In this document: one piece after another, positions 1-64,000 of the stretch
How positions within the stretch are numbered: the stretch's first letter is position 1
Layout of the letters: each line of letters opens with the position of its first letter
From: Nitrosospira multiformis
GTDB taxonomy: Bacteria > Pseudomonadota > Gammaproteobacteria > Burkholderiales > Nitrosomonadaceae
Assembly (NCBI RefSeq): GCF_900111585.1
Contig: NZ_FOHI01000002.1
Span: 372,001 to 436,000, forward strand
Length of the DNA stretch: 64,000 nt
Direction of reading: 5' to 3'
The notes under the pieces: model-generated
What the model saw: only the letters and a program-made list of their open reading frames with translations
Database searches by the model: none
Told to the model about the DNA's origin: nothing
Position numbers and translations under genes: made by a program

Positions 1-75
1 TACTTCCAGGCTGACATCACGTAGCGCGGAAAATGTCCCGAATTGTTTGGAAAGATTACGAATTTCTATGCTCAT
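1..75 (-). CDS. cysA: Sulfate/thiosulfate ABC transporter ATP-binding subunit, N-terminal 25 codons only
   Basis: The reverse strand starts [18 protein letters not shown] and runs off the left edge, so only the first beta-strands of an ABC ATPase are visible; the Walker A motif lies outside. Its ATG overlaps the stop of the upstream permease gene by four bases (ATGA), which implies translational coupling. The identification as CysA rests on its place directly behind cysT and cysW in a sulfate operon. The short visible stretch fits but does not prove it. Confidence 0.85.
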
Positions 76-953
76 TCTTGTATTCCTGTGGTTTCCGGTT
101 TTTCCCCGGTTTTTGATTCAATGATAGTCTTCAATGCCAAGGTGACCAGTGCGAGCAGTGCGAGCAGCGACGCCACGGCAAAGGCGGCCGCGAAGTTATA
201 TTCGTTATAAAGAATCTCGACATGCAGCGGCAAGGTATTGGTGCTTCCCCGGATATGCCCGGATACCACCGATACTGCACCAAACTCTCCCATTGCGCGC
301 GCATTACAAAGGATGACACCGTAAAGCAGGCCCCATTTAATATTGGGAAGCGTTACACGGAAGAATATCTGCCAGCCGTTCGCCCCGAGTACCACGGCCG
401 CTTCTTCCTCTTCGGCCCCCTGGGATTGCATCAGGGGAATCAGTTCGCGTGCAATAAAGGGAACAGTGACGAATATGGTCGCTAGTACGATGCCGGGCAC
501 CGCAAAGATAATCTTGATGTCTTGTTCTGCCAGCCATGGCCCCAGCCAACCCTGCAAGCCGAAAATAAGCACATAGATGAGCCCGGACACGACAGGTGAA
601 ACCGAAAAAGGCAAATCGATGAGCGTGACCAGCAGGTTTTTGCCGCGAAACTCAAACTTGGCAACTGCCCATGCTGCCGCTACGCCGAATACCAGATTAA
701 GCGGAACTGCAATGGCGGCTGCGGTCAAGGTAAGCTGAATGGCGGACACCGCATCCGGCTCGGTAATTGCGGCAATGTAAACATCCCAGCCTTTCCTGAG
801 CGCTTCGTAGAAAACCGATATCAGCGGTATGAAGAGAAAGAGTGTAAGAAAGACCAGCGCAAGCCCGATCAGGGGCCGACGCACCCACGCGGATTCCTCG
901 ATGGGGCGCACGCGACCGGAAGGGACGGGCAACGGAAGAGCAATAGCAGTCAT
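72..953 (-). CDS. cysW: Sulfate ABC transporter permease CysW
   Basis: A 293-residue inner-membrane permease with about six hydrophobic segments. The cytoplasmic EAA loop ([18 protein letters not shown], roughly residues 182-199) docks onto the CysA ATPase. With CysT it forms the channel through which sulfate or thiosulfate delivered by Sbp enters the cytoplasm for assimilatory reduction. It lies 16 bases behind cysT and overlaps cysA by four bases. Length and loop sequence are normal for CysW. CysW and CysT are told apart mainly by gene order and the typical loop wording, so a swap of the two names is the only real doubt. Confidence 0.93.
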
Positions 954-969
954 CAGGATATCCTCATGC

Positions 970-1806
970 TCATACTGACGATGAACTCCGGCTGCGACTC
1001 CACCATTGCAGCAGGTTGATGATCAGGAGCAACACGAAAGAAATCACGAGCATGACCACGGCGAGCGCCGTAGCGCCTGCATAGTCGTACTGCTCGAGCT
1101 TGGTAATGATCAGGAGCGGCGTGATTTCGGAAATCATCGGCATGTTGCCCGCAATAAAAATAACGGACCCGTATTCCCCGATCGCACGGGCAAAGGCAAG
1201 CGCAAAGCCGGTTATCACTGCCGGAAAAATGGCGGGAAAAATGACTCGCAGGAATGTCTGCAAGCGGTTCGCGCCGAGCGTAGCCGCTGCTTCTTCCAGT
1301 TCAGGTTCGAGGTCTTCCAGCACAGGTTGCACCGTTCGTACTACAAATGGCAATCCGATAAACGTCAGCGCCACGAAGACCCCTGCTGGCGTAAAGGCGA
1401 CCTTGAGGCCAAGCGGCTCCAGATACTGACCGATCCACCCGTTCCCCGCATAGAGCGCTGTCAGGGCAATACCCGCTACCGCGGTGGGCAGGGCAAATGG
1501 AAGGTCTACGAGCGCATCAATCAGCTTCTTTCCTGGAAAGTGGTAACGTACCAGCACCCACGCAACCAGGAGTCCGAATATCGCATTAACCAGCGCCGCT
1601 GCGAATGAGGCGCCAAATGTCAACCGGTAGGAAGCCAGTACTCTTGGTGTCATCACCACATTCCAGAATTCAGGCAATGTGAGCTCTGCAGTGCGAACAA
1701 ATGCCGCGGAGATTGGAATCAGAACCATCAGGCTCAGATAAAGCAACGTAAATCCAAGCGCGAGGTTGAATCCGGGCAGAACGCTGTGTTGTCTGAACGT
1801 GCCCAT
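970..1806 (-). CDS. cysT: Sulfate ABC transporter permease CysT (CysU)
   Basis: A 278-residue polytopic permease, the partner of CysW. It carries the EAA loop ([18 protein letters not shown]) in the last third and a hydrophobic N-terminal segment (about residues 14-36). The ATG start follows the stop codon of the EAL gene by one base (TGA-A-ATG), so the two are translationally coupled. The family imports sulfate/thiosulfate together with CysW, CysA and a periplasmic binding protein, all of which are present here in one transcription direction. Confidence 0.93.
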
Positions 1807-1807
1807 T

Positions 1808-2701
1808 TCAGATTCCCGCCGCGTCGATATAGTGTTGAAGCGTTCTGACGTTTCCGGGGGAAGCCTCCGCGCTCAGGTACCTTGTTGCCGTAGCAGGTAG
1901 AAGCAAGTCAAACTCAATCGCCTGCGCCGGGATACCGAGAAAGCGGCCCTGGAGAAGATCAACGCCTGCGCGAACAGCTCCTGTCAATTGCCGTGCTGTT
2001 TCGATCTCACGGAACAAAACCTGCGCGCCAAAGTGATGAATAGCATCCACCAAGGGTCCTGCATCCCCCAGCCTTTGAAGAACCGAGGCTTCCAACCGCA
2101 CTACGTCCGGGTACAGTGGATACAGGCTGGCAAGTTCCGCTACCCAATCGTCGCCGACATCGTTGTGATTGATCGCTATGCGATAGCCGTGCGAGCGGTA
2201 ATTGCTGATCACGTGTTTGAGCAGCTTCCAATTGCGGTTCACTTCAGCCGGAATTTCGATTACCACCCGGGAAGTCTCTACGCCGATGATGTCGAGGATT
2301 CTTTTGAACGCTCGCCCATGATCATCCTTCACGGCTTCAAGAAGGCGTGGCTGTACGGTAACAAAAAGATTGCCCTCATGAGAGCGCCCACTGAAGTAGT
2401 TAAGCACGTGCACTGCGCGGCACAGTCGGTCAAAACGTACCAATGGAGCGTCTCCTTCCCCGAGAGACAGGACTTTCCAGGGCGATAATGGATTTTCCTC
2501 ATTCATGACAGAACGGATATAAGCTGCATGTCCTGCCACACTACGTGTTTTTGCATCGAATACCGGCTGAAATATGCTTGACAGCGAGCAGTTGAAAAAA
2601 TGCCCCATGATGAAACCATTCTCCGCTCGAGTCACCGCATAATCGGTTGCCTCCTGGATGCGCGCCAATTCATCCTTTTCCTGTGATGAAGAAATGCTCA
2701 C
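1808..2701 (-). CDS. Degenerate EAL-domain protein in the sulfate operon
   Basis: A 297-residue soluble protein with an EAL (c-di-GMP phosphodiesterase) fold: FQPVFD near residue 44, then VIEIPAE, NHNDVG, LFREIET and QGRFLGIP in family order. The catalytic residues are largely lost. The EAL signature reads AAY, the Asn of the FxNxxP strand is Val, and DDFG is NDVG. It is therefore probably not an active phosphodiesterase and more likely a sensor or protein-binding regulator. The start is GTG, supported by AGGAG seven bases upstream. It sits between sbp and cysT, touching cysT, which suggests a role in sulfur uptake control. That role is inference. Confidence 0.8.
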   Translation of the reverse strand: MSISSSQEKDELARIQEATDYAVTRAENGFIMGHFFNCSLSSIFQPVFDAKTRSVAGHAAYIRSVMNEENPLSPWKVLSLGEGDAPLVRFDRLCRAVHVLNYFSGRSHEGNLFVTVQPRLLEAVKDDHGRAFKRILDIIGVETSRVVIEIPAEVNRNWKLLKHVISNYRSHGYRIAINHNDVGDDWVAELASLYPLYPDVVRLEASVLQRLGDAGPLVDAIHHFGAQVLFREIETARQLTGAVRAGVDLLQGRFLGIPAQAIEFDLLLPATATRYLSAEASPGNVRTLQHYIDAAGI

Positions 2702-2795
2702 TTTCTATCTCCTTTCAAAAATTTCCTGGACGTCAATTTCCTGAATGTCAGCATGGTGTTTTGTAGTTTTCAGTGCAGACAGTACACTTGTGCTG

Positions 2796-3788
2796 TTATT
2801 TCTGGTAAATCTGATCAAAAGTGCCGCCATCGGCAAAGTGAAGCTTGTGCGCGTTCTTCCAGCCTCCAAACGCATCGTCGATCCTGAACAGCTTGATGCG
2901 GGGAAACTGACTTGCATATTTCGCCGCAATCGCGGCATTGGTTGGACGATAGAAATTCTTCGCGGCAATCTCCTGACCTGTGTCTGAATAGAGATACCGG
3001 AGATAGGCTTCCGCGATGGTACGGGTACCCTTCTTGTCGGCCACCTTGTCTACCACCGCGACCGATGGTTCGGCAAGAATGCTGATGGACGGGGCCACAA
3101 TTTCAAATTTATCGGGTCCGAGTTCCCTGATAGCGAGGAATGCTTCGTTTTCCCAAGAAATGAAGACATCACCGATGCCGCGCTCCACAAATGTCGTGGT
3201 TGAGCCGCGCGCACCCGAGTCCAGCACAGGGACATTCCGGTAGAGCTTCGCTACGAACTCCTTCGCCTTGGCATCGTCGCCGTATGTTCGCTTGCCGTAT
3301 TCCCACGCGGCGAGGTAATTCCAGCGGGCACCCCCCGAGGTTTTCGGATTGGGGGTGATTACGGCGACGCCGGGCTTGACCAGGTCGTCCCAGTCTTTGA
3401 TGTTCTTGGGGTTGCCCTTCCGGACCAGCAGTACGATGGTTGAAGTGTAAGGCGTGCTGTTATGCGGCAAGCGCTTTTGCCAGTCCGCCGGCAGCAGGCT
3501 GGCTTTTTCCGCGATTTCATCGATGTCCTTCGCCAGCCCGAGTGTCACGACATCAGCATCAAGCCCGTCGATGACAGAGCGTGCCTGTTTCCCGGAGCCG
3601 CCGTGAGACTGTTTTACGGCTACTTTTTCTCCGGTCTTGCTCTCCCAATGCTTCGTGAATGCCGAATTGAACTGCTGATACAGCTCGCGAGTCGGGTCAT
3701 AGGACACATTCAATAATGTTTTATCTCCCCAGGCATTGCCTCCCCACAGGAGGATTGCGGTAAGGCTCGTCGTTATCCATGCTTTCAT
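2796..3788 (-). CDS. sbp: Periplasmic sulfate-binding protein
   Basis: A 330-residue secreted protein with an N-terminal signal peptide ([21 protein letters not shown]) followed by the family sequence [17 protein letters not shown]. Later motifs typical of Sbp/CysP include [42 protein letters not shown] and GARGSTTTF. It captures sulfate or thiosulfate in the periplasm and delivers it to CysT-CysW. It is the first transporter gene of the operon, downstream of the porin. Sbp and CysP differ in anion preference and cannot be separated here. Confidence 0.93.
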
Positions 3789-3849
3789 TTTCGTATTCTT
3801 CCTTTAGGCAAAGTGAAGCCAGTAAGTGAAATCAATAAGTGTCAAATAA

Positions 3850-5490
3850 TCAAAATGCGCTCAATACAACTTCAACGTAAAAAAAGTCCGAACCCCCCGG
3901 GCTTCTACCCAAAGCTGCTATTTGCCGGTTGCGCACAAATTCCCCGCTCGTGAAATGCGAATAACCGATGGTCGTGTCGATGTGTTTCGCCAGCTTGTAG
4001 CGTGCCCGGATGTCGAAATTATGTCCGATAAAATCACCGCTGCTTCCGGTCGCATCCCGATTGGAAAAGCCTCCTCCGTTACTTCCATTGCCTCTGAAGA
4101 GGTTATTGAGGCGGTCGGTATCGCTGGCCAGCCAGTACCAACTGTAACCGCCATCGATCCGCAGGTCCTTGAACGGCTGGAACTCGAGCTTTATCTTGGG
4201 GGATTTGATATTCTCGAAAACGATGTAATCGTCCGCTGACCACGGCCGCGCGAAACCGAAGAACCGTTCGAAGCGGTTATTTACGTTGTCATTGGGATTG
4301 CGATCGCCGCTGGCATAACCGTAAAAGGCGCTGATACGGGGTTTCCACGCGTGTTTGAGCGTATAGCCCAACTCGGTGATGTATGCATGGGCCTGATGTT
4401 CCTGCGTGCCATTCCGCCCGAACTGGTAGATCAGGTTGAAATCGAAGTCCAGGCCCGTATCGCCTATCTTGCCGTATCCCCTCAGGGCGGGTGAATGAAT
4501 ATGACGGTCGATCTCGCCCGTCTTGCTGCCGTCTTGCGTCAGCCCCATATAATAGGGCTGGAGTGTGATGAAATCCGACCATTTGCGCCAATGGCCGATG
4601 GCGCCGTAGAACCATTGGTTCTCGATGCGCTCGTCAAACTCCGTCAGCAGCCGTTGAACAGGCTGGTAGGCCCATAAGTCCCCCTCCCAATCGTTGACTT
4701 CCTGTCCCAGGTTGATGCGAAAACCTTCGAAGGTATTGGTCGTATTGCGCCATTCATTGCGGCCGATCAGACGCCGGTCCAGCGCTTCATAGGCCATGCG
4801 GCCAACGCGCAACCTGAGCGGGCGCTGCTGTTTCAGGTCGTCTTGACCCAGCGCGCCCTTGAAATACAATTCGGCATAGGCCTGGATGAGTTCGTGCTCA
4901 TTGAAATCACGATCATCGGGTGGAAAATGGCCGTTGTAGCGGCGGGAATCCTGGAATTCCACCGCGCCGCGCAGTGGATCGAATATTTCGCGGATTCCGA
5001 AGTAGGCGCGGGAGCGCAGCAGGAAGGGCTGGTCCAGCCTGAGTTCGGTGCGCCGGATATCGTTGCTGCGGAATTCGTAGCGGGTACGATGATCAATGCC
5101 CACATCCAGCCAGTAGATGTCCTTGAAAGCTTCAATCCCGGTTTTGCTCAGGGTGCGCACATAGCGCGGCGGATCGGATTCGGGCTGGGTCGAGTAGCTG
5201 CTGGAAGGCCTGAAGTAGCCCGTCGATTTTTTTTCCTCCTTTGTTGCCGCTGCTGCTGTTTTTCCAGCTGATATATTTCCAGCTGGTGTTGCATCTGATT
5301 TGTTGCTTGCTCCCGAGGGATCGGCCTTTTCTTTTTCTTCAACAGGGACAGCACCATTCTGAGCAAACCTGTTTTCCTGTTCCATCATTTTGAATTTTTC
5401 GGTGTCAATCGTGTTTGCATCTGCCTGAGCTCCGCTCCATGGCAGTATCGTGAGAGCAAACGCAATGACTGTTCCCAGATAAAACTTCAT
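3850..5490 (-). CDS. Outer-membrane porin of the alginate-export (AlgE-like) family
   Basis: The chosen start gives a 546-residue protein beginning MKFYLGTVIAFALTILPWSG, a clear signal peptide, with AGGAG about six bases before the ATG. A longer frame to 5664 exists but has no such start. After a low-complexity linker rich in Lys, Glu, Ala and Ser (about residues 30-90), the body shows alternating amphipathic strands and family sequences such as DHRTRYEFRSND and HELIQAYAELYFKG. This resembles the alginate_exp beta-barrel family. Many such proteins have nothing to do with alginate. Its place just upstream of sbp suggests an outer-membrane channel for sulfate or organosulfur anions, which is inference. 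Confidence 0.8.
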   Translation of the reverse strand: MKFYLGTVIAFALTILPWSGAQADANTIDTEKFKMMEQENRFAQNGAVPVEEKEKADPSGASNKSDATPAGNISAGKTAAAATKEEKKSTGYFRPSSSYSTQPESDPPRYVRTLSKTGIEAFKDIYWLDVGIDHRTRYEFRSNDIRRTELRLDQPFLLRSRAYFGIREIFDPLRGAVEFQDSRRYNGHFPPDDRDFNEHELIQAYAELYFKGALGQDDLKQQRPLRLRVGRMAYEALDRRLIGRNEWRNTTNTFEGFRINLGQEVNDWEGDLWAYQPVQRLLTEFDERIENQWFYGAIGHWRKWSDFITLQPYYMGLTQDGSKTGEIDRHIHSPALRGYGKIGDTGLDFDFNLIYQFGRNGTQEHQAHAYITELGYTLKHAWKPRISAFYGYASGDRNPNDNVNNRFERFFGFARPWSADDYIVFENIKSPKIKLEFQPFKDLRIDGGYSWYWLASDTDRLNNLFRGNGSNGGGFSNRDATGSSGDFIGHNFDIRARYKLAKHIDTTIGYSHFTSGEFVRNRQIAALGRSPGGSDFFYVEVVLSAF

Positions 5491-5612
5491 TCCTCTCTCC
5501 TGTCTCGTCCTTCCGGTTGCCCGGTCAAGGACAGATGTAATCTGTTTTATTTGGCCTCCAGTCATTTGGTCGGCTTTTATGCCTGCGGCTTTCCGCTCTT
5601 GCATTATTCCCT

Positions 5613-5834
5613 TCACTTTCTCTGGCCGGCCTCGGTACGCACCATCCGGATTTTTTCCCGGCACTCTATCTGGGTAATCTTGCCGTCATGAATTACCACC
5701 TCCACCGAGCCATATTCGATATTTGCAATGGCATACAGAATTCGTTGTTTAACGTCCACGGGTATCCGTCTGCCGGATTGTCCGGACCCATAATGCTTTT
5801 CTTCCAGCTCAATAATTTCAGGGGTGGCCGACAT
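5613..5834 (-). CDS. Small YezD-like (DUF2292) protein
   Basis: A 73-residue protein starting MSATPEIIELEE. Its core reads RILYAIANIEYGSVEVVIHD followed by GKITQIECREKIR, the pattern of the YezD/DUF2292 family, small proteins often found beside sulfate-assimilation genes. A TTG two codons upstream is possible, but the ATG at 5834 is preferred; neither has a strong ribosome site. It is the first gene of the sulfate operon, diverging from ttcA. The molecular function of the family is not established. Confidence 0.75.
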   Translation of the reverse strand: MSATPEIIELEEKHYGSGQSGRRIPVDVKQRILYAIANIEYGSVEVVIHDGKITQIECREKIRMVRTEAGQRK

Positions 5835-6096
5835 GGTCAAAACGGTTGCGGAGTTTCTGGAAGCGACACGTTACCAGTGCCGTTTTATAATTCAAACTAA
5901 TATCATTTGATTTGCTTATCTGTTTTTTGTATATACAGCGTGATCGTTGATACATGCGCAGGTAATTGGGGCGGCACTGTCCAAACCGCATCCAATCTGG
6001 GAAAATTACTCGTGCAGTTTTTCAGAAGTCGAGATTGAACCCGAGCCTATGGGGGCGGGAACCGATGAGTATCTTGAGAAAGAGGTTGCAGCGGGA

Positions 6097-6993
6097 ATGG
6101 GAATAGGAATAGAAATGTTGTCCAGAAAGGAGCAGCATAACGCCAACAAACTGCATAAGCGGTTGAGGCGGCTTGTCGGGACGGCGATTGCTGATTTCAA
6201 CATGATCGAGCCTGGAGATCGGGTAATGGTGTGTCTCTCGGGCGGAAAGGACAGCTATGCCCTGCTCGATATCCTCCGCAGCCTGCAGGCGCACGCAGTC
6301 ACACAATTCGAGCTGATTGCGGTAAATCTGGACCAGAAGCAGCCGGGCTTTCCGGAACACGTGTTGCCGAACTATCTTACGTCCATCGGCATGCCTTTCC
6401 GCATTGTCGAGCAGGATACATATAGCGTGGTGAAGCGCCTGATACCGGAGGGGAAGACCACTTGCAGCCTTTGTTCACGCTTGCGCCGCGGGGTTCTGTA
6501 TCGCGTGGCAGGCGAACTGGGTGCAACGAAAATCGCGCTGGGCCATCATCGCGATGATATTCTTGAAACCCTGTTTCTCAACCTCTTTCATGGCGGCAAG
6601 CTGAAAACCATGCCGCCCAAGCTGGTAAGCGATGATGGCAAGCATATCGTCATCCGGCCGCTTGCCTACTGCAAAGAGAAGGACCTGGCCGCCTATGCGG
6701 AAATGGAAAATTTCCCGATCATCCCCTGCAACCTGTGTGGCTCACAGAAGAATATGCAGCGCCAGGCGGTAAAGGAAATGCTGCAGCAATGGGATAAAAA
6801 GTTTCCCGGCAGGCTGGAAAACATGTTCAGTTCTTTACAGAACATCCAACCCTCACATCTGCTCGATTCTTCGCTTTACGATTTTAATGGGCTCAAAACC
6901 GGGAACGGGCCGCTCGCCGATGGCGACAGGGCATTCGACCCCGAACCCTTCGAGCCGGGTATGGAAGCACTCCTGAACCTCAACAAAGAGTGA
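6097..6993 (+). CDS. ttcA: tRNA 2-thiocytidine(32) synthetase TtcA
   Basis: An ATP- and Fe-S-dependent enzyme that thiolates cytidine 32 of some tRNAs. Visible are the PP-loop [15 protein letters not shown], the cysteine pair [10 protein letters not shown], the [16 protein letters not shown] motif, and CNLCGSQKN, which supplies a further cluster cysteine. The open frame extends back to a TTG at 5947, but family length (about 300 residues) favours a start just before the KEQHNANKL segment. ATG codons at 6097 and 6115 both fit, and 6115 has AGGA six bases upstream. It diverges from the sulfate operon, a natural neighbour for a sulfur-transfer enzyme. Confidence 0.93.
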
Positions 6994-7054
6994 AAAATCT
7001 ATTAAATTCGGCCAACCTGCAACTGGTGGACAAACCAAGTAAGGCACTCCTCAA

Positions 7055-8464
7055 ATGAGAAAATCGACCGGATCAGTTTCGCAACCAGCTTCGCTGTCAG
7101 TTTCACCGCTGTCAATTTCACTCTGGCTGGTTTTTATCGGCTTGCTGGTCATTGCGCTGCCCGGCTATCCGGCTTTGCCTTTCAGTGACACCAAAAATGG
7201 TGTGCCGACCCTGGCGCCGGTGCTTCAGGATGTGACCCCGGCGGTCGTCAATATTTCCGTAGTGACGCGCTCGGCTATAGAAGAGAATCCCTTGTTTCGG
7301 GACCCTTTCTTCCGCCGCTTTTTCAATCTTCCCGAGCAGGAGGCCCGGCCGGAGCGCAGTGTCGGCTCAGGCGTGATCATGGATGCGGGCAAGGGTTATG
7401 TCGTCACCAACTACCACGTGATCAAGGATGCGCAGCAGGTGGTGGTGACACTCAAAGACAGGCGCCAATTCCAGGCAAAGCTGGTGGGAACGGACCCGGG
7501 CACCGATATTGCTCTGCTGAAAATCGATGCCAAGAACCTGAAGGCACTGCGCCTCGGTGATTCCGATCTGCTCAACGTCGGGGATTTTGTCATCGCGATC
7601 GGGAATCCGTTCGGCCTGGGGCAAACGGTAACTTCGGGCATCGTCAGCGCATTGGGAAGAAGCGGGCTGGATATCGAAGGCTATGAAGACTTCATCCAGA
7701 CCGACGCCTCCATCAATCCGGGCAACTCCGGCGGGGCCCTCATCAACCTCAAGGGGGAACTGATCGGCATCAACACCGCCATCATTGGTCCCGCAGGCGG
7801 CAACGTCGGCATCGGCTTTGCGGTTCCCAGCGTGATGGTGAAGGCAGTCCTCGATCAGATCCTGCGCTTCGGCGAGGTACGCCGCGGCAGGCTGGGCGCG
7901 AGCAGCGAAGATATTACGCACGACCTGGCGGCCTCACTGGGATTGCCTTCCACGGAAGGCGCCATCATCAGCGCGGTCGAGCCGGGATCACCCGCCGAAA
8001 AAGCCGGGGTGAAACCGCGTGATGTGATAGCGACTGTCAACGGAAAACCTGTGCGGAACTCGATTGATTTGCGCAACAAGGTTGGACTGATGCCCATCGG
8101 GGAGACGCTGGATCTCGGGCTGATCAGGAATGGGAAGCGGCTGACTGCCAAAGTAAAGATCGCCAAGCTGGCGGAGGTTGCCAGTGCAGGTGCGGAGGCC
8201 GTGCCGGAGGTCTCAGGCGCAACCGTGGCGAACTTGAAACCTGGCGCCCACCGGGGAATTGAGGGCGTGATGGTAACAGACGTGGAAGTCAATAGTCCTG
8301 CCTGGCTGCGGGGCATCCGGCCGGGCGACCTCATCATTGGCGTCAATCGCCGGCAGGTCCGTTCGGTTCAGGAGTTGCTTGCTGCTCTCAAGGCCAGCAG
8401 TCAGGGACGCCTCACTCTAAGCCTGATACGAGGCGACTTCAGGGTGACTATCAGGATCAGGTAA
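7055..8464 (+). CDS. degQ: Periplasmic Do-like serine protease (DegQ/MucD type)
   Basis: A 469-residue HtrA-family protease. An N-terminal membrane or signal segment (residues 18-40) is followed by a trypsin-like domain with the triad His121 (TNYHVI), Asp151 (GTDIALLK) and Ser225 (GNSGGAL). Two PDZ domains follow, at about residues 275-375 and 385-469, with the second ending the protein. These enzymes remove or refold misfolded envelope proteins. The long hydrophobic N-terminus could be a cleaved signal or an anchor. It lies 61 bases after ttcA in the same direction; co-transcription is possible but no specific link is implied. Confidence 0.93.
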   Translation: MRKSTGSVSQPASLSVSPLSISLWLVFIGLLVIALPGYPALPFSDTKNGVPTLAPVLQDVTPAVVNISVVTRSAIEENPLFRDPFFRRFFNLPEQEARPERSVGSGVIMDAGKGYVVTNYHVIKDAQQVVVTLKDRRQFQAKLVGTDPGTDIALLKIDAKNLKALRLGDSDLLNVGDFVIAIGNPFGLGQTVTSGIVSALGRSGLDIEGYEDFIQTDASINPGNSGGALINLKGELIGINTAIIGPAGGNVGIGFAVPSVMVKAVLDQILRFGEVRRGRLGASSEDITHDLAASLGLPSTEGAIISAVEPGSPAEKAGVKPRDVIATVNGKPVRNSIDLRNKVGLMPIGETLDLGLIRNGKRLTAKVKIAKLAEVASAGAEAVPEVSGATVANLKPGAHRGIEGVMVTDVEVNSPAWLRGIRPGDLIIGVNRRQVRSVQELLAALKASSQGRLTLSLIRGDFRVTIRIR

Positions 8465-8609
8465 ATCCGTTTCCTGAAATATCCTGAAACTGAATCGCTT
8501 CCGATAGTCTCTTTAGCCGCTCACCGACGCTTCAAAATACATAGTCTCTCGCTTTCCTTCCGGGCTCGCTGGAGGCGGCCCTCACCCACGGGAATGCCCG
8601 AGTTCGCGG

Positions 8610-11245
<2,636 letters not shown>

Positions 11246-11276
11246 AGATACGAAAACCGGAACTCGAGGATTGCCG

Positions 11277-11789
11277 ATGAAAAAAATCCTGTTGCTTACA
11301 TGCTGTCTTTTGCTCGCGGCTTGCGGCTTTCAGTTGCGCGGCACCGCGGCGCTTCCGTTTGATACGCTTTATATTTCCTTCCCGCAAGGACATCCCATCG
11401 GTACCGATCTCCGGCGCCTCGTTCGGACGGGCACCAGCACCCGTCTCGTTGACAACCGGAAAAAAGCCGAGGCCATACTGGAGATTCTCAGCGTCACCAA
11501 TGACAGACAGATCATGTCCGTATCAGGCGGGGGGCGCGTTCTGGAGTTTGAACTGCGGTATCGGGTTTCCTTCCGGCTGATCGATGCCAAAGGGGAGGAA
11601 CTCATTCCTACCAATGAACTGATGCTGCGTCGAATCATGCCTTTTACCAATCAGCAGGTGGTCGCCAAGGAAGGGGAAGAGGCACTGCTCGTGCGGGAGA
11701 TGCAGAGTGACTCGGCAGATCAGATCGTGCGGCGCCTTGGAGCAGTCAAGGTGGCGGAACTGAATAAGTCCCCACAGGTGAATCCCTGA
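11277..11789 (+). CDS. lptE: LPS-assembly lipoprotein LptE
   Basis: A 170-residue outer-membrane lipoprotein. The signal peptide ends in the lipobox LLAACGFQLRG, with CGFQLRG being the hallmark of LptE. It plugs the LptD barrel and helps insert lipopolysaccharide into the outer leaflet. The ATG at 11277 is preferred over a TTG two codons earlier because GAGGA stands six bases upstream. The leuS-lptE-holA order is conserved in many proteobacteria. Its partner lptD lies in this same window at 22.8-25.6 kb. Confidence 0.93.
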   Translation: MKKILLLTCCLLLAACGFQLRGTAALPFDTLYISFPQGHPIGTDLRRLVRTGTSTRLVDNRKKAEAILEILSVTNDRQIMSVSGGGRVLEFELRYRVSFRLIDAKGEELIPTNELMLRRIMPFTNQQVVAKEGEEALLVREMQSDSADQIVRRLGAVKVAELNKSPQVNP

Positions 11790-11828
11790 CCGTTGGCGCC
11801 TGTGTTGCGGTAACCTGAAGGCGAAGGC

Positions 11829-12845
11829 ATGCGTATTGCGCCCGAACAGCTTGCGCGGCATCTCGATAAACAGCTTGCACCGCTTTATACGGTATCCGGC
11901 GACGAATTACTTCTGGCAATCGAAGCTGCCGACCTGATTCGTACAAAAGCGCGTCAGGGCGGGTATATCGAACGGGAGATTTTCAACGTCGATAACCACT
12001 TCAACTGGACAGAGCTGGAACGGTGCAGCAGCAACCTGTCGTTGTTCGGCGAAAGACGTATAATCGATCTGCGCATCCCCTCGGGCAAGCCGGGCAATCA
12101 GGGCAGCGCCGTTTTGGAGAAATACTGCCGCGCCCTGCCGCCAGATACCGTCACACTTGTCACCCTGCCCCGGATCGACCAGCAAGGTGCGGCAACCAGA
12201 TGGTTCAAGGCGCTTGATGCAGCAGGAGCAGTCATTACGGTTTATCCGGTAGAACGCGGGCGGTTGCCCGACTGGATAGGCCAGCGGCTGACCATGCAGG
12301 GGCAGAATGCCGACATCGACACGCTACAATTTCTTGCCGACAAGGTAGAGGGCAATCTGCTCGCAGCCTATCAGGAACTCAAGAAACTTGCGTTGCTTTA
12401 TCCGCCCGGAATACTGTCGTTCGAGCAGGTGAAGGATGCCGTGCTCGATGTCGCCCGTTATGATGCATTCAAACTATCCGATGCAATGGTTGCCGGGGAT
12501 GCCGCGCGCTATACGCGCATCCTGGAGGTTTTGCAGGGTGAAGGCATGGCATTGCCGCTGATCGTCAATACGCTGGCGGGACAAATCCGCCTTCTTGTCG
12601 CGATTCGTACCGGACTCGACACAGGGAAACCGCCGGGACAATTGACCAGCCAGTCTCGAGTATGGCGGGACCGGCAGAAAATAATGGAGAACGCCGCTCG
12701 CCGCTTGAACCTTGAACAGTTGGCATCGGCGTTGTCACATGCCGCTAAAATAGACAGAGTCAGCAAGGGCGTTGCAAGCGGCGATCCCTGGGATGAGTTG
12801 CTGCAACTGGGTTTGCGTTTTGCGAAGATCGGGCAGCGGCGGTAG
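11829..12845 (+). CDS. holA: DNA polymerase III subunit delta
   Basis: A 338-residue clamp-loader subunit that opens the sliding clamp for the replicative polymerase. It begins MRIAPEQLARHLDKQLAPLYTV as in the family and contains the conserved LYTVSGDELLL and RIIDLRIPSGKPG segments. A helical C-terminal collar domain follows from about residue 215. A GAAGG sequence precedes the ATG. The position downstream of lptE is the usual one. The protein is complete. Confidence 0.95.
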   Translation: MRIAPEQLARHLDKQLAPLYTVSGDELLLAIEAADLIRTKARQGGYIEREIFNVDNHFNWTELERCSSNLSLFGERRIIDLRIPSGKPGNQGSAVLEKYCRALPPDTVTLVTLPRIDQQGAATRWFKALDAAGAVITVYPVERGRLPDWIGQRLTMQGQNADIDTLQFLADKVEGNLLAAYQELKKLALLYPPGILSFEQVKDAVLDVARYDAFKLSDAMVAGDAARYTRILEVLQGEGMALPLIVNTLAGQIRLLVAIRTGLDTGKPPGQLTSQSRVWRDRQKIMENAARRLNLEQLASALSHAAKIDRVSKGVASGDPWDELLQLGLRFAKIGQRR

Positions 12846-13016
12846 TTAAAGCAAAGGACTCTGCCCTTATTACCAAGCGGCCGTCGTTGCCGATGCAGCT
12901 CCCCGGATTTTCACGAATTTTATTCCTGACAATAGTCGGGCTTGACTCGGAATCCAGTTCCGGAACCGCCAGTTATTCCTGCAATTTTAATTTACTGTCT
13001 GAATGGAACGATTGAC

Positions 13017-14282
13017 ATGGACATCATCGACATCAAGACCTATATGCAATCCATCGGTCGCGAAGCCCGAGCCGCCTCGCGCCTACTTGCCAAAGCGGAA
13101 ACCGCAGCCAAGAACCGGGCGCTCACACAGATGGCGATGGCTATAAAACGGGATGAGCAGCAGTTGTTGGCAGCGAATGCCAGGGACGTGGAAAATGCGA
13201 AAGAACGGGGATTGGAAGCGGCAATGATAGACCGGTTGACGCTCACGCCCAAAAGCATAGCGAGCATGGCCGAAGGTTTGCTGCAAATAGCAGCGTTAGC
13301 CGATCCGGTGGGTGAAATAAGCGATTTGAATTACCGTCCCTCCGGCATACAGGTCGGAAAAATGCGCGTACCGCTGGGCGTGATCGGCATCATTTATGAA
13401 GCGCGCCCCAACGTCACGGCCGATGCCGCAGGGTTGTGCCTCAAGGCGGGTAACGCAGCGATATTGCGCGGGGGGTCGGAAGCCATTCACAGCAATCAGG
13501 CGATCGCGGCGTGCGTCAGGGAGGGGCTTAAGACTGCCGGTTTACCCGAGACGGCGATACAGGTTATCGAAACAACCGACCGGGCTGCCGTGGGTGAACT
13601 CGTCACCATGAAAGAGTTCGTCGATGTCATCGTGCCCCGCGGCGGCAAGGGGTTGATCGAGCGCATCTCGAATGAAGCGCGCATCCCCGTCATCAAGCAC
13701 CTGGATGGCGTATGCCATATTTATATCGACGAAGATGCGGACCAGGAAAAGGCCATTCGTGTTGCGGACAACGCCAAGACCCAGCGCTACGGCACCTGCA
13801 ACACGCTCGAAACATTGCTGGTGCATGAGAATATTGCCGGGGAAGTGCTGCCGCCGCTGTGCAGAATCTATCTGGACAAGGGCGTGGAACTGCGCGGCGA
13901 TCCGGCCTCGCAAGCGATCATTCCGGAAATGAAGGAAGCCAAGGAGGAAGACTGGTATGCGGAATATCTTGCGCCTATCCTCAGTGTGCGGGTGGTAAGC
14001 AGTCTCGATCAGGCCGTCGAGCACATTACGATTTACGGCTCCCAACACACGGATTCCATCATTACCGAGAATTACAGCAACGCGCGCCGTTTTCTCCGCG
14101 AAGTGGATTCCAGTTCTGTCATGGTGAATGCCTCCACCCGCTTCGCGGACGGGTTCGAGTATGGCCTCGGCGCGGAAATCGGTATCTCCACCGATAAGCT
14201 CCATGTTCGCGGCCCGGTGGGACTGGAAGGATTGACCAGCCAGAAATTCATCGTCCTGGGTGACGGGCATATCCGGCAGTAG
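13017..14282 (+). CDS. proA: Glutamate-5-semialdehyde dehydrogenase (gamma-glutamyl phosphate reductase)
   Basis: A 421-residue NADPH-dependent enzyme of proline biosynthesis that reduces gamma-glutamyl phosphate to glutamate semialdehyde. The catalytic cysteine lies in [13 protein letters not shown]. Other family blocks are [32 protein letters not shown], and the closing [13 protein letters not shown]. The frame is open back to 12942, but the start [14 protein letters not shown] at 13017 matches family starts. A proB partner is not in this window. Confidence 0.96.
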
Positions 14283-14332
14283 GGTTTCCAGGAATAAGGT
14301 CCAATTTATTTCCTTAAACTAATAAGGTTTTC

Positions 14333-16207
14333 ATGGCTCAGCTTACCGAAATCAAAGTACCGGATATTGGCGACTTCAAGGATGTCGCAGTGATTGAAGT
14401 GCTGGTGAAACCCGGCGATACCGTGGAAAAGGAAACATCGCTTATCACACTGGAAACCGATAAGGCATCCATTGAAGTTCCCTCACCCCAAAGTGGCATT
14501 GTGAAGGAACTCAAAGTCAAGGTCGGCGACAAGGTTTCGGAAGGCTCGGTCATACTCATGCTGGAGCCCACAGCAGAAGCGGCTGCTCCTGCTAAAACCT
14601 CTGAATCTGGTGGTGGGAGCAAGCAGGAAGAGCCGGCTGAGAAGCCCGCTGCCAACGTTGCTCCTCCATCGGAAAAAGAGGAAGAAGAGAAAGCCCCGGC
14701 CTCAGTCGCTGCTCCTGCTCCTGAATCCGTAGCACCACCCGCTGCGCCTTCGATTCCACAAGGTGATATTCATGCCGACGTAGTGGTATTGGGTGCAGGG
14801 CCGGGTGGTTATACCGCCGCCTTCCGTGCTGCCGATCTCGGCAAGAATGTGGTCTTGATCGAACGCTACTCCACGCTTGGCGGCGTCTGTCTCAATGTGG
14901 GCTGCATTCCATCCAAGGCGCTGCTGCATGTGGCGAAAGTCATCACCGACGCCGAGGAAACGGCGCAACAGGGTATCGCTTTCGCTAAGCCCGTCATAGA
15001 AATAGACAAACTGCGGGGATGGAAGGAATCCATCATCGGCAAACTCACCAAGGGATTGGCGGGCCTGGCGAAGCAACGCAAGGTGAAGGTAGTGCGGGGA
15101 ACGGGCAGGTTCACTTCGCCGAATATGATCGAAGTGGAAACTTCCGACGGAAAAAAAACGGTGTCATTCGAGCACTGCATCATTGCCGCGGGTTCTGCTG
15201 CCGCTCGCATTCCCGGTTTTCCCTACGATGACCCGCGCATCATCGATTCCACGGGCGCACTCAAGCTGGAGGACATTCCCAAGCGCATGCTGATCATCGG
15301 CGGCGGCATTATCGGCCTCGAAATGGGGACGGTCTACGATGCGCTCGGCAGCAGGGTCAGTGTCGTCGAATTGATGGACCAATTGATTCCCGGCGCGGAC
15401 GCCGATCTTATCCGGCCGCTGCACAAACGCATACAGAAACGCTACGAGGCCATCTACCTCAAAACCAGGGTCACCGGAATTGAAGCTCTGGAAGAAGGAT
15501 TGAAGGTCACGTTCGAAGGATCCTCCGAAGGCGGCACTGAGGGTACTGCGGCACCCGAACCGCAAGTATATGAGCGGATACTGATGGCGGTGGGACGCCG
15601 GCCAAATGGCCGCGAAATTGGCGCAGAAAAGGCAGGTATCACCGTGAACGAACGTGGCTTCATCCCGGTGGATAAGCAGTTGCGAACCAACGTCTCGCAC
15701 ATCTTCGCCATTGGCGACATCGCGGGCGAGCCCATGCTGGCGCACAAGGCATCGCATGAGGGCAAACTGGCGGCGGAAATCATCGCTGGCGGGGAGAAGA
15801 TGAAGTCGGCAGCGTTCGACGCTCGCGCCATTCCCTCCGTAGCTTACACCGATCCGGAGATCGCCTGGATGGGCCTCACCGAAACCGAAGCCAAAAAGCA
15901 AGGTATCGAATTCGAAAAAGCGGTATTTCCGTGGGCCGCCAGCGGTCGTGCTTTGGCAATGGCGCGCGACGAGGGCATGACCAAGTTAATCCTGGACAAG
16001 AAGACGCGTCGTATCCTTGGCGCGGGCATCGTAGGCATCAATGCCGGGGAACTGATATCCGAAACCGTACTGGGATTGGAAATGGGCGCGGACATGGAAG
16101 ATATCGGCCTTACCATCCATCCGCATCCGACTCTGTCTGAAACAGTGTTCTTTGCCGCCGAGATCGCGGAGGGGACGATTACTGATCTTTATATGCCGAA
16201 GAAATAG
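14333..16207 (+). CDS. lpdA: Dihydrolipoyl dehydrogenase with N-terminal lipoyl domain (E3 of a 2-oxoacid dehydrogenase)
   Basis: A 624-residue protein. Residues 1-80 form a lipoyl domain with the modifiable lysine in [13 protein letters not shown] mobile Ala/Pro/Glu-rich linker follows (about 85-145), then a complete FAD/NAD disulfide oxidoreductase. The FAD site is [18 protein letters not shown], the redox pair is [17 protein letters not shown], the NAD site is [13 protein letters not shown], and the C-terminal His-Glu pair falls in HPHPTLSE. E3 subunits carrying their own lipoyl arm occur in betaproteobacterial pyruvate dehydrogenase. E1 and E2 genes are not adjacent here. Confidence 0.95.
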
Positions 16208-16319
16208 ATTTTGACTCCATTGATCCAGTTCTGCTTATCAGAATAACAGAAGGTTTTATATATACAGGTAGGGTTAAGGGAATCATCTGCTTGATCCATC
16301 CTTTTTTCTTGGCTACAGT

Positions 16320-16425
16320 TTCCTGTTTGTCTGATATTTTTGCGATAGAAATCCAGCACTTCGGCACGTAATTCCTGGTTTCCGGAAGCGGCGGGACCCC
16401 GTTTCCGTTCTGATGATCCGGTGCT
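16320..16425 (-). pseudogene. Decayed C-terminal fragment of a lytic transglycosylase
   Basis: On the reverse strand this stretch encodes a remnant reading NGVPPLPETRNYVPKC. It matches the end of the intact transglycosylase at 18.8-19.4 kb (NRIPPFQETRNYVPKVLDLY). The nucleotide similarity spans about 90 bases and lines up with 18773-18860. The upstream half of the enzyme, including the catalytic Glu domain, is absent. It occupies most of the gap between lpdA and the ammonia channel gene, and no intact gene is present there. Confidence 0.55.
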
Positions 16426-16524
16426 TGCAATACTGAAGCAACACCAGGATAAGGGCGGCGCCTGTACAGGTTATATCCTGACCATACCATTCGGGGCATT
16501 CGCTGCGTCAGGGCCACCGCCCTT

Positions 16525-17748
16525 TTAAGTTGAAGTCTCGACTTCCAGTGCTATGGCATCGATTTCCGTAGCTTCCGGTCCTTCGGTGTGTGTGAATTCC
16601 TCACTATCCTCGTAAGCCAGACGGGTTGTGCCGGTAGCCCTGATGAGCGCGCCAGCGACGAGTCCCGCTATCAGGGCGAGCACGACACTGAAGGCGATGC
16701 CGATAAGTTGGGCAACTGCTATGCCGGGCACGACCAGGATAGCAACGAATGCACCCAGCAATCCCGGCATTCCATGCAGATTATGGACGCCACAGGTGTC
16801 AACGATCTTGAAGCGTCTCTCAAGTGCAGGTTGAATGAACACAAACCCGATGACACTAACCGCACCGGCAAGCAGGCCGATCGCAAAAGCACCTGTCGGC
16901 GACACGATATTGCAGGTCGAACCGATCGCTACTCCGCCGGCCAGCGCCGCATTCGCCATATCGACCATTGAGGTTTTGCCTTTATGGAAATATGTACTCA
17001 AGAAGTACGTGGTGATCGTGGCACCGCACAGTGCGAGTACAGTGTTGACCACTGTCTGCGGCATTTGCTCGAAGGGAACGATGGCAGTAGCGAAACTAGG
17101 CCAGAAAAGCCACAGGACCATTGAGCCAAGCATTGCGAATCGATCAGAAGTCGCATCCGACTCAATCGGCTGGCTTCGTTGTCGCGCCGTGGTCAGTGCA
17201 AGGGATAACCCCAAGCCAAAATATGCACCGAAGGCATGTATGATGATCGACCCCGCAGTATCCTGAAATCCCTCAGTCATACCCATTCCATTATCCAGCA
17301 CCAGCCATTCGTTCAAGAGATAAGCGGGAATTAGGAGCAGCGCCAGCAGTGCGTATTGGAAAACGCGGAGACGACCGAGGACCGCGCCCATGGCGATCAA
17401 CCCAGACGCCACGGCGAATTCGGCAAAGAGCAATGCCTGCACCGTGTTTGGAGCAATTTCGTGGGCGAATACGCCGTTTGCGCGAAGCAGAATGTAAAGC
17501 GGAAGACCGACAGCCACCACCAGATATGTTCCCGTCGTGGCCCCAAATCCATATCTTTTGACAAATACCATGAGGAAGCCGAAACCCACCAGCAACATGG
17601 CGAGGATATGGATTACATAATTGTATTGAGCTACCTGTCGTGCCTCGTTAAGCTCGGGCGCAGTGCCCCCCTCGCTCGCCCAGGCACTTAAATACAGCAG
17701 AAAAAAACCGGCTGTGCCACACAACGTCATGCAGAGACTTTTTTTCAT
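16525..17748 (-). CDS. rh50: Rh-type ammonia channel (Rh50-like)
   Basis: A 407-residue membrane protein with a signal peptide (residues 1-25) and about 11-12 hydrophobic helices. The Rh signature DTAGSIIIHAFGAYFGLG (about residues 163-180) separates it from plain AmtB. The twin pore histidines are His171 and His325 (GVHNLHG). Rh50 proteins conduct NH3, and possibly CO2, and are known from ammonia-oxidising Nitrosomonas. Here the channel would serve ammonia handling at the cytoplasmic membrane. The ATG is preceded by seven consecutive G residues four bases away, serving as an unusual ribosome site. No glnK is adjacent. Confidence 0.9.
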   Translation of the reverse strand: MKKSLCMTLCGTAGFFLLYLSAWASEGGTAPELNEARQVAQYNYVIHILAMLLVGFGFLMVFVKRYGFGATTGTYLVVAVGLPLYILLRANGVFAHEIAPNTVQALLFAEFAVASGLIAMGAVLGRLRVFQYALLALLLIPAYLLNEWLVLDNGMGMTEGFQDTAGSIIIHAFGAYFGLGLSLALTTARQRSQPIESDATSDRFAMLGSMVLWLFWPSFATAIVPFEQMPQTVVNTVLALCGATITTYFLSTYFHKGKTSMVDMANAALAGGVAIGSTCNIVSPTGAFAIGLLAGAVSVIGFVFIQPALERRFKIVDTCGVHNLHGMPGLLGAFVAILVVPGIAVAQLIGIAFSVVLALIAGLVAGALIRATGTTRLAYEDSEEFTHTEGPEATEIDAIALEVETST

Positions 17749-18307
17749 TTTTCCCCCCCATATTGTTTACGGTTATCTGACTTGCCCAGGCACAGTGTGA
17801 ACCTCAATAGCCTCAAGTACAATAGGGATATTTCAATAAAGTAAACGGACTTCAATTTAAAAAAAGAAACACGCTGCCGGTGCTTCAAAGTCTCAGCAGG
17901 AGCAGGCTGTATTGATCCTAGATGTTCGCCGCATGGAAGGGGAAGAAGAGCAGGATTGTGTAGCGAAATTCAAGAAGGACGAGACGAAAAATGTCTGGTT
18001 TCTATACTGCGAGGATCGAAACAACAGATGGCATCTCGCTAGATAGCGTAGCCACGAGACTCTGAGCCAAAGGGCGATGCATCTGATCCGGACTGGATGG
18101 CGGCAAGAAGTGAAGTACTGTTTTTGGGGTACCGGGTGACAAATGCCTCCCCGCGTTCAGATGGAGAGAGGTATTTTCACGGCAGGGCAACGTGTTGCGA
18201 TCTAAGATGAAGAGGGTGCGCTCAATGCGCCCCTTCGCGCAGTGCGACGGCAAAGGCCGTTTTGATGCGCTGATTGCACCATAATTTAGACTATCGGAGT
18301 CTCGGAG
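17749..18307. other. Gene-poor gap between rh50 and the orphan secreted protein
   Basis: About 560 bases without a convincing gene. A 37-codon plus-strand frame (17933-18046) encodes an oddly coding-like peptide with VWFLYCEDRNNRWHLAR and stays open for about 20 codons upstream without an ATG. It could be the tail of a lost gene. The region next to rh50 should hold its promoter, but no clear boxes are visible. Confidence 0.4.
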
Positions 18308-18694
18308 ATGAAAAGAAATTCAAAATTTGATCTGTGGCCTTTATGTTTTCTTTGTTTCATTTCTTTTACTACAAATGTTCAAGCAGAATGTAAACCTAAT
18401 TTAGGAGAAAACCACACTTGGCGATTTTCTGCTTATGCGAAAAAGGATTGTATCGATATCATCGGATCCTGGCACGAAGGCAGTTGCGTTGATAATACAT
18501 GGAGCAAATGCTATAACATAAAAACGAAGTCCGGAGTCGACAGTTATATGTGGCTGGCATTACATAGCATTAAAATAAAATTATATAAGGATAATAGTTG
18601 TAAAGAGGTCTTGAATACTTTTGCGACAGATAGAATAGTTCCTGATACTGAAGAAAGAAGATATTCGTCATTTAGAGTATATTGCGACATCTAA
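18308..18694 (+). CDS. Small secreted cysteine-containing protein of unknown function
   Basis: A 128-residue protein with a signal peptide (about residues 1-26, ending TNVQA). The mature part is about 100 residues with six cysteines, which suggests three disulfides in the periplasm or outside the cell. No family is recognised. GGAG stands eight bases before the ATG. Base use is much richer in A and T than in the flanking genes, with many AAA, ATA and AAT codons, which points to recent acquisition. It converges with the transglycosylase gene. Confidence 0.6.
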   Translation: MKRNSKFDLWPLCFLCFISFTTNVQAECKPNLGENHTWRFSAYAKKDCIDIIGSWHEGSCVDNTWSKCYNIKTKSGVDSYMWLALHSIKIKLYKDNSCKEVLNTFATDRIVPDTEERRYSSFRVYCDI

Positions 18695-18755
18695 ACGGAA
18701 GCGAGACTTTCCCTTTTGCCGAGCCCCTGCCGAACTGACTCCCCAGTTCCCCTTC

Positions 18756-19382
18756 CTAGAGCCTCTTTCTTGACTGATATCTGCGATAAAGATCAAGAAC
18801 CTTGGGTACGTAATTTCTGGTCTCCTGAAACGGCGGAATCCGGTTTCCGTACTTGATGACGTTGTTTTCGCCAGCATTGTAGGCGGCCAGGGTCAGGCTC
18901 AGATTTCCATTGAACATTCTCAGCAGCTCGGTGAGATATCTCGCCCCACCATGGAGGTTCTGCACGGGATCGAAGCGATCGGTTACGCCATATCTCTGGG
19001 CAGTTTCCGGCATGAGTTGCATCAGGCCCGCCGCGCCCTTTTTTGAAACTGCCTTGGGGTTGTAGGCCGATTCGACAGTGACCACGGCGTGGAGCAGCGC
19101 GTCTTCGAGGGCATGGGCGCGGGCGACTTCCTTGATTACCGAACCATATTGCGCCTTGAGTGATGCGACCGGATGCCCATTATTTGAAGTTGTGCGTGAT
19201 TTCCGGGGGTTGGCGCTGCTCCCGATGAATGGGACATACCGTTCATCCGCTGGCACGTTACTGAAATGCACCACGCCATGTTCATCGGTAAACGAGTAGA
19301 TGATCTCTGCACATGCCGGCTGCGTCAATCCACAGCTCAGCAATAGCGCTATGGTCAACGATGTCGATGGTTTCAAGCTCAT
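18756..19382 (-). CDS. Periplasmic soluble lytic transglycosylase-like protein
   Basis: A 208-residue secreted protein. The signal peptide covers about residues 1-25. A short DUF4124-type segment (IIYSFTDEHGVVHFSNVPAD) follows, then an SLT domain from about residue 80 with catalytic Glu104 in VTVESAYNP, GAAGLMQLMPETA and LAAYNAGENNV. These enzymes cleave peptidoglycan glycan strands with formation of anhydro-muramic ends. The protein is complete; a decayed partial copy lies at 16.3-16.4 kb. A TATAAT on the reverse strand at 19438-19443 is a possible -10 box. Confidence 0.88.
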   Translation of the reverse strand: MSLKPSTSLTIALLLSCGLTQPACAEIIYSFTDEHGVVHFSNVPADERYVPFIGSSANPRKSRTTSNNGHPVASLKAQYGSVIKEVARAHALEDALLHAVVTVESAYNPKAVSKKGAAGLMQLMPETAQRYGVTDRFDPVQNLHGGARYLTELLRMFNGNLSLTLAAYNAGENNVIKYGNRIPPFQETRNYVPKVLDLYRRYQSRKRL

Positions 19383-19586
19383 AAAGCTGGGGAGTCCAGG
19401 CTTTCGCCTTTTTTGTATGGCCAGAAGTGGCTGCTAGATTATACTCATGCTCATGTTAAAGATTTTTATAAAGAGGTATTTTGCCCGTTTATTAACGAAA
19501 AGCGGGACCGATAGGATCGGGTTCGATTGACTTTTTACTCTGATCTCAGTTCAGAACTTCGCGCAACACTTCTGCTACTTTCGACT

Positions 19587-20366
19587 TCAATCGAGTCTGA
19601 TTCCATTTAAATGGTTTGTAATTGCTACATACTGCGCGATCGATAAATTTTCCGCTCGAAGATTAGAGTCGATCCCCAGCTTGAGATAATCCTCCGCTGT
19701 AAGATGATCGCGTAACGTGTTGCGTAGCGTTTTGCGGCGCTGCGAGAAGGCGGCGGAAACGATTTCCGCAAACAATTTTTCCTGGCTCGCCTCGACCAGC
19801 GGTTTCTTGAGTGGAATCATGCGAACCACGGCTGATTCGACTTTTGGCGGAGGGCGGAAGCATTCAGGCGAGACGATGAAAAGCTGCTCCATTTCGAAGC
19901 GGCATTGCAGCATGACTGAAAGCCGTCCGTAGTCCGAAGTAGAGGGTTGGGCTACCATGCGGGCGACCACTTCCTTCTGCAGCATGAAGTGCATATCGCG
20001 GATGTGCGCCGCGAACCGGCTCAGGTGGAAAAGGAGTGGAGTGGAAATGTTGTAGGGCAGGTTGCCCACTACCCGCAGACTTTCACCGAGGCTGGAGAAG
20101 TCGAATTCGAGCGCATCCCCTTCATGTATCGTCAGCCTTTTCGCGGAAAATTCATCACGTAGCCGCTTCACGATATCCCGGTCGATCTCCACCACATGCA
20201 GATGTTCAAGTGACTGGAGTAGGGGCCGTGTCAATGCTCCCAGTCCTGGACCGATCTCTACCATTACATCCTCCCGACGGGGATGGAGGGCGTGAATAAT
20301 ATCGGCTACGGTTTGGGAATCAACCAGGAAATTCTGGCCGAAACGCTTGCGGGGAGTGTGCTGCAT
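19587..20366 (-). CDS. rsmA: 16S rRNA dimethyladenosine transferase
   Basis: A 259-residue SAM-dependent methyltransferase that dimethylates two adjacent adenosines near the 3' end of 16S rRNA during 30S maturation. Visible are RKRFGQNFLVD at the start, the SAM-binding EIGPGLGALTRPLL, and the catalytic VVGNLPYNISTPLLFHL. The C-terminal helical domain is complete. It is the last gene of the lptD-surA-pdxA-rsmA unit, a conserved proteobacterial order. Confidence 0.97.
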   Translation of the reverse strand: MQHTPRKRFGQNFLVDSQTVADIIHALHPRREDVMVEIGPGLGALTRPLLQSLEHLHVVEIDRDIVKRLRDEFSAKRLTIHEGDALEFDFSSLGESLRVVGNLPYNISTPLLFHLSRFAAHIRDMHFMLQKEVVARMVAQPSTSDYGRLSVMLQCRFEMEQLFIVSPECFRPPPKVESAVVRMIPLKKPLVEASQEKLFAEIVSAAFSQRRKTLRNTLRDHLTAEDYLKLGIDSNLRAENLSIAQYVAITNHLNGIRLD

Positions 20367-20436
20367 GGTTTATGAGAGTTTGCAGATTCGTTCACCCTTT
20401 GCCAAGCTCAGGCGAACCGGGATGCAGGGTTGAGAG

Positions 20437-21417
20437 TTATCGCTGATGCGCAACCAGCGATGCCGCCATTTCGATAGCCGCCACTAGGCTGCCCGGATCA
20501 GCTTTGCCTGTTCCCGCCAATTCGAGGGCGGTGCCATGATCCACGGAGGTACGGATGATGGGCAAGCCCAGTGTGACATTGACGGCAGTGCCAAAGCTCG
20601 CATGCTTGAGCACCGGCAGCCCCTGGTCGTGGTACATGGCGAATATGCAGTCGTAATCCTTCAGCTTCGATGGATTGAAAAGTGTATCGGCAGGCAGGGG
20701 GCCGAGCAGATTCATCCCGGCGGCGCGCAGCTTGTCGAGCGAAGGGATGATGATATCGATTTCTTCCCTGCCCAGATGACCTGATTCCCCTGCATGAGGA
20801 TTCAAGCCCGCTACGGCAATGCGTGGCTTCGGAATACCGAAGCGATTGACCAGATCATGCTCGATGACGCGCAGCTTCTGCTCCACAGCATCGCTGGTAA
20901 TGGCACTCGCGACGTCTTTCAGGGGCAGGTGAGTAGTGGCGAGTGTTACCCGCATCCCGCCGCCGGCGAGCATCATGACGGGACGGACGTTTGTCAGTTG
21001 CGCGAGATATTCAGTGTGACCAGTAAAAGAAATGCCGGCATCATTGATGATGCCTTTGTGCACCGGCGCCGTTACCATTGCATCAAACTCGCCATTGATG
21101 CATCCAGCAACAGCCCGCTCGAGCGTCTTCAGCACATAGGGCGCATTAGCGGCATCGAGTTTACCGGGAGGGGCGGTCTCGGCCAGAGGAATGTGCAGGA
21201 CATGCAAAATCCCTTCGTCCGGCCTTAATTCGGTGCGGGAGGAGTAGTCCGTTATTGTCAATGGAAGCCGGAGCAAGCGTGCGCGCTCCTGCAGCAATTC
21301 CCTATCGGCAATGACAATGAGCTTGAAAGGCAAACCCAGTTGTGCGATCTGCACACACAGGTCGGGACCGATACCGGCGGGTTCCCCCGCGGTGAGAGCG
21401 AGCTTGGGATTATTCAA
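20437..21417 (-). CDS. pdxA: 4-hydroxythreonine-4-phosphate dehydrogenase
   Basis: A 326-residue NAD-dependent enzyme of pyridoxal phosphate synthesis. It begins PKLALTAGEPAGIGPDLCVQ, and metal-binding histidines sit in SFTGHTEYLAQL and in FAMYHDQGLPVLKH. GLNPHAGESGHLGREE is the family block in the middle. It lies between surA and rsmA in the same direction, with short gaps of 37 and 70 bases. Confidence 0.97.
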   Translation of the reverse strand: MNNPKLALTAGEPAGIGPDLCVQIAQLGLPFKLIVIADRELLQERARLLRLPLTITDYSSRTELRPDEGILHVLHIPLAETAPPGKLDAANAPYVLKTLERAVAGCINGEFDAMVTAPVHKGIINDAGISFTGHTEYLAQLTNVRPVMMLAGGGMRVTLATTHLPLKDVASAITSDAVEQKLRVIEHDLVNRFGIPKPRIAVAGLNPHAGESGHLGREEIDIIIPSLDKLRAAGMNLLGPLPADTLFNPSKLKDYDCIFAMYHDQGLPVLKHASFGTAVNVTLGLPIIRTSVDHGTALELAGTGKADPGSLVAAIEMAASLVAHQR

Positions 21418-21454
21418 CGTTGGCCGCGCCGTCTCTTACAAGTGTTAACAGACC

Positions 21455-22777
21455 CTAGCCTTCTTCCAGCCGATACTCGACATAAGCCCGGTCCCGCAGG
21501 CGCTGCAACCATTCCTGGAAGGCTGTCTCTGCTTTGCGGGCGCGGATCGCCTGGCGTGCGGACTGGCGTTTGCGCTCCTGGCTTACATCCTGAGTGCGGC
21601 GCTCGATGACTTGAATGAGATGCCATCCAAAAGGAGATTGGACAGGATCGCTGATTTCTCCCGGCTTGAGAGCGCTCATGGCCTGTTCAAATTCCGGCAC
21701 CGTATCGCCCGGCGAGACCCAGCCGAGATCCCCCCCGGTGGGGGCGCTGGCGTCTTCCGAATGAAGCTTTGCCAGTTCCTCGAACTTGCCGCCATGATCC
21801 AGGCGTTCTTTCAATTCGGTTACACGTCTGTGGGCATCAGCCTCCGAGGTGAGCTCGCTGATTTTTACCAGAATATGGCGCGCATGCGTCTGGTCTATCA
21901 TAGTGGTTACCGTGTCCTGGTTGCGGCGGTCGACCAGCTTGAGGATATGAAATCCATTCGGGCTTGAAATTATCCCGGTGATTTCCCCCGGTTTCATTGG
22001 ACTCAGTATTTCGGCAAACTTTTTTGTGAGCTGGGCAGCAGGGCGCCAGTTAAGCAGGCCACCTTCCATCGCATCCGGCGCATCCGAGAACTCGGCGGCT
22101 ACCTGAGCAAATTCGGTCCCCGCCTTCAATTTTGCCAGGACACTTTCTGCCCGTTGCCGTGCCGCATCGCGTTTCAAAGGGTCGGCTCCTTCGGCCACCT
22201 GCACCAGAATATGAGCAATGCGATATTCGTCGCTCTGGCTGGGCGAATCTTCCTGCGTTTCCAGAAAATGATCGACTTCCCCTTCGGTCACGCTCACGCG
22301 ATTGCTTACCTCACGCTCTTTCAGCCTGACCAGGATGATTTCATCGCGAATCTCGTCACGGAATTTGCTGAAGCTGACCCCGTCTTCCGCCAGCGCCCTG
22401 TCGAACTCTTGCAGGGACATCTTGTTTTCCTGCGCGATACGGCGCAAAGTCTGGTCGAGTTCCGCATCGCTTACGGTCAGTCCGGTTTCGTTCGCAAGTT
22501 GCAGTTGCACGCGGTTCAGGATTATTCGCTCCAGAAGCTGCTTTTCCAGCACAGCAGGCGGGGGAGGCTGTACGCCTTGCTTTTGCAATTGTTTCAGCAT
22601 GGCGCTGAGCATTTCGTCCAGTTCATGGCGGGTAACCACGTTCTCATTCACAACCGCAACGATATGATCGATGGTTTCTACCCCCGAATGCGCCGGTTGC
22701 TGGGCAATGGCCATTCCGGCAAGCAGCGTTAAAAGGGGAAGGGAAAAGGGGGAACGCGACGACAATTTCGTGCCCAT
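21455..22777 (-). CDS. surA: Periplasmic chaperone and peptidyl-prolyl isomerase SurA
   Basis: A 440-residue exported chaperone for outer-membrane proteins, including LptD encoded next to it. The signal peptide covers about residues 1-27. A helical substrate-binding N-domain with the SurA start DHIVAVVNENVVTRHELDEM follows. Two parvulin domains come next (about 185-285 and 297-395), the second with SAPTGGDLGWVSPGD and ISDPVQSPFGWHLIQV. The C-terminal helix closes the protein. Gene order lptD-surA-pdxA-rsmA is conserved. Confidence 0.96.
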   Translation of the reverse strand: MGTKLSSRSPFSLPLLTLLAGMAIAQQPAHSGVETIDHIVAVVNENVVTRHELDEMLSAMLKQLQKQGVQPPPPAVLEKQLLERIILNRVQLQLANETGLTVSDAELDQTLRRIAQENKMSLQEFDRALAEDGVSFSKFRDEIRDEIILVRLKEREVSNRVSVTEGEVDHFLETQEDSPSQSDEYRIAHILVQVAEGADPLKRDAARQRAESVLAKLKAGTEFAQVAAEFSDAPDAMEGGLLNWRPAAQLTKKFAEILSPMKPGEITGIISSPNGFHILKLVDRRNQDTVTTMIDQTHARHILVKISELTSEADAHRRVTELKERLDHGGKFEELAKLHSEDASAPTGGDLGWVSPGDTVPEFEQAMSALKPGEISDPVQSPFGWHLIQVIERRTQDVSQERKRQSARQAIRARKAETAFQEWLQRLRDRAYVEYRLEEG

Positions 22778-22847
22778 GTGAATAAGCTTCTGGAATAGGG
22801 GAGAGATGGCGTGATCGTGACGTGCGAACAGTGATAGATGCGAGGTG

Positions 22848-25634
22848 CTATGGCCCTTCTATCAAGCCGCTTCCCTGGCTACCCGTCCTGATATACCCGG
22901 GAATGCTGCGTTGCAATACGGTCAACGGGTTCGATCCGATTTGCATCAGGCCGTTCAACTCAAGTTGCAAAAAAGCCGCTGTGGTCGATTTCTGCGTAGC
23001 AAGGGTCAAATGCTGAAGCACAAACCGCAACGACCAGCAGCACGCATTATACTCAACTCCTGCCAGCCCTTCCAGAATTCTCTTATCCTGTAACGAGTAA
23101 TTCAGGCGGGCCACCGTTTGCCATCTTTCCGACCATCGCCATTGGCTGGAAGCATCCACTTGATGCAACACATCGCGGGTAAAACGGTAACCGAAATTCA
23201 ACACGCGACCCGGCTCGGGACGATAGCTCACACCCGAGCGGACCACATCGGCCAGGAGGCGCGTCTGGTCAAATTGGAGGCTGGTGTCGGTACTGATGGT
23301 GGGTGTGAGAAACCCCGACACTGCGGCAATAAAATCAGGTCGGCGATCGATGGTTTGCGGGGTCTCCAGTATGATCCGGCGGTCGATAAAGCTTAATTGA
23401 TGCCCAACAGCCAAGCGCAAACGCTCTCTCCCGGTACTGGATTCCAGCAGGCGCGTCGTCAGCGCAAAAGTCACCTGGTTGGCATCATTGATACGGTCGC
23501 TCCCGCTGAAACGGTTTTCCGCCAGCATCTGCGCAAAGCTGAAGTCAGTCTTGGCGGAATCGAAATTCGGCAACTGATCTTGCGCGCGGAATGGGACGTA
23601 AACATAGAACACGCGCGGCTCGAGCGTCTGCGTAAAGCTTTCTCCGCCCAGGGACATTTTGCGATCGAAGGCAAGGCCGCTGTCGAGGCTGAATATCGGC
23701 AAGGTGCGGGTGGGGTTTTCATCGGACAAGCCGGCAGCCTCCCCGAGGCTGTAACGGGTGTAGTGCATCCCCACCTTGGGCGTGATGAAACCGAACGAAT
23801 TGCGAAGAGGGTAGCTCATGCTTGGGAAGAGCACGATCCTGCGGCCGTTGACCAGAGTGGGATGGGAGAAGTTGGTCCAACTCCCAGAAAGATTGACATC
23901 GACTCCCGTTCCGAAGACGTCCGGCTTATTCGCGTTCAACCCCACCTGCGGCAGGCGCTTGTAAGGCACGACAATTGTGGCCAGGGGATCCTGAATCGTC
24001 TGGAAGCTCTGGACAAGCGAGGTTACGTTAAATGTGCCGTCATCCCCCAGCCCGCGATTGTAAGACAGCAGTCCCTGCTGCAGCAGGTTGGTGCGGGATG
24101 TGAGATTCAGGTTGTTACCAAAGTCGCGAAAATAGGTTGCGTCCGACACCCTGTTGTAATCCAGGCGAGCGGAAAAACCAGCGCCCAGATAATGATTGTG
24201 CCAGAACGACGTGCGCCACCGCGTCGTTTGCGTATCCAGGTCACGAGGCACGATGTCGGCGAGCAGGTTGCTGCTCGAGTTTTGGCCCAGAAAGCGAAAT
24301 TCGTTGTTGATCGCTAGGCCACGCTTCGACATCATGCGTGCGGAAAACGTGGCGTCATAGTTGGGCGCGATGTTCCAGTAGAAGGGCAAAGCCAGTTCAA
24401 GACCGGTCCTGCTGCCGGTGCCGTAGGTCGGGGCAAGCAATCCTGATTTGCGCTCGCCGCTGTATGAGAAATTCATCCAGGGGGTATACAGTATCGGCAC
24501 ATCCTTGAAGGTGAGCTTCACATTTTTGGCGGTGCCCACTTTCTTGTCATTGTCGAGCTTCAGGTCAGTCACCTGGAGAACCCAACTCTCGTCTCCCACA
24601 GGGCAGGTGGTGTAACTGGCCTTCTGCAGGCGGTACTGGTTCTCGCCTTCAAACAGGAGCATGCCCGCATAACCGCGGCTGCTCGCATCCTTCAAACGAT
24701 AGCTAGGCTCGCTTAACTGGCCGGTTTTGCTCAGCAGATTGAATTTGAGATCGGATCCTTCCAGTATGTCACCTTCCTTTTCCACACGAACGTTGCCTTG
24801 GGCTTCGGCATCGTTGGTGCCCTGGTTGTATTTCATCCGCTCGGCGGAAATAAACTGAGCACCGGCAGACAGTTCCGCCTTGCCTATCGCTTCGATTTCC
24901 TCCTCCACGTGGCCTTGCAAGCGATCCGCAACGACGAACACGGGGGGCTGTTTGTCCGTTTCCGCTTCAACTTCTGCCAGTTTTTGCTCAATTGCCTCGG
25001 GCTCAGCCTCGCCGGCAAGACGCAGCTTTGCGTCGCCTGCTTCTTCCCTGTGCCCTCCAATGCGCTCGCCTTCTGCAAACCCCGGTCTGTCCTGATCTGC
25101 TTCTGCCGCTGCAGGTGTCCTCACGGACTTCTCCCCGCGCTTTTGCGCGGATAAACTGCGGGGCGCGGACTGGGTCGTGGTGCGCAGCCTGGGCTCCCCT
25201 TCCTCAACGACAGGTCCGGGAAGGCGTTCCACGCCACCCGGTAAAACCATCCTTTCCGCCTTCTCCGATTCCTGGCCTGAGGTGCCTGTCCGGGAGCCGG
25301 TTTTTATTGCGGGGGATAGTGTATAGTTCTGCTGAGGCCCGGGCGGCGTATCTTTAGCGGAGCGCCCCGCTTTTTGATTGGGTTTTTTTATCTGGTCAGT
25401 TGAAATGGTCGAGCGACTGCGCAATTCACTCTCGTTTCTGGTGTCTGACTCGTATTCATGATGGCCCCGGATGCGTTCCGTATCGATAACCACCGGTTTA
25501 TCGTCACCCTCACCAGAAGGGGCTGCGCGTTCCTGCTCTGGTCTGGAAGAAAGAGGCGGCTCGGCGCGCACATTCCAGGCAAGGCAAAACAGCAAAAAAG
25601 ACCAGCAGGCGGAACGGATAAAACGCAATTTCAT
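22848..25634 (-). CDS. lptD: LPS-assembly outer-membrane protein LptD
   Basis: A 928-residue outer-membrane protein with a signal peptide (about residues 1-24). An unusually long hydrophilic linker (about 25-255) carries repeated segments built on DRxGFxEGERIxGHxEE and related wording. The periplasmic jellyroll (FISAERMKYNQGTNDAEAQG) and the large C-terminal barrel follow; PWMNFSYSGERKSGLLAPTY is characteristic. With LptE it inserts LPS into the outer leaflet. It is about 130-150 residues longer than E. coli LptD, mostly because of the linker. Confidence 0.95.
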   Translation of the reverse strand: MKLRFIRSACWSFLLFCLAWNVRAEPPLSSRPEQERAAPSGEGDDKPVVIDTERIRGHHEYESDTRNESELRSRSTISTDQIKKPNQKAGRSAKDTPPGPQQNYTLSPAIKTGSRTGTSGQESEKAERMVLPGGVERLPGPVVEEGEPRLRTTTQSAPRSLSAQKRGEKSVRTPAAAEADQDRPGFAEGERIGGHREEAGDAKLRLAGEAEPEAIEQKLAEVEAETDKQPPVFVVADRLQGHVEEEIEAIGKAELSAGAQFISAERMKYNQGTNDAEAQGNVRVEKEGDILEGSDLKFNLLSKTGQLSEPSYRLKDASSRGYAGMLLFEGENQYRLQKASYTTCPVGDESWVLQVTDLKLDNDKKVGTAKNVKLTFKDVPILYTPWMNFSYSGERKSGLLAPTYGTGSRTGLELALPFYWNIAPNYDATFSARMMSKRGLAINNEFRFLGQNSSSNLLADIVPRDLDTQTTRWRTSFWHNHYLGAGFSARLDYNRVSDATYFRDFGNNLNLTSRTNLLQQGLLSYNRGLGDDGTFNVTSLVQSFQTIQDPLATIVVPYKRLPQVGLNANKPDVFGTGVDVNLSGSWTNFSHPTLVNGRRIVLFPSMSYPLRNSFGFITPKVGMHYTRYSLGEAAGLSDENPTRTLPIFSLDSGLAFDRKMSLGGESFTQTLEPRVFYVYVPFRAQDQLPNFDSAKTDFSFAQMLAENRFSGSDRINDANQVTFALTTRLLESSTGRERLRLAVGHQLSFIDRRIILETPQTIDRRPDFIAAVSGFLTPTISTDTSLQFDQTRLLADVVRSGVSYRPEPGRVLNFGYRFTRDVLHQVDASSQWRWSERWQTVARLNYSLQDKRILEGLAGVEYNACCWSLRFVLQHLTLATQKSTTAAFLQLELNGLMQIGSNPLTVLQRSIPGYIRTGSQGSGLIEGP

Positions 25635-26012
25635 GGGAAGTTCTTCAACCTGAAAACGATATCATCCGGAAATGGATGAATGCCTATTTTCAAGCTCATA
25701 AGTCTCGCGTCACCGTATGGAAGCTGCTGTATGGAAGCATGGGACGCGGAATAGGGGGCGCCACACATGCAAATGGAAGCTGCTCCTGCGTGCAGTCCGT
25801 CGCTCAACCGGCATCAGTAGTGGGCTGCAAGCAAACAAAAGCTGTAAGTGTAACAAAAAAGAGTGACAAGCCAGCAGGGATGAGGTCGAACGAACAATCG
25901 AAGCACGCTGACTGGATGGAACGGGCCAATTCCGGGCAGGTATAGCGGGCGGCATATTTTAGCCGCAAGCAGGCGGACGCGTAATTCATTTTATATACAT
26001 CAGGAGCAAGCT
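25635..26012. other. Divergent intergenic region between lptD and mpl
   Basis: About 380 bases expected to hold both promoters. The ten-base sequence GTATGGAAGC occurs twice, starting at 25715 and 25729. No convincing -35/-10 pair or gene was found. The mpl ribosome site CAGGAG lies at the right edge. Confidence 0.4.
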
Positions 26013-27383
26013 TTGCATATTCATATCCTTGGCATCTGCGGCACATTCATGGGAGGCATTGCGGCAATCGCACAGGAAGCGGGTCACAAGGTTACCGGTT
26101 GCGATGCAGGAGTCTATCCCCCAATGAGCACGCAATTGAAATCGCGGGGTATCGAGTTGATCGAAGGATTTTCCCCGGAACAAACCAGGCTGAATCCTGA
26201 CCTGTTCGTAATAGGGAATGTGGTGAGCCGCGGCAATCCCCTCATGGAAGAGATTCTTGACCGCAACCTGCCCTATATTTCCGGTCCTCAATGGCTTTCG
26301 GAAAATGTCCTGCGGGACAAATGGGTGCTTGCGGTCGCGGGGACGCATGGCAAAACCACAACCAGTTCCATGCTGGCGTGGATTCTCGAATATGCCGGAA
26401 TGGAACCCGGATTCCTCATTGGCGGCATACCACAGAACTTCGGAATCTCGGCCAGATTGGGAGGTTCCGGTTTTTTCGTCATTGAAGCCGATGAATACGA
26501 CACGGCTTTTTTTGACAAGCGTTCCAAGTTTGTCCATTTTCATCCAAGAACAGCCATTCTCAATAACCTGGAATACGATCATGCAGATATTTTCAGGAAC
26601 CTGGAGGAGATCGAGCAGCAGTTTCACCATCTCGTGCGTGTCGTTCCCGGCAAGGGTCTTATCGTCAGCAATGGCCAGGAAGAGAATCTGGAGCGGGTCT
26701 TGCGGAAGGGATGCTGGACACCCGTCGAAAGGATAGGCGTCGCCAACGGGTGGGAGGCAAACGTCCTCACGGATGGTGCAGTTGCCGTATCCTTTTTGGG
26801 TGAATCTCAGGGAACACTGCTATGGGAATTGCTGGGAAAGCACAACCGGATGAATGCACTCGCCGCATTGGCTGCTGCTCGTCACGCCGGTGTACCGGTA
26901 AAGACCGGCATTGCCGCACTGGCGGAATTCAGGAATGTCAAACGCCGGATGGAAGTAAGGGGTGTAACAAGGGACATCACGATCTATGACGATTTTGCCC
27001 ATCACCCGACAGCGATTCGGACAACGATCGATGGGCTGCGCAGCAGGGTGAAGGAGGCGCGCATCATCGCCGTGCTTGAGCCACGCTCGAACACCATGAA
27101 AATGGGCGTGTGGAAAGAAAGTCTGGCAGACAGCCTGACAGGGGCGGATGTGGTGTTCTGCTACGCTGCCAATCTGGACTGGGATTTGCCACAAGCGCTG
27201 CTTCCGCTGGGTGAAAAAGCGATTGCCTTTGAAGAGTTGGAACAATTGATAGCCGCGATTACGGCATACGCCCACCCAGGCGACCATGTACTCGTCATGA
27301 GCAATGCCGGGTTCGGGGGCATTCACGAAAAACTCCTCAAAAGGATGGCTGCAGTTGCAGCAGACGAAGTTGCCAGCGGGTAA
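26013..27383 (+). CDS. mpl: UDP-N-acetylmuramate:L-alanyl-gamma-D-glutamyl-meso-diaminopimelate ligase
   Basis: A 456-residue Mur-ligase-family enzyme that joins recycled murein tripeptide to UDP-MurNAc. The TTG start is supported by CAGGAG six bases upstream and by the start MHIHILGICGTFMGGIA, which matches the family exactly. The ATP loop is AVAGTHGKTTTSSMLAW; EADEYDTAFFDKRSKF and YDDFAHHPTAI are Mpl-specific blocks. It works in cell-wall recycling in the cytoplasm and is complete. Confidence 0.96.
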   Translation: MHIHILGICGTFMGGIAAIAQEAGHKVTGCDAGVYPPMSTQLKSRGIELIEGFSPEQTRLNPDLFVIGNVVSRGNPLMEEILDRNLPYISGPQWLSENVLRDKWVLAVAGTHGKTTTSSMLAWILEYAGMEPGFLIGGIPQNFGISARLGGSGFFVIEADEYDTAFFDKRSKFVHFHPRTAILNNLEYDHADIFRNLEEIEQQFHHLVRVVPGKGLIVSNGQEENLERVLRKGCWTPVERIGVANGWEANVLTDGAVAVSFLGESQGTLLWELLGKHNRMNALAALAAARHAGVPVKTGIAALAEFRNVKRRMEVRGVTRDITIYDDFAHHPTAIRTTIDGLRSRVKEARIIAVLEPRSNTMKMGVWKESLADSLTGADVVFCYAANLDWDLPQALLPLGEKAIAFEELEQLIAAITAYAHPGDHVLVMSNAGFGGIHEKLLKRMAAVAADEVASG

Positions 27384-27440
27384 GGGTTAAGCCGCCGCCA
27401 GCCAGGCAGACAGATATGGCAGGACAGGAACCGGATTGAC

Positions 27441-27456
27441 AATCACTGCGGTGATT
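27441..27456 (+). terminator. Candidate terminator after mpl
   Basis: AATCAC and GTGATT form a six-base stem with a TGCG loop, followed by a short T run (TTTT including the last stem bases). It lies 58 bases after the mpl stop and overlaps the stop of the converging gene, so it could serve both. The stem is short, so confidence is low. Confidence 0.3.
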
Positions 27457-27961
27457 TTACCTTGCCGCAATTCGCGCTGAGCCAGCGTCCCGTAGTATCC
27501 GCGTGCTCATTGACGGGAGTGTTTTGCATTGTGCCGGTGAAGACGGTCCATCCCGAGAAACTTTCCGGTGTCGTAAACGAACCCTCGGCTCGCCCCTTGC
27601 CCTGCAATTGAGGATTGGTGCAGACGAGATCCATCTTGTAGTCATTCTCGGTGCGGATGGCATTCTTGATGCTGCATCCGGCTTCGTGAATATGCAAATA
27701 GGAAGGAATCTCCTGATGCGCCATTTCCTGAGTGATGCAGATTCTGGAGGTGGCCGCTCCATTCTCGATTCGCGGTAAATCCAGTCCATATTGCTTCGCC
27801 AGATTCGTCAGCTGCTGCATTTGTTCAGGCGGAATCCGCGGCACCAGGGCCAATAGCATCGACGTTGTCGTTATTTCCCATAAGCCGGGCCGTATGGGGG
27901 GTTCTGCCGCATGGCCCACCGAAACCATGAATAACAGTAGTGATGGAAGGATTTTTCGCAT
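27443..27961 (-). CDS. Exported DUF3617 protein
   Basis: A 172-residue protein with a signal peptide (residues 1-18, MRKILPSLLLFMVSVGHA). The DUF3617 opening is RPGLWEITTTS, with conserved cysteines in RICIT, EAGCSIKN and DLVCTNPQ. Members are periplasmic proteins of unknown role common in betaproteobacteria and sphingomonads. It converges with mpl and marks the left flank of the accessory island. Confidence 0.85.
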   Translation of the reverse strand: MRKILPSLLLFMVSVGHAAEPPIRPGLWEITTTSMLLALVPRIPPEQMQQLTNLAKQYGLDLPRIENGAATSRICITQEMAHQEIPSYLHIHEAGCSIKNAIRTENDYKMDLVCTNPQLQGKGRAEGSFTTPESFSGWTVFTGTMQNTPVNEHADTTGRWLSANCGKVKSPQ

Positions 27962-28435
27962 CGAATCTTTCAGCCCGGTTCTTCAGATATCAACCGTTAA
28001 TTATACCAGTCGCCCACAAGGGAGTTGACTCGCGGAAAGCGGGATGTTTATGTACTAGACTGATGTTTAGGGCTACTTCCGCTATGGGACGGGTAAAAAT
28101 GCGATGAGATTGATATGTTTCCCTACTCGTATCCGGCAGCCGCAATTTTCTCGATAACAATGCCGCCGCAACGGGTGGAGTGTGATTGAGTCATCCCGTC
28201 CTTCAAAATCTGGACGAAACCAGCGGCCGGCTTCTTTTTCCGTTCCCGGCCGAGGTTGAGAAGCAGGAGCGGGTAGCAATGCGGGTTACATTCTGGATTC
28301 CCCATCGGCGAACGCTGGAGTGAGGAATTCTGGCGCCCGGTCCATCAAGACGCTGTCATGCCACGAAAGCAGATATCCAGATTTTTTCAACGCAATATCT
28401 GAAATCCATTCCTTCAGTCACGGTAGAAGGAGGAT
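27962..28435. other. Intergenic region at the left edge of the redox island
   Basis: About 470 bases between two divergently transcribed genes. I see no gene, repeat or attachment site in it. It ends with AGGAGG just before the cytochrome ATG. Confidence 0.4.
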
Positions 28436-30976
28436 ATGAAGAAAACACATATTCCGGTACAGATCATCCTGCCGCTGGTCATCGGTGCGGTGCTGCCAGA
28501 CTATGCGATGTCAAACGGTATCGGATTGCGCCTCCCCTCTGCACAGGCATCTCGCGCGTCTGCGATGAAAGTGTTGCCGACGCCCGATCGCTCGGGATTT
28601 TATGCCGCAGCATCCGGACTTACTGCTTCGGAGCAAGCCGGACGCGAAATCTGGTACAAGGCGACTGCCGGCAACAGTCGCTTTTATACCTATGTGTTTC
28701 CCCAACGTCTCAATGTACTGGTCGACTGGTATCGCGTCCTCAACGCGCATGAGCACGAAGATCGCTTTGCAGCGTGGGGTCTCATCAACGATCCTGATTG
28801 CTGCATGCCGGGCACCGCGGGTTGCCCCGCGAGGACGTTGGAAGAAACCTATGGGTTCGAATGGTGCCCCGGGGATGAGGAACTGCTCAAGTACGTAGGG
28901 CATGGCGGCTATCGTGATCCAGCCTGCGATCATCGGGACACGCCTGCCCTGAAGGCCGATCCGCATCACGGGAGCCAGGACCAGCGTCAGTCTGCGTGTG
29001 ATCTCGCTTTTGGCACCTCAACCGGCGCTGTCGGCTTCCGAAAATTTCCCAATCCCCGTTTTGACAGGTCTCGATGGATCGAGTTGAACGGGAGTCTGGC
29101 AAGTTGGGAGGGATATCGTCTGCCGCTCCCTAAAAAAACGGGAACAGGCAGCAGTGAATTCAGCCGTCTTGCCGATGGCTCGATCGAGCCACCGTTTCTG
29201 ATCGGCATTACCTGCGCGTCCTGTCATGTCGCTTTCGACCCATTGAATCCTCCCAAAAATCCCGCTGACCCGAAGTGGGAAAACATCCGCGGTACCATCG
29301 GGAATCAGTATTTGCGAATGTCGGAAATACTCACCTCCGGAATGGCGGGAACCACGCTCGAGGCGCAGTTGTTCGGGCAGGCGCGTCCAGGTACGTCTGA
29401 CACCTCGGCGATCGCTACTGATCAGGTGCACAATCCCGGTAGCACGAACGCCATTATTCATACCCAGGTACGACCGACGTTCGATAATGAACAGGTCATG
29501 CGGTGGCGCAAGGTTGCGGCGTGCGAGGCTGCCAACCCCACCTGCTGGTGCGAGCCCGGCCGTGATGGCAAGTGCTGGCGACGCGAAAGGGATGTCGCGA
29601 CGGTTCATCACCTTCTGAAGGGGGGTGAAGACTCGATCGGCGCGCTTGAGGCGATCCAGCGTGTCTATATCAATATCGGAAGCTGTTCAGAACAATGCTG
29701 GGCCAACCATCTGACTGATCTTCGCCAGCTCGACCCGCATCGCCGCAATTTTGGCCAGACGCCCTTCGACATCGGTCAATGCCGCCGGGATTGCGCCAGT
29801 TTTCGCGCCATTGAAGACCGGCTGGAGAACATACACGACTTTCTTTTGTCGAGGGAAGGCGAGGCCACCGATCTTGCCCGCGCTCGTGAGCTTGCGCTGC
29901 GTGATTCAAACCCGAATGCTGTTTATACCATGGCCGATCTCGAAGCTGATCTGAACAAAAAGTTTGGGGAAAATTCAGTGGGACGTGGCCGTGAAGTCTT
30001 TGCAGATAAGTGCGCGCGCTGCCATTCCTCTACTCCGGAGCTCGTGGGCGGAGCGTTCCGCAGCCGGGACTTCCGGGCACGGGATGCGACCGGTATGCGC
30101 GCGGACTGGCTGGGCTCGGATGAATCTGTCTTCGCCTCTGAAGTAGGTACGCATCGCTGCCGTTCCCTGCATTCGAATCATATGATGGGACACATCTGGG
30201 AAGAATATGGCTCCGAAACACTTCGCGCGCAGCCTCCAGATCCGAACATTCGCGAACCGCATGATGGTGGCCGCGGCTACTACCGCAATATTTCGCTGTT
30301 GTCAGTATGGGCCCATGCACCGTTTTTGCACAATAATTCCGTCGGTCCAGAGCTTTGCGGGAAGCCGGCAAACCGGATGAACAATTTCTATCGGTCGCCG
30401 TATGTGGATGCAGACGGACAGGCGCGCCCGGTAGATAATGCACTGGGCTGCTGGTCATATGATCCGAGTGTCGAAGGGCGTTTCAAGCTGTATATGGCCT
30501 CGATGCGGGATTTACTCAATCCCCGCAGTCGCACACCCAAGATTTCCCGTACCGATAACGACATAAACGTCATGCTCGGTCCCCGGATTTGGGATGGTAA
30601 GCGTGAGGGTGAGTTGCTCGGCTTTAACCTGGTGCTGCCGGCGGGTTTCAGCGTCAGCAGGGTCACAAGCTTCCAGCACAAGGCATTCGTGAACGACATG
30701 CTTCTTGCCAAACGCAAATCTGCCATGGCGGAGGAGAAGCTCGTCAGGCAGTTTGGCCGCGGTGAGGGCAAGAAAATTGCGGGGGATCTGCGCTCTGCCG
30801 CAGACGCCCTGACGAAGGAACCAGCGCGCATGGCTGAAGTTCTCCACAGCTTTCCGCGCCTCATGACAAGCTACAGTTTCTGTACAGCCGAGATCGAGAA
30901 CGAGGGACATCCTTTTGGAGAGGACCTGTCCGATGGCGACAAGGATGCACTTATCGCCTTTCTCGCCACACTTTAG
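28436..30976 (+). CDS. Exported di-haem c-type cytochrome of the peroxidase/dioxygenase superfamily
   Basis: An 846-residue secreted protein with a signal peptide (about residues 1-25). Two haem c sites are present: CASCH at 260-264 and CARCH at 526-530. The stretch after the first haem (DPLNPPKNPADPKWENI) and the segment SVWAHAPFLHNNSVGP are closely echoed in the second large cytochrome of this locus. The general plan, two haems c in one long chain with an APFLxNN block, recalls di-haem peroxidases, MauG and the rubber dioxygenase RoxA. Which reaction it catalyses cannot be read. It heads a three-gene plus-strand unit. Confidence 0.75.
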   Translation: MKKTHIPVQIILPLVIGAVLPDYAMSNGIGLRLPSAQASRASAMKVLPTPDRSGFYAAASGLTASEQAGREIWYKATAGNSRFYTYVFPQRLNVLVDWYRVLNAHEHEDRFAAWGLINDPDCCMPGTAGCPARTLEETYGFEWCPGDEELLKYVGHGGYRDPACDHRDTPALKADPHHGSQDQRQSACDLAFGTSTGAVGFRKFPNPRFDRSRWIELNGSLASWEGYRLPLPKKTGTGSSEFSRLADGSIEPPFLIGITCASCHVAFDPLNPPKNPADPKWENIRGTIGNQYLRMSEILTSGMAGTTLEAQLFGQARPGTSDTSAIATDQVHNPGSTNAIIHTQVRPTFDNEQVMRWRKVAACEAANPTCWCEPGRDGKCWRRERDVATVHHLLKGGEDSIGALEAIQRVYINIGSCSEQCWANHLTDLRQLDPHRRNFGQTPFDIGQCRRDCASFRAIEDRLENIHDFLLSREGEATDLARARELALRDSNPNAVYTMADLEADLNKKFGENSVGRGREVFADKCARCHSSTPELVGGAFRSRDFRARDATGMRADWLGSDESVFASEVGTHRCRSLHSNHMMGHIWEEYGSETLRAQPPDPNIREPHDGGRGYYRNISLLSVWAHAPFLHNNSVGPELCGKPANRMNNFYRSPYVDADGQARPVDNALGCWSYDPSVEGRFKLYMASMRDLLNPRSRTPKISRTDNDINVMLGPRIWDGKREGELLGFNLVLPAGFSVSRVTSFQHKAFVNDMLLAKRKSAMAEEKLVRQFGRGEGKKIAGDLRSAADALTKEPARMAEVLHSFPRLMTSYSFCTAEIENEGHPFGEDLSDGDKDALIAFLATL

Positions 30977-30978
30977 CG

Positions 30979-31887
30979 ATGAAAACAGGGATAGGGATAA
31001 GGATAGGGATAAGGGCGGCGAAAACGGTCATTGTCTGTGCAGGCATTACACTTGCCGCCTGCGGCAGCTTGCAGGGCTCGTCACCCTCCGCGATCAGGTT
31101 TGCCAGCTATGGCGACTATTACGCGAGCAAGCCCGATTTTGCGCGGGTTGAACATGAGTTTCCTCTCACTTCGGCTCATCTGGCGGAACTCACGCCTGAG
31201 ATGCTGGTTGCATACGATCAGGAGCAGATAGATCAGATCTATGCGCGCCTGGCTGCCGGTGTGATCCCTGATGGATTGTTCGAGGTGCGGGCGTTTTCCC
31301 CGAAAGGTGTTCCTGATGATCGAATCATCACCCAAACCGGAATCATCGGTGAGTTTCCCGGGCTGGCTAATGCCAGCACAACCAGCCTTCTTCGCAAGTA
31401 CTTATGGGACAGGAAGATGTTCCGGCGCGACGCGCAGGTGGTGTTCACTCGCGTTGATGACCTGACGCCCTTCGAGCACCTGCTTGGTCCCTATCCGGTA
31501 GCCGTTCCCAGCATCACAGTAGAGGGCCGGGAACAGTGGCTGATGTTCCCCGCACGTCTCTACTGCGGGCAAAGCCTGCTTGATTCGCGCCGGGAGTCGA
31601 TCATCGTCGATTACTCGTTCAGCGACGATATTCCGGGGTATCCGGAACTACTTGATCAACGGGTCGGGCGCCGTGGGCTGCAGGTGCGCGACGAAATCCG
31701 CATGATCCGGCCGGGCTTCTATCTTGGTCGCGCCTATCTCGGCAAAGTCTTTTTTCTGAATTTCACCCTCTACAATAGGAGCCTCGATCAGCGCCATGGT
31801 CCGGAGTTTTTTGGAGGGGAGTCAACACGGCAGGATTGCTGGCCGGGAGAGCAGGTCCGTCCAATTGTTTTCAGGTCAGAAAACTGA
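30979..31887 (+). CDS. Lipoprotein with a domain shared with the 143-residue protein at 41.2 kb
   Basis: A 302-residue protein with a lipoprotein signal (TLAAC, Cys28). The start lies two bases after the cytochrome stop, so translation is coupled. No named family is recognised. Segments VIPDGLFEVRAF, IIVDYS, VRDEIRMIRPGFYLGRAY and the hydrophobic end match in order those of the small protein at 41186-41617. The N-terminal coding sequence contains GGGATA-type short repeats that encode GIRIGIR. A lipid-facing or binding role for an outer- or inner-membrane lipoprotein is a guess. Confidence 0.65.
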   Translation: MKTGIGIRIGIRAAKTVIVCAGITLAACGSLQGSSPSAIRFASYGDYYASKPDFARVEHEFPLTSAHLAELTPEMLVAYDQEQIDQIYARLAAGVIPDGLFEVRAFSPKGVPDDRIITQTGIIGEFPGLANASTTSLLRKYLWDRKMFRRDAQVVFTRVDDLTPFEHLLGPYPVAVPSITVEGREQWLMFPARLYCGQSLLDSRRESIIVDYSFSDDIPGYPELLDQRVGRRGLQVRDEIRMIRPGFYLGRAYLGKVFFLNFTLYNRSLDQRHGPEFFGGESTRQDCWPGEQVRPIVFRSEN

Positions 31888-31889
31888 GC

Positions 31890-33884
31890 ATGCATCGCAT
31901 TGTATTGCTCGGGATGATTATGGGGATCTGGATCTCCCTGATCTACATCCCGTCGGCTGGCGCCAGCGACAACTGCGTAGCGGAGTGTCCGAACCCGAGC
32001 TGGGCCGTTGATCCGGCTGCGTCCGGCCCGGCACTTCCCCCATCCGGCCGGTCACTGTTCGACTTCGTTGCAGCCGATGGTATTCCGTTCCCGTTTGCAG
32101 CTCTGGTTCAGAAGATCGAAAGGCAGCTTGGGTGCTCGGGAGGAGCATGCATAACTCCGGTGCTGATTCCGCTTGGCCGATCTCTGCAGCGCACTGCCGC
32201 CGCGCCCGATTTTTTCGCCTATCCCCGTGCAATTGTCGCGGTGACGGGAGAGGGTAAAGGTCCGTTGCTTGCAAAAGACCGTCTCTATCTTGCTTACCAG
32301 GAGAAGACGAATGTGATCGAAGTGATCAGCTACAACGAGGCTGCTGCGCGCTTTGAATTTCAGGCAGTACGGGATTATAGGAAAGGCGGCACACCGCGGC
32401 TGGTTTATGCAAACAGGAATATTTGCATGGCTTGTCATCAGAATCACGCGCCGATTTTTTCACGGCAGTTATGGGATGAGACTAATGCGAATCGGCGGGT
32501 AGCGGAGAAACTATCCCAAGTAAGGGATAGCTTTTATGGAATCCCCGTGCATCGCGGCGTTGATCCCCCCAATCTTGTTGACGATGCAACTGACCGGGCC
32601 AATCTCATCGGCGTAATACAGCGTGTCTGGCTCGAAGCGTGCGACTTGACCTGCCGGCCGCTGGCAATAACAGCTGCAATCCAGTACCGCTTGGCGGGAG
32701 GCAGGTTTTCAGACGTGAGCACTTTGGAACAGGCATTCTCCCGCCAGTTTGCTGCACGCTGGCCCGGCGGTCTTGCCATTCCGAATCCCGACCTTCCAGA
32801 CCGGGACCCGCTTGCGTTTGCGGAAGGCGCGGAAGAAGATGTGGAAGGGAAAGGGGGTGCAAAGTCGCATGTTGCCGCGGCGTTTGATCCTCTTGCGCCG
32901 CGTCCACCTCTTGAGGTATGGGCAGCGGGCGATCCGCTGCTAGCGCGCCGCTTCGTGACGGGATTGGCCGCTCTCATCCCCGAGAAGGATATGCATGATC
33001 TCGATGCATGGCTTGCCGGTCGCGCCGGAGTCAGACGCCGCGTTTATGCTGCGCCTTGTGTTCTTTCCGGGGGACGATACGACTGCCGGGGAGGATTCAC
33101 CCTGCAGGGACGCAAGAACTTTATTGACGCTTTTGCTCTCGGTGATGAGCCGCCGCTGCATTTCCTGTTTAAGGATGGGAGGGCGACACGTAATGGCTTG
33201 AGGGCACGGACTGCGAGCGGGAACCTGATCGAAAACATCGAGGTGAAGCAGGATCGGGATGGCGCCAAAGCTTTCGTTACCGTCACCGAAGATTTCGCTC
33301 CCCTGCGCCAGAGGATATCGCAGTTCGCATGGTCGGACGCACCTCTCACCCGGTCGCTCCTCCGCTCGGCACTTGACCTGGAGGCGATGGGCAAGGAGAG
33401 GGAACCGCTTCTTCTGCCAATACCTGTACAGGCCGATATCGAAACAGGACTGCCTGTACCTGAGCCGGGAACCGCTTTCAAAAAAGCGTGCGGGTCTTGT
33501 CATCTTACATCTGAGCGTTTTCCGCCAAACTTTCTTGCAGGAGATAGGAATCAGGTCAGCAGGAGTCTGGTGCAATGTGCGCCACGTATCTTCGTGCGCC
33601 TCTCGATGTGGGAGATCCCGCCTGCCTTACGTGACAAAGTGCCGATGCCGCCGCCGCTCGCATCGCGAAAGGCCAGTCCCTGGATGCAGACATCGCCTCA
33701 TCCGTCCATTGCTTTACTACGGACTAAGGTTGCGGAGTGGCTGCGTGCGGAGACGGGACGTACCCCTGACGTGATGGAAATGATCGCCACAGGTTATGAG
33801 AGCCTGCGCCCCTGCCTGCCATCCGCTACCGTTACAGAACATCCCGAGGCGCCGCAACGGGAAGGAACTGGGATCGACGGGTGA
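31890..33884 (+). CDS. Exported di-haem c-type protein
   Basis: A 664-residue protein with a signal peptide (about residues 1-24, MHRIVLLGMIMGIWISLIYI at the start). Two haem c sites are CMACHQNHAPIFSRQLWDET in the first third and CGSCHLTSERFPPNF near the C-terminus. The frame is open from 31836, but the ATG at 31890, two bases after the upstream stop, gives the signal peptide. It is a different family from the other two large cytochromes. It closes the unit cytochrome-lipoprotein-cytochrome and probably exchanges electrons with the first gene product, an inference from gene order. Confidence 0.72.
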   Translation: MHRIVLLGMIMGIWISLIYIPSAGASDNCVAECPNPSWAVDPAASGPALPPSGRSLFDFVAADGIPFPFAALVQKIERQLGCSGGACITPVLIPLGRSLQRTAAAPDFFAYPRAIVAVTGEGKGPLLAKDRLYLAYQEKTNVIEVISYNEAAARFEFQAVRDYRKGGTPRLVYANRNICMACHQNHAPIFSRQLWDETNANRRVAEKLSQVRDSFYGIPVHRGVDPPNLVDDATDRANLIGVIQRVWLEACDLTCRPLAITAAIQYRLAGGRFSDVSTLEQAFSRQFAARWPGGLAIPNPDLPDRDPLAFAEGAEEDVEGKGGAKSHVAAAFDPLAPRPPLEVWAAGDPLLARRFVTGLAALIPEKDMHDLDAWLAGRAGVRRRVYAAPCVLSGGRYDCRGGFTLQGRKNFIDAFALGDEPPLHFLFKDGRATRNGLRARTASGNLIENIEVKQDRDGAKAFVTVTEDFAPLRQRISQFAWSDAPLTRSLLRSALDLEAMGKEREPLLLPIPVQADIETGLPVPEPGTAFKKACGSCHLTSERFPPNFLAGDRNQVSRSLVQCAPRIFVRLSMWEIPPALRDKVPMPPPLASRKASPWMQTSPHPSIALLRTKVAEWLRAETGRTPDVMEMIATGYESLRPCLPSATVTEHPEAPQREGTGIDG

Positions 33885-34039
33885 ATTGCTCTCCTTACTG
33901 ATAGGATGTGGAGAGTTATGAACGGGAATAACGGGAATATAAGTGCAAGCTCACCTTCTGCTGCTGTGCTTTCGGTCGTTAGGTGTCAAATTCCGGGAGA
34001 GGGCACAATCAAGAGGAGGCTGAAGATATGAAACCGCTA

Positions 34040-36070
34040 TCAAACCTGTATCCTTTCCGCATCCTCGCTGATCACGTCGCATGCTTTTTCGCTGATCATG
34101 TAGATGGATGAAGCGATGAAGAAACCGGGTATTTTGGGGAAAACGGAAGCATCCACAATACGCAGATTCCGGGTGCCGTAGACGCGAAACCGGCTGTCGA
34201 CGACAGCCATGGGATCAGTGGCAGCGCCCATTTTACAAGTACAGGAGGCATGGTGTCCCCACGCCTGGTTTTTTATAAAACTTCGTATATCTTCACGGCT
34301 CTTGACTTCCGGACCAGGCAGAACCTCCTCTTCGATCACGTCGGAGGAAAGCCTGACGATATTGCGCACTGCTTCCACTCCGGCGACAAGCGATTCCATG
34401 TCTTCTCCAGCGTTCGTGCCTTCCGAAAAATAATGAAAGTTTATATCCGGTACATCGCGCGGATCGGCGGACCGGAGCGTGACCCGCCCGGCTGTATTAG
34501 CGGTGTGCCCCTTCAGGATGGCCCAGGTAAAGGCATTTTCCGTCCTGGCAATGTTATTGGCATAACCCGGATAATATCCGCGGAAATCCCCGATCAGGCC
34601 GAAAATGAATAAATCGGGATCCGGGCGTTCGGGAAACGAGCGCTTCATGAGCGCGATCGTCGCACCATTGGTGGTGTAAGGTCCTTCATCCCGAAGCCAT
34701 TGACTAAACTGGGAATCAGGCGCCTCACCCGGGGCGGGACAGCGGAGTTTCATTCCCTTGATCAGGGGAATGTTTTCCCTGAGCCGGGTAACCACGCCCA
34801 GTTCATAACGATCTTGCAGATTTTCTCCGACCCCTGGCAAGTCTACTTTAACCTCGATGGCATGGCCCACCAGTTCTTCCCGAGGACCGATGCCGGAGAG
34901 CTTGAGCAATTGGGGTGTATTGAATGCGCCTGCGGAAACAATCACCTCCCGTTCTGCAAGCACGGTTTCCACGGTCCCTGGGGTTGCTGTCCCATGTCGC
35001 GGATCCGCACGGTACTGATGGGCGCCGGAGATGTACTCCACCCCATAGGCCTTGTTCTGTTCATCGAGCAGGATGCGCTTCGCCAGCGCGTGAGTCCTGA
35101 CTTCGAGAAAATTCGGGCATTGCTTGCGAACGCGCAATATATACTCCCGGGCTCCCGCCCGACGCCCCTGCCGGGTGGTGATCGGTATCTTGCACAAGCC
35201 TTCTGGCCTTCTCCGGATAAAACGCCAATCGTTGGGGTCACCATGGGTTTTTATCTTGAGCAAGGTCCGTTTGATCGGGTTGATAATGCCGCTCAGTGAT
35301 TCCTCGAGCGCAGCTTTTGAAAGCTTCCTCAGGACTTTGTCCCTCAGCAGCATTTCCCGCTCTGCCAGATTTGTTGGAAGCCAGCCTTCGAATCCATGCC
35401 GACTATCCGGTTCCTCGGCCCGCCTGGCATACTCGCAGCGCTCCATGCGCTTGAAATATTTCTGCATGTGTTCGCTGTGCCAGGATTCATCGCCGGTCTT
35501 TTCGGCGATATAGTCCCAGTCGCTATTGTGGGGATAGATCAGCAGCATGGCATTGTGTGCGGTACATCCCCCCAGCGTGCCGGAGCGCGGGTACAGCACG
35601 CCGTTCTGTTCCGGAACGAACTTGTCATCCCGTTTCTGTTGCTCGTCATCCGCATAGTGACGGACAAAGAAGTCCCAGCGCAGCGCCTCGTGCTCCGAGG
35701 CACGCGCGTGAAAGGCGGGAACGTAATATTCGCAGGGATCGTCTTCTCCCCCTGCCTCCAGCAGCAGCACCCGGAAACCTTTCAACGCGAGGTTGCAGGC
35801 GAGTGGACCTCCGCCCGCTCCGGAACCGATAATGATGTAATCGAATTTGTTCCCGGCAGCGGACGGACAATTCAGGGGAGCAAAGGGTCGCGAGGACCCC
35901 TTCCAGAGAAGGGTAGAGCAACTGGCAAGAAAGGTGTTTGCACCGGATACCAGCAGGGCGCTGAGCTTGACAAAACTGCGTCGGGAGATCAAGGCGAAAC
36001 CAATCGTATTTTTCTGCGGAGAGTCGCGAAAATCATTATAAAGGAAAAGTTTCCGCCAGTTTGGTTGCAA
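34040..36070 (-). CDS. Tat-type GMC (glucose-methanol-choline) flavin oxidoreductase, probable lipoprotein
   Basis: A 676-residue FAD enzyme. A twin-arginine motif (SRRSFVK, Arg30-Arg31) precedes a hydrophobic stretch ending LASC, which could be a lipobox (Cys51). The FAD site is DYIIIGSGAGGGPLACNLAL, followed by LLLEAGGED. GGCTAHNAMLLIYP is the GMC signature. The C-terminal catalytic block is WGHHASCTCKMG, then VDASVFPKIPG. Such enzymes oxidise alcohols to carbonyls outside the cytoplasm, passing electrons to cytochromes. It is the last gene of the tyrosinase-cytochrome-GMC unit, so the adjacent di-haem protein may be its electron acceptor. The substrate is unknown. Confidence 0.85.
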   Translation of the reverse strand: MQPNWRKLFLYNDFRDSPQKNTIGFALISRRSFVKLSALLVSGANTFLASCSTLLWKGSSRPFAPLNCPSAAGNKFDYIIIGSGAGGGPLACNLALKGFRVLLLEAGGEDDPCEYYVPAFHARASEHEALRWDFFVRHYADDEQQKRDDKFVPEQNGVLYPRSGTLGGCTAHNAMLLIYPHNSDWDYIAEKTGDESWHSEHMQKYFKRMERCEYARRAEEPDSRHGFEGWLPTNLAEREMLLRDKVLRKLSKAALEESLSGIINPIKRTLLKIKTHGDPNDWRFIRRRPEGLCKIPITTRQGRRAGAREYILRVRKQCPNFLEVRTHALAKRILLDEQNKAYGVEYISGAHQYRADPRHGTATPGTVETVLAEREVIVSAGAFNTPQLLKLSGIGPREELVGHAIEVKVDLPGVGENLQDRYELGVVTRLRENIPLIKGMKLRCPAPGEAPDSQFSQWLRDEGPYTTNGATIALMKRSFPERPDPDLFIFGLIGDFRGYYPGYANNIARTENAFTWAILKGHTANTAGRVTLRSADPRDVPDINFHYFSEGTNAGEDMESLVAGVEAVRNIVRLSSDVIEEEVLPGPEVKSREDIRSFIKNQAWGHHASCTCKMGAATDPMAVVDSRFRVYGTRNLRIVDASVFPKIPGFFIASSIYMISEKACDVISEDAERIQV

Positions 36071-36161
36071 CTTCCCTTCGGTTTCCTCCGCTTTGCAATA
36101 AGCATTCGCACCGCTCCCCAGAGGGGAGCGGTGATTCTGGCGGCCATCCTGGCGCGGCGGT

Positions 36162-38807
36162 TCACATCGTTTTCAGGAATTCGATCAATGCGCGTTTGTC
36201 GCTATCATCCATTCCCCGCCGCCCTTCGTCTCCCGGCAGATAATCGGTTCCAAAGTAGTGACCCCGGTTGACCACGAAGTCCGGACATTTGCTTACGCCA
36301 AGCAGGGGATCGACCAGATCAGAATAGACCTTGCGTAATTCCGCATCCGTGATCCGGTCGGGCGTTACCTTGGCGGCGATCAAATCCCCCAGATGACCTT
36401 TGAGTGTCTTCAGCAGCGTCTTGACTTCGCCGCCTCTTTTTTCGAGGTCCAGATTGGATAGAAGGCTGACGGGTGTGCCCTCCGGTATGGGCCCCAGATT
36501 CAACACGCCGTCATGGATCGGCAACCTGACATACCAGGGCAGATAACCCTCCGGTATCAGCAGCCAGCTTCTCGCCCAGGTTCGGTCGATAATGCCCGGC
36601 ACTTCCTTGCCCGAGCGAGTGACATAAGTGCGGCTTTCGCAACTTGTTCGTTCCTGATCTCCATAATTCTTTTCCGCATAGTAACCTCCCGCATACAGGT
36701 CTTCCTGGTCGCAGTAGCGTTTTTCCGGCCAGAGCAATTGCTCTATCCCGCTATAAAAGGATTTCATCCTGTCTTCAACAGTCCCTGAGGGATAGAATTT
36801 GCCCAGGGTGTTATTCAACAGGAAGGGCGCCGAGGACCAGAGGCTCGCAAGCGAAGGCGGCCGGATATACCCGCGGCCACCATCAGGCATGGGATAGGAG
36901 CGCGGCTCCCGTGTCACGGGATGGTGAATCAGCGCGCTTCCCACGGAGGGCAGTTCTTTGTACGAGGTGGAGGAGAAATTATCCCAGGTATCGCCCTTGA
37001 GTGCGTTGGTTGCAAGGGAAGCGCAAATATTCGTTTCAAGGAGGGTGACAGGAACACGCAACTCGGTAGAAAGATAATTGTCAGCAAGAAAATTCTCCTT
37101 CAGAACGATTTCTTTCATTTCCTGCCTGAATTCGTCGGTCTTTGTCCAGTTCCAGTACTGGTTCCAGCAACTCAGGTAATCAGGCCCGACGCAACCGTTA
37201 TTGGGGAAGAATTCCACCGCTTTCTCCGGCAGCTTGCTCGAGTGGCAGCCGGCGCAGTTCTCCGCAAATACTTCCTTGCCGCGTTTCAGGGTGGCCGCAT
37301 CAGCGGTCAGATGACGCTGGCCTCCCGGCGCTTCCGCCAGATAATCCGGCCGGCTGGCTGCGAGGAAAAACAGCGATGTATCCAGAGTCTGGTTTTCCGT
37401 TGCCCGCCAATAGCTGGAATTCTTGTTGGCAGTGGCGATCGGGAACGGCGTGAATGGCTTGCCGCCGATCAGTGGATTGATATGCTGAAGCCACTCCTCG
37501 CTGAAAAGTCCGATATTTACGAAAACGCGGTTAAAGGCGCCGAGCGCGCCCACGGAATCTGCTCCATCCTTGAGCACCCGTGGGGTGAACACCGTGCCCG
37601 ATTTCTCGAAGAACCTTCTCAGCGGACTTTCGGAAGATATCTCCCGATAATCATTAAACTGCTTATTGTTCAGCTCATCACCCGTCAGTTGCTCCCTGCC
37701 GGAGCGCAACGCATTCTTCATCCGCGCGCCCAGGTTATATACCCCATTCATGCTGCGCGGATTGTTCATGTAGTCCGTTGAAATGAGCGAAGTATCCAGG
37801 GCGCCGGGGCGATTGGTGCTGAGGAACTGATAGGCGAAGCTGTTCTTGTCGGCTTCGTAGGCGAATATCCGGTCGAACCAGAAATATTGTGCGCCGGGAT
37901 TGGAATTAAGATTGGCCCATTGCGGGTTCTCCGGATCCTTCGGCGGATTGGAAGGGTTCGGGCCTACATGACAGAATCCGCACGACATCCCGACCCGGTA
38001 GGGCTTCACCAGATTGGCATCGTTGTAGTAGGACGGATCGGTATAATATCTTTCCGGGTCCCAGCGCTTTTTTGCGGCTTCATCGAAATCGGGATTGGGA
38101 AACAATCGCAATCCTACAATCCCGCTCGCATATCCATAGTAGGACCCGATTGGCACCGTCTTGCCGCGCGCCCCGATCTTTACGCCAGGGTATTTCTCTT
38201 CATTCTCGAACGGGTCACGCGCGCAATTCGGATCGCGCACGTCGAGATACAGGCCGAAGCGGTCCGCGCGTCCCAATGGATTGCCCTGTGCATCCATATT
38301 TTTCCTGAAGCACGGTTCATTGACAAGACCGAACCAGTACCACCGGTTATCCCGGCTATACCCCGGATTTTTCATGAGGTGCGGATGATTTGAAAGAACC
38401 TTCAGGAGATCGAAGCTGCCCTGGCTGTTGATATTGAGATGGTCCCAGAACTTGTCATCACCGCCTGTCCAGACTATCCAGTTATTCCGGCCCCTGACGA
38501 TGGCTTTTACAGCTTCTTGCGGAACGCGGGAAATACCGGGAACAAACGGCTCTAGCGTGGCGACAACCTTCTGCGGGTCTTGGCTGATCCCATAGTCCAT
38601 GTCCTTGAAGTAATCTTCGTCCGCGCCGGGGAAGCTCTCTGCTGATCGATTCGCGCATTGTGCCTCGTCCTTCACTGCTCCTGCCTTCGCAAACGGACCT
38701 TCAACACATTCAGTTGCAATCCAGGGCGGGCGCTTGTAGGCGCAGCCGATCAGCAATGTAGTCAATCCCATTGCAATGAGAGTGATGGCAACTCTTTTGG
38801 ACTTCAT
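36162..38807 (-). CDS. Di-haem c-type cytochrome lipoprotein
   Basis: An 881-residue protein. The start at 38807 gives a lipoprotein signal (MKSKRVAITLIAMGLTTLL, then IGC) and has GGAGG seven bases upstream. A longer frame to 38951 overlaps the tyrosinase and lacks this. Haem sites are CGFCH at 276-280 and CAGCH at 518-522. NPSNPPKDPENPQWANLNS and SLWSSAPFLLNNTLG align with the 28.4 kb cytochrome, so the two are paralogues. It is probably anchored to a membrane in the periplasm, between tyrosinase and GMC enzyme genes. A peroxidase, RoxA-like dioxygenase or electron-carrier role is possible. Confidence 0.75.
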   Translation of the reverse strand: MKSKRVAITLIAMGLTTLLIGCAYKRPPWIATECVEGPFAKAGAVKDEAQCANRSAESFPGADEDYFKDMDYGISQDPQKVVATLEPFVPGISRVPQEAVKAIVRGRNNWIVWTGGDDKFWDHLNINSQGSFDLLKVLSNHPHLMKNPGYSRDNRWYWFGLVNEPCFRKNMDAQGNPLGRADRFGLYLDVRDPNCARDPFENEEKYPGVKIGARGKTVPIGSYYGYASGIVGLRLFPNPDFDEAAKKRWDPERYYTDPSYYNDANLVKPYRVGMSCGFCHVGPNPSNPPKDPENPQWANLNSNPGAQYFWFDRIFAYEADKNSFAYQFLSTNRPGALDTSLISTDYMNNPRSMNGVYNLGARMKNALRSGREQLTGDELNNKQFNDYREISSESPLRRFFEKSGTVFTPRVLKDGADSVGALGAFNRVFVNIGLFSEEWLQHINPLIGGKPFTPFPIATANKNSSYWRATENQTLDTSLFFLAASRPDYLAEAPGGQRHLTADAATLKRGKEVFAENCAGCHSSKLPEKAVEFFPNNGCVGPDYLSCWNQYWNWTKTDEFRQEMKEIVLKENFLADNYLSTELRVPVTLLETNICASLATNALKGDTWDNFSSTSYKELPSVGSALIHHPVTREPRSYPMPDGGRGYIRPPSLASLWSSAPFLLNNTLGKFYPSGTVEDRMKSFYSGIEQLLWPEKRYCDQEDLYAGGYYAEKNYGDQERTSCESRTYVTRSGKEVPGIIDRTWARSWLLIPEGYLPWYVRLPIHDGVLNLGPIPEGTPVSLLSNLDLEKRGGEVKTLLKTLKGHLGDLIAAKVTPDRITDAELRKVYSDLVDPLLGVSKCPDFVVNRGHYFGTDYLPGDEGRRGMDDSDKRALIEFLKTM

Positions 38808-38895
38808 GTGGCAGCCTCCAGGGAGAAATCGAATATTATTGGTTTTTGCGGATGCCGAAAAAAGCATCTCCCGGCAATGAAAACGCAGCTTCTTT

Positions 38896-39837
38896 TTACA
38901 ACGACGTCGAGTCGTAGACGTAACCCAGATCTTCCGTATCCACCAAGTCATCGTATGATTCCCCCCACGGATCCATAATGCGGTCAGACCCGCTCAGATT
39001 GGGTTCCGCCGATGAATTGGCCTGTTGCCAGATATGCCACAAACGGTCCACTTCGGCATGATGAAACCAGAAAACGGGATCCGTGGGGGATGACATCGTA
39101 TTGTTCATGATGCCGCCCACCCAGGCATGACCGTGATTATGAGCGGGAAGGCTCGTTCCATCCGGTCTCCGGCCCCAGCCCTCGATCCCGTAAGTGAATT
39201 TCGTATAGTCATTCTCATTGTCCAGACCGGTATTCTGGATGGAGAACTGGTTAACGATGATATCCACATCTGTCGCGTTGGCTTTTTGCGGTGGCGAAGC
39301 ATTTTTGCGTGATGGTGGCGGTGTTCCCGTATTTGGATCATTTGCAGGCAGAAAACCGTTCAGCCAGGCGGGGAAGGGGTCTTCCCAGCGCCAATAGGGG
39401 ACCGCGAGTTTTTCAGTTGTACCGGGACGGAGAATAGCGTCAACACGCTGCAATTCCCGCTCGAACTCGACGAGATAACGGCGATGCCAGCCCAGAAAAC
39501 GGTAAAGGCCTGTCTCGCCCATCATGCCATGCATGTCATGCGACATGTCCATGTGAAACTGGACCAGTTCGAGGTATTTGCCCTCCTCTACCAGACGAAC
39601 AACCGCATTGCGGAATGCCTCCCGTTTTTCCGGCGAAAGGTCCGCCTGATTCTGGCGAGTGACCGGTGCGCCCGGCGGTTTGGGCGCAAAGGCGGCTGCT
39701 CCACCAAGCAGGGGTTTTACCAGTTTCTTATGGATATCCTTAAGCAGCTCCAGCTTGTCCAGGGGAAAGCCGAGAGCGAGAACTTCATCGAAGGTTTTGG
39801 GGTGAAGGTGCCCGCCGGTCTCATGCGAATGGTCCAT
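38896..39837 (-). CDS. Tyrosinase-family di-copper oxidase
   Basis: A 313-residue protein without a signal peptide. The ATG at 39837 has AGGAG six bases upstream; the frame is open further back but that part looks non-coding. The copper-B site is textbook: His233 and His237 in PAHNHGHAWVGG, and His260 in DPVFWFHHAEVDRLW. For copper A, His118 in FLGWHRRYL is clear. However, the partner expected nine residues before it is Thr109, and candidate histidines sit further away (95, 100, 103). Family members hydroxylate phenols or oxidise diphenols. It is the first gene of the cytochrome-GMC unit. Confidence 0.85.
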   Translation of the reverse strand: MDHSHETGGHLHPKTFDEVLALGFPLDKLELLKDIHKKLVKPLLGGAAAFAPKPPGAPVTRQNQADLSPEKREAFRNAVVRLVEEGKYLELVQFHMDMSHDMHGMMGETGLYRFLGWHRRYLVEFERELQRVDAILRPGTTEKLAVPYWRWEDPFPAWLNGFLPANDPNTGTPPPSRKNASPPQKANATDVDIIVNQFSIQNTGLDNENDYTKFTYGIEGWGRRPDGTSLPAHNHGHAWVGGIMNNTMSSPTDPVFWFHHAEVDRLWHIWQQANSSAEPNLSGSDRIMDPWGESYDDLVDTEDLGYVYDSTSL

Positions 39838-40350
39838 TTTTTTGCTCCTGACAAAGGGTTTAAGGAAAACAACCAGCGCAATATGACTCTCGCTTGATGC
39901 CAATACGCCTTGCACACAGTAACTATAGTACATGGCGATTGATCCGCTCGATTTTACATAGTCCGATTATGACCTGTCTGCGCTTGAGTTTGAGCGCAAT
40001 CGAGAACTCTGTGCCCAAAGGCATTTCGCTTCAAAAAGCCCGCCCCTTTACGGCCGTTGATGGCAAGGGTGGCACTGCAAGTCTTACCCTGCATCAAAAT
40101 GGCTAGCGCAAGGCAGCGTCGCGGATCGGGCGAATGGTAACCTGAACTTAGGGGATGAGCGGAGTGGGATGTTGGGGAAAAATTCTACTTCTAAGCTGTC
40201 TCCTTGACAGGGAAGCCGGTGCTGATACCAGCTCCCCCACCATTTATAGAAGACGTGGAAGAATAACCTCTATCTCATTGCGGCAGAGAATGAGCAAATC
40301 TGAAGGGAGAAACGTTAAATGAGGGATGAGAATCTTTAGCGGTGTAAGCG
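39838..40350. other. Divergent intergenic region upstream of the tyrosinase unit
   Basis: About 510 bases without a gene between the tyrosinase unit and the acetyltransferase. It should contain the promoter of the minus-strand unit. No recognisable boxes or inverted repeats stood out. Confidence 0.35.
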
Positions 40351-40791
40351 ATGGATTACGAACTCAGACCCGCTACATTTGAGGATTACCCATACTGCTA
40401 TCGTCTCACCAAGAGAAACATGCATGAGTTGTTCTATCGTCACTGGGGAGGCTGGGTTCCAGCCGAGTTCCGTAGAGGATTCGTGATCAAGAACATATCC
40501 ATGGTGATCATTGCCGGTAAACGAGCAGGTTATCTCAACGTAATAAAAGAGCCCCTGCCTGTTTACGTTGCAAATTTTCAGCTATCTCCTGCATGGCAAA
40601 ACCGGGGAATTGGCACAAAGCTGTTGAATCGTCTGCTTGCCACTCATTCAAGAGACAGTATTCAACTTACGACTTTTGAAGATAATCCAGCGAAAAGACT
40701 ATATGAGCGAATGGGATTTGTCGTTGTGGAGAAAAATGGCATGACAGTTAGAATGGAAAAACCACCGAGCAAAGTGAGCGGATCAGACTGA
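40351..40791 (+). CDS. GNAT-family N-acetyltransferase
   Basis: A 146-residue single-domain protein. The acetyl-CoA site is QNRGIGTKLLNRLL (about residues 88-101), preceded by the strand YVANFQLSPAW. The closing motif NPAKRLYERMGFVVVEKN is typical of GNAT enzymes. The substrate cannot be predicted. It stands alone, and the ribosome site is weak. Whether it belongs functionally to the redox genes around it is unknown. Confidence 0.8.
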   Translation: MDYELRPATFEDYPYCYRLTKRNMHELFYRHWGGWVPAEFRRGFVIKNISMVIIAGKRAGYLNVIKEPLPVYVANFQLSPAWQNRGIGTKLLNRLLATHSRDSIQLTTFEDNPAKRLYERMGFVVVEKNGMTVRMEKPPSKVSGSD

Positions 40792-41185
40792 CTCCGTGGC
40801 GACTGCAGGTATGTAAGGAGGCCCAGAGTAAGAACGAACCCATCAAGGCCATGGCCCGAAGATCGGTTTCGCCAAGGCCAATGCCAAGAATCAACAAAAG
40901 GATGCACCTGATAAAAATTCACATTGACTAATTGGGGATCGGATATATGATGAAATAGGGGGGTAAGCGGAGGCGCCTGAGTCTGAGTGGGTGGACCCAA
41001 TTTCTGATGGGCAGGATTGATCTTCGGTCCTGTTTTTGAAGAGCGGGATATGAGGCGAGCAACCGGAGAAAACCTTGTTTGGAAGAGCTGCTACAACGAG
41101 TCCGGGATGCGGTAGGAGCAGCCGAATCCTGTGTGGTGCGGCTTGGGTTAATGAAGAATGCGCAACAGGAGATAGGGAGGTAATA
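40792..41185. other. Intergenic region between the acetyltransferase and the 143-residue protein
   Basis: About 390 bases with no supported gene; short frames here have no family resemblance. The right edge carries GGGAGG five bases before the next ATG. Confidence 0.35.
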
Positions 41186-41617
41186 ATGGCTTACGATATT
41201 CAGCAGGTGATCAATATGTCGCAAGAGGAGCTCGATAAATTGTTTTCTTCCGGGGAAGTCGGCGAGATACCGGACGGTGAAGCAAAGGGCACCGCTATTA
41301 TCGCGCCCGGCACGCCTTACAACTATGCAATCGCGCAGGTCATCAATTTTTTTGCCTGGCAGGGAAAGATTTTTGATGCCAAGACAAGTACCTTGAAGAA
41401 CGAAATTTCACCTTTTGGCTTTCGCGCGATCATCGCCAAGGTGTACAAGGACGATAGCTGGTTCGACCACAAGCCGTGCATTGTTCTCGATTATTCGGAA
41501 ACCTCCACAGTTGCCCAACGGATCCGTGACGAAATCCGCAAGGTGGCGGACAAGCAATATCTGGGAAAGGTTTACTGGGGCAACAAGCACCTTATAGACT
41601 TCTTCCTGCAGTTCTGA
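41186..41617 (+). CDS. Small soluble protein of an unnamed family shared with the 31 kb lipoprotein
   Basis: A 143-residue protein starting MAYDIQQVINMSQEELDKLF, with GGGAGG placed five bases before the ATG. There is no signal peptide. Its landmarks are GEIPDGEAKG, AWQGKIFD, CIVLDYS, IRDEIRKV and QYLGKVYWGN. They occur in the same order in the 302-residue lipoprotein at 31 kb. The layout of strands around WxGKxF and DxxRxV...LG loosely recalls GXWXG/DUF4334 proteins, a lipocalin-like guess only. It lies 211 bases upstream of the peroxidase operon and may be part of it. Confidence 0.65.
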   Translation: MAYDIQQVINMSQEELDKLFSSGEVGEIPDGEAKGTAIIAPGTPYNYAIAQVINFFAWQGKIFDAKTSTLKNEISPFGFRAIIAKVYKDDSWFDHKPCIVLDYSETSTVAQRIRDEIRKVADKQYLGKVYWGNKHLIDFFLQF

Positions 41618-41828
41618 GTTATCTGAGTGATTCCGCCACACTCCGCTTTCAGGCATTCGGGTTGAAGGTTTGAGACTTCAAACAGGTTTGTGGTTATCGG
41701 AACTCCGTCGTTTCACGATGACGTCTGTTTCACTGACGGGCTCAGCTTATACTTCGCAATCGGGTGGCAGGAAACCGGTTGAGCAGAAAAACAAGAAGTC
41801 GTATAAATATCGAGTGAGATAAAAAGCC

Positions 41829-43133
41829 ATGACACCTCAATCCAGCTTCATGATTGTTGCGGCTGTACGTGACGGGCAGTTGAAAGACCTGCGCGCCTTA
41901 CTGGCTTCGATGAATAACCTGCCCGGTCATGCTGACCCCACCAATGAACTGGTTCCATTCGGGAAGTTTGATCGCCTGCACTTCGCACGTTTCGTGATCA
42001 TAGAAGCAAGAACCGCGCAGGAAATTAGAGCATTCGGTGTAACGCCAAGACCGTGGCAACCCACACTCGCCTTTCTTGGCGATATTGACGGGGATATGCA
42101 GACTTTTTTTCTGGAACTGATTGAGCGCGCAGAGTCAGGTCTAAAAAAAATCTTTTCTCATTGCGAAGGTTTTTCTGAGGAAAATCAGGATCTGCTGGGC
42201 TGGATGAAGGCAAACAATATAAATGCCAGCGCCACCTATGTTAACTGGATCGGGCGAACGGTCAGGCAAATCCATGAAGAAGCAGCGCTCCATCGAAGTT
42301 TGTCTACCTATCTGCAGAAAACTGCAGACGATGTGGGCCGGGAAAATGTCCGTACTTTACGGCAAAAGCTGTTGTCTTATGTCGAAATGGAAAAATATAA
42401 AGGCAGGCTTACGTTAACCCCGCCAGAACCCACACCCCCCGAATGGAAAATGCGCAATCTTCTGCATATGATCGGGATTCCATTGATCCTGCTTCTTCTA
42501 TCTCCGCTATTACTGGTTATTGCACTTATCTTTGCGCTACGTTTGAGAATGCTCGAACGCTCTGACCCTGAACTCTTTATCCGGCCCAGCCGTGAACATT
42601 TGGCGGAGCTTACGGTGCAGGAAGATCGGGATGTCAGTAATCAGTATAGTGTGTTCGGCGATGTGAAACCTGGCGTGGTCCGCTTACTGACTTTCAAATT
42701 CGTACTCCTGGTGACCGACTATTTTGCCAGGCACATATACAACCACGGATTTCTCGCCCGAATAAAAACGATTCATTTTGCCCGGTGGGTGTTCATGGAC
42801 AATAACCATAGGGTTTTTTTCGCCAGCAATTATGATGGCAGCCATGAAAGCTATATGGATGATTTTATCAATAAGGTTGGCTGGGGCCTCAATCTTACAT
42901 TCACCAATGGTGTCGGTTACCCCACCACCCGGTGGATCATCAAGCAAGGTGCAAACCGGGAACATGCATTCAAATATACGCAAAGGCGGCATCAAATACC
43001 CACCGAGGTTTGGTATAAGGCGTACCCGGGATTAACAGCCGTTGATCTGGCGCGAAACAGTCGTATCCGGCAAGGCGTGGAAATTCGGCAATCCAATGAT
43101 GCGGAAATCCGTGAATGGCTCAGCCTGATCTGA
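41829..43133 (+). CDS. Membrane protein with two related halves, first gene of the peroxidase operon
   Basis: A 434-residue protein with one strong membrane hairpin or helix (about residues 222-248) between two soluble parts. The parts share a motif: FDRLHFARFVIIEA near residue 47 and IKTIHFARWVFMDN near 312. Each is followed by a strand ending in a Gly/Asn-x-Asp-Gly turn (FLGDIDGD and FASNYDGS). This suggests duplication of a ferredoxin-like unit, the fold also used by DyP peroxidases. No named family is recognised. It ends five bases before the peroxidase ribosome site clears, so the genes are coupled. It may be an anchor or partner for the peroxidase. Confidence 0.65.
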   Translation: MTPQSSFMIVAAVRDGQLKDLRALLASMNNLPGHADPTNELVPFGKFDRLHFARFVIIEARTAQEIRAFGVTPRPWQPTLAFLGDIDGDMQTFFLELIERAESGLKKIFSHCEGFSEENQDLLGWMKANNINASATYVNWIGRTVRQIHEEAALHRSLSTYLQKTADDVGRENVRTLRQKLLSYVEMEKYKGRLTLTPPEPTPPEWKMRNLLHMIGIPLILLLLSPLLLVIALIFALRLRMLERSDPELFIRPSREHLAELTVQEDRDVSNQYSVFGDVKPGVVRLLTFKFVLLVTDYFARHIYNHGFLARIKTIHFARWVFMDNNHRVFFASNYDGSHESYMDDFINKVGWGLNLTFTNGVGYPTTRWIIKQGANREHAFKYTQRRHQIPTEVWYKAYPGLTAVDLARNSRIRQGVEIRQSNDAEIREWLSLI

Positions 43134-43144
43134 GGAGCATGGAA

Positions 43145-44659
43145 ATGAAAGACTCAAGCGATTTTGAATTCGATGACCTTCAGGGGCTGCTGCGCTTTGG
43201 ATATGGGAAGCTGACGGATACCTCTTTCATGTTGCTGAATATCGTAAATGCCGATCTGGCCAAAAAATGGCTGGAGACAGCACCCATCAGCAGCGCCCTT
43301 ACGCAGGATCCTCCGCCAGAAACGGCGCTGCAGATTGCCTTTTCCGTGGAGGGTCTGCGCGCCCTCGGATTGGAGGAATCCGTTGTCGAGGGCTTTTCCG
43401 ATGAGTTCATCGTGGGTATGGCAGGAGATGAAAGCCGTTCCCGCCGCCTGGGTGATGTCGGCAGCAATGCGCCGCAGCAGTGGAAATGGGGAGGACATGC
43501 GGCACAGGTGCCGCATGTCCTGTTACTGCTTTACGCCACGAAAGGAGGCATCGATGCCTGGCAAAAAACCATAGAAGGCGAACATTTCTCCAATGCATTT
43601 GAGTTGCTGCAGGAATTACCTACGCTTTATATCGGTGACATCGAGCCTTTCGGATTTCCGGATAGCATCAGCCAGCCAACCGTGGACTGGATGCAGCGGC
43701 AAAGCACGGATACTCACGAGCGCGATCGTTATTCCAACTTGCTGGCTCCTGGAGAAATCGTACTTGGCTATCGCAATGAATATGGGCAGTACACTGCGCG
43801 GCCACTCATCGATCCCCGGAAAGACAAGCTTGCAACCGTGCTGCCGGGCGCCGAGGAGGATCCCCCACTAAAGGATTTCGGCCGTAATGGCACATATCTG
43901 GTGCTTCGTCAGCTGAGCCAGGATGTTCCGGGCTTTTGGCAGTTTCTTGACCAGGTGGCGGATCACATACCGGAAAAACGCGAGCAACTTGCCGCAGCGA
44001 TGGTGGGCCGGGAACTCGATGGTACACCTTTGGTTCCGGCACACATTCCCGGTATTTCACGCAAAGAATATGAGAACGATTTTACCTATGACCAGGACCC
44101 AAAGGGGAACTATTGCCCGCTCGGCGCACATGTGCGCCGGTCCAATCCACGTACAGGCGATTTGCCCACGAGTGCATGCGGTCCCCTAGACCGGGTGATC
44201 AAAATACTGGGTTTTGGTCAAAGGCCGGATGAAGATCTGATCGCCTCTTCCCGTTTTCATCGTCTGCTGCGGCGTGGTCGCACTTATGGGCCAGCACTTG
44301 CACCGAAAGACGCCATCGAGCGCCATGCACCTGTTGCCGAACGGGGAATACAGTTTATCTGCCTAGTGGGCAACATATCGCGGCAATTCGAATTTGTTCA
44401 GAATGCATGGACCATGAACAGTAAATTCGATGGCGTACAAGATGAAAAAGATCCAATGCTGGGGAATCGCGAACCCTTGATGAGCGGTGAGAGCACTGAT
44501 CATTTCAATTCTCCCGATCCGGCCGGGCCGATGCGGACAACCTGTCATTTACCGCAGTTTGTTGCCACACTTGGCGGCGGATATTTTTTTATGCCCGGGC
44601 TGCGCGCACTCAAATACATTTCCGCCTTACCTGCTAACAGGACTGGTAGCCCATCATGA
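43145..44659 (+). CDS. DyP-type haem peroxidase
   Basis: A 504-residue cytoplasmic protein without a signal peptide. The start DDLQGLLRFGYGKL is the usual DyP opening. The haem-ligand block is CPLGAHVRRSNPR (His329), and the distal motif GXXDG appears as GFPDS, with Asp173 kept and the last Gly changed to Ser174. DyP peroxidases use hydrogen peroxide or organic hydroperoxides to oxidise dyes, phenols and other compounds. The ATG at 43145 is chosen because GAGGAG lies seven bases upstream. The stop overlaps the next gene by four bases (ATGA), which ties it tightly to the catalase-like protein. Confidence 0.87.
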   Translation: MKDSSDFEFDDLQGLLRFGYGKLTDTSFMLLNIVNADLAKKWLETAPISSALTQDPPPETALQIAFSVEGLRALGLEESVVEGFSDEFIVGMAGDESRSRRLGDVGSNAPQQWKWGGHAAQVPHVLLLLYATKGGIDAWQKTIEGEHFSNAFELLQELPTLYIGDIEPFGFPDSISQPTVDWMQRQSTDTHERDRYSNLLAPGEIVLGYRNEYGQYTARPLIDPRKDKLATVLPGAEEDPPLKDFGRNGTYLVLRQLSQDVPGFWQFLDQVADHIPEKREQLAAAMVGRELDGTPLVPAHIPGISRKEYENDFTYDQDPKGNYCPLGAHVRRSNPRTGDLPTSACGPLDRVIKILGFGQRPDEDLIASSRFHRLLRRGRTYGPALAPKDAIERHAPVAERGIQFICLVGNISRQFEFVQNAWTMNSKFDGVQDEKDPMLGNREPLMSGESTDHFNSPDPAGPMRTTCHLPQFVATLGGGYFFMPGLRALKYISALPANRTGSPS

Positions 44660-45861
44660 CGAAGATAAAGAACCGGATACTGAAGGCTATTCACAATTTT
44701 CTGATTCTGTTGCTACGGATCGAACGCCGGCTGGAACCCTGGTTCCGCGCACAGTGGAACTATCTCTTTCGCGAACCCAGCGCGAAGTTTATTCAGTATT
44801 TGATCAATCGCCGACGCAAGAACGAAGGTTTGCAGCTGGCCGAAGAAAAATTCTATCCGGATGAAGAAGAAAGCCTGAACAAGATTATCGATCTCATGAT
44901 GGATCAGATGCGCGGGCGTTTCAAACCGGGAGGATATGAGCGGGGCGGCAATACAAAAACACACGGCATTGTGCGTGCCACGGTAACCATACGAGATGAT
45001 TTGCCGGAACATTGCCGCAAGGGTATTTTTGCCAATCCACGCACTTATCCTGCCTATGTGCGTTATTCCGGACCGGGACCGAATGTGCCTGCGGATATCA
45101 ATGATGTCGGTTTCATGAGCATGGCGGTGAAACTCATGGGGGTTCCGGGCGAAAAACTCATGAGCGAGGAGAAATTCACGCAGGATTTCATAACGACCAG
45201 TGGTGGCGCGACATTCGTCACACCCAACACTCGCGAAAACGCCAAGCTGCAATACTGGAGCCTGGTGGACATGACACTTTATTATTTTCTCAATCCCAAG
45301 GATTCCCACCTGCTTGACTTCTTCATGCAGAGCCTGTGGAATGAAACTCAATATAATCCGTTGGGACGGCGTTACTGGAGCTGCACTCCCTATCTGCTGG
45401 GAGAGGGACAGGCCATGATGTATTCATTCGTACCGAAAACGACAGATGTTGAAACCCATATTCCCGGTCTGCCATTTGGCACCCCCCCATTTAATTATCT
45501 GCGGGAGAACATGATCAAGACCTTGAATGAGAAGGATGTCGAGTTTGATCTTATGATTCAACTCCAGACGGACCCTCATTTGATGCCTATTGAAGATAGT
45601 TCGGTACGCTGGCCGGAAGAGCTTTCCCCGTTTATTCCTGCTGCCACGGTTCATATCCCGAAACAGAAATTTGATTCCGACGCCCAGTTTGAGTTTGCCA
45701 AGCGACTGAAAATGAATCCGTGGCATTGCCTGCCTGAACACCGGCCGTTAGGCAATCTGAATCGGGCACGCTTCAGAATGTATTATGAACTATCCAAATT
45801 CCGGCAGGAGATGAATGAAACCACCCATCTTGAACCAACCGGGGATGAGATATTCGATTAG
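44656..45861 (+). CDS. Catalase-like haem protein resembling coral allene oxide synthase
   Basis: A 401-residue protein of the small catalase-related class. The distal histidine lies in NTKTHGIVRATV (Thr102-His103). Thr before the His is the arrangement of coral allene oxide synthase, where true catalases have Val. FANPRTYPAYVRYSGPGP and NDVGFMSMAVKLMG are catalase-like core blocks. The proximal tyrosine fits R-x3-Y at Arg372-Tyr376 (RFRMY). By eye the distal Asn is Ser182. A hydrophobic N-terminus (about 9-30) may touch membranes. It probably acts on fatty acid hydroperoxides rather than hydrogen peroxide; this is inferred from the motif and the lipoxygenase next door. Confidence 0.8.
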   Translation: MTKIKNRILKAIHNFLILLLRIERRLEPWFRAQWNYLFREPSAKFIQYLINRRRKNEGLQLAEEKFYPDEEESLNKIIDLMMDQMRGRFKPGGYERGGNTKTHGIVRATVTIRDDLPEHCRKGIFANPRTYPAYVRYSGPGPNVPADINDVGFMSMAVKLMGVPGEKLMSEEKFTQDFITTSGGATFVTPNTRENAKLQYWSLVDMTLYYFLNPKDSHLLDFFMQSLWNETQYNPLGRRYWSCTPYLLGEGQAMMYSFVPKTTDVETHIPGLPFGTPPFNYLRENMIKTLNEKDVEFDLMIQLQTDPHLMPIEDSSVRWPEELSPFIPAATVHIPKQKFDSDAQFEFAKRLKMNPWHCLPEHRPLGNLNRARFRMYYELSKFRQEMNETTHLEPTGDEIFD

Positions 45862-45903
45862 TATTTTTTACAGTATCACTCCTTATTTCAGGACACGTAA
45901 CAG

Positions 45904-45921
45904 GGCTAATAAAAATTAGCC
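45904..45921. terminator. Candidate hairpin after the catalase-like gene
   Basis: GGCTAA and TTAGCC form a six-base perfect stem around an A-rich loop, about 43 bases after the stop. No T run follows on the plus strand, so it may be only a weak terminator. Confidence 0.35.
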
Positions 45922-45970
45922 TGAAGCCCTAGGCGAAACTGTTACGTCCATCAAGCGTCCCGAGATCGGT

Positions 45971-45994
45971 CATACCACCTCATTGGGTGGTGTG
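45971..45994. terminator. Candidate bidirectional hairpin between the convergent operons
   Basis: CATACCACC and GGTGGTGTG make a nine-base stem with one G-T pair and a six-base loop, between the catalase-like gene and the lipoxygenase 3' end. There is no clear T run, so this would be a transcript-end structure rather than a classical intrinsic terminator. Confidence 0.4.
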
Positions 45995-46020
45995 GAGCTA
46001 TCGCTGTAATTTCCCCCCCA

Positions 46021-47685
46021 TTAAATGGTTACACCGTTTGGAATGAATCTTGGATTCATGCGATCATAGGCGAAAGAACGTCTGCTATTTCTTTGGTCGA
46101 TTTCCTCTTCTATTTCCTTCAACCTGTCCCCAAACCGCTCTATTACCTCGTGTGCTTCAGAATCGAATTGCTGTAAGTTGTACTGACCGAGCGAGTTGAC
46201 ACGAAAATTTGTCAGAAAATAGGTCCAGGTTTGCGAATAAGCAGCTCGAAACGCTGGCTGAAACTTCAATAATCCAGCTGCATCAATTTCAGCGTTTTTT
46301 CCAACCGGAGGCGGCGCATAAGCTGAATGCGGCATATTGGGAACGAATCCCGGATATTTGTATTGGTTGAAGTGAATGCACGAATGAAAAGCAGTACATA
46401 GAAAAATGATATGACCGAGAGTCTCGCTCAGCTCTTGCCTGGATTCGAAGCTGGCAGGAAACCCGGGAATCCTGCCACGATCCCGTGCGCTGATATCATG
46501 TGCCCATGCCTGAATTTCATAGTCATCAATAATATCCGCTTCAGATTTGTAATATAAATCCACATATTCTTTGCTAAAGCCTTGAATCGCATTCCACAGC
46601 AAAATGCCATCATCGCGATAGGGATAAAAAAGATCAGGATTATCGACTTCGCGCTTCGCAATATCATCAGGGAAGGCGGATTCTTTAAAATTAAAGCTTG
46701 TCATGCCATTGGCCATGCACTGTGTCATCGAGTCATAGTCTCCGGCAAATAACTCACCGTACCGGCCCGGCCGTCCTTTCCGGTCTTTCAGGAAAGTGTG
46801 CTGGTGATTGACATTGAGCGTATGCTGAAGATGCGGATTCAATAGAACGTAAAGCGGGTGAGATTTATAAAGCTGTCTTCGTGAAGCCATGATAATGGCT
46901 TCCATCACGTAATGAATACGGGTTGCATGGGTATACAGGATGTGATGGTTGCCATCCGCGACCTGGGCAAATATTTTTGCTGTCAGCCAGAGATTGCGGT
47001 CTTTTGACGTATAGATTGGATTATTGGGCCTGTCATCCTGGTATAGCTGGATGGCAATCGGCCGCAGCATGCCGTCCGGTTGCAGAAACAACACGACGAT
47101 CGGAGTCGTGACATATTGTTTTTGCCCGCCGTCGATATACCCCGGGTTTGACTGCAATACATCCAGGACTGCATAGTCCAGGACGTATATGCGTCTTTGC
47201 TCGGTGGCAGCCATATAGTCGATCTCATCAATCTGCTCTTCAAAAATTTGTCGTATCTCAGGTTCCGGCAGCTTTTCCGGTAGCGGATTCTGACGGGTTA
47301 CAGCGCGCAATATCACAGGATTTACTCCAATGACGCGCTGCAGGCCAAATATCAGGTCTTGCTGGAAGCTATCCACGAGATCGGGATTTGGAGGACTCGC
47401 CGGAAAAAAAACATAATCCCGATAACTTTCCATCGGCTTGCCGAGCAAGTAGCGTAAAAAGGTAATCGATAGGCTGGGTAAACTTGGAATCAACCGTAAA
47501 AGATTCATTCCCCCACGGAGCCAATATCCAATGCCGGGTATCTCCCGCCATGGCAGTTTACGAACGACTGCAATAGTATTGGCATACTCATAGGCGTATT
47601 GATACTCAGCTTGCCTCTGAAGAAGATAATTCTTCCGATCTTCTTTACCTGTATTTTCTTCATTCTGCGGTAGCTTGTTCGACAC
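46021..47685 (-). CDS. Lipoxygenase
   Basis: A 554-residue non-haem iron dioxygenase that inserts O2 into polyunsaturated acyl chains. The classical H-x4-H-x4-H-x17-H-x8-H signature is exact (His248, 253, 258, 276, 285). The iron ligands are His253 and His258, His434 and His438 in AFHSCIHFNQY, and the C-terminal carboxylate of Ile554 (RFIPNGVTI). A PLAT domain is absent; about 100 unassigned residues precede the catalytic core. The GTG start is backed by AAGGAGG five to six bases upstream. It follows the cyclooxygenase homologue by 76 bases on the same strand, a likely operon. No signal peptide is visible. Confidence 0.93.
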   Translation of the reverse strand: MSNKLPQNEENTGKEDRKNYLLQRQAEYQYAYEYANTIAVVRKLPWREIPGIGYWLRGGMNLLRLIPSLPSLSITFLRYLLGKPMESYRDYVFFPASPPNPDLVDSFQQDLIFGLQRVIGVNPVILRAVTRQNPLPEKLPEPEIRQIFEEQIDEIDYMAATEQRRIYVLDYAVLDVLQSNPGYIDGGQKQYVTTPIVVLFLQPDGMLRPIAIQLYQDDRPNNPIYTSKDRNLWLTAKIFAQVADGNHHILYTHATRIHYVMEAIIMASRRQLYKSHPLYVLLNPHLQHTLNVNHQHTFLKDRKGRPGRYGELFAGDYDSMTQCMANGMTSFNFKESAFPDDIAKREVDNPDLFYPYRDDGILLWNAIQGFSKEYVDLYYKSEADIIDDYEIQAWAHDISARDRGRIPGFPASFESRQELSETLGHIIFLCTAFHSCIHFNQYKYPGFVPNMPHSAYAPPPVGKNAEIDAAGLLKFQPAFRAAYSQTWTYFLTNFRVNSLGQYNLQQFDSEAHEVIERFGDRLKEIEEEIDQRNSRRSFAYDRMNPRFIPNGVTI

Positions 47686-47761
47686 GAGGCCCTCCTTTAT
47701 AAAAATAAGGTTCTCGCCTGGTTTCCATAGCTTTTTTTCTATGTGCCCTATCTTTCACTGA

Positions 47762-49357
47762 TCACTGGACAGATGTATTGAAGCTTGCAACGACAGTATC
47801 CCTATCCCTTACATTACGTTTGACGATATCCGCAAGTGAGCCTGTTTCTTCAATAACGGATTGTCCAACCTTTGAAAATGTCTTTTCATTGTGTACATAA
47901 ATCGATACAAGCGGGTTTGTCAGCGCATGGGTAAACGCATCGTACCCCACCATCCGTACCATAAGGCGCCCAAGACTGAAGCCTTCATCATGATCTTCGG
48001 CAAATATGCCAACCTGCCACTCCAGATCGTCGATCCGGTCTTTATAAAGGTTCTTCAGTTCCCGCTGTAGTTCGCTGTCTTCCGTCAATTCCTCGAAACT
48101 CTGCAAACGCGGCATGCTGAATGCTTCCCGATAGTCATTGAAGGGGCGCAACTTGGCCTGCCGTCCCATTGCGATGGAGCGCTCCATGACACTTCGATTA
48201 TCGTCACCAATGGGCAGCGGATAGAAAAAGTAATCATGTGTATTGTGAAGACCAATACGACCCGCTCTTTGCATCGATGCAGCCGTTATCAACCTTCCGA
48301 TGCCATGTTGAATTACCAGCGGGGTATTGTTACGAAACGCATCCAGCGGATAGGACTGGTTACCGACTCTGTAGCTTTCCGGAACCATGGAATGCCACCG
48401 ATACAGGAGGTTGAATTCCAGAGAGATCCAGTTGGTGCGGTACCAGCGCTGCCTTTCCGCCAGATCAGGGGATGGGTCGAGGGTAAAACCGAACTGTGTA
48501 AAACGCGAAACGTAATCCGCCAGAACCACTTTGATCAGCAGCACAACCATGATGTTTCTTGCGGTCTGAAACAGGCGTTCATCATCCCATTTCGGGTAAG
48601 CTTCTTTTAGCAGGTCACAAATCCGGTTGTGTTCACGCAACATCACAGTATTCATTATGGTATAGCCAACCGATGAGTTGCCGTGCTCCAGTCCCGCGGC
48701 AAACATGCGTTTCAACCGTTCCTCGGGGAGATTGCTAAAAACAAAATCCAGAACCTCGCGGGGATGCAGCTTCTCGAATTCTTTATCTGCGAATACCCAG
48801 TTGCCTGTAGTCGTTTCCTCCACGTTAAAAAGGTAGGGAGGAAAAATTTCCTCATCGATAATCTGGTACTTCAGCTTCCCATCTTTTTTCAACCGTAAAT
48901 AATGCGTAATTTCTTCCCGCAAACCATAGATCTGGCAAAGATCGATTTCATGGTTCGATGTATTTTTCCGGCGATCGCGAAAATCCGTCCTGAGGAAACT
49001 ATCGGTAAACCACTGGGCAAAGAAAGCAAACAGTATGCTTGTATCGACCGAAGGTATTTCCTTGTTCTCTTTTCTTCGCCATAAATCAACGACTCTTTCC
49101 ATGTCCGGAAGATTTTGATCGCCTTCCGCCTCTGGCAGATGCCGTCCGGTAAATGTCTTGTCAGTCAACGATTGCCATGTCGTATAAGATGAAGCCATCG
49201 AGAACGGCCGGGGCCGAGGGTTTGTGGAATAGGCTTGCCAATTGACAAAAGCGTCACTGATAAACCGCCGTAACCATGTTATCCGCGAAACAATTCTGAC
49301 GAGCCGGGGAAATCTGCTCGCAATCCGAAACAGGATCGGGAAAAAGAATTCATACAT
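47762..49357 (-). CDS. Prostaglandin H synthase (cyclooxygenase) homologue
   Basis: A 531-residue animal-type haem peroxidase closest in wording to animal COX (LREHNRICDLLKEAYPKWDD, KYQIIDEEIFPP). The N-terminus (residues 3-40) matches the COX membrane-binding helices; the EGF domain is missing. Compared with remembered COX sequence, Arg120 is Arg72, Tyr348 is Tyr282, the radical Tyr385 is Tyr319 and the proximal His388 is His322 (LYRWHSM). Gln203 is Gln115, but distal His207 is Asp119, and Tyr355 becomes Phe. Oxygenase chemistry looks possible while peroxidase activity looks impaired. It is upstream of the lipoxygenase and diverges from the subtilase. Confidence 0.92.
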   Translation of the reverse strand: MYEFFFPILFRIASRFPRLVRIVSRITWLRRFISDAFVNWQAYSTNPRPRPFSMASSYTTWQSLTDKTFTGRHLPEAEGDQNLPDMERVVDLWRRKENKEIPSVDTSILFAFFAQWFTDSFLRTDFRDRRKNTSNHEIDLCQIYGLREEITHYLRLKKDGKLKYQIIDEEIFPPYLFNVEETTTGNWVFADKEFEKLHPREVLDFVFSNLPEERLKRMFAAGLEHGNSSVGYTIMNTVMLREHNRICDLLKEAYPKWDDERLFQTARNIMVVLLIKVVLADYVSRFTQFGFTLDPSPDLAERQRWYRTNWISLEFNLLYRWHSMVPESYRVGNQSYPLDAFRNNTPLVIQHGIGRLITAASMQRAGRIGLHNTHDYFFYPLPIGDDNRSVMERSIAMGRQAKLRPFNDYREAFSMPRLQSFEELTEDSELQRELKNLYKDRIDDLEWQVGIFAEDHDEGFSLGRLMVRMVGYDAFTHALTNPLVSIYVHNEKTFSKVGQSVIEETGSLADIVKRNVRDRDTVVASFNTSVQ

Positions 49358-49706
49358 AATCTCATACCCCTTCTTCGCGTAAGCGGCAAGTCACCGCTGA
49401 CTCCCATATTCTTGTTTTTTAGAACGGTGGTATATGTGCACGGGTAGAGATCGACAAACAATGAATTGCTCATTTTTCGACTCTGTCAACCTGCATGCTC
49501 AAATGGCTGCTTTTCGCCGCCGGGCTGAAATCGGAAATCTCGCGACCCGCACAAAAACATGCTTTGTCATAAATATCTTCAATTCACAATAGTTCATAAA
49601 AAAGGGGACGTCAAAACCGGTGATCTGTTGTAAAAGCTAAAAAATAGCCTAATATCAGAATGGAATGCGAATGCAACGTTATCCTGGCTCATGACAAGAG
49701 GTCGCA
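49358..49706. promoter_or_regulatory. Divergent control region between the COX-like and subtilase genes
   Basis: About 350 AT-rich bases that must hold the promoter of the COX-LOX pair (minus strand) and that of the subtilase-hydrolase pair (plus strand). No strong -35/-10 pair or operator could be assigned by eye. AAGAGG stands five bases before the subtilase ATG. AAGGGG is about nine bases before the COX-like ATG. Confidence 0.45.
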
Positions 49707-51797
49707 ATGCCCCCTTCCCACCAGCCCCCGGAAAGTCAGCCCACTGTCAAAGTTTTTGACCCGCTGGAGCTTGACCGCTCCGTGATTGCTATTCCTCTTC
49801 TGCGGCAGATGGAGGAGGAATTAAGAGGAATTGAAGCTTTTCGGGCGGCGCATCCGTTCCCCGAAAATGGAGAATTCAATGCGCTGATCGAATACAACAG
49901 AGAATTCGATGGAAAGCCGGAGGAGATGCGGGAGTTGGTCGTCAAGATGGCCGAAGAGGCGGCAGCGAAGGCATTGGAAGCATCGAAAAAACGGGTCGAA
50001 GAGAGCAAGGGGATGGCCCCAGCGGGAACACGGGGCACGCCGGTGCGCGGTGGCTCGACAAGGAGTCGGGCTGATATTTACGGAAATCTTTTTTTGATGG
50101 AGCAACGGCGCGACAAGGATCTCCAAGAAGCGATCGGGACTCAGAAAATCGGACCGGTCTCGGAGGATGGCGCCTATAGCTTTGCCAGCTTGCATGCAAC
50201 CATAATACGGCGAATATTAGCCGCAAACGAACGGCTGTCACAGGTTGAGGAAGCATCAAAGAAACCTATCCTTCGGATCCATCCTACACGTTACGAGGTC
50301 ATCATCGATATCAATCTCGAATATCCGGGTGGGCGGGAAGAGGCCCGGCGCTGGATTTACCAGAATATCGAAGAGGCCAAGAACAAAGCGAAAGTGTACG
50401 ACGCGGGCCAGGATGTTTATCTTAAGAAGGAGCAGCGCGAAAGCGGCTACATGTTCGCCTGCCTGGAAGCCCGTGTCATCAAGGCGCTCATCGAGCTCGA
50501 TGTTGCCGAGGCAAAGGTGAAGGCTCGCGAGGCTCAGGCAAAAGTGGGGGATACGAGCCATGAAGCGAAGGCTCGTGCAGCAAAAATCAACCCGGCCAAG
50601 TTTCGCGCCATCTTCCGCATATGGCCGGATTTTGAGATTTCTGCCTCCATCACCCATTCCATTGCCACGATAAAAGCCGACGCGGCCCAAAATTCTTTTT
50701 CCGCCCGAGGCGCCGGAATCACCTGGGCGGTGATGGACTCAGGAATAAAACAGGATCATGAGCACTTTCGCAAGCACAACAACATCGATAAAGACTCCAA
50801 ATGGCATAAAGACTTTACGGCTGAGGGCAGCGACCCCTTCAACGATGAGAATGGACATGGGACGCATGTGGCAGGCATCATTGCCGGCGAGTGGCGTCCA
50901 GCCGGTGCGCCAGGAGGGACAGAAGCCGCTGCGCCAGCGGAGGTTTCCCCTCCGGGCGATTCCGCCGCGCCATCCCGAATTCCTGTAGCGGTTTCCCGTT
51001 ATCTGAAAACGGGTTCCGAAGATGTCGAATACCAGCAGATAAAACTGGTGGACGGCATCAGCGGGATGGCGCCGCGCTGCAAGCTGGTAAGCCTGCGGGT
51101 GCTGGACGAAAACGGAAAAGGGAGCGTGAGCAATCTCATCGCGGCCATCGCCCATGTGCAGGAGATCAATGGTTACGGCCGAAAGCTTCTGATCCACGGA
51201 GTCAACATGAGCTTGGGATATACCTTCGAGCCCGAATGGTTCGCCTGCGGTCAGAGCCCGCTCTGCGTCGAGGTTGACCGGCTGGTAAAAACTGGCGTCG
51301 TGGTCGTGGTTGCCGCGGGCAATACAGGTTACGGCACGTTGAAGGCCTCCACAGGTGCGCTCTCGGCGGGAATGGCGCTGACCATCAATGATCCCGGTAA
51401 TTCGGAACTCGCCATTACGGTGGGTTCGACCCATCGCGACATGCCGCACGTTTACGGGGTTTCCTACTTTTCCTCGAAAGGGCCGACGGGTGACGGTCGC
51501 CTCAAGCCTGACCTCGTCGCGCCCGGCGAAAAAATCATCTCATGTGCCACGGGTCAGTTAAAAAGCGAGGGCGCGCAGGGCATCGAATGCGACTACGTCG
51601 AAACCAGCGGCACGAGTATGGCGGCCCCCCATGTCAGCGGCGCGATCGCCGCATTTCTGTCAGTACGAACCGAGTTCATCGGCAAAGCAGAACGTGTCAA
51701 GGAAATTTTCGTTGATACGACTACTGATCTGCGGCGCGACCGCTACTTTCAGGGCAGTGGTCTCGTTGATCTGATGCGCGCTATTCAGTCGGTGTGA
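49707..51797 (+). CDS. Subtilisin-family (S8) serine protease with a long N-terminal region
   Basis: A 696-residue protein. The C-terminal half is a complete S8 peptidase: Asp in GITWAVMDSGIKQD, His in NGHGTHVAGIIAG, Ser in SGTSMAAPHVSGAIAAFL, and the oxyanion Asn in VVVAAGNTGYG. About 320 residues precede it with charged helical stretches (KMAEEAAAKALEASKKRVEE) and no signal peptide, so the protein looks cytoplasmic or exported by another route. It is followed 39 bases later by the hydrolase gene, a likely two-gene unit. Whether it processes any of the neighbouring enzymes is unknown. Confidence 0.88.
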   Translation: MPPSHQPPESQPTVKVFDPLELDRSVIAIPLLRQMEEELRGIEAFRAAHPFPENGEFNALIEYNREFDGKPEEMRELVVKMAEEAAAKALEASKKRVEESKGMAPAGTRGTPVRGGSTRSRADIYGNLFLMEQRRDKDLQEAIGTQKIGPVSEDGAYSFASLHATIIRRILAANERLSQVEEASKKPILRIHPTRYEVIIDINLEYPGGREEARRWIYQNIEEAKNKAKVYDAGQDVYLKKEQRESGYMFACLEARVIKALIELDVAEAKVKAREAQAKVGDTSHEAKARAAKINPAKFRAIFRIWPDFEISASITHSIATIKADAAQNSFSARGAGITWAVMDSGIKQDHEHFRKHNNIDKDSKWHKDFTAEGSDPFNDENGHGTHVAGIIAGEWRPAGAPGGTEAAAPAEVSPPGDSAAPSRIPVAVSRYLKTGSEDVEYQQIKLVDGISGMAPRCKLVSLRVLDENGKGSVSNLIAAIAHVQEINGYGRKLLIHGVNMSLGYTFEPEWFACGQSPLCVEVDRLVKTGVVVVVAAGNTGYGTLKASTGALSAGMALTINDPGNSELAITVGSTHRDMPHVYGVSYFSSKGPTGDGRLKPDLVAPGEKIISCATGQLKSEGAQGIECDYVETSGTSMAAPHVSGAIAAFLSVRTEFIGKAERVKEIFVDTTTDLRRDRYFQGSGLVDLMRAIQSV

Positions 51798-51836
51798 TTT
51801 TGAAAGTATAAAAAAGAGAAAAAAAGGAGCATGGCC

Positions 51837-53144
51837 ATGAATGAAATCGCAGGAATTCCTTATGTGGAAGCAAGCTTCGACAAGAACGGCCAGGGTCCTG
51901 AAGAGGAGGTCGTTCTGGCTGCCGGGGTGACCGACCTTATCATCATGTCGCACGGGTGGAACAACAACAAGTCCAAGGCAGAAGATCTATATAACAGCTT
52001 TTTTGCAAGCTTTGCCGCTGCCGCCCAGCCAAACGATTTATCCGGGCGAAAGCTTGGCATTCTGGGGGTATTCTGGCCATCCAGGGAATACGATACGTCT
52101 GTTGCCGTTTCAGGTACTCCTGCCACTGGGGGAGGTGGCGCAGCCCTCGGGGGGGGAAACGGCGATTCGACCAAGCGGCTGGAAGAGAAACTGGATGACA
52201 TGAAAGAAATTTTCACGGAGACGGAGCAGAAGAAACTTCTTGATGAGGCGAAAGCATTGCTTCCGGATCTCGAGGAAAAAGCCTCGGTCCGGGGTCAATT
52301 TGTGAACAAAATGCGCTCCCTGCTTGATCCGAGCGCGGCAGGCAAAGAGGATGCATCCAATATCTTCTTCAAGGATGACGGCAACGAACTGATGAAAAAC
52401 CTGAAGGCCGAGGAAGAGGATCTGGGCGAGGATGTGGCGGGAGGCGGAGCAGCGTTGCCGCTCGGGGTGAGCGCTCCCGCACCGGCAGAAGGCGGAGCGG
52501 CGGGATTGGTAGAGATTCTTTCCGGATTCAAGGCAGCTGCCATAAATCTGCTCAACTATACCACCTACTACGAGATGAAGACGCGATCGGGAACCGTGGG
52601 TAAGAACGGGGTTGCCCCGCTGATCGATAAACTTGCCTCTCAGATCGAACGCATCCATCTGATCGGGCACAGCTTCGGCTGCCGTGTCGTCACCTCGGCG
52701 GCGCTCGGCTCGAAAACCGACAAGATAAAAAGCATGATACTCATCCAGGCGGCCTTCTCCCAGAATGGGTTTTCAAGGATTGAACAGGGATTTTACCGTG
52801 CGGTCGTGGATAATCATCGAGTCAAGGGCGCGGTCCTTATCACACATACGCCCAACGATAGAGCAGTAGGTCTGGCATATCCGCTCGCATCTCGCATCAG
52901 CGGCGATAAAACCATGGCGTTTGGCGATAAGGATGATCTGTTTGGGGCGATGGGCCGTAATGGAGCGCAGAAAATGGAGCACGGCGAAGCCGTCGAAGGC
53001 AAGCTGCTTTCCGTAGGCGGCACCTATGCTTTCAAGGCCAATACTTATTTCAATCTTGAAGCCAGCGATTTCATCAAGAACCACAACGACATAAAAGGGA
53101 AGGAAGTTGGCTACGTGGTGCGCAGGGCCGTCGCAACCGCATGA
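51837..53144 (+). CDS. Alpha/beta-fold hydrolase
   Basis: A 435-residue protein. The nucleophile elbow is LIGHSFGCRVV and an early oxyanion-type block is IIMSHGWNNNK. A Gly/Ala-rich, Glu-rich insert of about 150 residues (roughly 85-235) separates strands of the core. ITHTPNDRAVG near residue 340 may supply the acid residue. Lipase, esterase or amidase activity is possible. The ATG at 51837 is preferred because AGGAG lies seven bases upstream; another ATG at 51831 is too close. It sits with the subtilase and could in principle release acyl chains for the oxygenases, which is speculation. Confidence 0.78.
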   Translation: MNEIAGIPYVEASFDKNGQGPEEEVVLAAGVTDLIIMSHGWNNNKSKAEDLYNSFFASFAAAAQPNDLSGRKLGILGVFWPSREYDTSVAVSGTPATGGGGAALGGGNGDSTKRLEEKLDDMKEIFTETEQKKLLDEAKALLPDLEEKASVRGQFVNKMRSLLDPSAAGKEDASNIFFKDDGNELMKNLKAEEEDLGEDVAGGGAALPLGVSAPAPAEGGAAGLVEILSGFKAAAINLLNYTTYYEMKTRSGTVGKNGVAPLIDKLASQIERIHLIGHSFGCRVVTSAALGSKTDKIKSMILIQAAFSQNGFSRIEQGFYRAVVDNHRVKGAVLITHTPNDRAVGLAYPLASRISGDKTMAFGDKDDLFGAMGRNGAQKMEHGEAVEGKLLSVGGTYAFKANTYFNLEASDFIKNHNDIKGKEVGYVVRRAVATA

Positions 53145-53177
53145 ATGGGCTAATCGCCAGGCAGAGCCCGTCCCTTG

Positions 53178-53255
53178 TATGATTCGACAAGCATGGCCTG
53201 AGCCGCCGAAGGGCCAGGGCGAACGGAGGCTCCCTGCGTGACCCTGTCGAAAAAA
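53178..53255. repeat. Degenerate dispersed repeat
   Basis: The words ATTCGACAAGC, AGGGCGAACGG and CCCTGTCGAA occur in this order. They resemble halves of an intergenic palindromic element frequent in beta- and gammaproteobacterial genomes. The copy is imperfect and only one was noticed in this window. Confidence 0.35.
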
Positions 53256-53440
53256 AACCGTCAGGATAGAAAACTTTTGCTCCCGGCGCGCATCTAAGAT
53301 TTGGGTTTTTCGGGACTTCCTGCGGGTCGTCTCGATGACGACAAAACCCTCGTCATCATTGATAGCCTCTTCTCTTTACCGTCAGCCGTTTTGCGCAGGT
53401 GGAATGCGCCTGTCCAACCTGCTGAAAATACGTTTCGGGC

Positions 53441-53446
53441 TATAAT
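53441..53446 (+). promoter_or_regulatory. Candidate -10 box upstream of rnb
   Basis: A perfect TATAAT lies 84 bases before the chosen rnb ATG. No convincing -35 hexamer is found at normal spacing. Confidence 0.3.
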
Positions 53447-53529
53447 CTGATGACGATATGCACTGATATGCATTGAGATTTGGCCTTGCCAAGTCTCATG
53501 TCTTTCCTGCTTGCCTCAAGAATCATTTC

Positions 53530-55383
53530 ATGAATGTTTTTTACGAAGAGGAAGGCACCTTCAAGGTAGGTGCGGTTCTTGCCGATAACACGACTTCACT
53601 GCAAGTGGAGGCGCCTCACGGCAAGCGCGCAAAAATAAAGGCAGCCTCCGTGCTGCTGCGGTTTGACGCGCCCTCATTGACTGAATTCATGGATGTCGCG
53701 CAAAAAACGGCGGAAGATCTTGACCCGAATTTTCTCTGGGAATGTTGTGAGAGTGAGGTCGAATTCGCCAGCGATGCGCTTGCTGCAGATTATTTCGGCG
53801 ATCGGGTGACACCGGAAGAAGCGGCTGCGGTATTGATCCGGCTGCACAGCGCGCCGATGTATTTTTACAAGAAAGGGCGCGGCCGCTACAAGGCCGCGCC
53901 GCCGAAAGCGCTGGAGGCGGCGCTCGCCAGCCAGGAGAAAAAGCGCCGCCAGGCGGAACAGCAGGCCCATTACATGCAATCGCTGAGCGAGTTTATCCTT
54001 CCGGAAGAATTCAAGCCGACACTATTCAACCTGCTCTATCGCCCGGAAAAAAATTCGGTCGAGTGGAAAGCGCTGGATGCCGTCTGTGCCGCGACGAAAC
54101 TGAGCGTTTCCCAGTTGCTGCAAAAATGCGGTGCGATCCCTTCCACGCATGACTATCATCTCAACCGTTTCCTGCTGGAGCATTTTCCCGAGGGTACCGG
54201 CTTCGATGAACTGGGTGCTGACCAATTGGTGGTTCTGCCCGATCTGCCGGTAGCGGATGTGGCTGCTTTCAGCATCGATGATGTCACCACCACTGAAATT
54301 GACGATGCCTTTTCCGTTACGCCGCTGACGCTGGGAAGTTTCCGCATCGGCATTCACATTGCCGTACCCACGCTGGGCATTGCCCCCGGTTCGCTCCTGG
54401 ACAAAGTGGCGGAACAGCGTATCTCAACCGTATATATTCCGGGCAACAAGATCACCATGTTGCCGGAACCGGTGATACAGCAGTACACATTGAGCGAAAA
54501 ACAATTGCGTCCCGCTGTTTCGATGTATCTGGACGTGGCCGATGATTTCACCGTGACCGCCACCAGCACGCGTGTCGAGCAAGTAAAGGTGGCAGCCAAC
54601 CTCCGGCACGACACATTGGAGGAGCAATTCAATGAATCTACCCTGGCTGGAGGAAGCATCGATCATCCCTTCGGCAGGGAGCTGGCCGCATTATGGAATT
54701 TTGCCCGCAAGATGGAAGCACTCCGGGGCAAGACCAACGACAGCAATAACGAACGCATCGACTACAACTTCAATCTTCATGGCGACCATATCATGATTAC
54801 CGAGCGTCGCCGGGGCTCGCCCATCGATAAGGTGGTGTCTGAGTTGATGATTTACGTGAATGCCGAATGGGGCCGGTTGCTTGCGGATAGCGGAGTCGCC
54901 GGCATCTATCGCAGTCAGGGCAATGGCAAGGTCAGGATGAGCACGTCGCCAGCCCCGCATCAGGGTCTCGGTGTTTCCCAGTACGCCTGGATCAGTTCGC
55001 CCATGCGCCGCTACGTGGATTTCATCAATCAGCGGCAACTGGTTGCGTTGCTGCGAGGAGAAGAACCTCCTTATACGAGGGAGAGCGAGAGCCTGCACAT
55101 GTTCATGCGGAATTTCGAGTCCACTTATGAGGTGTACGGCGATTTTCAACGCTCGATGGAACGCTACTGGTGCTTGCGCTGGTTATTGCAGGAAAATGTT
55201 CTGGCAACAGGCGCGCAGGTGTTGAAGGAAAACCTGGTGAAGCTCGATCGCCTGCCGCTTGTGGCGCGTGTCGCATCGTTGCCGGAGCTTTCGCCGGAAA
55301 CGGCTATCGAGGTTGAAATCTCGAATATCGATCTGCTGGAACTTACCTTCAGTATAAAATTCCTGAGAAAACTGCAAGCTTGA
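53530..55383 (+). CDS. rnb: RNase II-family 3'-5' exoribonuclease
   Basis: A 617-residue exonuclease with the RNB catalytic domain. The acidic metal-binding cluster is SIDDVTTTEIDDAFS in the middle, and YAWISSPMRRYVDFINQRQL is the family block near the C-terminus. The start MNVFYEEEGTFKVGAVLAD at 53530 is chosen over an earlier ATG at 53473 because it begins the conserved N-terminal segment. It degrades RNA processively in the cytoplasm. It marks the return to housekeeping genes after the island. Confidence 0.9.
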   Translation: MNVFYEEEGTFKVGAVLADNTTSLQVEAPHGKRAKIKAASVLLRFDAPSLTEFMDVAQKTAEDLDPNFLWECCESEVEFASDALAADYFGDRVTPEEAAAVLIRLHSAPMYFYKKGRGRYKAAPPKALEAALASQEKKRRQAEQQAHYMQSLSEFILPEEFKPTLFNLLYRPEKNSVEWKALDAVCAATKLSVSQLLQKCGAIPSTHDYHLNRFLLEHFPEGTGFDELGADQLVVLPDLPVADVAAFSIDDVTTTEIDDAFSVTPLTLGSFRIGIHIAVPTLGIAPGSLLDKVAEQRISTVYIPGNKITMLPEPVIQQYTLSEKQLRPAVSMYLDVADDFTVTATSTRVEQVKVAANLRHDTLEEQFNESTLAGGSIDHPFGRELAALWNFARKMEALRGKTNDSNNERIDYNFNLHGDHIMITERRRGSPIDKVVSELMIYVNAEWGRLLADSGVAGIYRSQGNGKVRMSTSPAPHQGLGVSQYAWISSPMRRYVDFINQRQLVALLRGEEPPYTRESESLHMFMRNFESTYEVYGDFQRSMERYWCLRWLLQENVLATGAQVLKENLVKLDRLPLVARVASLPELSPETAIEVEISNIDLLELTFSIKFLRKLQA

Positions 55384-55451
55384 GATTTATCCTGTAACAT
55401 AGCAGGCCGTTACGGTTTACGGCCTTTCAGCCTCACTATTCTTCGGCAGAT

Positions 55452-56462
55452 TTGAGCGCTACCCCGACTATAGCGACAATAACGACCCTGAACACAACCC
55501 TAAGCGAGTTTAATCCGGGCGCGAGTTACAGCTCCCCGTTGAATGAAGTATCGCGCCTGAAAACCGCGATACTGGTCTCGGTTATTCTCCATGTCGTGGT
55601 TTTGTCCAGCGTCACTTTCAAGTTCCCTCTTTCGCAAATCCGTGCAGTGAGCGCGCCACTGGAAGTGATGCTGGTGAATAGGGAGCCCGCTCTCCATCCG
55701 GACAAGACAGACAGGAAAGAAGGGGTGCCGCGAGTGGCGCACGAGAGTCCTGCTGTAAAAGGCAACGCTAACCGGCATCCAGCCCAACCCACTCCTCCCT
55801 TGCCGAAACAGGAGGACACAGCAAATATTCCCCGGAAGACTATTGCCGATTCCGCTTCCACTGCCCAGGAAGCAGGACCGCGCGAACTCCGGACACCGCC
55901 ATTGATGGCAGCCACTGAGAATGACAACCATCAAAGTGCTGATGAGCCTGATCCCCTGGTCGCCCAAGCTCAACCTCAGATTCAAACCGGGCAGGACCAG
56001 AACGCTATCTTTGATACTGCGGACCTGGTTCAGCGCGGATTGGCAATCGCACGCGTAGCGGCGCGCGGCGACGCGAGTCTTGAAACCTATCAAAAACCGC
56101 TGAAACGAAAGTTTATCGGCAGCCGCACCCGGGACTATCGTTTTGCCCGCTACGCCGAAGATTGGCGCCTCAAGGTGGAGCGGATCGGGAACCTGAATTA
56201 CCCCGAGGCGGCAAAACGTGAACAGCTTTATGGCAGCTTGCAGCTTACCGTCGGCATCCGCTCCGATGGCAGTCTGGAATCGGTTGAAATAAACCGCTCT
56301 TCCGGAAAGAAAATTCTGGATCAGGCAGCCGTCCGTATCGTGAAGCTGGCGGGGCAGAATGGCTTCGCCCCTTTTCCCCCGGAGCTCAGCCGGGATACCG
56401 ATATTCTGCATATTACTCGCTCCTGGGTATTCACCAGCGCCGATGAGCTGACAAGTGAGTGA
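55452..56462 (+). CDS. TonB-like energy transducer
   Basis: A 336-residue protein with one N-terminal membrane helix (about residues 38-55, AILVSVILHVVVLSSVTF). A long periplasmic linker rich in Pro, Gln and Glu follows, then a C-terminal TonB domain: LNYPEAAKREQLYGSLQLTV and SLESVEINRSSGKKILDQAA. TonB proteins pass inner-membrane proton-motive energy to outer-membrane transporters. The start is a TTG with no good ribosome site, so the first residues are uncertain. ExbB and ExbD genes are not adjacent. It lies between rnb and aroE, an order seen in betaproteobacteria. Confidence 0.87.
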   Translation: MSATPTIATITTLNTTLSEFNPGASYSSPLNEVSRLKTAILVSVILHVVVLSSVTFKFPLSQIRAVSAPLEVMLVNREPALHPDKTDRKEGVPRVAHESPAVKGNANRHPAQPTPPLPKQEDTANIPRKTIADSASTAQEAGPRELRTPPLMAATENDNHQSADEPDPLVAQAQPQIQTGQDQNAIFDTADLVQRGLAIARVAARGDASLETYQKPLKRKFIGSRTRDYRFARYAEDWRLKVERIGNLNYPEAAKREQLYGSLQLTVGIRSDGSLESVEINRSSGKKILDQAAVRIVKLAGQNGFAPFPPELSRDTDILHITRSWVFTSADELTSE

Positions 56463-56579
56463 TCATGCGGGCGTACCGATTTGCCCGCAGGTATTGCTCA
56501 CAATCGCATGTCTCCCTGTTTCCTCCTCCCGGTCGGCTCCAATCGGAGTCTGATTCCATGACTTACACCGGGAGTGACC

Positions 56580-57407
56580 ATGAGTGATCTTTATGCCGTC
56601 ATCGGTAATCCTGTTGCTCATAGCAAGTCGCCCCTGATTCATGCGGGATTTGCACGTCAAAGGGAACAGGATATTCATTATGAAGCGATGCTTGCGCCAT
56701 TGGATGGGTTCGTGGAAACGGTAGCTGCCTTCAGGCAGCGGGGCGGCAAAGGGGCGAACGTAACGGTGCCATTCAAGCTGGAAGCCCACACGCTATCAAG
56801 CTGCCTCACGGAGCGGGCAAAGGCTGCGGGGGCAGTGAACACGCTTGTATTCGAGGCAGATGACATCCTGGGAGATAACACGGATGGCGCGGGGCTGGTG
56901 CGGGACATCGCCGTCAATCTCGGCTATGCGCTCGATGACCGGCGTGTCTTGCTCATGGGCGCGGGCGGAGCAGCCCGCGGGGTAATCAGGCCCTTGCTCG
57001 AGCATGAGCCTGCCGCGCTGGTGATTGCCAATCGCACCCGCCAAAAGGCAGATGACCTGCAGCGGTTGTTTGCATCCTCGGGGAACGTCATTTCCGCAGC
57101 GTACGAGGATCTTCGCGGGCAGGAATTCGACCTTGTCATCAATGCCACCTCCGCCAGCCTGCAGGGCGACCTGCCGCCTCTGCCAGAAGGTATTTTCGCC
57201 GGCGCTTCGTTGGCCTACGATATGATGTACGGCAAGGGGCTTACTCCTTTTCTGCAATTCGCGCAGCAGCAGGGGGCAGCGCGGCTGGCCGATGGAATCG
57301 GCATGCTAGTGGAGCAGGCGGCCGAATCCTTCTTTCTCTGGCGCGGAGTACGGCCGGAAACGGAACCGGTCATTGAAATGTTAAGGTCAAGCCTCGGCAG
57401 TCCGTAG
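56580..57407 (+). CDS. aroE: Shikimate dehydrogenase
   Basis: A 275-residue NADP-dependent enzyme of aromatic amino acid synthesis that reduces 3-dehydroshikimate. It begins MSDLYAVIGNPVAHSKSPLI. The catalytic Lys lies in GGKGANVTVPFKLEA, the substrate Asp in LGDNTDGAGLVRDI, and the NADP site is VLLMGAGGAARGVI. ATG at 56580 follows GGGAG at five bases; an upstream GTG is less likely. It is complete and followed closely by mtgA. Confidence 0.96.
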   Translation: MSDLYAVIGNPVAHSKSPLIHAGFARQREQDIHYEAMLAPLDGFVETVAAFRQRGGKGANVTVPFKLEAHTLSSCLTERAKAAGAVNTLVFEADDILGDNTDGAGLVRDIAVNLGYALDDRRVLLMGAGGAARGVIRPLLEHEPAALVIANRTRQKADDLQRLFASSGNVISAAYEDLRGQEFDLVINATSASLQGDLPPLPEGIFAGASLAYDMMYGKGLTPFLQFAQQQGAARLADGIGMLVEQAAESFFLWRGVRPETEPVIEMLRSSLGSP

Positions 57408-57493
57408 ATTGATAGGCGGAGCAGCGAGGGCGTCCTCCGCCGGTGAGGGTGGCGCAACTGCGCAACCTGGAAACAACAGTGGGAATAATAAGA

Positions 57494-58186
57494 ATGTTTT
57501 TCAAGCGCTGGTTCTGGCGGATGTTCCTGTTTCTCATTGCCGCCATATTTGCCTATCAATTCTGGATTTTCAGTCGGATTGTCTATTGGAACTATTTCAA
57601 TCCTTCTTCCAGCGCTTTCATGCAAACCCGGCTGGAAACACTGCGGGAAAAAAATACGAAGGCTGCACTGCGTACCCGCTGGATTCCTTACGAACAGATT
57701 TCTCCGCATCTCAAGCGGGCAATCATTGCAGCCGAGGACGCGAAATTTCTGGAGCATGAAGGATTCGATTTCGATGCTATCCAGAAGGCGTACGAGAAAA
57801 ACCTGAAAAAGGGCAGGCTGATCATGGGCGGCTCCACCATCAGCCAGCAACTGGCAAAAAACCTGTTTCTTTCCGGTGACAAGACTCCATGGCGTAAACT
57901 CCAGGAAGCGTTCATCACGCTGATGCTTGAGAAAGTGATGTCCAAACGCCGTATCCTGGAGATTTATCTGAATGTGATCGAATGGGGCAATGTGGTGTTC
58001 GGGGCCGAGGCTGCGGCCCGCCATTACTACGGTATTTCCGCTTCTTCTGTTTCAAGGGAGCAGGCGGCTCGGCTCGCTGCCATGGTTCCCAGTCCCCGGT
58101 TCTACGACGAAAATCGCAATACGGCTTGGCTGTCGAAGAAAACGCGCATGATTCTGCGCCGTATGGCGTCGGCTTCCATTCCCTGA
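57494..58186 (+). CDS. mtgA: Monofunctional biosynthetic peptidoglycan transglycosylase
   Basis: A 230-residue inner-membrane enzyme that polymerises lipid II into glycan strands. One membrane helix lies near the N-terminus (about residues 8-28). A GT51 domain follows: catalytic Glu in AIIAAEDAKFLEHEGFD, then GGSTISQQLAKNLFLSGD and RILEIYLNVIEWGNVVFGAE. A GTG start at 57443 would add 17 residues that do not resemble the family, so the ATG at 57494 is preferred. It lies 86 bases after aroE. Confidence 0.94.
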   Translation: MFFKRWFWRMFLFLIAAIFAYQFWIFSRIVYWNYFNPSSSAFMQTRLETLREKNTKAALRTRWIPYEQISPHLKRAIIAAEDAKFLEHEGFDFDAIQKAYEKNLKKGRLIMGGSTISQQLAKNLFLSGDKTPWRKLQEAFITLMLEKVMSKRRILEIYLNVIEWGNVVFGAEAAARHYYGISASSVSREQAARLAAMVPSPRFYDENRNTAWLSKKTRMILRRMASASIP

Positions 58187-58400
58187 GATAAAATAGCAGA
58201 GGTCGAGGTGGCCGATGCGCTCTCCCCTGTCAGGCAGAGCCGCGGGTTGTGGGAGAAGTCTCATCCCGTCGGCTGTCCGCTGCCGATCGGTTTCTCCGTG
58301 CTTTTATGCCCGGTTTGCGTCTTCACTCACCTTGTCATAATATTCGACGTTTTTTTCCCTACAATCAGATCAGGCAAAACCTGTTCCAGGAACCTCCCTA

Positions 58401-59837
58401 ATGGCAAATAACCTCAGGGAAACAGAAAACCTGCAAGAACATTTGCAGCATGTGATCCAGCTACTGTACGAGCACAAGCTCGCGGAAGGGCTCCTGCCCC
58501 CGCAGCCCCTGCCGGAGCAGGGGCTCATGGATGGGCTGCTGCACGGGCAAAGCCTGGCTGAATTGCAAAGACTCCTTGACGAGCTTCATCCCGCTGACGT
58601 TGCCCACATCCTCGAGGTGATGCCGCTGGAAGACCGCTTGTTGATCTGGGATCTGGTCAAGGCGGAGCGTGACGGGGAAATCCTGCTGGAGGTGTCGGAC
58701 GCCGTCCGTGAAACCCTCATCGCCTCGATGGAACGCGGCGAGATGCGCGCTGCGGCAGAGCAGCTCGATGCCGATGAAATCGCGGACATCGCGCCTGATC
58801 TTCCCCGGGACGTTCTCGAAGATGTATTCCAGTCGCTTCCCATGGAAGAGCGCGAGAAGCTGCGGGCGGCCATGTCCTATCCGGAAGACGCGGTGGGAGC
58901 GCTCATGGATTTCGATGTGGTCACCATTCGTGAGGATGTAACGCTGGAAGTGGTTCTTCGCTACCTGCGCCGCCTGAACGAGTTGCCGGATCAGACCGAC
59001 CTTTTGTTCGTGGTGGACCGGAACGAGTATTTCAAGGGCGTGCTACCCTTGAACCGCCTGCTGGTAAGCGATCCAGCCGCGTTGGTAAGTTCGGTCATGA
59101 GCAAGGAAACCATCGTGTTCTATCCTGACGAAAGGGCGCAACAGGCAGCGCAGGCATTCGAGCGCTACGACCTCGTTACCGCCGCGGTCGTCAATGCGGA
59201 AGGAAAACTGGTGGGACGGGTCACGATCGATGCCGTGATGGACTTCATCCGGGAAGAATCAGCCAGCGAAGCCCTGAGCGTAGGCGGCTTGAGTCAGGAA
59301 GAAGACCTGTTCGCGCCCATCTGGAAGAGCCTCAAGAACCGTTGGACCTGGCTTGCCATCAACCTCGTTACCGCGTTCGTCGCCTCGCGGGTGATCGGCC
59401 TGTTTGAAGATTCGATCGAAAAACTCGTTGCCTTGGCCGCGCTCATGCCGATCATTGCCGGAATAGGGGGAAACTCCGGCAATCAGACCATTACCATGAT
59501 CGTGCGGGCGCTCGCTTTGGGACAACTGAATGGCGGGAATGCCCGCATGCTGATCAGCAAGGAAATCGGCGTGAGTGCCGTAAACGGCGTGGTGTGGGGC
59601 GCCGTGGTTGGCGGGTTTGCTTACATTATTTACCGCAGTTTTTCCCTCAGCCTGGTGATGATGCTTGCAATGATGCTCAACCTGTTGCTGGCCGCGCTCA
59701 TGGGCGTGCTCATACCACTGACCCTGCACAGCCTGGGGCGCGATCCTGCCGCGGGCTCCAGCGTAATGATAACCGCCGTGACCGACAGCGGAGGTTTTTT
59801 TATCTTCCTGGGGCTCGCAACCCTTTTTCTGCTATAG
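58401..59837 (+). CDS. mgtE: Magnesium transporter MgtE
   Basis: A 478-residue protein with the MgtE plan. An acidic helical N-domain (about residues 30-150, DELHPADVAHILEVMPLEDR) leads into two CBS domains (about 155-280), including AVGALMDFDVVTIRED. Five membrane helices follow from about 310, with the pore block PIIAGIGGNSGNQTITMIVR. It imports Mg2+ across the inner membrane, gated by cytoplasmic Mg2+ bound between N and CBS domains. It ends next to a hairpin shared with converging lysA. Confidence 0.95.
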   Translation: MANNLRETENLQEHLQHVIQLLYEHKLAEGLLPPQPLPEQGLMDGLLHGQSLAELQRLLDELHPADVAHILEVMPLEDRLLIWDLVKAERDGEILLEVSDAVRETLIASMERGEMRAAAEQLDADEIADIAPDLPRDVLEDVFQSLPMEEREKLRAAMSYPEDAVGALMDFDVVTIREDVTLEVVLRYLRRLNELPDQTDLLFVVDRNEYFKGVLPLNRLLVSDPAALVSSVMSKETIVFYPDERAQQAAQAFERYDLVTAAVVNAEGKLVGRVTIDAVMDFIREESASEALSVGGLSQEEDLFAPIWKSLKNRWTWLAINLVTAFVASRVIGLFEDSIEKLVALAALMPIIAGIGGNSGNQTITMIVRALALGQLNGGNARMLISKEIGVSAVNGVVWGAVVGGFAYIIYRSFSLSLVMMLAMMLNLLLAALMGVLIPLTLHSLGRDPAAGSSVMITAVTDSGGFFIFLGLATLFLL

Positions 59838-59845
59838 CCCCTGCT

Positions 59846-59865
59846 ATAACCCCATGCGGGGCTAT
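59846..59865. terminator. Candidate bidirectional terminator between mgtE and lysA
   Basis: ATAACCCC and GGGGCTAT pair with one mismatch around an ATGC loop, nine bases after the mgtE stop and just past the lysA stop region. A second, longer pairing TAGCCCC/GGGGCTA is also possible. A T-rich tract follows only loosely. Confidence 0.45.
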
Positions 59866-61118
59866 GGGAGGATTTTCTCGCCCGTCATCAATTGCTCGAC
59901 CGATTCCCGCTGGCGAATGAGATGGATACGGTCGCCGTCGATCATCACCTCGGCGGCGCGCGGACGCGCATTGTAATTAGAGCTCATGCTCATGCCATAA
60001 GCCCCGGCCGACATGACAGCGAGCAGATCACCCTGAGCCAGCGCCAGGTGGCGGTCATGCCCGAGAAAATCGCCGGTTTCGCACACCGGACCGACAACCT
60101 GATAGGTTTTTGCATCCATTTCGTTGCGCACAACCACCGGAAGGATTTCATGGTAAGCCTTATATAAGGCCGGGCGCATCAGGTCGTTCATGGCCGCATC
60201 GACAATGGCGAAATCGCGATGCGACGTAGGCTTGAGATACTCGACGGTTGTAAGCAGTACACCCGCATTGCCCACCAGCGACCTTCCCGGTTCGATCAGG
60301 ATTTTCTGCCTGCGGCTGCCCACCACGCTGCGCAACGCCTCGACATATTCCCGTGCCGAGGGGGGATTTTCCCCGGCATAACGTATCCCCAGGCCCCCAC
60401 CCAGATCGAGGTGCTCGATCCCCAACCCTTGCGCCTCCAGCCGGTCGAGCAGCCCCAGCATCTTCTCGCAGGTTTCGATGAAAGGCGTCAATTCCGTCAA
60501 TTGCGAGCCGATATGGCAATCGAGACCGGCCACCCGTACGTTGCCGAGCTCCTGCGCAGAAGCATAAAGCGCCTCCGCCTCATCGAAAGGAATGCCGAAC
60601 TTGTTTTCCTTGAGTCCGGTGGAAATATACGGATGGGTTTTCGCATCCACATCCGGGTTCACCCGCAGGCTCACCGGCGCAACCTTGCCCATTTCTCCGG
60701 CCACGCGGTTCAGCACATGCAGCTCCGCTTCCGATTCCACGTTGAAGCATAGTATGCCTGCTTCGAGCGCTACCTTCATTTCCGCAGGCTGCTTGCCCAC
60801 ACCCGAAAAAACGATTTTTTGCGGATCGCCGCCTGCTTTTAGCACTCGTTGCAGTTCTCCTCCGGAGACGATGTCAAAGCCGCTTCCCAGGCGGGCGAGC
60901 AGGTTGAGAATGGCAAGGTTGGAATTCGCCTTGACTGCGTAACAGACCAGATGATCTCGCCCTGCAAAGGCTTCGTCGAATTCCCGGTAGGCTGTTGTCA
61001 GTGCCGCGTGCGAATAGATATAGCAGGGCGTGCCGAATTCAAGGGCGATGCGCTCCAGTTGAACTGATTCACCCCACAAACGCCCGTTGTGGTAACTGAA
61101 GAAAGGAAAACCGCTCAC
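59862..61118 (-). CDS. lysA: Diaminopimelate decarboxylase
   Basis: A 418-residue PLP enzyme that converts meso-diaminopimelate to lysine. PLP binds the lysine of LVCYAVKANSNLAIL. GLDCHIGSQLTEL, LDLGGGLGIRY and the C-terminal VGPVCETGDFLGHDRHLAL are family blocks, the last with the catalytic Cys. The start is GTG, overlapping the stop of lptM by four bases (GTGA). The lptM-lysA pair is a conserved proteobacterial arrangement. Confidence 0.97.
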   Translation of the reverse strand: MSGFPFFSYHNGRLWGESVQLERIALEFGTPCYIYSHAALTTAYREFDEAFAGRDHLVCYAVKANSNLAILNLLARLGSGFDIVSGGELQRVLKAGGDPQKIVFSGVGKQPAEMKVALEAGILCFNVESEAELHVLNRVAGEMGKVAPVSLRVNPDVDAKTHPYISTGLKENKFGIPFDEAEALYASAQELGNVRVAGLDCHIGSQLTELTPFIETCEKMLGLLDRLEAQGLGIEHLDLGGGLGIRYAGENPPSAREYVEALRSVVGSRRQKILIEPGRSLVGNAGVLLTTVEYLKPTSHRDFAIVDAAMNDLMRPALYKAYHEILPVVVRNEMDAKTYQVVGPVCETGDFLGHDRHLALAQGDLLAVMSAGAYGMSMSSNYNARPRAAEVMIDGDRIHLIRQRESVEQLMTGEKILP

Positions 61119-61249
61119 TTCTTTTTCTCTGTATCCGGAGATTTTTGTGGCGGCGCTGGAGCCGGCTCCTGCGGAAGGTAGAGCGGACCCTTGAGGCCGC
61201 AGGCGTTCAGCAGCAGGGTGGTCAGGGCGAGAGCGGCGAGGGTGCGCAT
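61115..61249 (-). CDS. lptM: Small LptM/YifL-type lipoprotein
   Basis: A 44-residue protein starting MRTLAALALTTLLLNACGLK. The lipobox LLNAC is followed by the hallmark CGLKGPLYLP, then a short Pro/Lys-rich tail. LptM binds the LptD-LptE translocon and helps its oxidative maturation in E. coli. Both partners are encoded in this window. The gene is coupled to lysA through a four-base overlap. Confidence 0.88.
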   Translation of the reverse strand: MRTLAALALTTLLLNACGLKGPLYLPQEPAPAPPQKSPDTEKKK

Positions 61250-61494
61250 AAGTCAGTGTGAGAAGGAGAAGCGGGGGATACTAACATAAAGGCAAGAGCT
61301 TACTGAACTTAGCATTAGTCCCCATAGATGTAGCCACGCAAGTCCTTTGCGGTTATGACTTTGGCGGCTGTGAAATTATGAGTCTTTTAAGTGATGGGCA
61401 AAGCGCTCCATCTCCTCGTGGCTATCGATCTTAGATCTCCTGAACAATTCTCCATGGCAGAAAGTAGAGCAAGTAATAATATCTTGCCCCGCCC

Positions 61495-62250
61495 TCACCC
61501 AATCCCCCTCAATTTCTTCCTCGCCCCCGCATAACCCGGATACACGCTACCCACCGTCTGCCAGAACGCCTTCGAATGGTTCATTTCGATGAGGTGGGAG
61601 AGTTCATGTGCGACTACGTAGTCCACCAGATCGAGCGGTTTCTGGATCAGGCGCCAGTTGAGGCGGATGATGCCGCGTGAGTTGCAGCTGCCCCAGAGTG
61701 TGCGCGCACTGGAGAGGCGCAATTGCGGCAGGGCCACGCCAAGTTTATTTGCGTAAAGGGTAATGCGTTCGGTAAAGCAGGTCAGCGCGTGCTGACGGTA
61801 CCACTTCATTACGGCGCTTTCGATTTGCTCGGCAGCAACCCTGGAGGACAGGGATAAGCGCGGCTGCTCATCCTTGCTTCTGGCGTTCTCGCTTACCTGC
61901 ATCATCTGTACCGCGCCCTCGGCGGTAACCGTCACCTGCCAGGGTTCTCCGAGCAAGGGAAAGATGGCGCCTTCTTCCCACGCGGGGCGGGTGGGCTTCC
62001 TGTTCTTCCATTCGTCGAGCTTGGTGACGATCCAGTCGGCTCTTTTTTGCAGTACGGATTCGACCCAGTTCAACGATTCCCGCATCGGAATGCGCACCGT
62101 CAAGCCCTCGCTGCTCACTCTCATGCCGATGGTCTTGCGCCTGCAACGCATGAGCGTGTAGGGGACTTCGCTGCCGTTCAGGTTTATATGGCGCAGTTCG
62201 TTTGCCGCGAGTTTGCTCGTTTTCGTCCTTTGGAATGCAATCTTCTTCAC
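61495..62250 (-). CDS. YgjP-type (DUF45) metal-dependent hydrolase
   Basis: A 251-residue cytoplasmic protein of the YgjP/M48-like family. The zinc motif is VVAHELSHLIEMNHSKAFW, with HExxH and a downstream His. SARTLWGSCNSRGIIRLNWR is the conserved family block before it. The peptidase role is assumed from the zinc motif; the physiological substrate is not known. It overlaps plsC by four bases and is the last gene of the glyS-gmhB-plsC run. Confidence 0.9.
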   Translation of the reverse strand: MKKIAFQRTKTSKLAANELRHINLNGSEVPYTLMRCRRKTIGMRVSSEGLTVRIPMRESLNWVESVLQKRADWIVTKLDEWKNRKPTRPAWEEGAIFPLLGEPWQVTVTAEGAVQMMQVSENARSKDEQPRLSLSSRVAAEQIESAVMKWYRQHALTCFTERITLYANKLGVALPQLRLSSARTLWGSCNSRGIIRLNWRLIQKPLDLVDYVVAHELSHLIEMNHSKAFWQTVGSVYPGYAGARKKLRGIG

Positions 62251-63020
62251 GTCGCGGGTTCCTCTTGCGTTTGGTCCGGATCGGGGTTTTCGTCCGGATG
62301 CAGATTATCGATCCGTGCCACCTCTGCTTCTATCCAGGCTTCCACTTTTGCATTGAGTTCGCCCGGTTCCATGCCGCTGGGGTCGATGGGTGCGCCGATA
62401 CTGACGGTGATCGTGCCGGGACGCTTGATGAAGGCGTTCTTGCCCCAGAAGCGGCCCGCATTGTGCGCCACCGGTATGACTGGTGCGCCGGTATGGATGC
62501 CGAGCCAGGCGCCGCCAATGCCGTATTTGCCCCTTTTGCCGGGGGCGATGCGGGTGCCTTCCGGAAAAATGACGATGCAGAATCCCTGCCTGAGCCGGTC
62601 TTTTCCCTGCTCGACGATCTGCTTCAGCGCCGCTTTTCTCGAGCTACGATCGATCGCGATGGGGTTGGTCATCGCCAGTCCCCAGCCGAAAAACGGAACC
62701 AGCAGCAGTTCCTTTTTCAGCACCCACACTTGCGGAGGAAAGATCTGCTGGAAGGCGATCGTTTCCCATGCCGATTGGTGCTTCGACAGAATGATGCTCG
62801 GCGTAGGGAGAATATTTTCTTTTCCTATGACGCGATAACGGATGCCGCAGACCGTAGTCAGCAGAAACAGCATCAGGTGCGCCCAGCCGGAGGTGATGCG
62901 ATAGCGGTTGAGGCGCGAAAGCGGGAACGCGGCAAAGACGATCAGGAAGTAGAAAGGAGTGATGATGAGCTGCAGGAGCGCGTAGAGCGTCGAGCGCAGC
63001 ACGACCGGAATCCAGTTCAT
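62247..63020 (-). CDS. plsC: 1-acyl-sn-glycerol-3-phosphate acyltransferase
   Basis: A 257-residue membrane-associated enzyme that adds the second acyl chain in phosphatidic acid synthesis. The start MNWIPVVLRSTLYALLQL at 63020 overlaps the gmhB stop (ATGA); the frame is open further back but lies in gmhB. Motif I is SKHQSAWET, with Glu where HX4D has Asp, a variant I recall as usual for this subgroup. Motif III is VIFPEGTRIAPG. An N-terminal hydrophobic stretch anchors it in the inner membrane. Confidence 0.93.
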   Translation of the reverse strand: MNWIPVVLRSTLYALLQLIITPFYFLIVFAAFPLSRLNRYRITSGWAHLMLFLLTTVCGIRYRVIGKENILPTPSIILSKHQSAWETIAFQQIFPPQVWVLKKELLLVPFFGWGLAMTNPIAIDRSSRKAALKQIVEQGKDRLRQGFCIVIFPEGTRIAPGKRGKYGIGGAWLGIHTGAPVIPVAHNAGRFWGKNAFIKRPGTITVSIGAPIDPSGMEPGELNAKVEAWIEAEVARIDNLHPDENPDPDQTQEEPAT

Positions 63021-63550
63021 TGCGTCAGGGCATTGACCGCCGCCGAGAGATCGGCGAATATTTTCGTGTTTTCGGGCAGGTCCTCCTCGGCTTCGGTCTT
63101 TTTTCCTTTGCCGGTCAGCACCAGGACGGGAAGCGCGCTGACGGCAGCTGCGCACTGCAAATCACGCAGCGAGTCGCCGATTGCAGGCACACCTTTCAAG
63201 TCCAGCCCGAAACGTTCTGAAATTTCCTTGAACATCCCGGTGGCGGGCTTGCGACAATCGCAGTTGTCGGTGTTGGCATGGGGGCAGAAAAACATCGCAT
63301 CGATGCGTCCCCCGGCCTGAATGGCGGCTTTGCACATCTTATCGTTGATGGCATTGAATGACACCATGTCCAGCAAACCTCTGCCAATGCCGGACTGGTT
63401 GGTGGCGACCACCACCCGATAGCCCGCCTGCGTGAGGTGCGCGATTGCTTCCAGACTGCCGGGAATGGGCTTCCATTCATCCGGCGTCTTGATAAAGGCG
63501 GCGCTGTCATAATTGATGACGCCGTCCCGGTCGAGAATGACGAGTTTCAT
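63017..63550 (-). CDS. gmhB: D-glycero-beta-D-manno-heptose-1,7-bisphosphate 7-phosphatase
   Basis: A 177-residue HAD-family phosphatase of LPS heptose synthesis. The nucleophile motif is LDRDGVINYD, motif II is VVATNQSGIGRG, the zinc loop is CPHANTDNCDCRKP, and the final acidic motif is AIGDSLRDLQCA. Length is normal. It lies 15 bases after glyS and overlaps plsC, an order common in betaproteobacteria. Confidence 0.95.
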   Translation of the reverse strand: MKLVILDRDGVINYDSAAFIKTPDEWKPIPGSLEAIAHLTQAGYRVVVATNQSGIGRGLLDMVSFNAINDKMCKAAIQAGGRIDAMFFCPHANTDNCDCRKPATGMFKEISERFGLDLKGVPAIGDSLRDLQCAAAVSALPVLVLTGKGKKTEAEEDLPENTKIFADLSAAVNALTQ

Positions 63551-63565
63551 GATCGGTTGCCGGTA

Positions 63566-64000
63566 TCAGAGTGCCAGCCGGGAAATATCTGCAATCCGGT
63601 TCATTGTCTTCTGCATTTGCGCAAGCAGGGCAAGCCGGTTGTGGCGCAGCGCAGTATCCTCCGTATTCACCATCACTGTATCGAAAAACCGGTCTACCGG
63701 AACTTTCAGTGCGGCCAGCGCCTGCAGCGAAGCGGTATAGTCGCCGGCAGCAAAGGCTGCATCGGCTTCCGGCATTATACGGTTTAATGCCTCGTGCAGC
63801 GCCTGTTCTGCGGGCGCCTGCAACAGGACGGTGTCGATTTCCCCACCTTCATCGACTTCCGCTTTTCTGAGAATGTTGCCCACCCGCTTGTTGGTGGCCG
63901 CAAGACTTTCGGCTTCCGGCAGGGCGGCGAAAGCACGCACCGCGATCAGACGTTTTTTGACATCATTCAGCAACTGGGGGCGCAGGGCGAGTACCGCGTC
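63566..64000 (-). CDS. glyS: Glycyl-tRNA synthetase beta subunit, C-terminal part
   Basis: The reverse strand is open from the right edge to 63566 and encodes the C-terminal 144 residues of GlyS. It includes DAVLALRPQLLNDVKKRLIA near the edge, LAATNKRVGNILRK, and VDRFFDTVMVNTED, which are typical of the anticodon-binding tail. The gene is truncated only by the window edge. It heads the run glyS-gmhB-plsC-ygjP. Confidence 0.95.
   Translation of the reverse strand, partial: DAVLALRPQLLNDVKKRLIAVRAFAALPEAESLAATNKRVGNILRKAEVDEGGEIDTVLLQAPAEQALHEALNRIMPEADAAFAAGDYTASLQALAALKVPVDRFFDTVMVNTEDTALRHNRLALLAQMQKTMNRIADISRLAL

What the first reader, a model, noticed from the sequence alone, without database searches (positions are those of the whole stretch)
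46021..49357. A bacterial cyclooxygenase homologue and a lipoxygenase encoded side by side
Seen: a 531-residue COX-like protein and a 554-residue lipoxygenase lie on the same strand 76 bases apart. The LOX has a strong ribosome site and all five iron ligands. The COX-like protein keeps the radical Tyr and proximal His. Established: these are the two enzyme classes that start eicosanoid synthesis in animals, and each is rare in bacteria. Inference: one transcript makes two different acyl-chain dioxygenases, which points to a dedicated oxylipin pathway.
Basis: partly seen in the sequence, partly recalled or inferred. Interest (0 to 1): 0.95.

Follow-up and report, generated by a model that had tools for sequence, protein, structure and literature searches.

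The report
Nitrifier COX-like and lipoxygenase gene cluster
Some ammonia-oxidising bacteria carry, side by side, a lipoxygenase and a relative of cyclooxygenase, inside a conserved cluster of haem and flavin enzymes that probably oxidises fatty acids into signal-like or defensive lipid products.

Summary
In detail: a 531-aa COX-like protein and a 554-aa lipoxygenase lie 76 bases apart on the minus strand. Homology to COX-2 is nearly full-length (E 2e-68). The pairing is real: in 108 Nitrosospira-group and Nitrosomonas genomes, all 17 with the LOX have the COX ortholog directly upstream; neither ortholog was found alone. But 'cyclooxygenase' is probably the wrong name for the chemistry. The distal His207 of COX is Asp (89 of 89 readable bacterial rows), Gly526 is Val/Ile, Ser530 is Ala and Arg120 is absent. 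This is the pattern described for the cyanobacterial linoleate 10S-dioxygenase, which makes an open-chain hydroperoxide and works with a catalase-related lyase. A divergent catalase-related protein lies beside the pair; its close ortholog occurs in 17 of 17 pair-bearing genomes and 1 of 91 others. It belongs to a six-gene module (di-haem cytochrome c, GMC oxidoreductase, small protein, unknown protein, DyP peroxidase, catalase-like) found near the pair in most stretches read in both genera, exceptions told below. Best reading: a multi-step fatty-acid oxygenation (oxylipin) pathway of nitrifiers, a new variant of the 10S-DOX/catalase-lyase pair. Substrate, product, co-transcription and role are untested.

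The parts
47762..49357 (-). COX-like haem dioxygenase, 531 aa, distal Asp as in 10S-DOX
46021..47685 (-). lipoxygenase, 554 aa, mini-LOX of the Cyanothece type with N-terminal extension
47686..47761 (-). 76-base COX-LOX gap with ribosome site AAAGGAG; about 54-184 bases in 16 loci
44656..45861 (+). catalase-related protein (CAT), 401 aa: proximal R372-x-x-x-Y376 kept, distal His replaced by N99, distal Asn by S182 (by alignment)
   Evidence: the window protein alone has no Pfam family at E 0.1 and no PDB hit at E 1
43115..44659 (+). DyP-type peroxidase, 514 aa; overlaps its neighbours by a few bases
41829..43133 (+). protein of unknown family (G41829), 434 aa; fused to DyP, and in two frames scanned also to a P450, in other bacteria
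41186..41617 (+). small conserved protein (orf41075; ORF 41075-41617, likely start at 41186, inferred from where relatives begin to match)
38896..39933 (-). tyrosinase-type protein, 345 aa; in the window and 3 of 7 other Nitrosospira-group stretches (L030, L031, L033), absent from L034 and L035, not decidable in L032 and L036
36162..38951 (-). di-haem cytochrome c protein (two CxxCH), 929 aa, distant to di-haem cytochrome c peroxidases
34040..36070 (-). GMC oxidoreductase, 676 aa

Best explanation
The cluster encodes a multi-step fatty-acid oxygenation pathway. Shown: the COX-like protein is a nearly full-length COX homolog with radical Tyr, proximal His and distal Asp; the LOX has all five iron ligands; the two genes travel as a pair; every pair-bearing genome found also has a close ortholog of the catalase-related protein; DyP, G41829, cytochrome and GMC genes lie with it in the stretches read that reach them. 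Inferred: the COX-like enzyme uses its Tyr radical to add O2 to a mono- or di-unsaturated acyl chain (10S-DOX-like, no ring closure) and the LOX adds O2 to a 1,4-pentadiene at another position. The CAT protein then isomerises or cleaves a hydroperoxide, DyP acts on hydroperoxides, and the GMC/cytochrome pair oxidises the resulting alcohol or aldehyde and passes electrons on.
For: COX similarity over residues 12-518, E 2.4e-68. Y/R/W/H of the Tyr385-His388 motif in 90 of 90 rows and distal Asp in 89 of 89 readable. A review describes the same F-t-d-s-F motif for Nostoc punctiforme 10S-DOX, which works with a catalase-related lyase. In 18 of 28 cyanobacterial COX-like loci a CAT-like gene follows on the same strand within about 0.5 kb. 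LOX+COX pair in 17 of 108 genomes, adjacent in 17 of 17. CAT ortholog at 89-100% identity in 17 of 17 pair-bearing and 1 of 91 other genomes; Fisher p 7e-19, not corrected for kinship. All eight genes lie within 20 kb in 3 of 5 Nitrosomonas stretches fetched around the pair (L191, L192, L194); in L195 only COX is missing, lying just past its edge. A profile of the CAT family matches catalases and coral allene oxide synthase. Elsewhere the CAT/DyP/G41829 module stands beside a 1047-aa An_peroxidase (L064, L181) and G41829-DyP is fused to a P450.
Against: No product, transcript or structure was tested. The CAT protein lacks the distal Thr-His named as the hallmark of fatty-acid-hydroperoxide catalases, so its activity cannot be read from theirs. 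The window COX-like protein is not in the cyanobacterial clade and is only slightly nearer to the Nostoc sp. XA010 protein (39.5%) than to COX-2 (34.7%) in my alignment; Leu384, Val349 and Tyr348 of COX are kept. The LOX needs a polyunsaturated chain that these bacteria are not known to make (recalled); FA_desaturase genes are in 23 of 23 genus genomes and do not follow the pair. COX and LOX trees share only 7 of 13 splits. G869 has the six-gene module without COX or LOX, and in 3 of 9 Nitrosomonas genomes CAT and the pair are on different contigs.
Confidence: 0.65

Rival explanations
1. A genuine prostaglandin-type pathway: the COX-like enzyme makes a cyclic endoperoxide from a polyunsaturated acid and the LOX makes a leukotriene-like branch.
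For: Best PDB matches are COX-1/COX-2; Tyr385, Trp387, His388, Gln203, Tyr348, Val349 and Leu384 equivalents are kept in the window.
Against: H207 to D, G526 to V, S530 to A, R120 to Q. A reference title seen in PMC13049297 names Leu384 and Gly526 as controlling ring closure; only Gly526 is changed here. The described relative makes 10S-hydroperoxides.
Confidence: 0.05
2. A lipid-peroxide defence module: CAT, DyP and the di-haem cytochrome remove membrane hydroperoxides, and LOX/COX-like act on damaged or foreign lipids as part of stress defence rather than making a dedicated product.
For: CAT, DyP and the cytochrome protein are related to catalase or peroxidase families. The six-gene module occurs without the pair in G869. 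CAT/DyP/G41829 occurs with no COX or LOX found by our profiles in the stretches read in G191 and G643, though these profiles can miss other An_peroxidases.
Against: A defence module does not need two enzymes that create hydroperoxides; the CAT has Asn at the distal His position expected for catalase activity.
Confidence: 0.17
3. Neighbours by chance: an AT-richer accessory island in which COX-LOX and the six-gene module are separate units that merely lie close.
For: GC is 0.46-0.51 from 40 to 50 kb against 0.53-0.56 in the bins on either side (18-20 kb is also low at 0.485); CAT and pair are on different contigs in 3 of 9 Nitrosomonas genomes; the module is alone in G869.
Against: Co-occurrence 17 of 17 against 1 of 91 over two genera.
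Confidence: 0.08

Closest known systems
Nostoc punctiforme linoleate 10S-dioxygenase plus catalase-related 10S-hydroperoxide lyase (UniProt B2J5P4 as given in PMC13049297; original paper not held, title seen)
   Same: COX fold family, Tyr and proximal His, distal Asp in F-t-d-s-F, Ala at Ser530, Thr at Ser353; catalase-related partner gene
   Different: Window protein has Val470 and His477 where 10S-DOX has Ile483 and Gln490; it is in another clade; a LOX is added; its CAT has Asn instead of the distal His and lies on the opposite strand
Animal cyclooxygenase (PGHS-1/2); putative bacterial cyclooxygenases are already mentioned in PMC4420034 (passages)
   Same: Nearly full-length homology including the part aligned to the membrane-binding helices, radical Tyr, proximal His
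   Different: No room for an EGF module, no distal His, no Arg120, Gly526 or Ser530
Cyanothece mini-lipoxygenase (PDB 5med); a LOX of Nitrosomonas europaea is already mentioned in a review (PMC11941309, passage)
   Same: Whole-length match including the N-terminal extension, E 1.2e-73
   Different: Second ligand of the C-terminal pair is His (H438) where the printed Cyanothece and coral rows have Asn
Coral allene oxide synthase-lipoxygenase fusion and cyanobacterial catalase-LOX and catalase-haem-dioxygenase fusions (the last two described in PMC11719350, passages)
   Same: Catalase-related protein linked to a LOX or to a haem dioxygenase
   Different: Here separate genes, CAT far diverged, and both a LOX and a COX-like enzyme are present

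Membership tests
Cyclooxygenase (PGHS) | COX catalytic domain and membrane-binding helices | tested here: met
   phmmer: query 12-518 on chain positions 64-547 of COX-2 3krk_A, E 2.4e-68; helices by alignment only
Cyclooxygenase (PGHS) | Radical Tyr385 and proximal His388 | tested here: met
   Y319, H322; 90 of 90 rows
Cyclooxygenase (PGHS) | Distal His207 of the peroxidase site | tested here: not met
   D119; Asp in 89 of 89 readable rows, 1 gap
Cyclooxygenase (PGHS) | Arg120, Gly526, Ser530 of the substrate channel | tested here: not met
   Q41, V470, A474
Cyclooxygenase (PGHS) | N-terminal EGF module | tested here: not met
   only 11 residues precede the part aligned to chain position 64 of COX-2
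Cyclooxygenase (PGHS) | Makes prostaglandin endoperoxide | not testable with these tools
   needs enzyme assay
Bacterial 10S-dioxygenase | Distal F-T-D-S-F, Tyr348 equivalent, Thr at Ser353, Ala at Ser530 | tested here: met
   F117-T-D-S-F121, Y282, T287, A474 against motifs in PMC13049297
Bacterial 10S-dioxygenase | Ile483 and Gln490 of the terminal motif | tested here: not met
   V470, H477; over 90 rows Val 62 and Ile 28 at the first, Gln 70, His 17 and Val 3 at the second
Bacterial 10S-dioxygenase | Same clade as the Nostoc enzyme | tested here: inconclusive
   separate Nitrosomonadaceae clade within the distal-Asp family; Nostoc sp. XA010 stood in for the characterised strain
Bacterial 10S-dioxygenase | 10S-hydroperoxide product | not testable with these tools
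   needs enzyme assay
Lipoxygenase | Pfam Lipoxygenase over cut-off and five iron ligands | tested here: met
   199.2 bits; H253, H258, H434, H438, I554
Catalase-related allene oxide synthase / hydroperoxide lyase | Homology to catalases and coral allene oxide synthase | tested here: met
   profile of 32 relatives: catalase 6rjr E 3.6e-17, coral AOS 1u5u E 1.4e-14; Pfam Catalase in 23 of 32 members at E 0.01, but not in the window protein
Catalase-related allene oxide synthase / hydroperoxide lyase | Proximal Arg-x-x-x-Tyr | tested here: met
   R372-FRM-Y376; Arg in 32 of 32 rows, Tyr in 28 of 32
Catalase-related allene oxide synthase / hydroperoxide lyase | Distal Thr-His (hallmark per a reference title seen) | tested here: not met
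   G98-N99; Asn at this place in every module-type CAT looked at: 4 rows of A5, L191-L197, L179, L180 and the DyP-fused one of L181; position rests on alignment, no structure
DyP peroxidase | Distal Asp and Arg, proximal His (motifs recalled) | tested here: met
   D183, R265, H339 invariant in 9 of 9; best PDB match 8re2, E 8.6e-39; below the NCBIfam and Pfam cut-offs

The most novel reading that the evidence does not exclude
Nitrifying bacteria carry a dedicated pathway that takes up polyunsaturated fatty acids they do not make, for example linoleic and linolenic acid from roots or algae (recalled as plant-made nitrification inhibitors; not checked in a paper). They oxygenate them at two positions with a 10S-DOX-like haem enzyme and a LOX, then convert the hydroperoxides with a catalase-related isomerase whose distal residue is Asn rather than His, either disarming the inhibitors or turning them into an inter-kingdom signal. 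COX-like and LOX would then be two arms of one prokaryotic oxylipin pathway.
Probability: 0.15. Interest if true: 0.87.

Novelty: new variant of a known kind. Interest (0 to 1): 0.72.

Why it matters
The two founding enzyme families of eicosanoid chemistry sit in one conserved bacterial gene pair, in organisms that drive nitrification. That gives a tractable system to ask what COX-type and LOX-type enzymes do in bacteria. It also brings a catalase-related protein with a changed distal pocket and an unknown partner (G41829) that recurs with DyP, P450, CAT and large An_peroxidases. If the substrates are plant fatty acids, it bears on how soil nitrifiers meet plant nitrification inhibitors. In ten searches of the held open-access library I saw no title or abstract start that describes this pair or cluster; two of these lists were cut (20 of 59 and 10 of 59 papers shown), most papers were seen only as listings, and subscription papers are mostly not held.

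Tried and rejected
True cyclooxygenase: rejected as the main reading because four active-site positions are changed. Plain chance neighbourhood: disfavoured by the 17 of 17 against 1 of 91 profile. Link to a desaturase that could supply the diene: FA_desaturase is in 23 of 23 genus genomes and does not track the pair. Sequence search for a solved relative of CAT: nothing at E 1 for the single protein and three chance-like hits for the 8-row profile (E 0.05-0.12); only the 32-row family profile reached catalases. PDB search with the cytochrome protein: one chance-like hit. Tree comparison of COX and LOX: 7 of 13 splits shared, with supported conflicts on both sides, so strict joint descent is not shown.

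Rows left out: the DyP row of L032 was left out of A6 because its span holds a stop codon. In one search only rows with COX-profile E of at most 1e-40 were kept, so the An_peroxidases of L046 and L074 and the second ones of L085 and L088 were not counted. Of 338 relatives only the best 80 were returned, and the scan patterns favour this family. In A5, 32 CAT rows were aligned; the near-identical Nitrosospira orthologs beyond L078, and the broken or partial CATs of L115 and L137, were not put in.

Full report
Observation. The LOX (46021-47685, minus) and the COX-like gene (47762-49357, minus) are present as described, 76 bases apart. Pfam gives An_peroxidase (148.5 bits) and Lipoxygenase (199.2 bits), both far over cut-off. 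The COX-like protein matches a COX-2 chain over residues 12-518 at E 2.4e-68, including the stretch that in COX holds the membrane-binding helices; the next families (peroxinectin, alpha-dioxygenase, lactoperoxidase) score far lower. The LOX matches the Cyanothece mini-LOX over its whole length at E 1.2e-73.

Active sites. COX numbering is the usual one (R120 and Q203 recalled; the other positions also appear in PMC13049297). Across 90 COX-like rows (window, 80 loci of the genome scan, 9 paralog loci), Tyr385, Trp387 and His388 are kept in 90 of 90 and Gln203 in 89 of 89 readable. His207 is Asp in 89 of 89 readable, Ser530 is Ala in 90 of 90, Gly526 is Val or Ile in 90 of 90, and Arg120 is Arg in 0 of 89 readable. 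In the window these are Y319, H322, Q115, D119, A474, V470 and Q41; the Tyr348 equivalent is Y282, the Ser353 equivalent T287, and Leu384 and Val349 are kept. A 2026 review (PMC13049297; section 20 and passages) describes the same distal motif (F143-t-d-s-F) and Ala487 for the 10S-dioxygenase of Nostoc punctiforme. [quoted passage not shown] the paper itself is not held). The window protein is therefore best placed in this distal-Asp family rather than among cyclooxygenases, though in its own clade, with two changed pocket positions (V470, H477), and only slightly nearer to a Nostoc protein (39.5%) than to COX-2 (34.7%). PMC4420034 (passages) already speaks of putative bacterial cyclooxygenases, and PMC11941309 (passage) of a lipoxygenase in Nitrosomonas europaea, so each protein on its own is not new.

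Pairing. The genome is of the Nitrosospira group: the nearest COX row is Nitrosospira multiformis Nl18, 97% identical. LOX: 8 of 23 genomes of the genus (within the 61 relatives, 8 of 61) and 9 of 85 Nitrosomonas. The COX ortholog (74-97% identity in the others) is in the same 17 genomes and directly upstream of the LOX in 17 of 17. More distant COX-like genes occur without a LOX beside them: a second copy (39-43% identity) in 8 of 8 LOX-bearing and 1 of 15 other Nitrosospira-group genomes, 39-49% identical genes in 3 Nitrosomonas genomes without LOX, and far An_peroxidases in 3 more. In the 80 named loci, 14 have the LOX directly downstream, all Nitrosospira, Nitrosovibrio or Nitrosomonas; 0 of the other 66 have a LOX in the stretch held, which was often short. 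The COX-LOX gap is about 54-184 bases in 16 of 16 loci. One Nitrosomonas locus (L081) keeps the pair with none of the module genes in the 10 kb on either side. COX and LOX trees share 7 of 13 splits, so strict joint descent is not shown.

The wider cluster. On the plus strand, ending 159 bases from the LOX end, lie orf41075, G41829, a DyP-type peroxidase and a catalase-related protein (CAT), the last three overlapping end to start. Further left on the minus strand lie a tyrosinase-type protein, a di-haem cytochrome c protein and a GMC oxidoreductase. In the Nitrosospira group orf41075, G41829, DyP and CAT lie by the pair in 8 of 8 loci. The cytochrome gene lies by it in 6 of 8, the stretches L032 and L036 ending before it. 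The GMC gene was seen only in the window and, in part, in L035, the other stretches ending before it. CAT at 93-100% identity occurs in 8 of 8 LOX-bearing and 0 of 15 other Nitrosospira-group genomes (one of the 15 has a 29% relative). CAT at 89-94% occurs in 9 of 9 LOX-bearing and 1 of 76 other Nitrosomonas genomes; 38 of 85 have some match, 28 of them only 32-41% relatives. Fisher p is 7e-19 if genomes were independent, which they are not. Of seven Nitrosomonas stretches read, L191, L192 and L194 hold all eight genes (COX, LOX, CAT, DyP, G41829, orf41075-like, cytochrome, GMC). L195 holds seven, with COX just past its edge (G811). L196 and L197 hold the six-gene module without the pair (in G865 the pair is on another contig; G869 has neither LOX nor COX).

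The CAT protein. The window protein alone matches no Pfam family and no PDB chain, but a profile of 32 relatives matches solved catalases (E 3.6e-17) and the coral allene oxide synthase (E 1.4e-14), and 23 of the 32 match Pfam Catalase at E 0.01. Its relatives follow COX-like genes on the same strand within about 0.5 kb in 18 of 28 cyanobacterial loci (one of them, L115, in two broken pieces). It keeps the proximal Arg-x-x-x-Tyr (R372, Y376). At the aligned distal position it has N99, where 25 of 32 rows have His, and at the distal Asn it has S182, where 22 of 32 have Asn. The printed alignment to catalase 6rjr puts the family's R-x-x-H on the catalase R-x-x-H. All module-type CATs looked at have Asn there (4 rows of A5, L179, L180, the fused one of L181, L191-L197). 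The nearby H103 is Tyr in L180 and L181, so it is unlikely to stand in. Of 15 readable cyanobacterial rows, 10 have Thr-His. So it is a catalase-related protein that fails the Thr-His hallmark; a hydroperoxide isomerase or lyase role is inference. P450 hydroperoxide isomerases are recalled to use a distal Asn, which would make an isomerase reading reasonable, but this is untested.

The module elsewhere. G41829, DyP and CAT occur as a block in other Pseudomonadota (L063, L064, L179, L180, L181; in L181 DyP and CAT share one frame). Two of these five have a 1047-aa An_peroxidase beside it (L064, L181), and L179 has cytochrome and GMC genes in line with it. In L182 and L190 a P450 domain is found N-terminal to G41829-DyP in one frame of 1409 or 1544 aa. 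In L074 a CAT-like and an An_peroxidase domain share one 1088-aa frame. These associations with enzymes that make or use fatty-acid hydroperoxides support the oxylipin reading, by analogy only.

Mechanism and doubt. The proposed sequence is dioxygenation by the COX-like enzyme and the LOX, conversion of hydroperoxides by CAT and DyP, and oxidation of alcohols or aldehydes by GMC with cytochrome c as electron acceptor. Loss of the distal His raises the question of how the Tyr radical is formed; the same Asp is reported in the active Nostoc enzyme, so the site need not be dead. The LOX substrate is open: desaturase-family genes are in all 23 genus genomes searched, but no polyunsaturated acid is shown for this organism. 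No structure, transcript or product was available (structure prediction was off).

Noticed in passing
outside the window, same contig C10:493460-494941 (L023, L037): A second COX-like gene, 39-43% identical across genomes, also with distal Asp; present in 8 of 8 LOX-bearing and 1 of 15 other Nitrosospira-group genomes.
   Followed up: partly
window 28436-33884 (+): Three genes (846, 302, 682 aa) that echo parts of the cluster: the 846-aa protein is 25% identical to the 929-aa one, the 302-aa protein is related to orf41075 (E 1e-7), and the 846- and 682-aa proteins have two CxxCH each; the 846-aa protein has weak hits to di-haem cytochrome c peroxidase and rubber oxygenase models, below cut-off.
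   Followed up: partly
window 49707-53144 (+): A subtilase (696 aa) and an alpha/beta-hydrolase-like protein (437 aa), divergent from the COX-like gene; found in 8 of 8 Nitrosospira-group pair loci, not found by profile in the 8 Nitrosomonas loci L081-L088.
   Followed up: no
window 40001-50000: GC falls to 0.46-0.51 against 0.53-0.56 in the bins on either side, as in acquired DNA; another low bin lies at 18-20 kb.
   Followed up: no
L182-L185, L188, L190: Frames of 1409-1544 aa joining G41829 and DyP; in the two scanned (L182, L190) a P450 domain lies at the N-terminus.
   Followed up: partly
L074:8356-11622: One frame holding a catalase-like and an An_peroxidase domain; a cyanobacterial fusion of this kind is mentioned in PMC11719350.
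   Followed up: no
L072, first gene: A catalase-like domain at the start of a frame of at least 974 aa.
   Followed up: no
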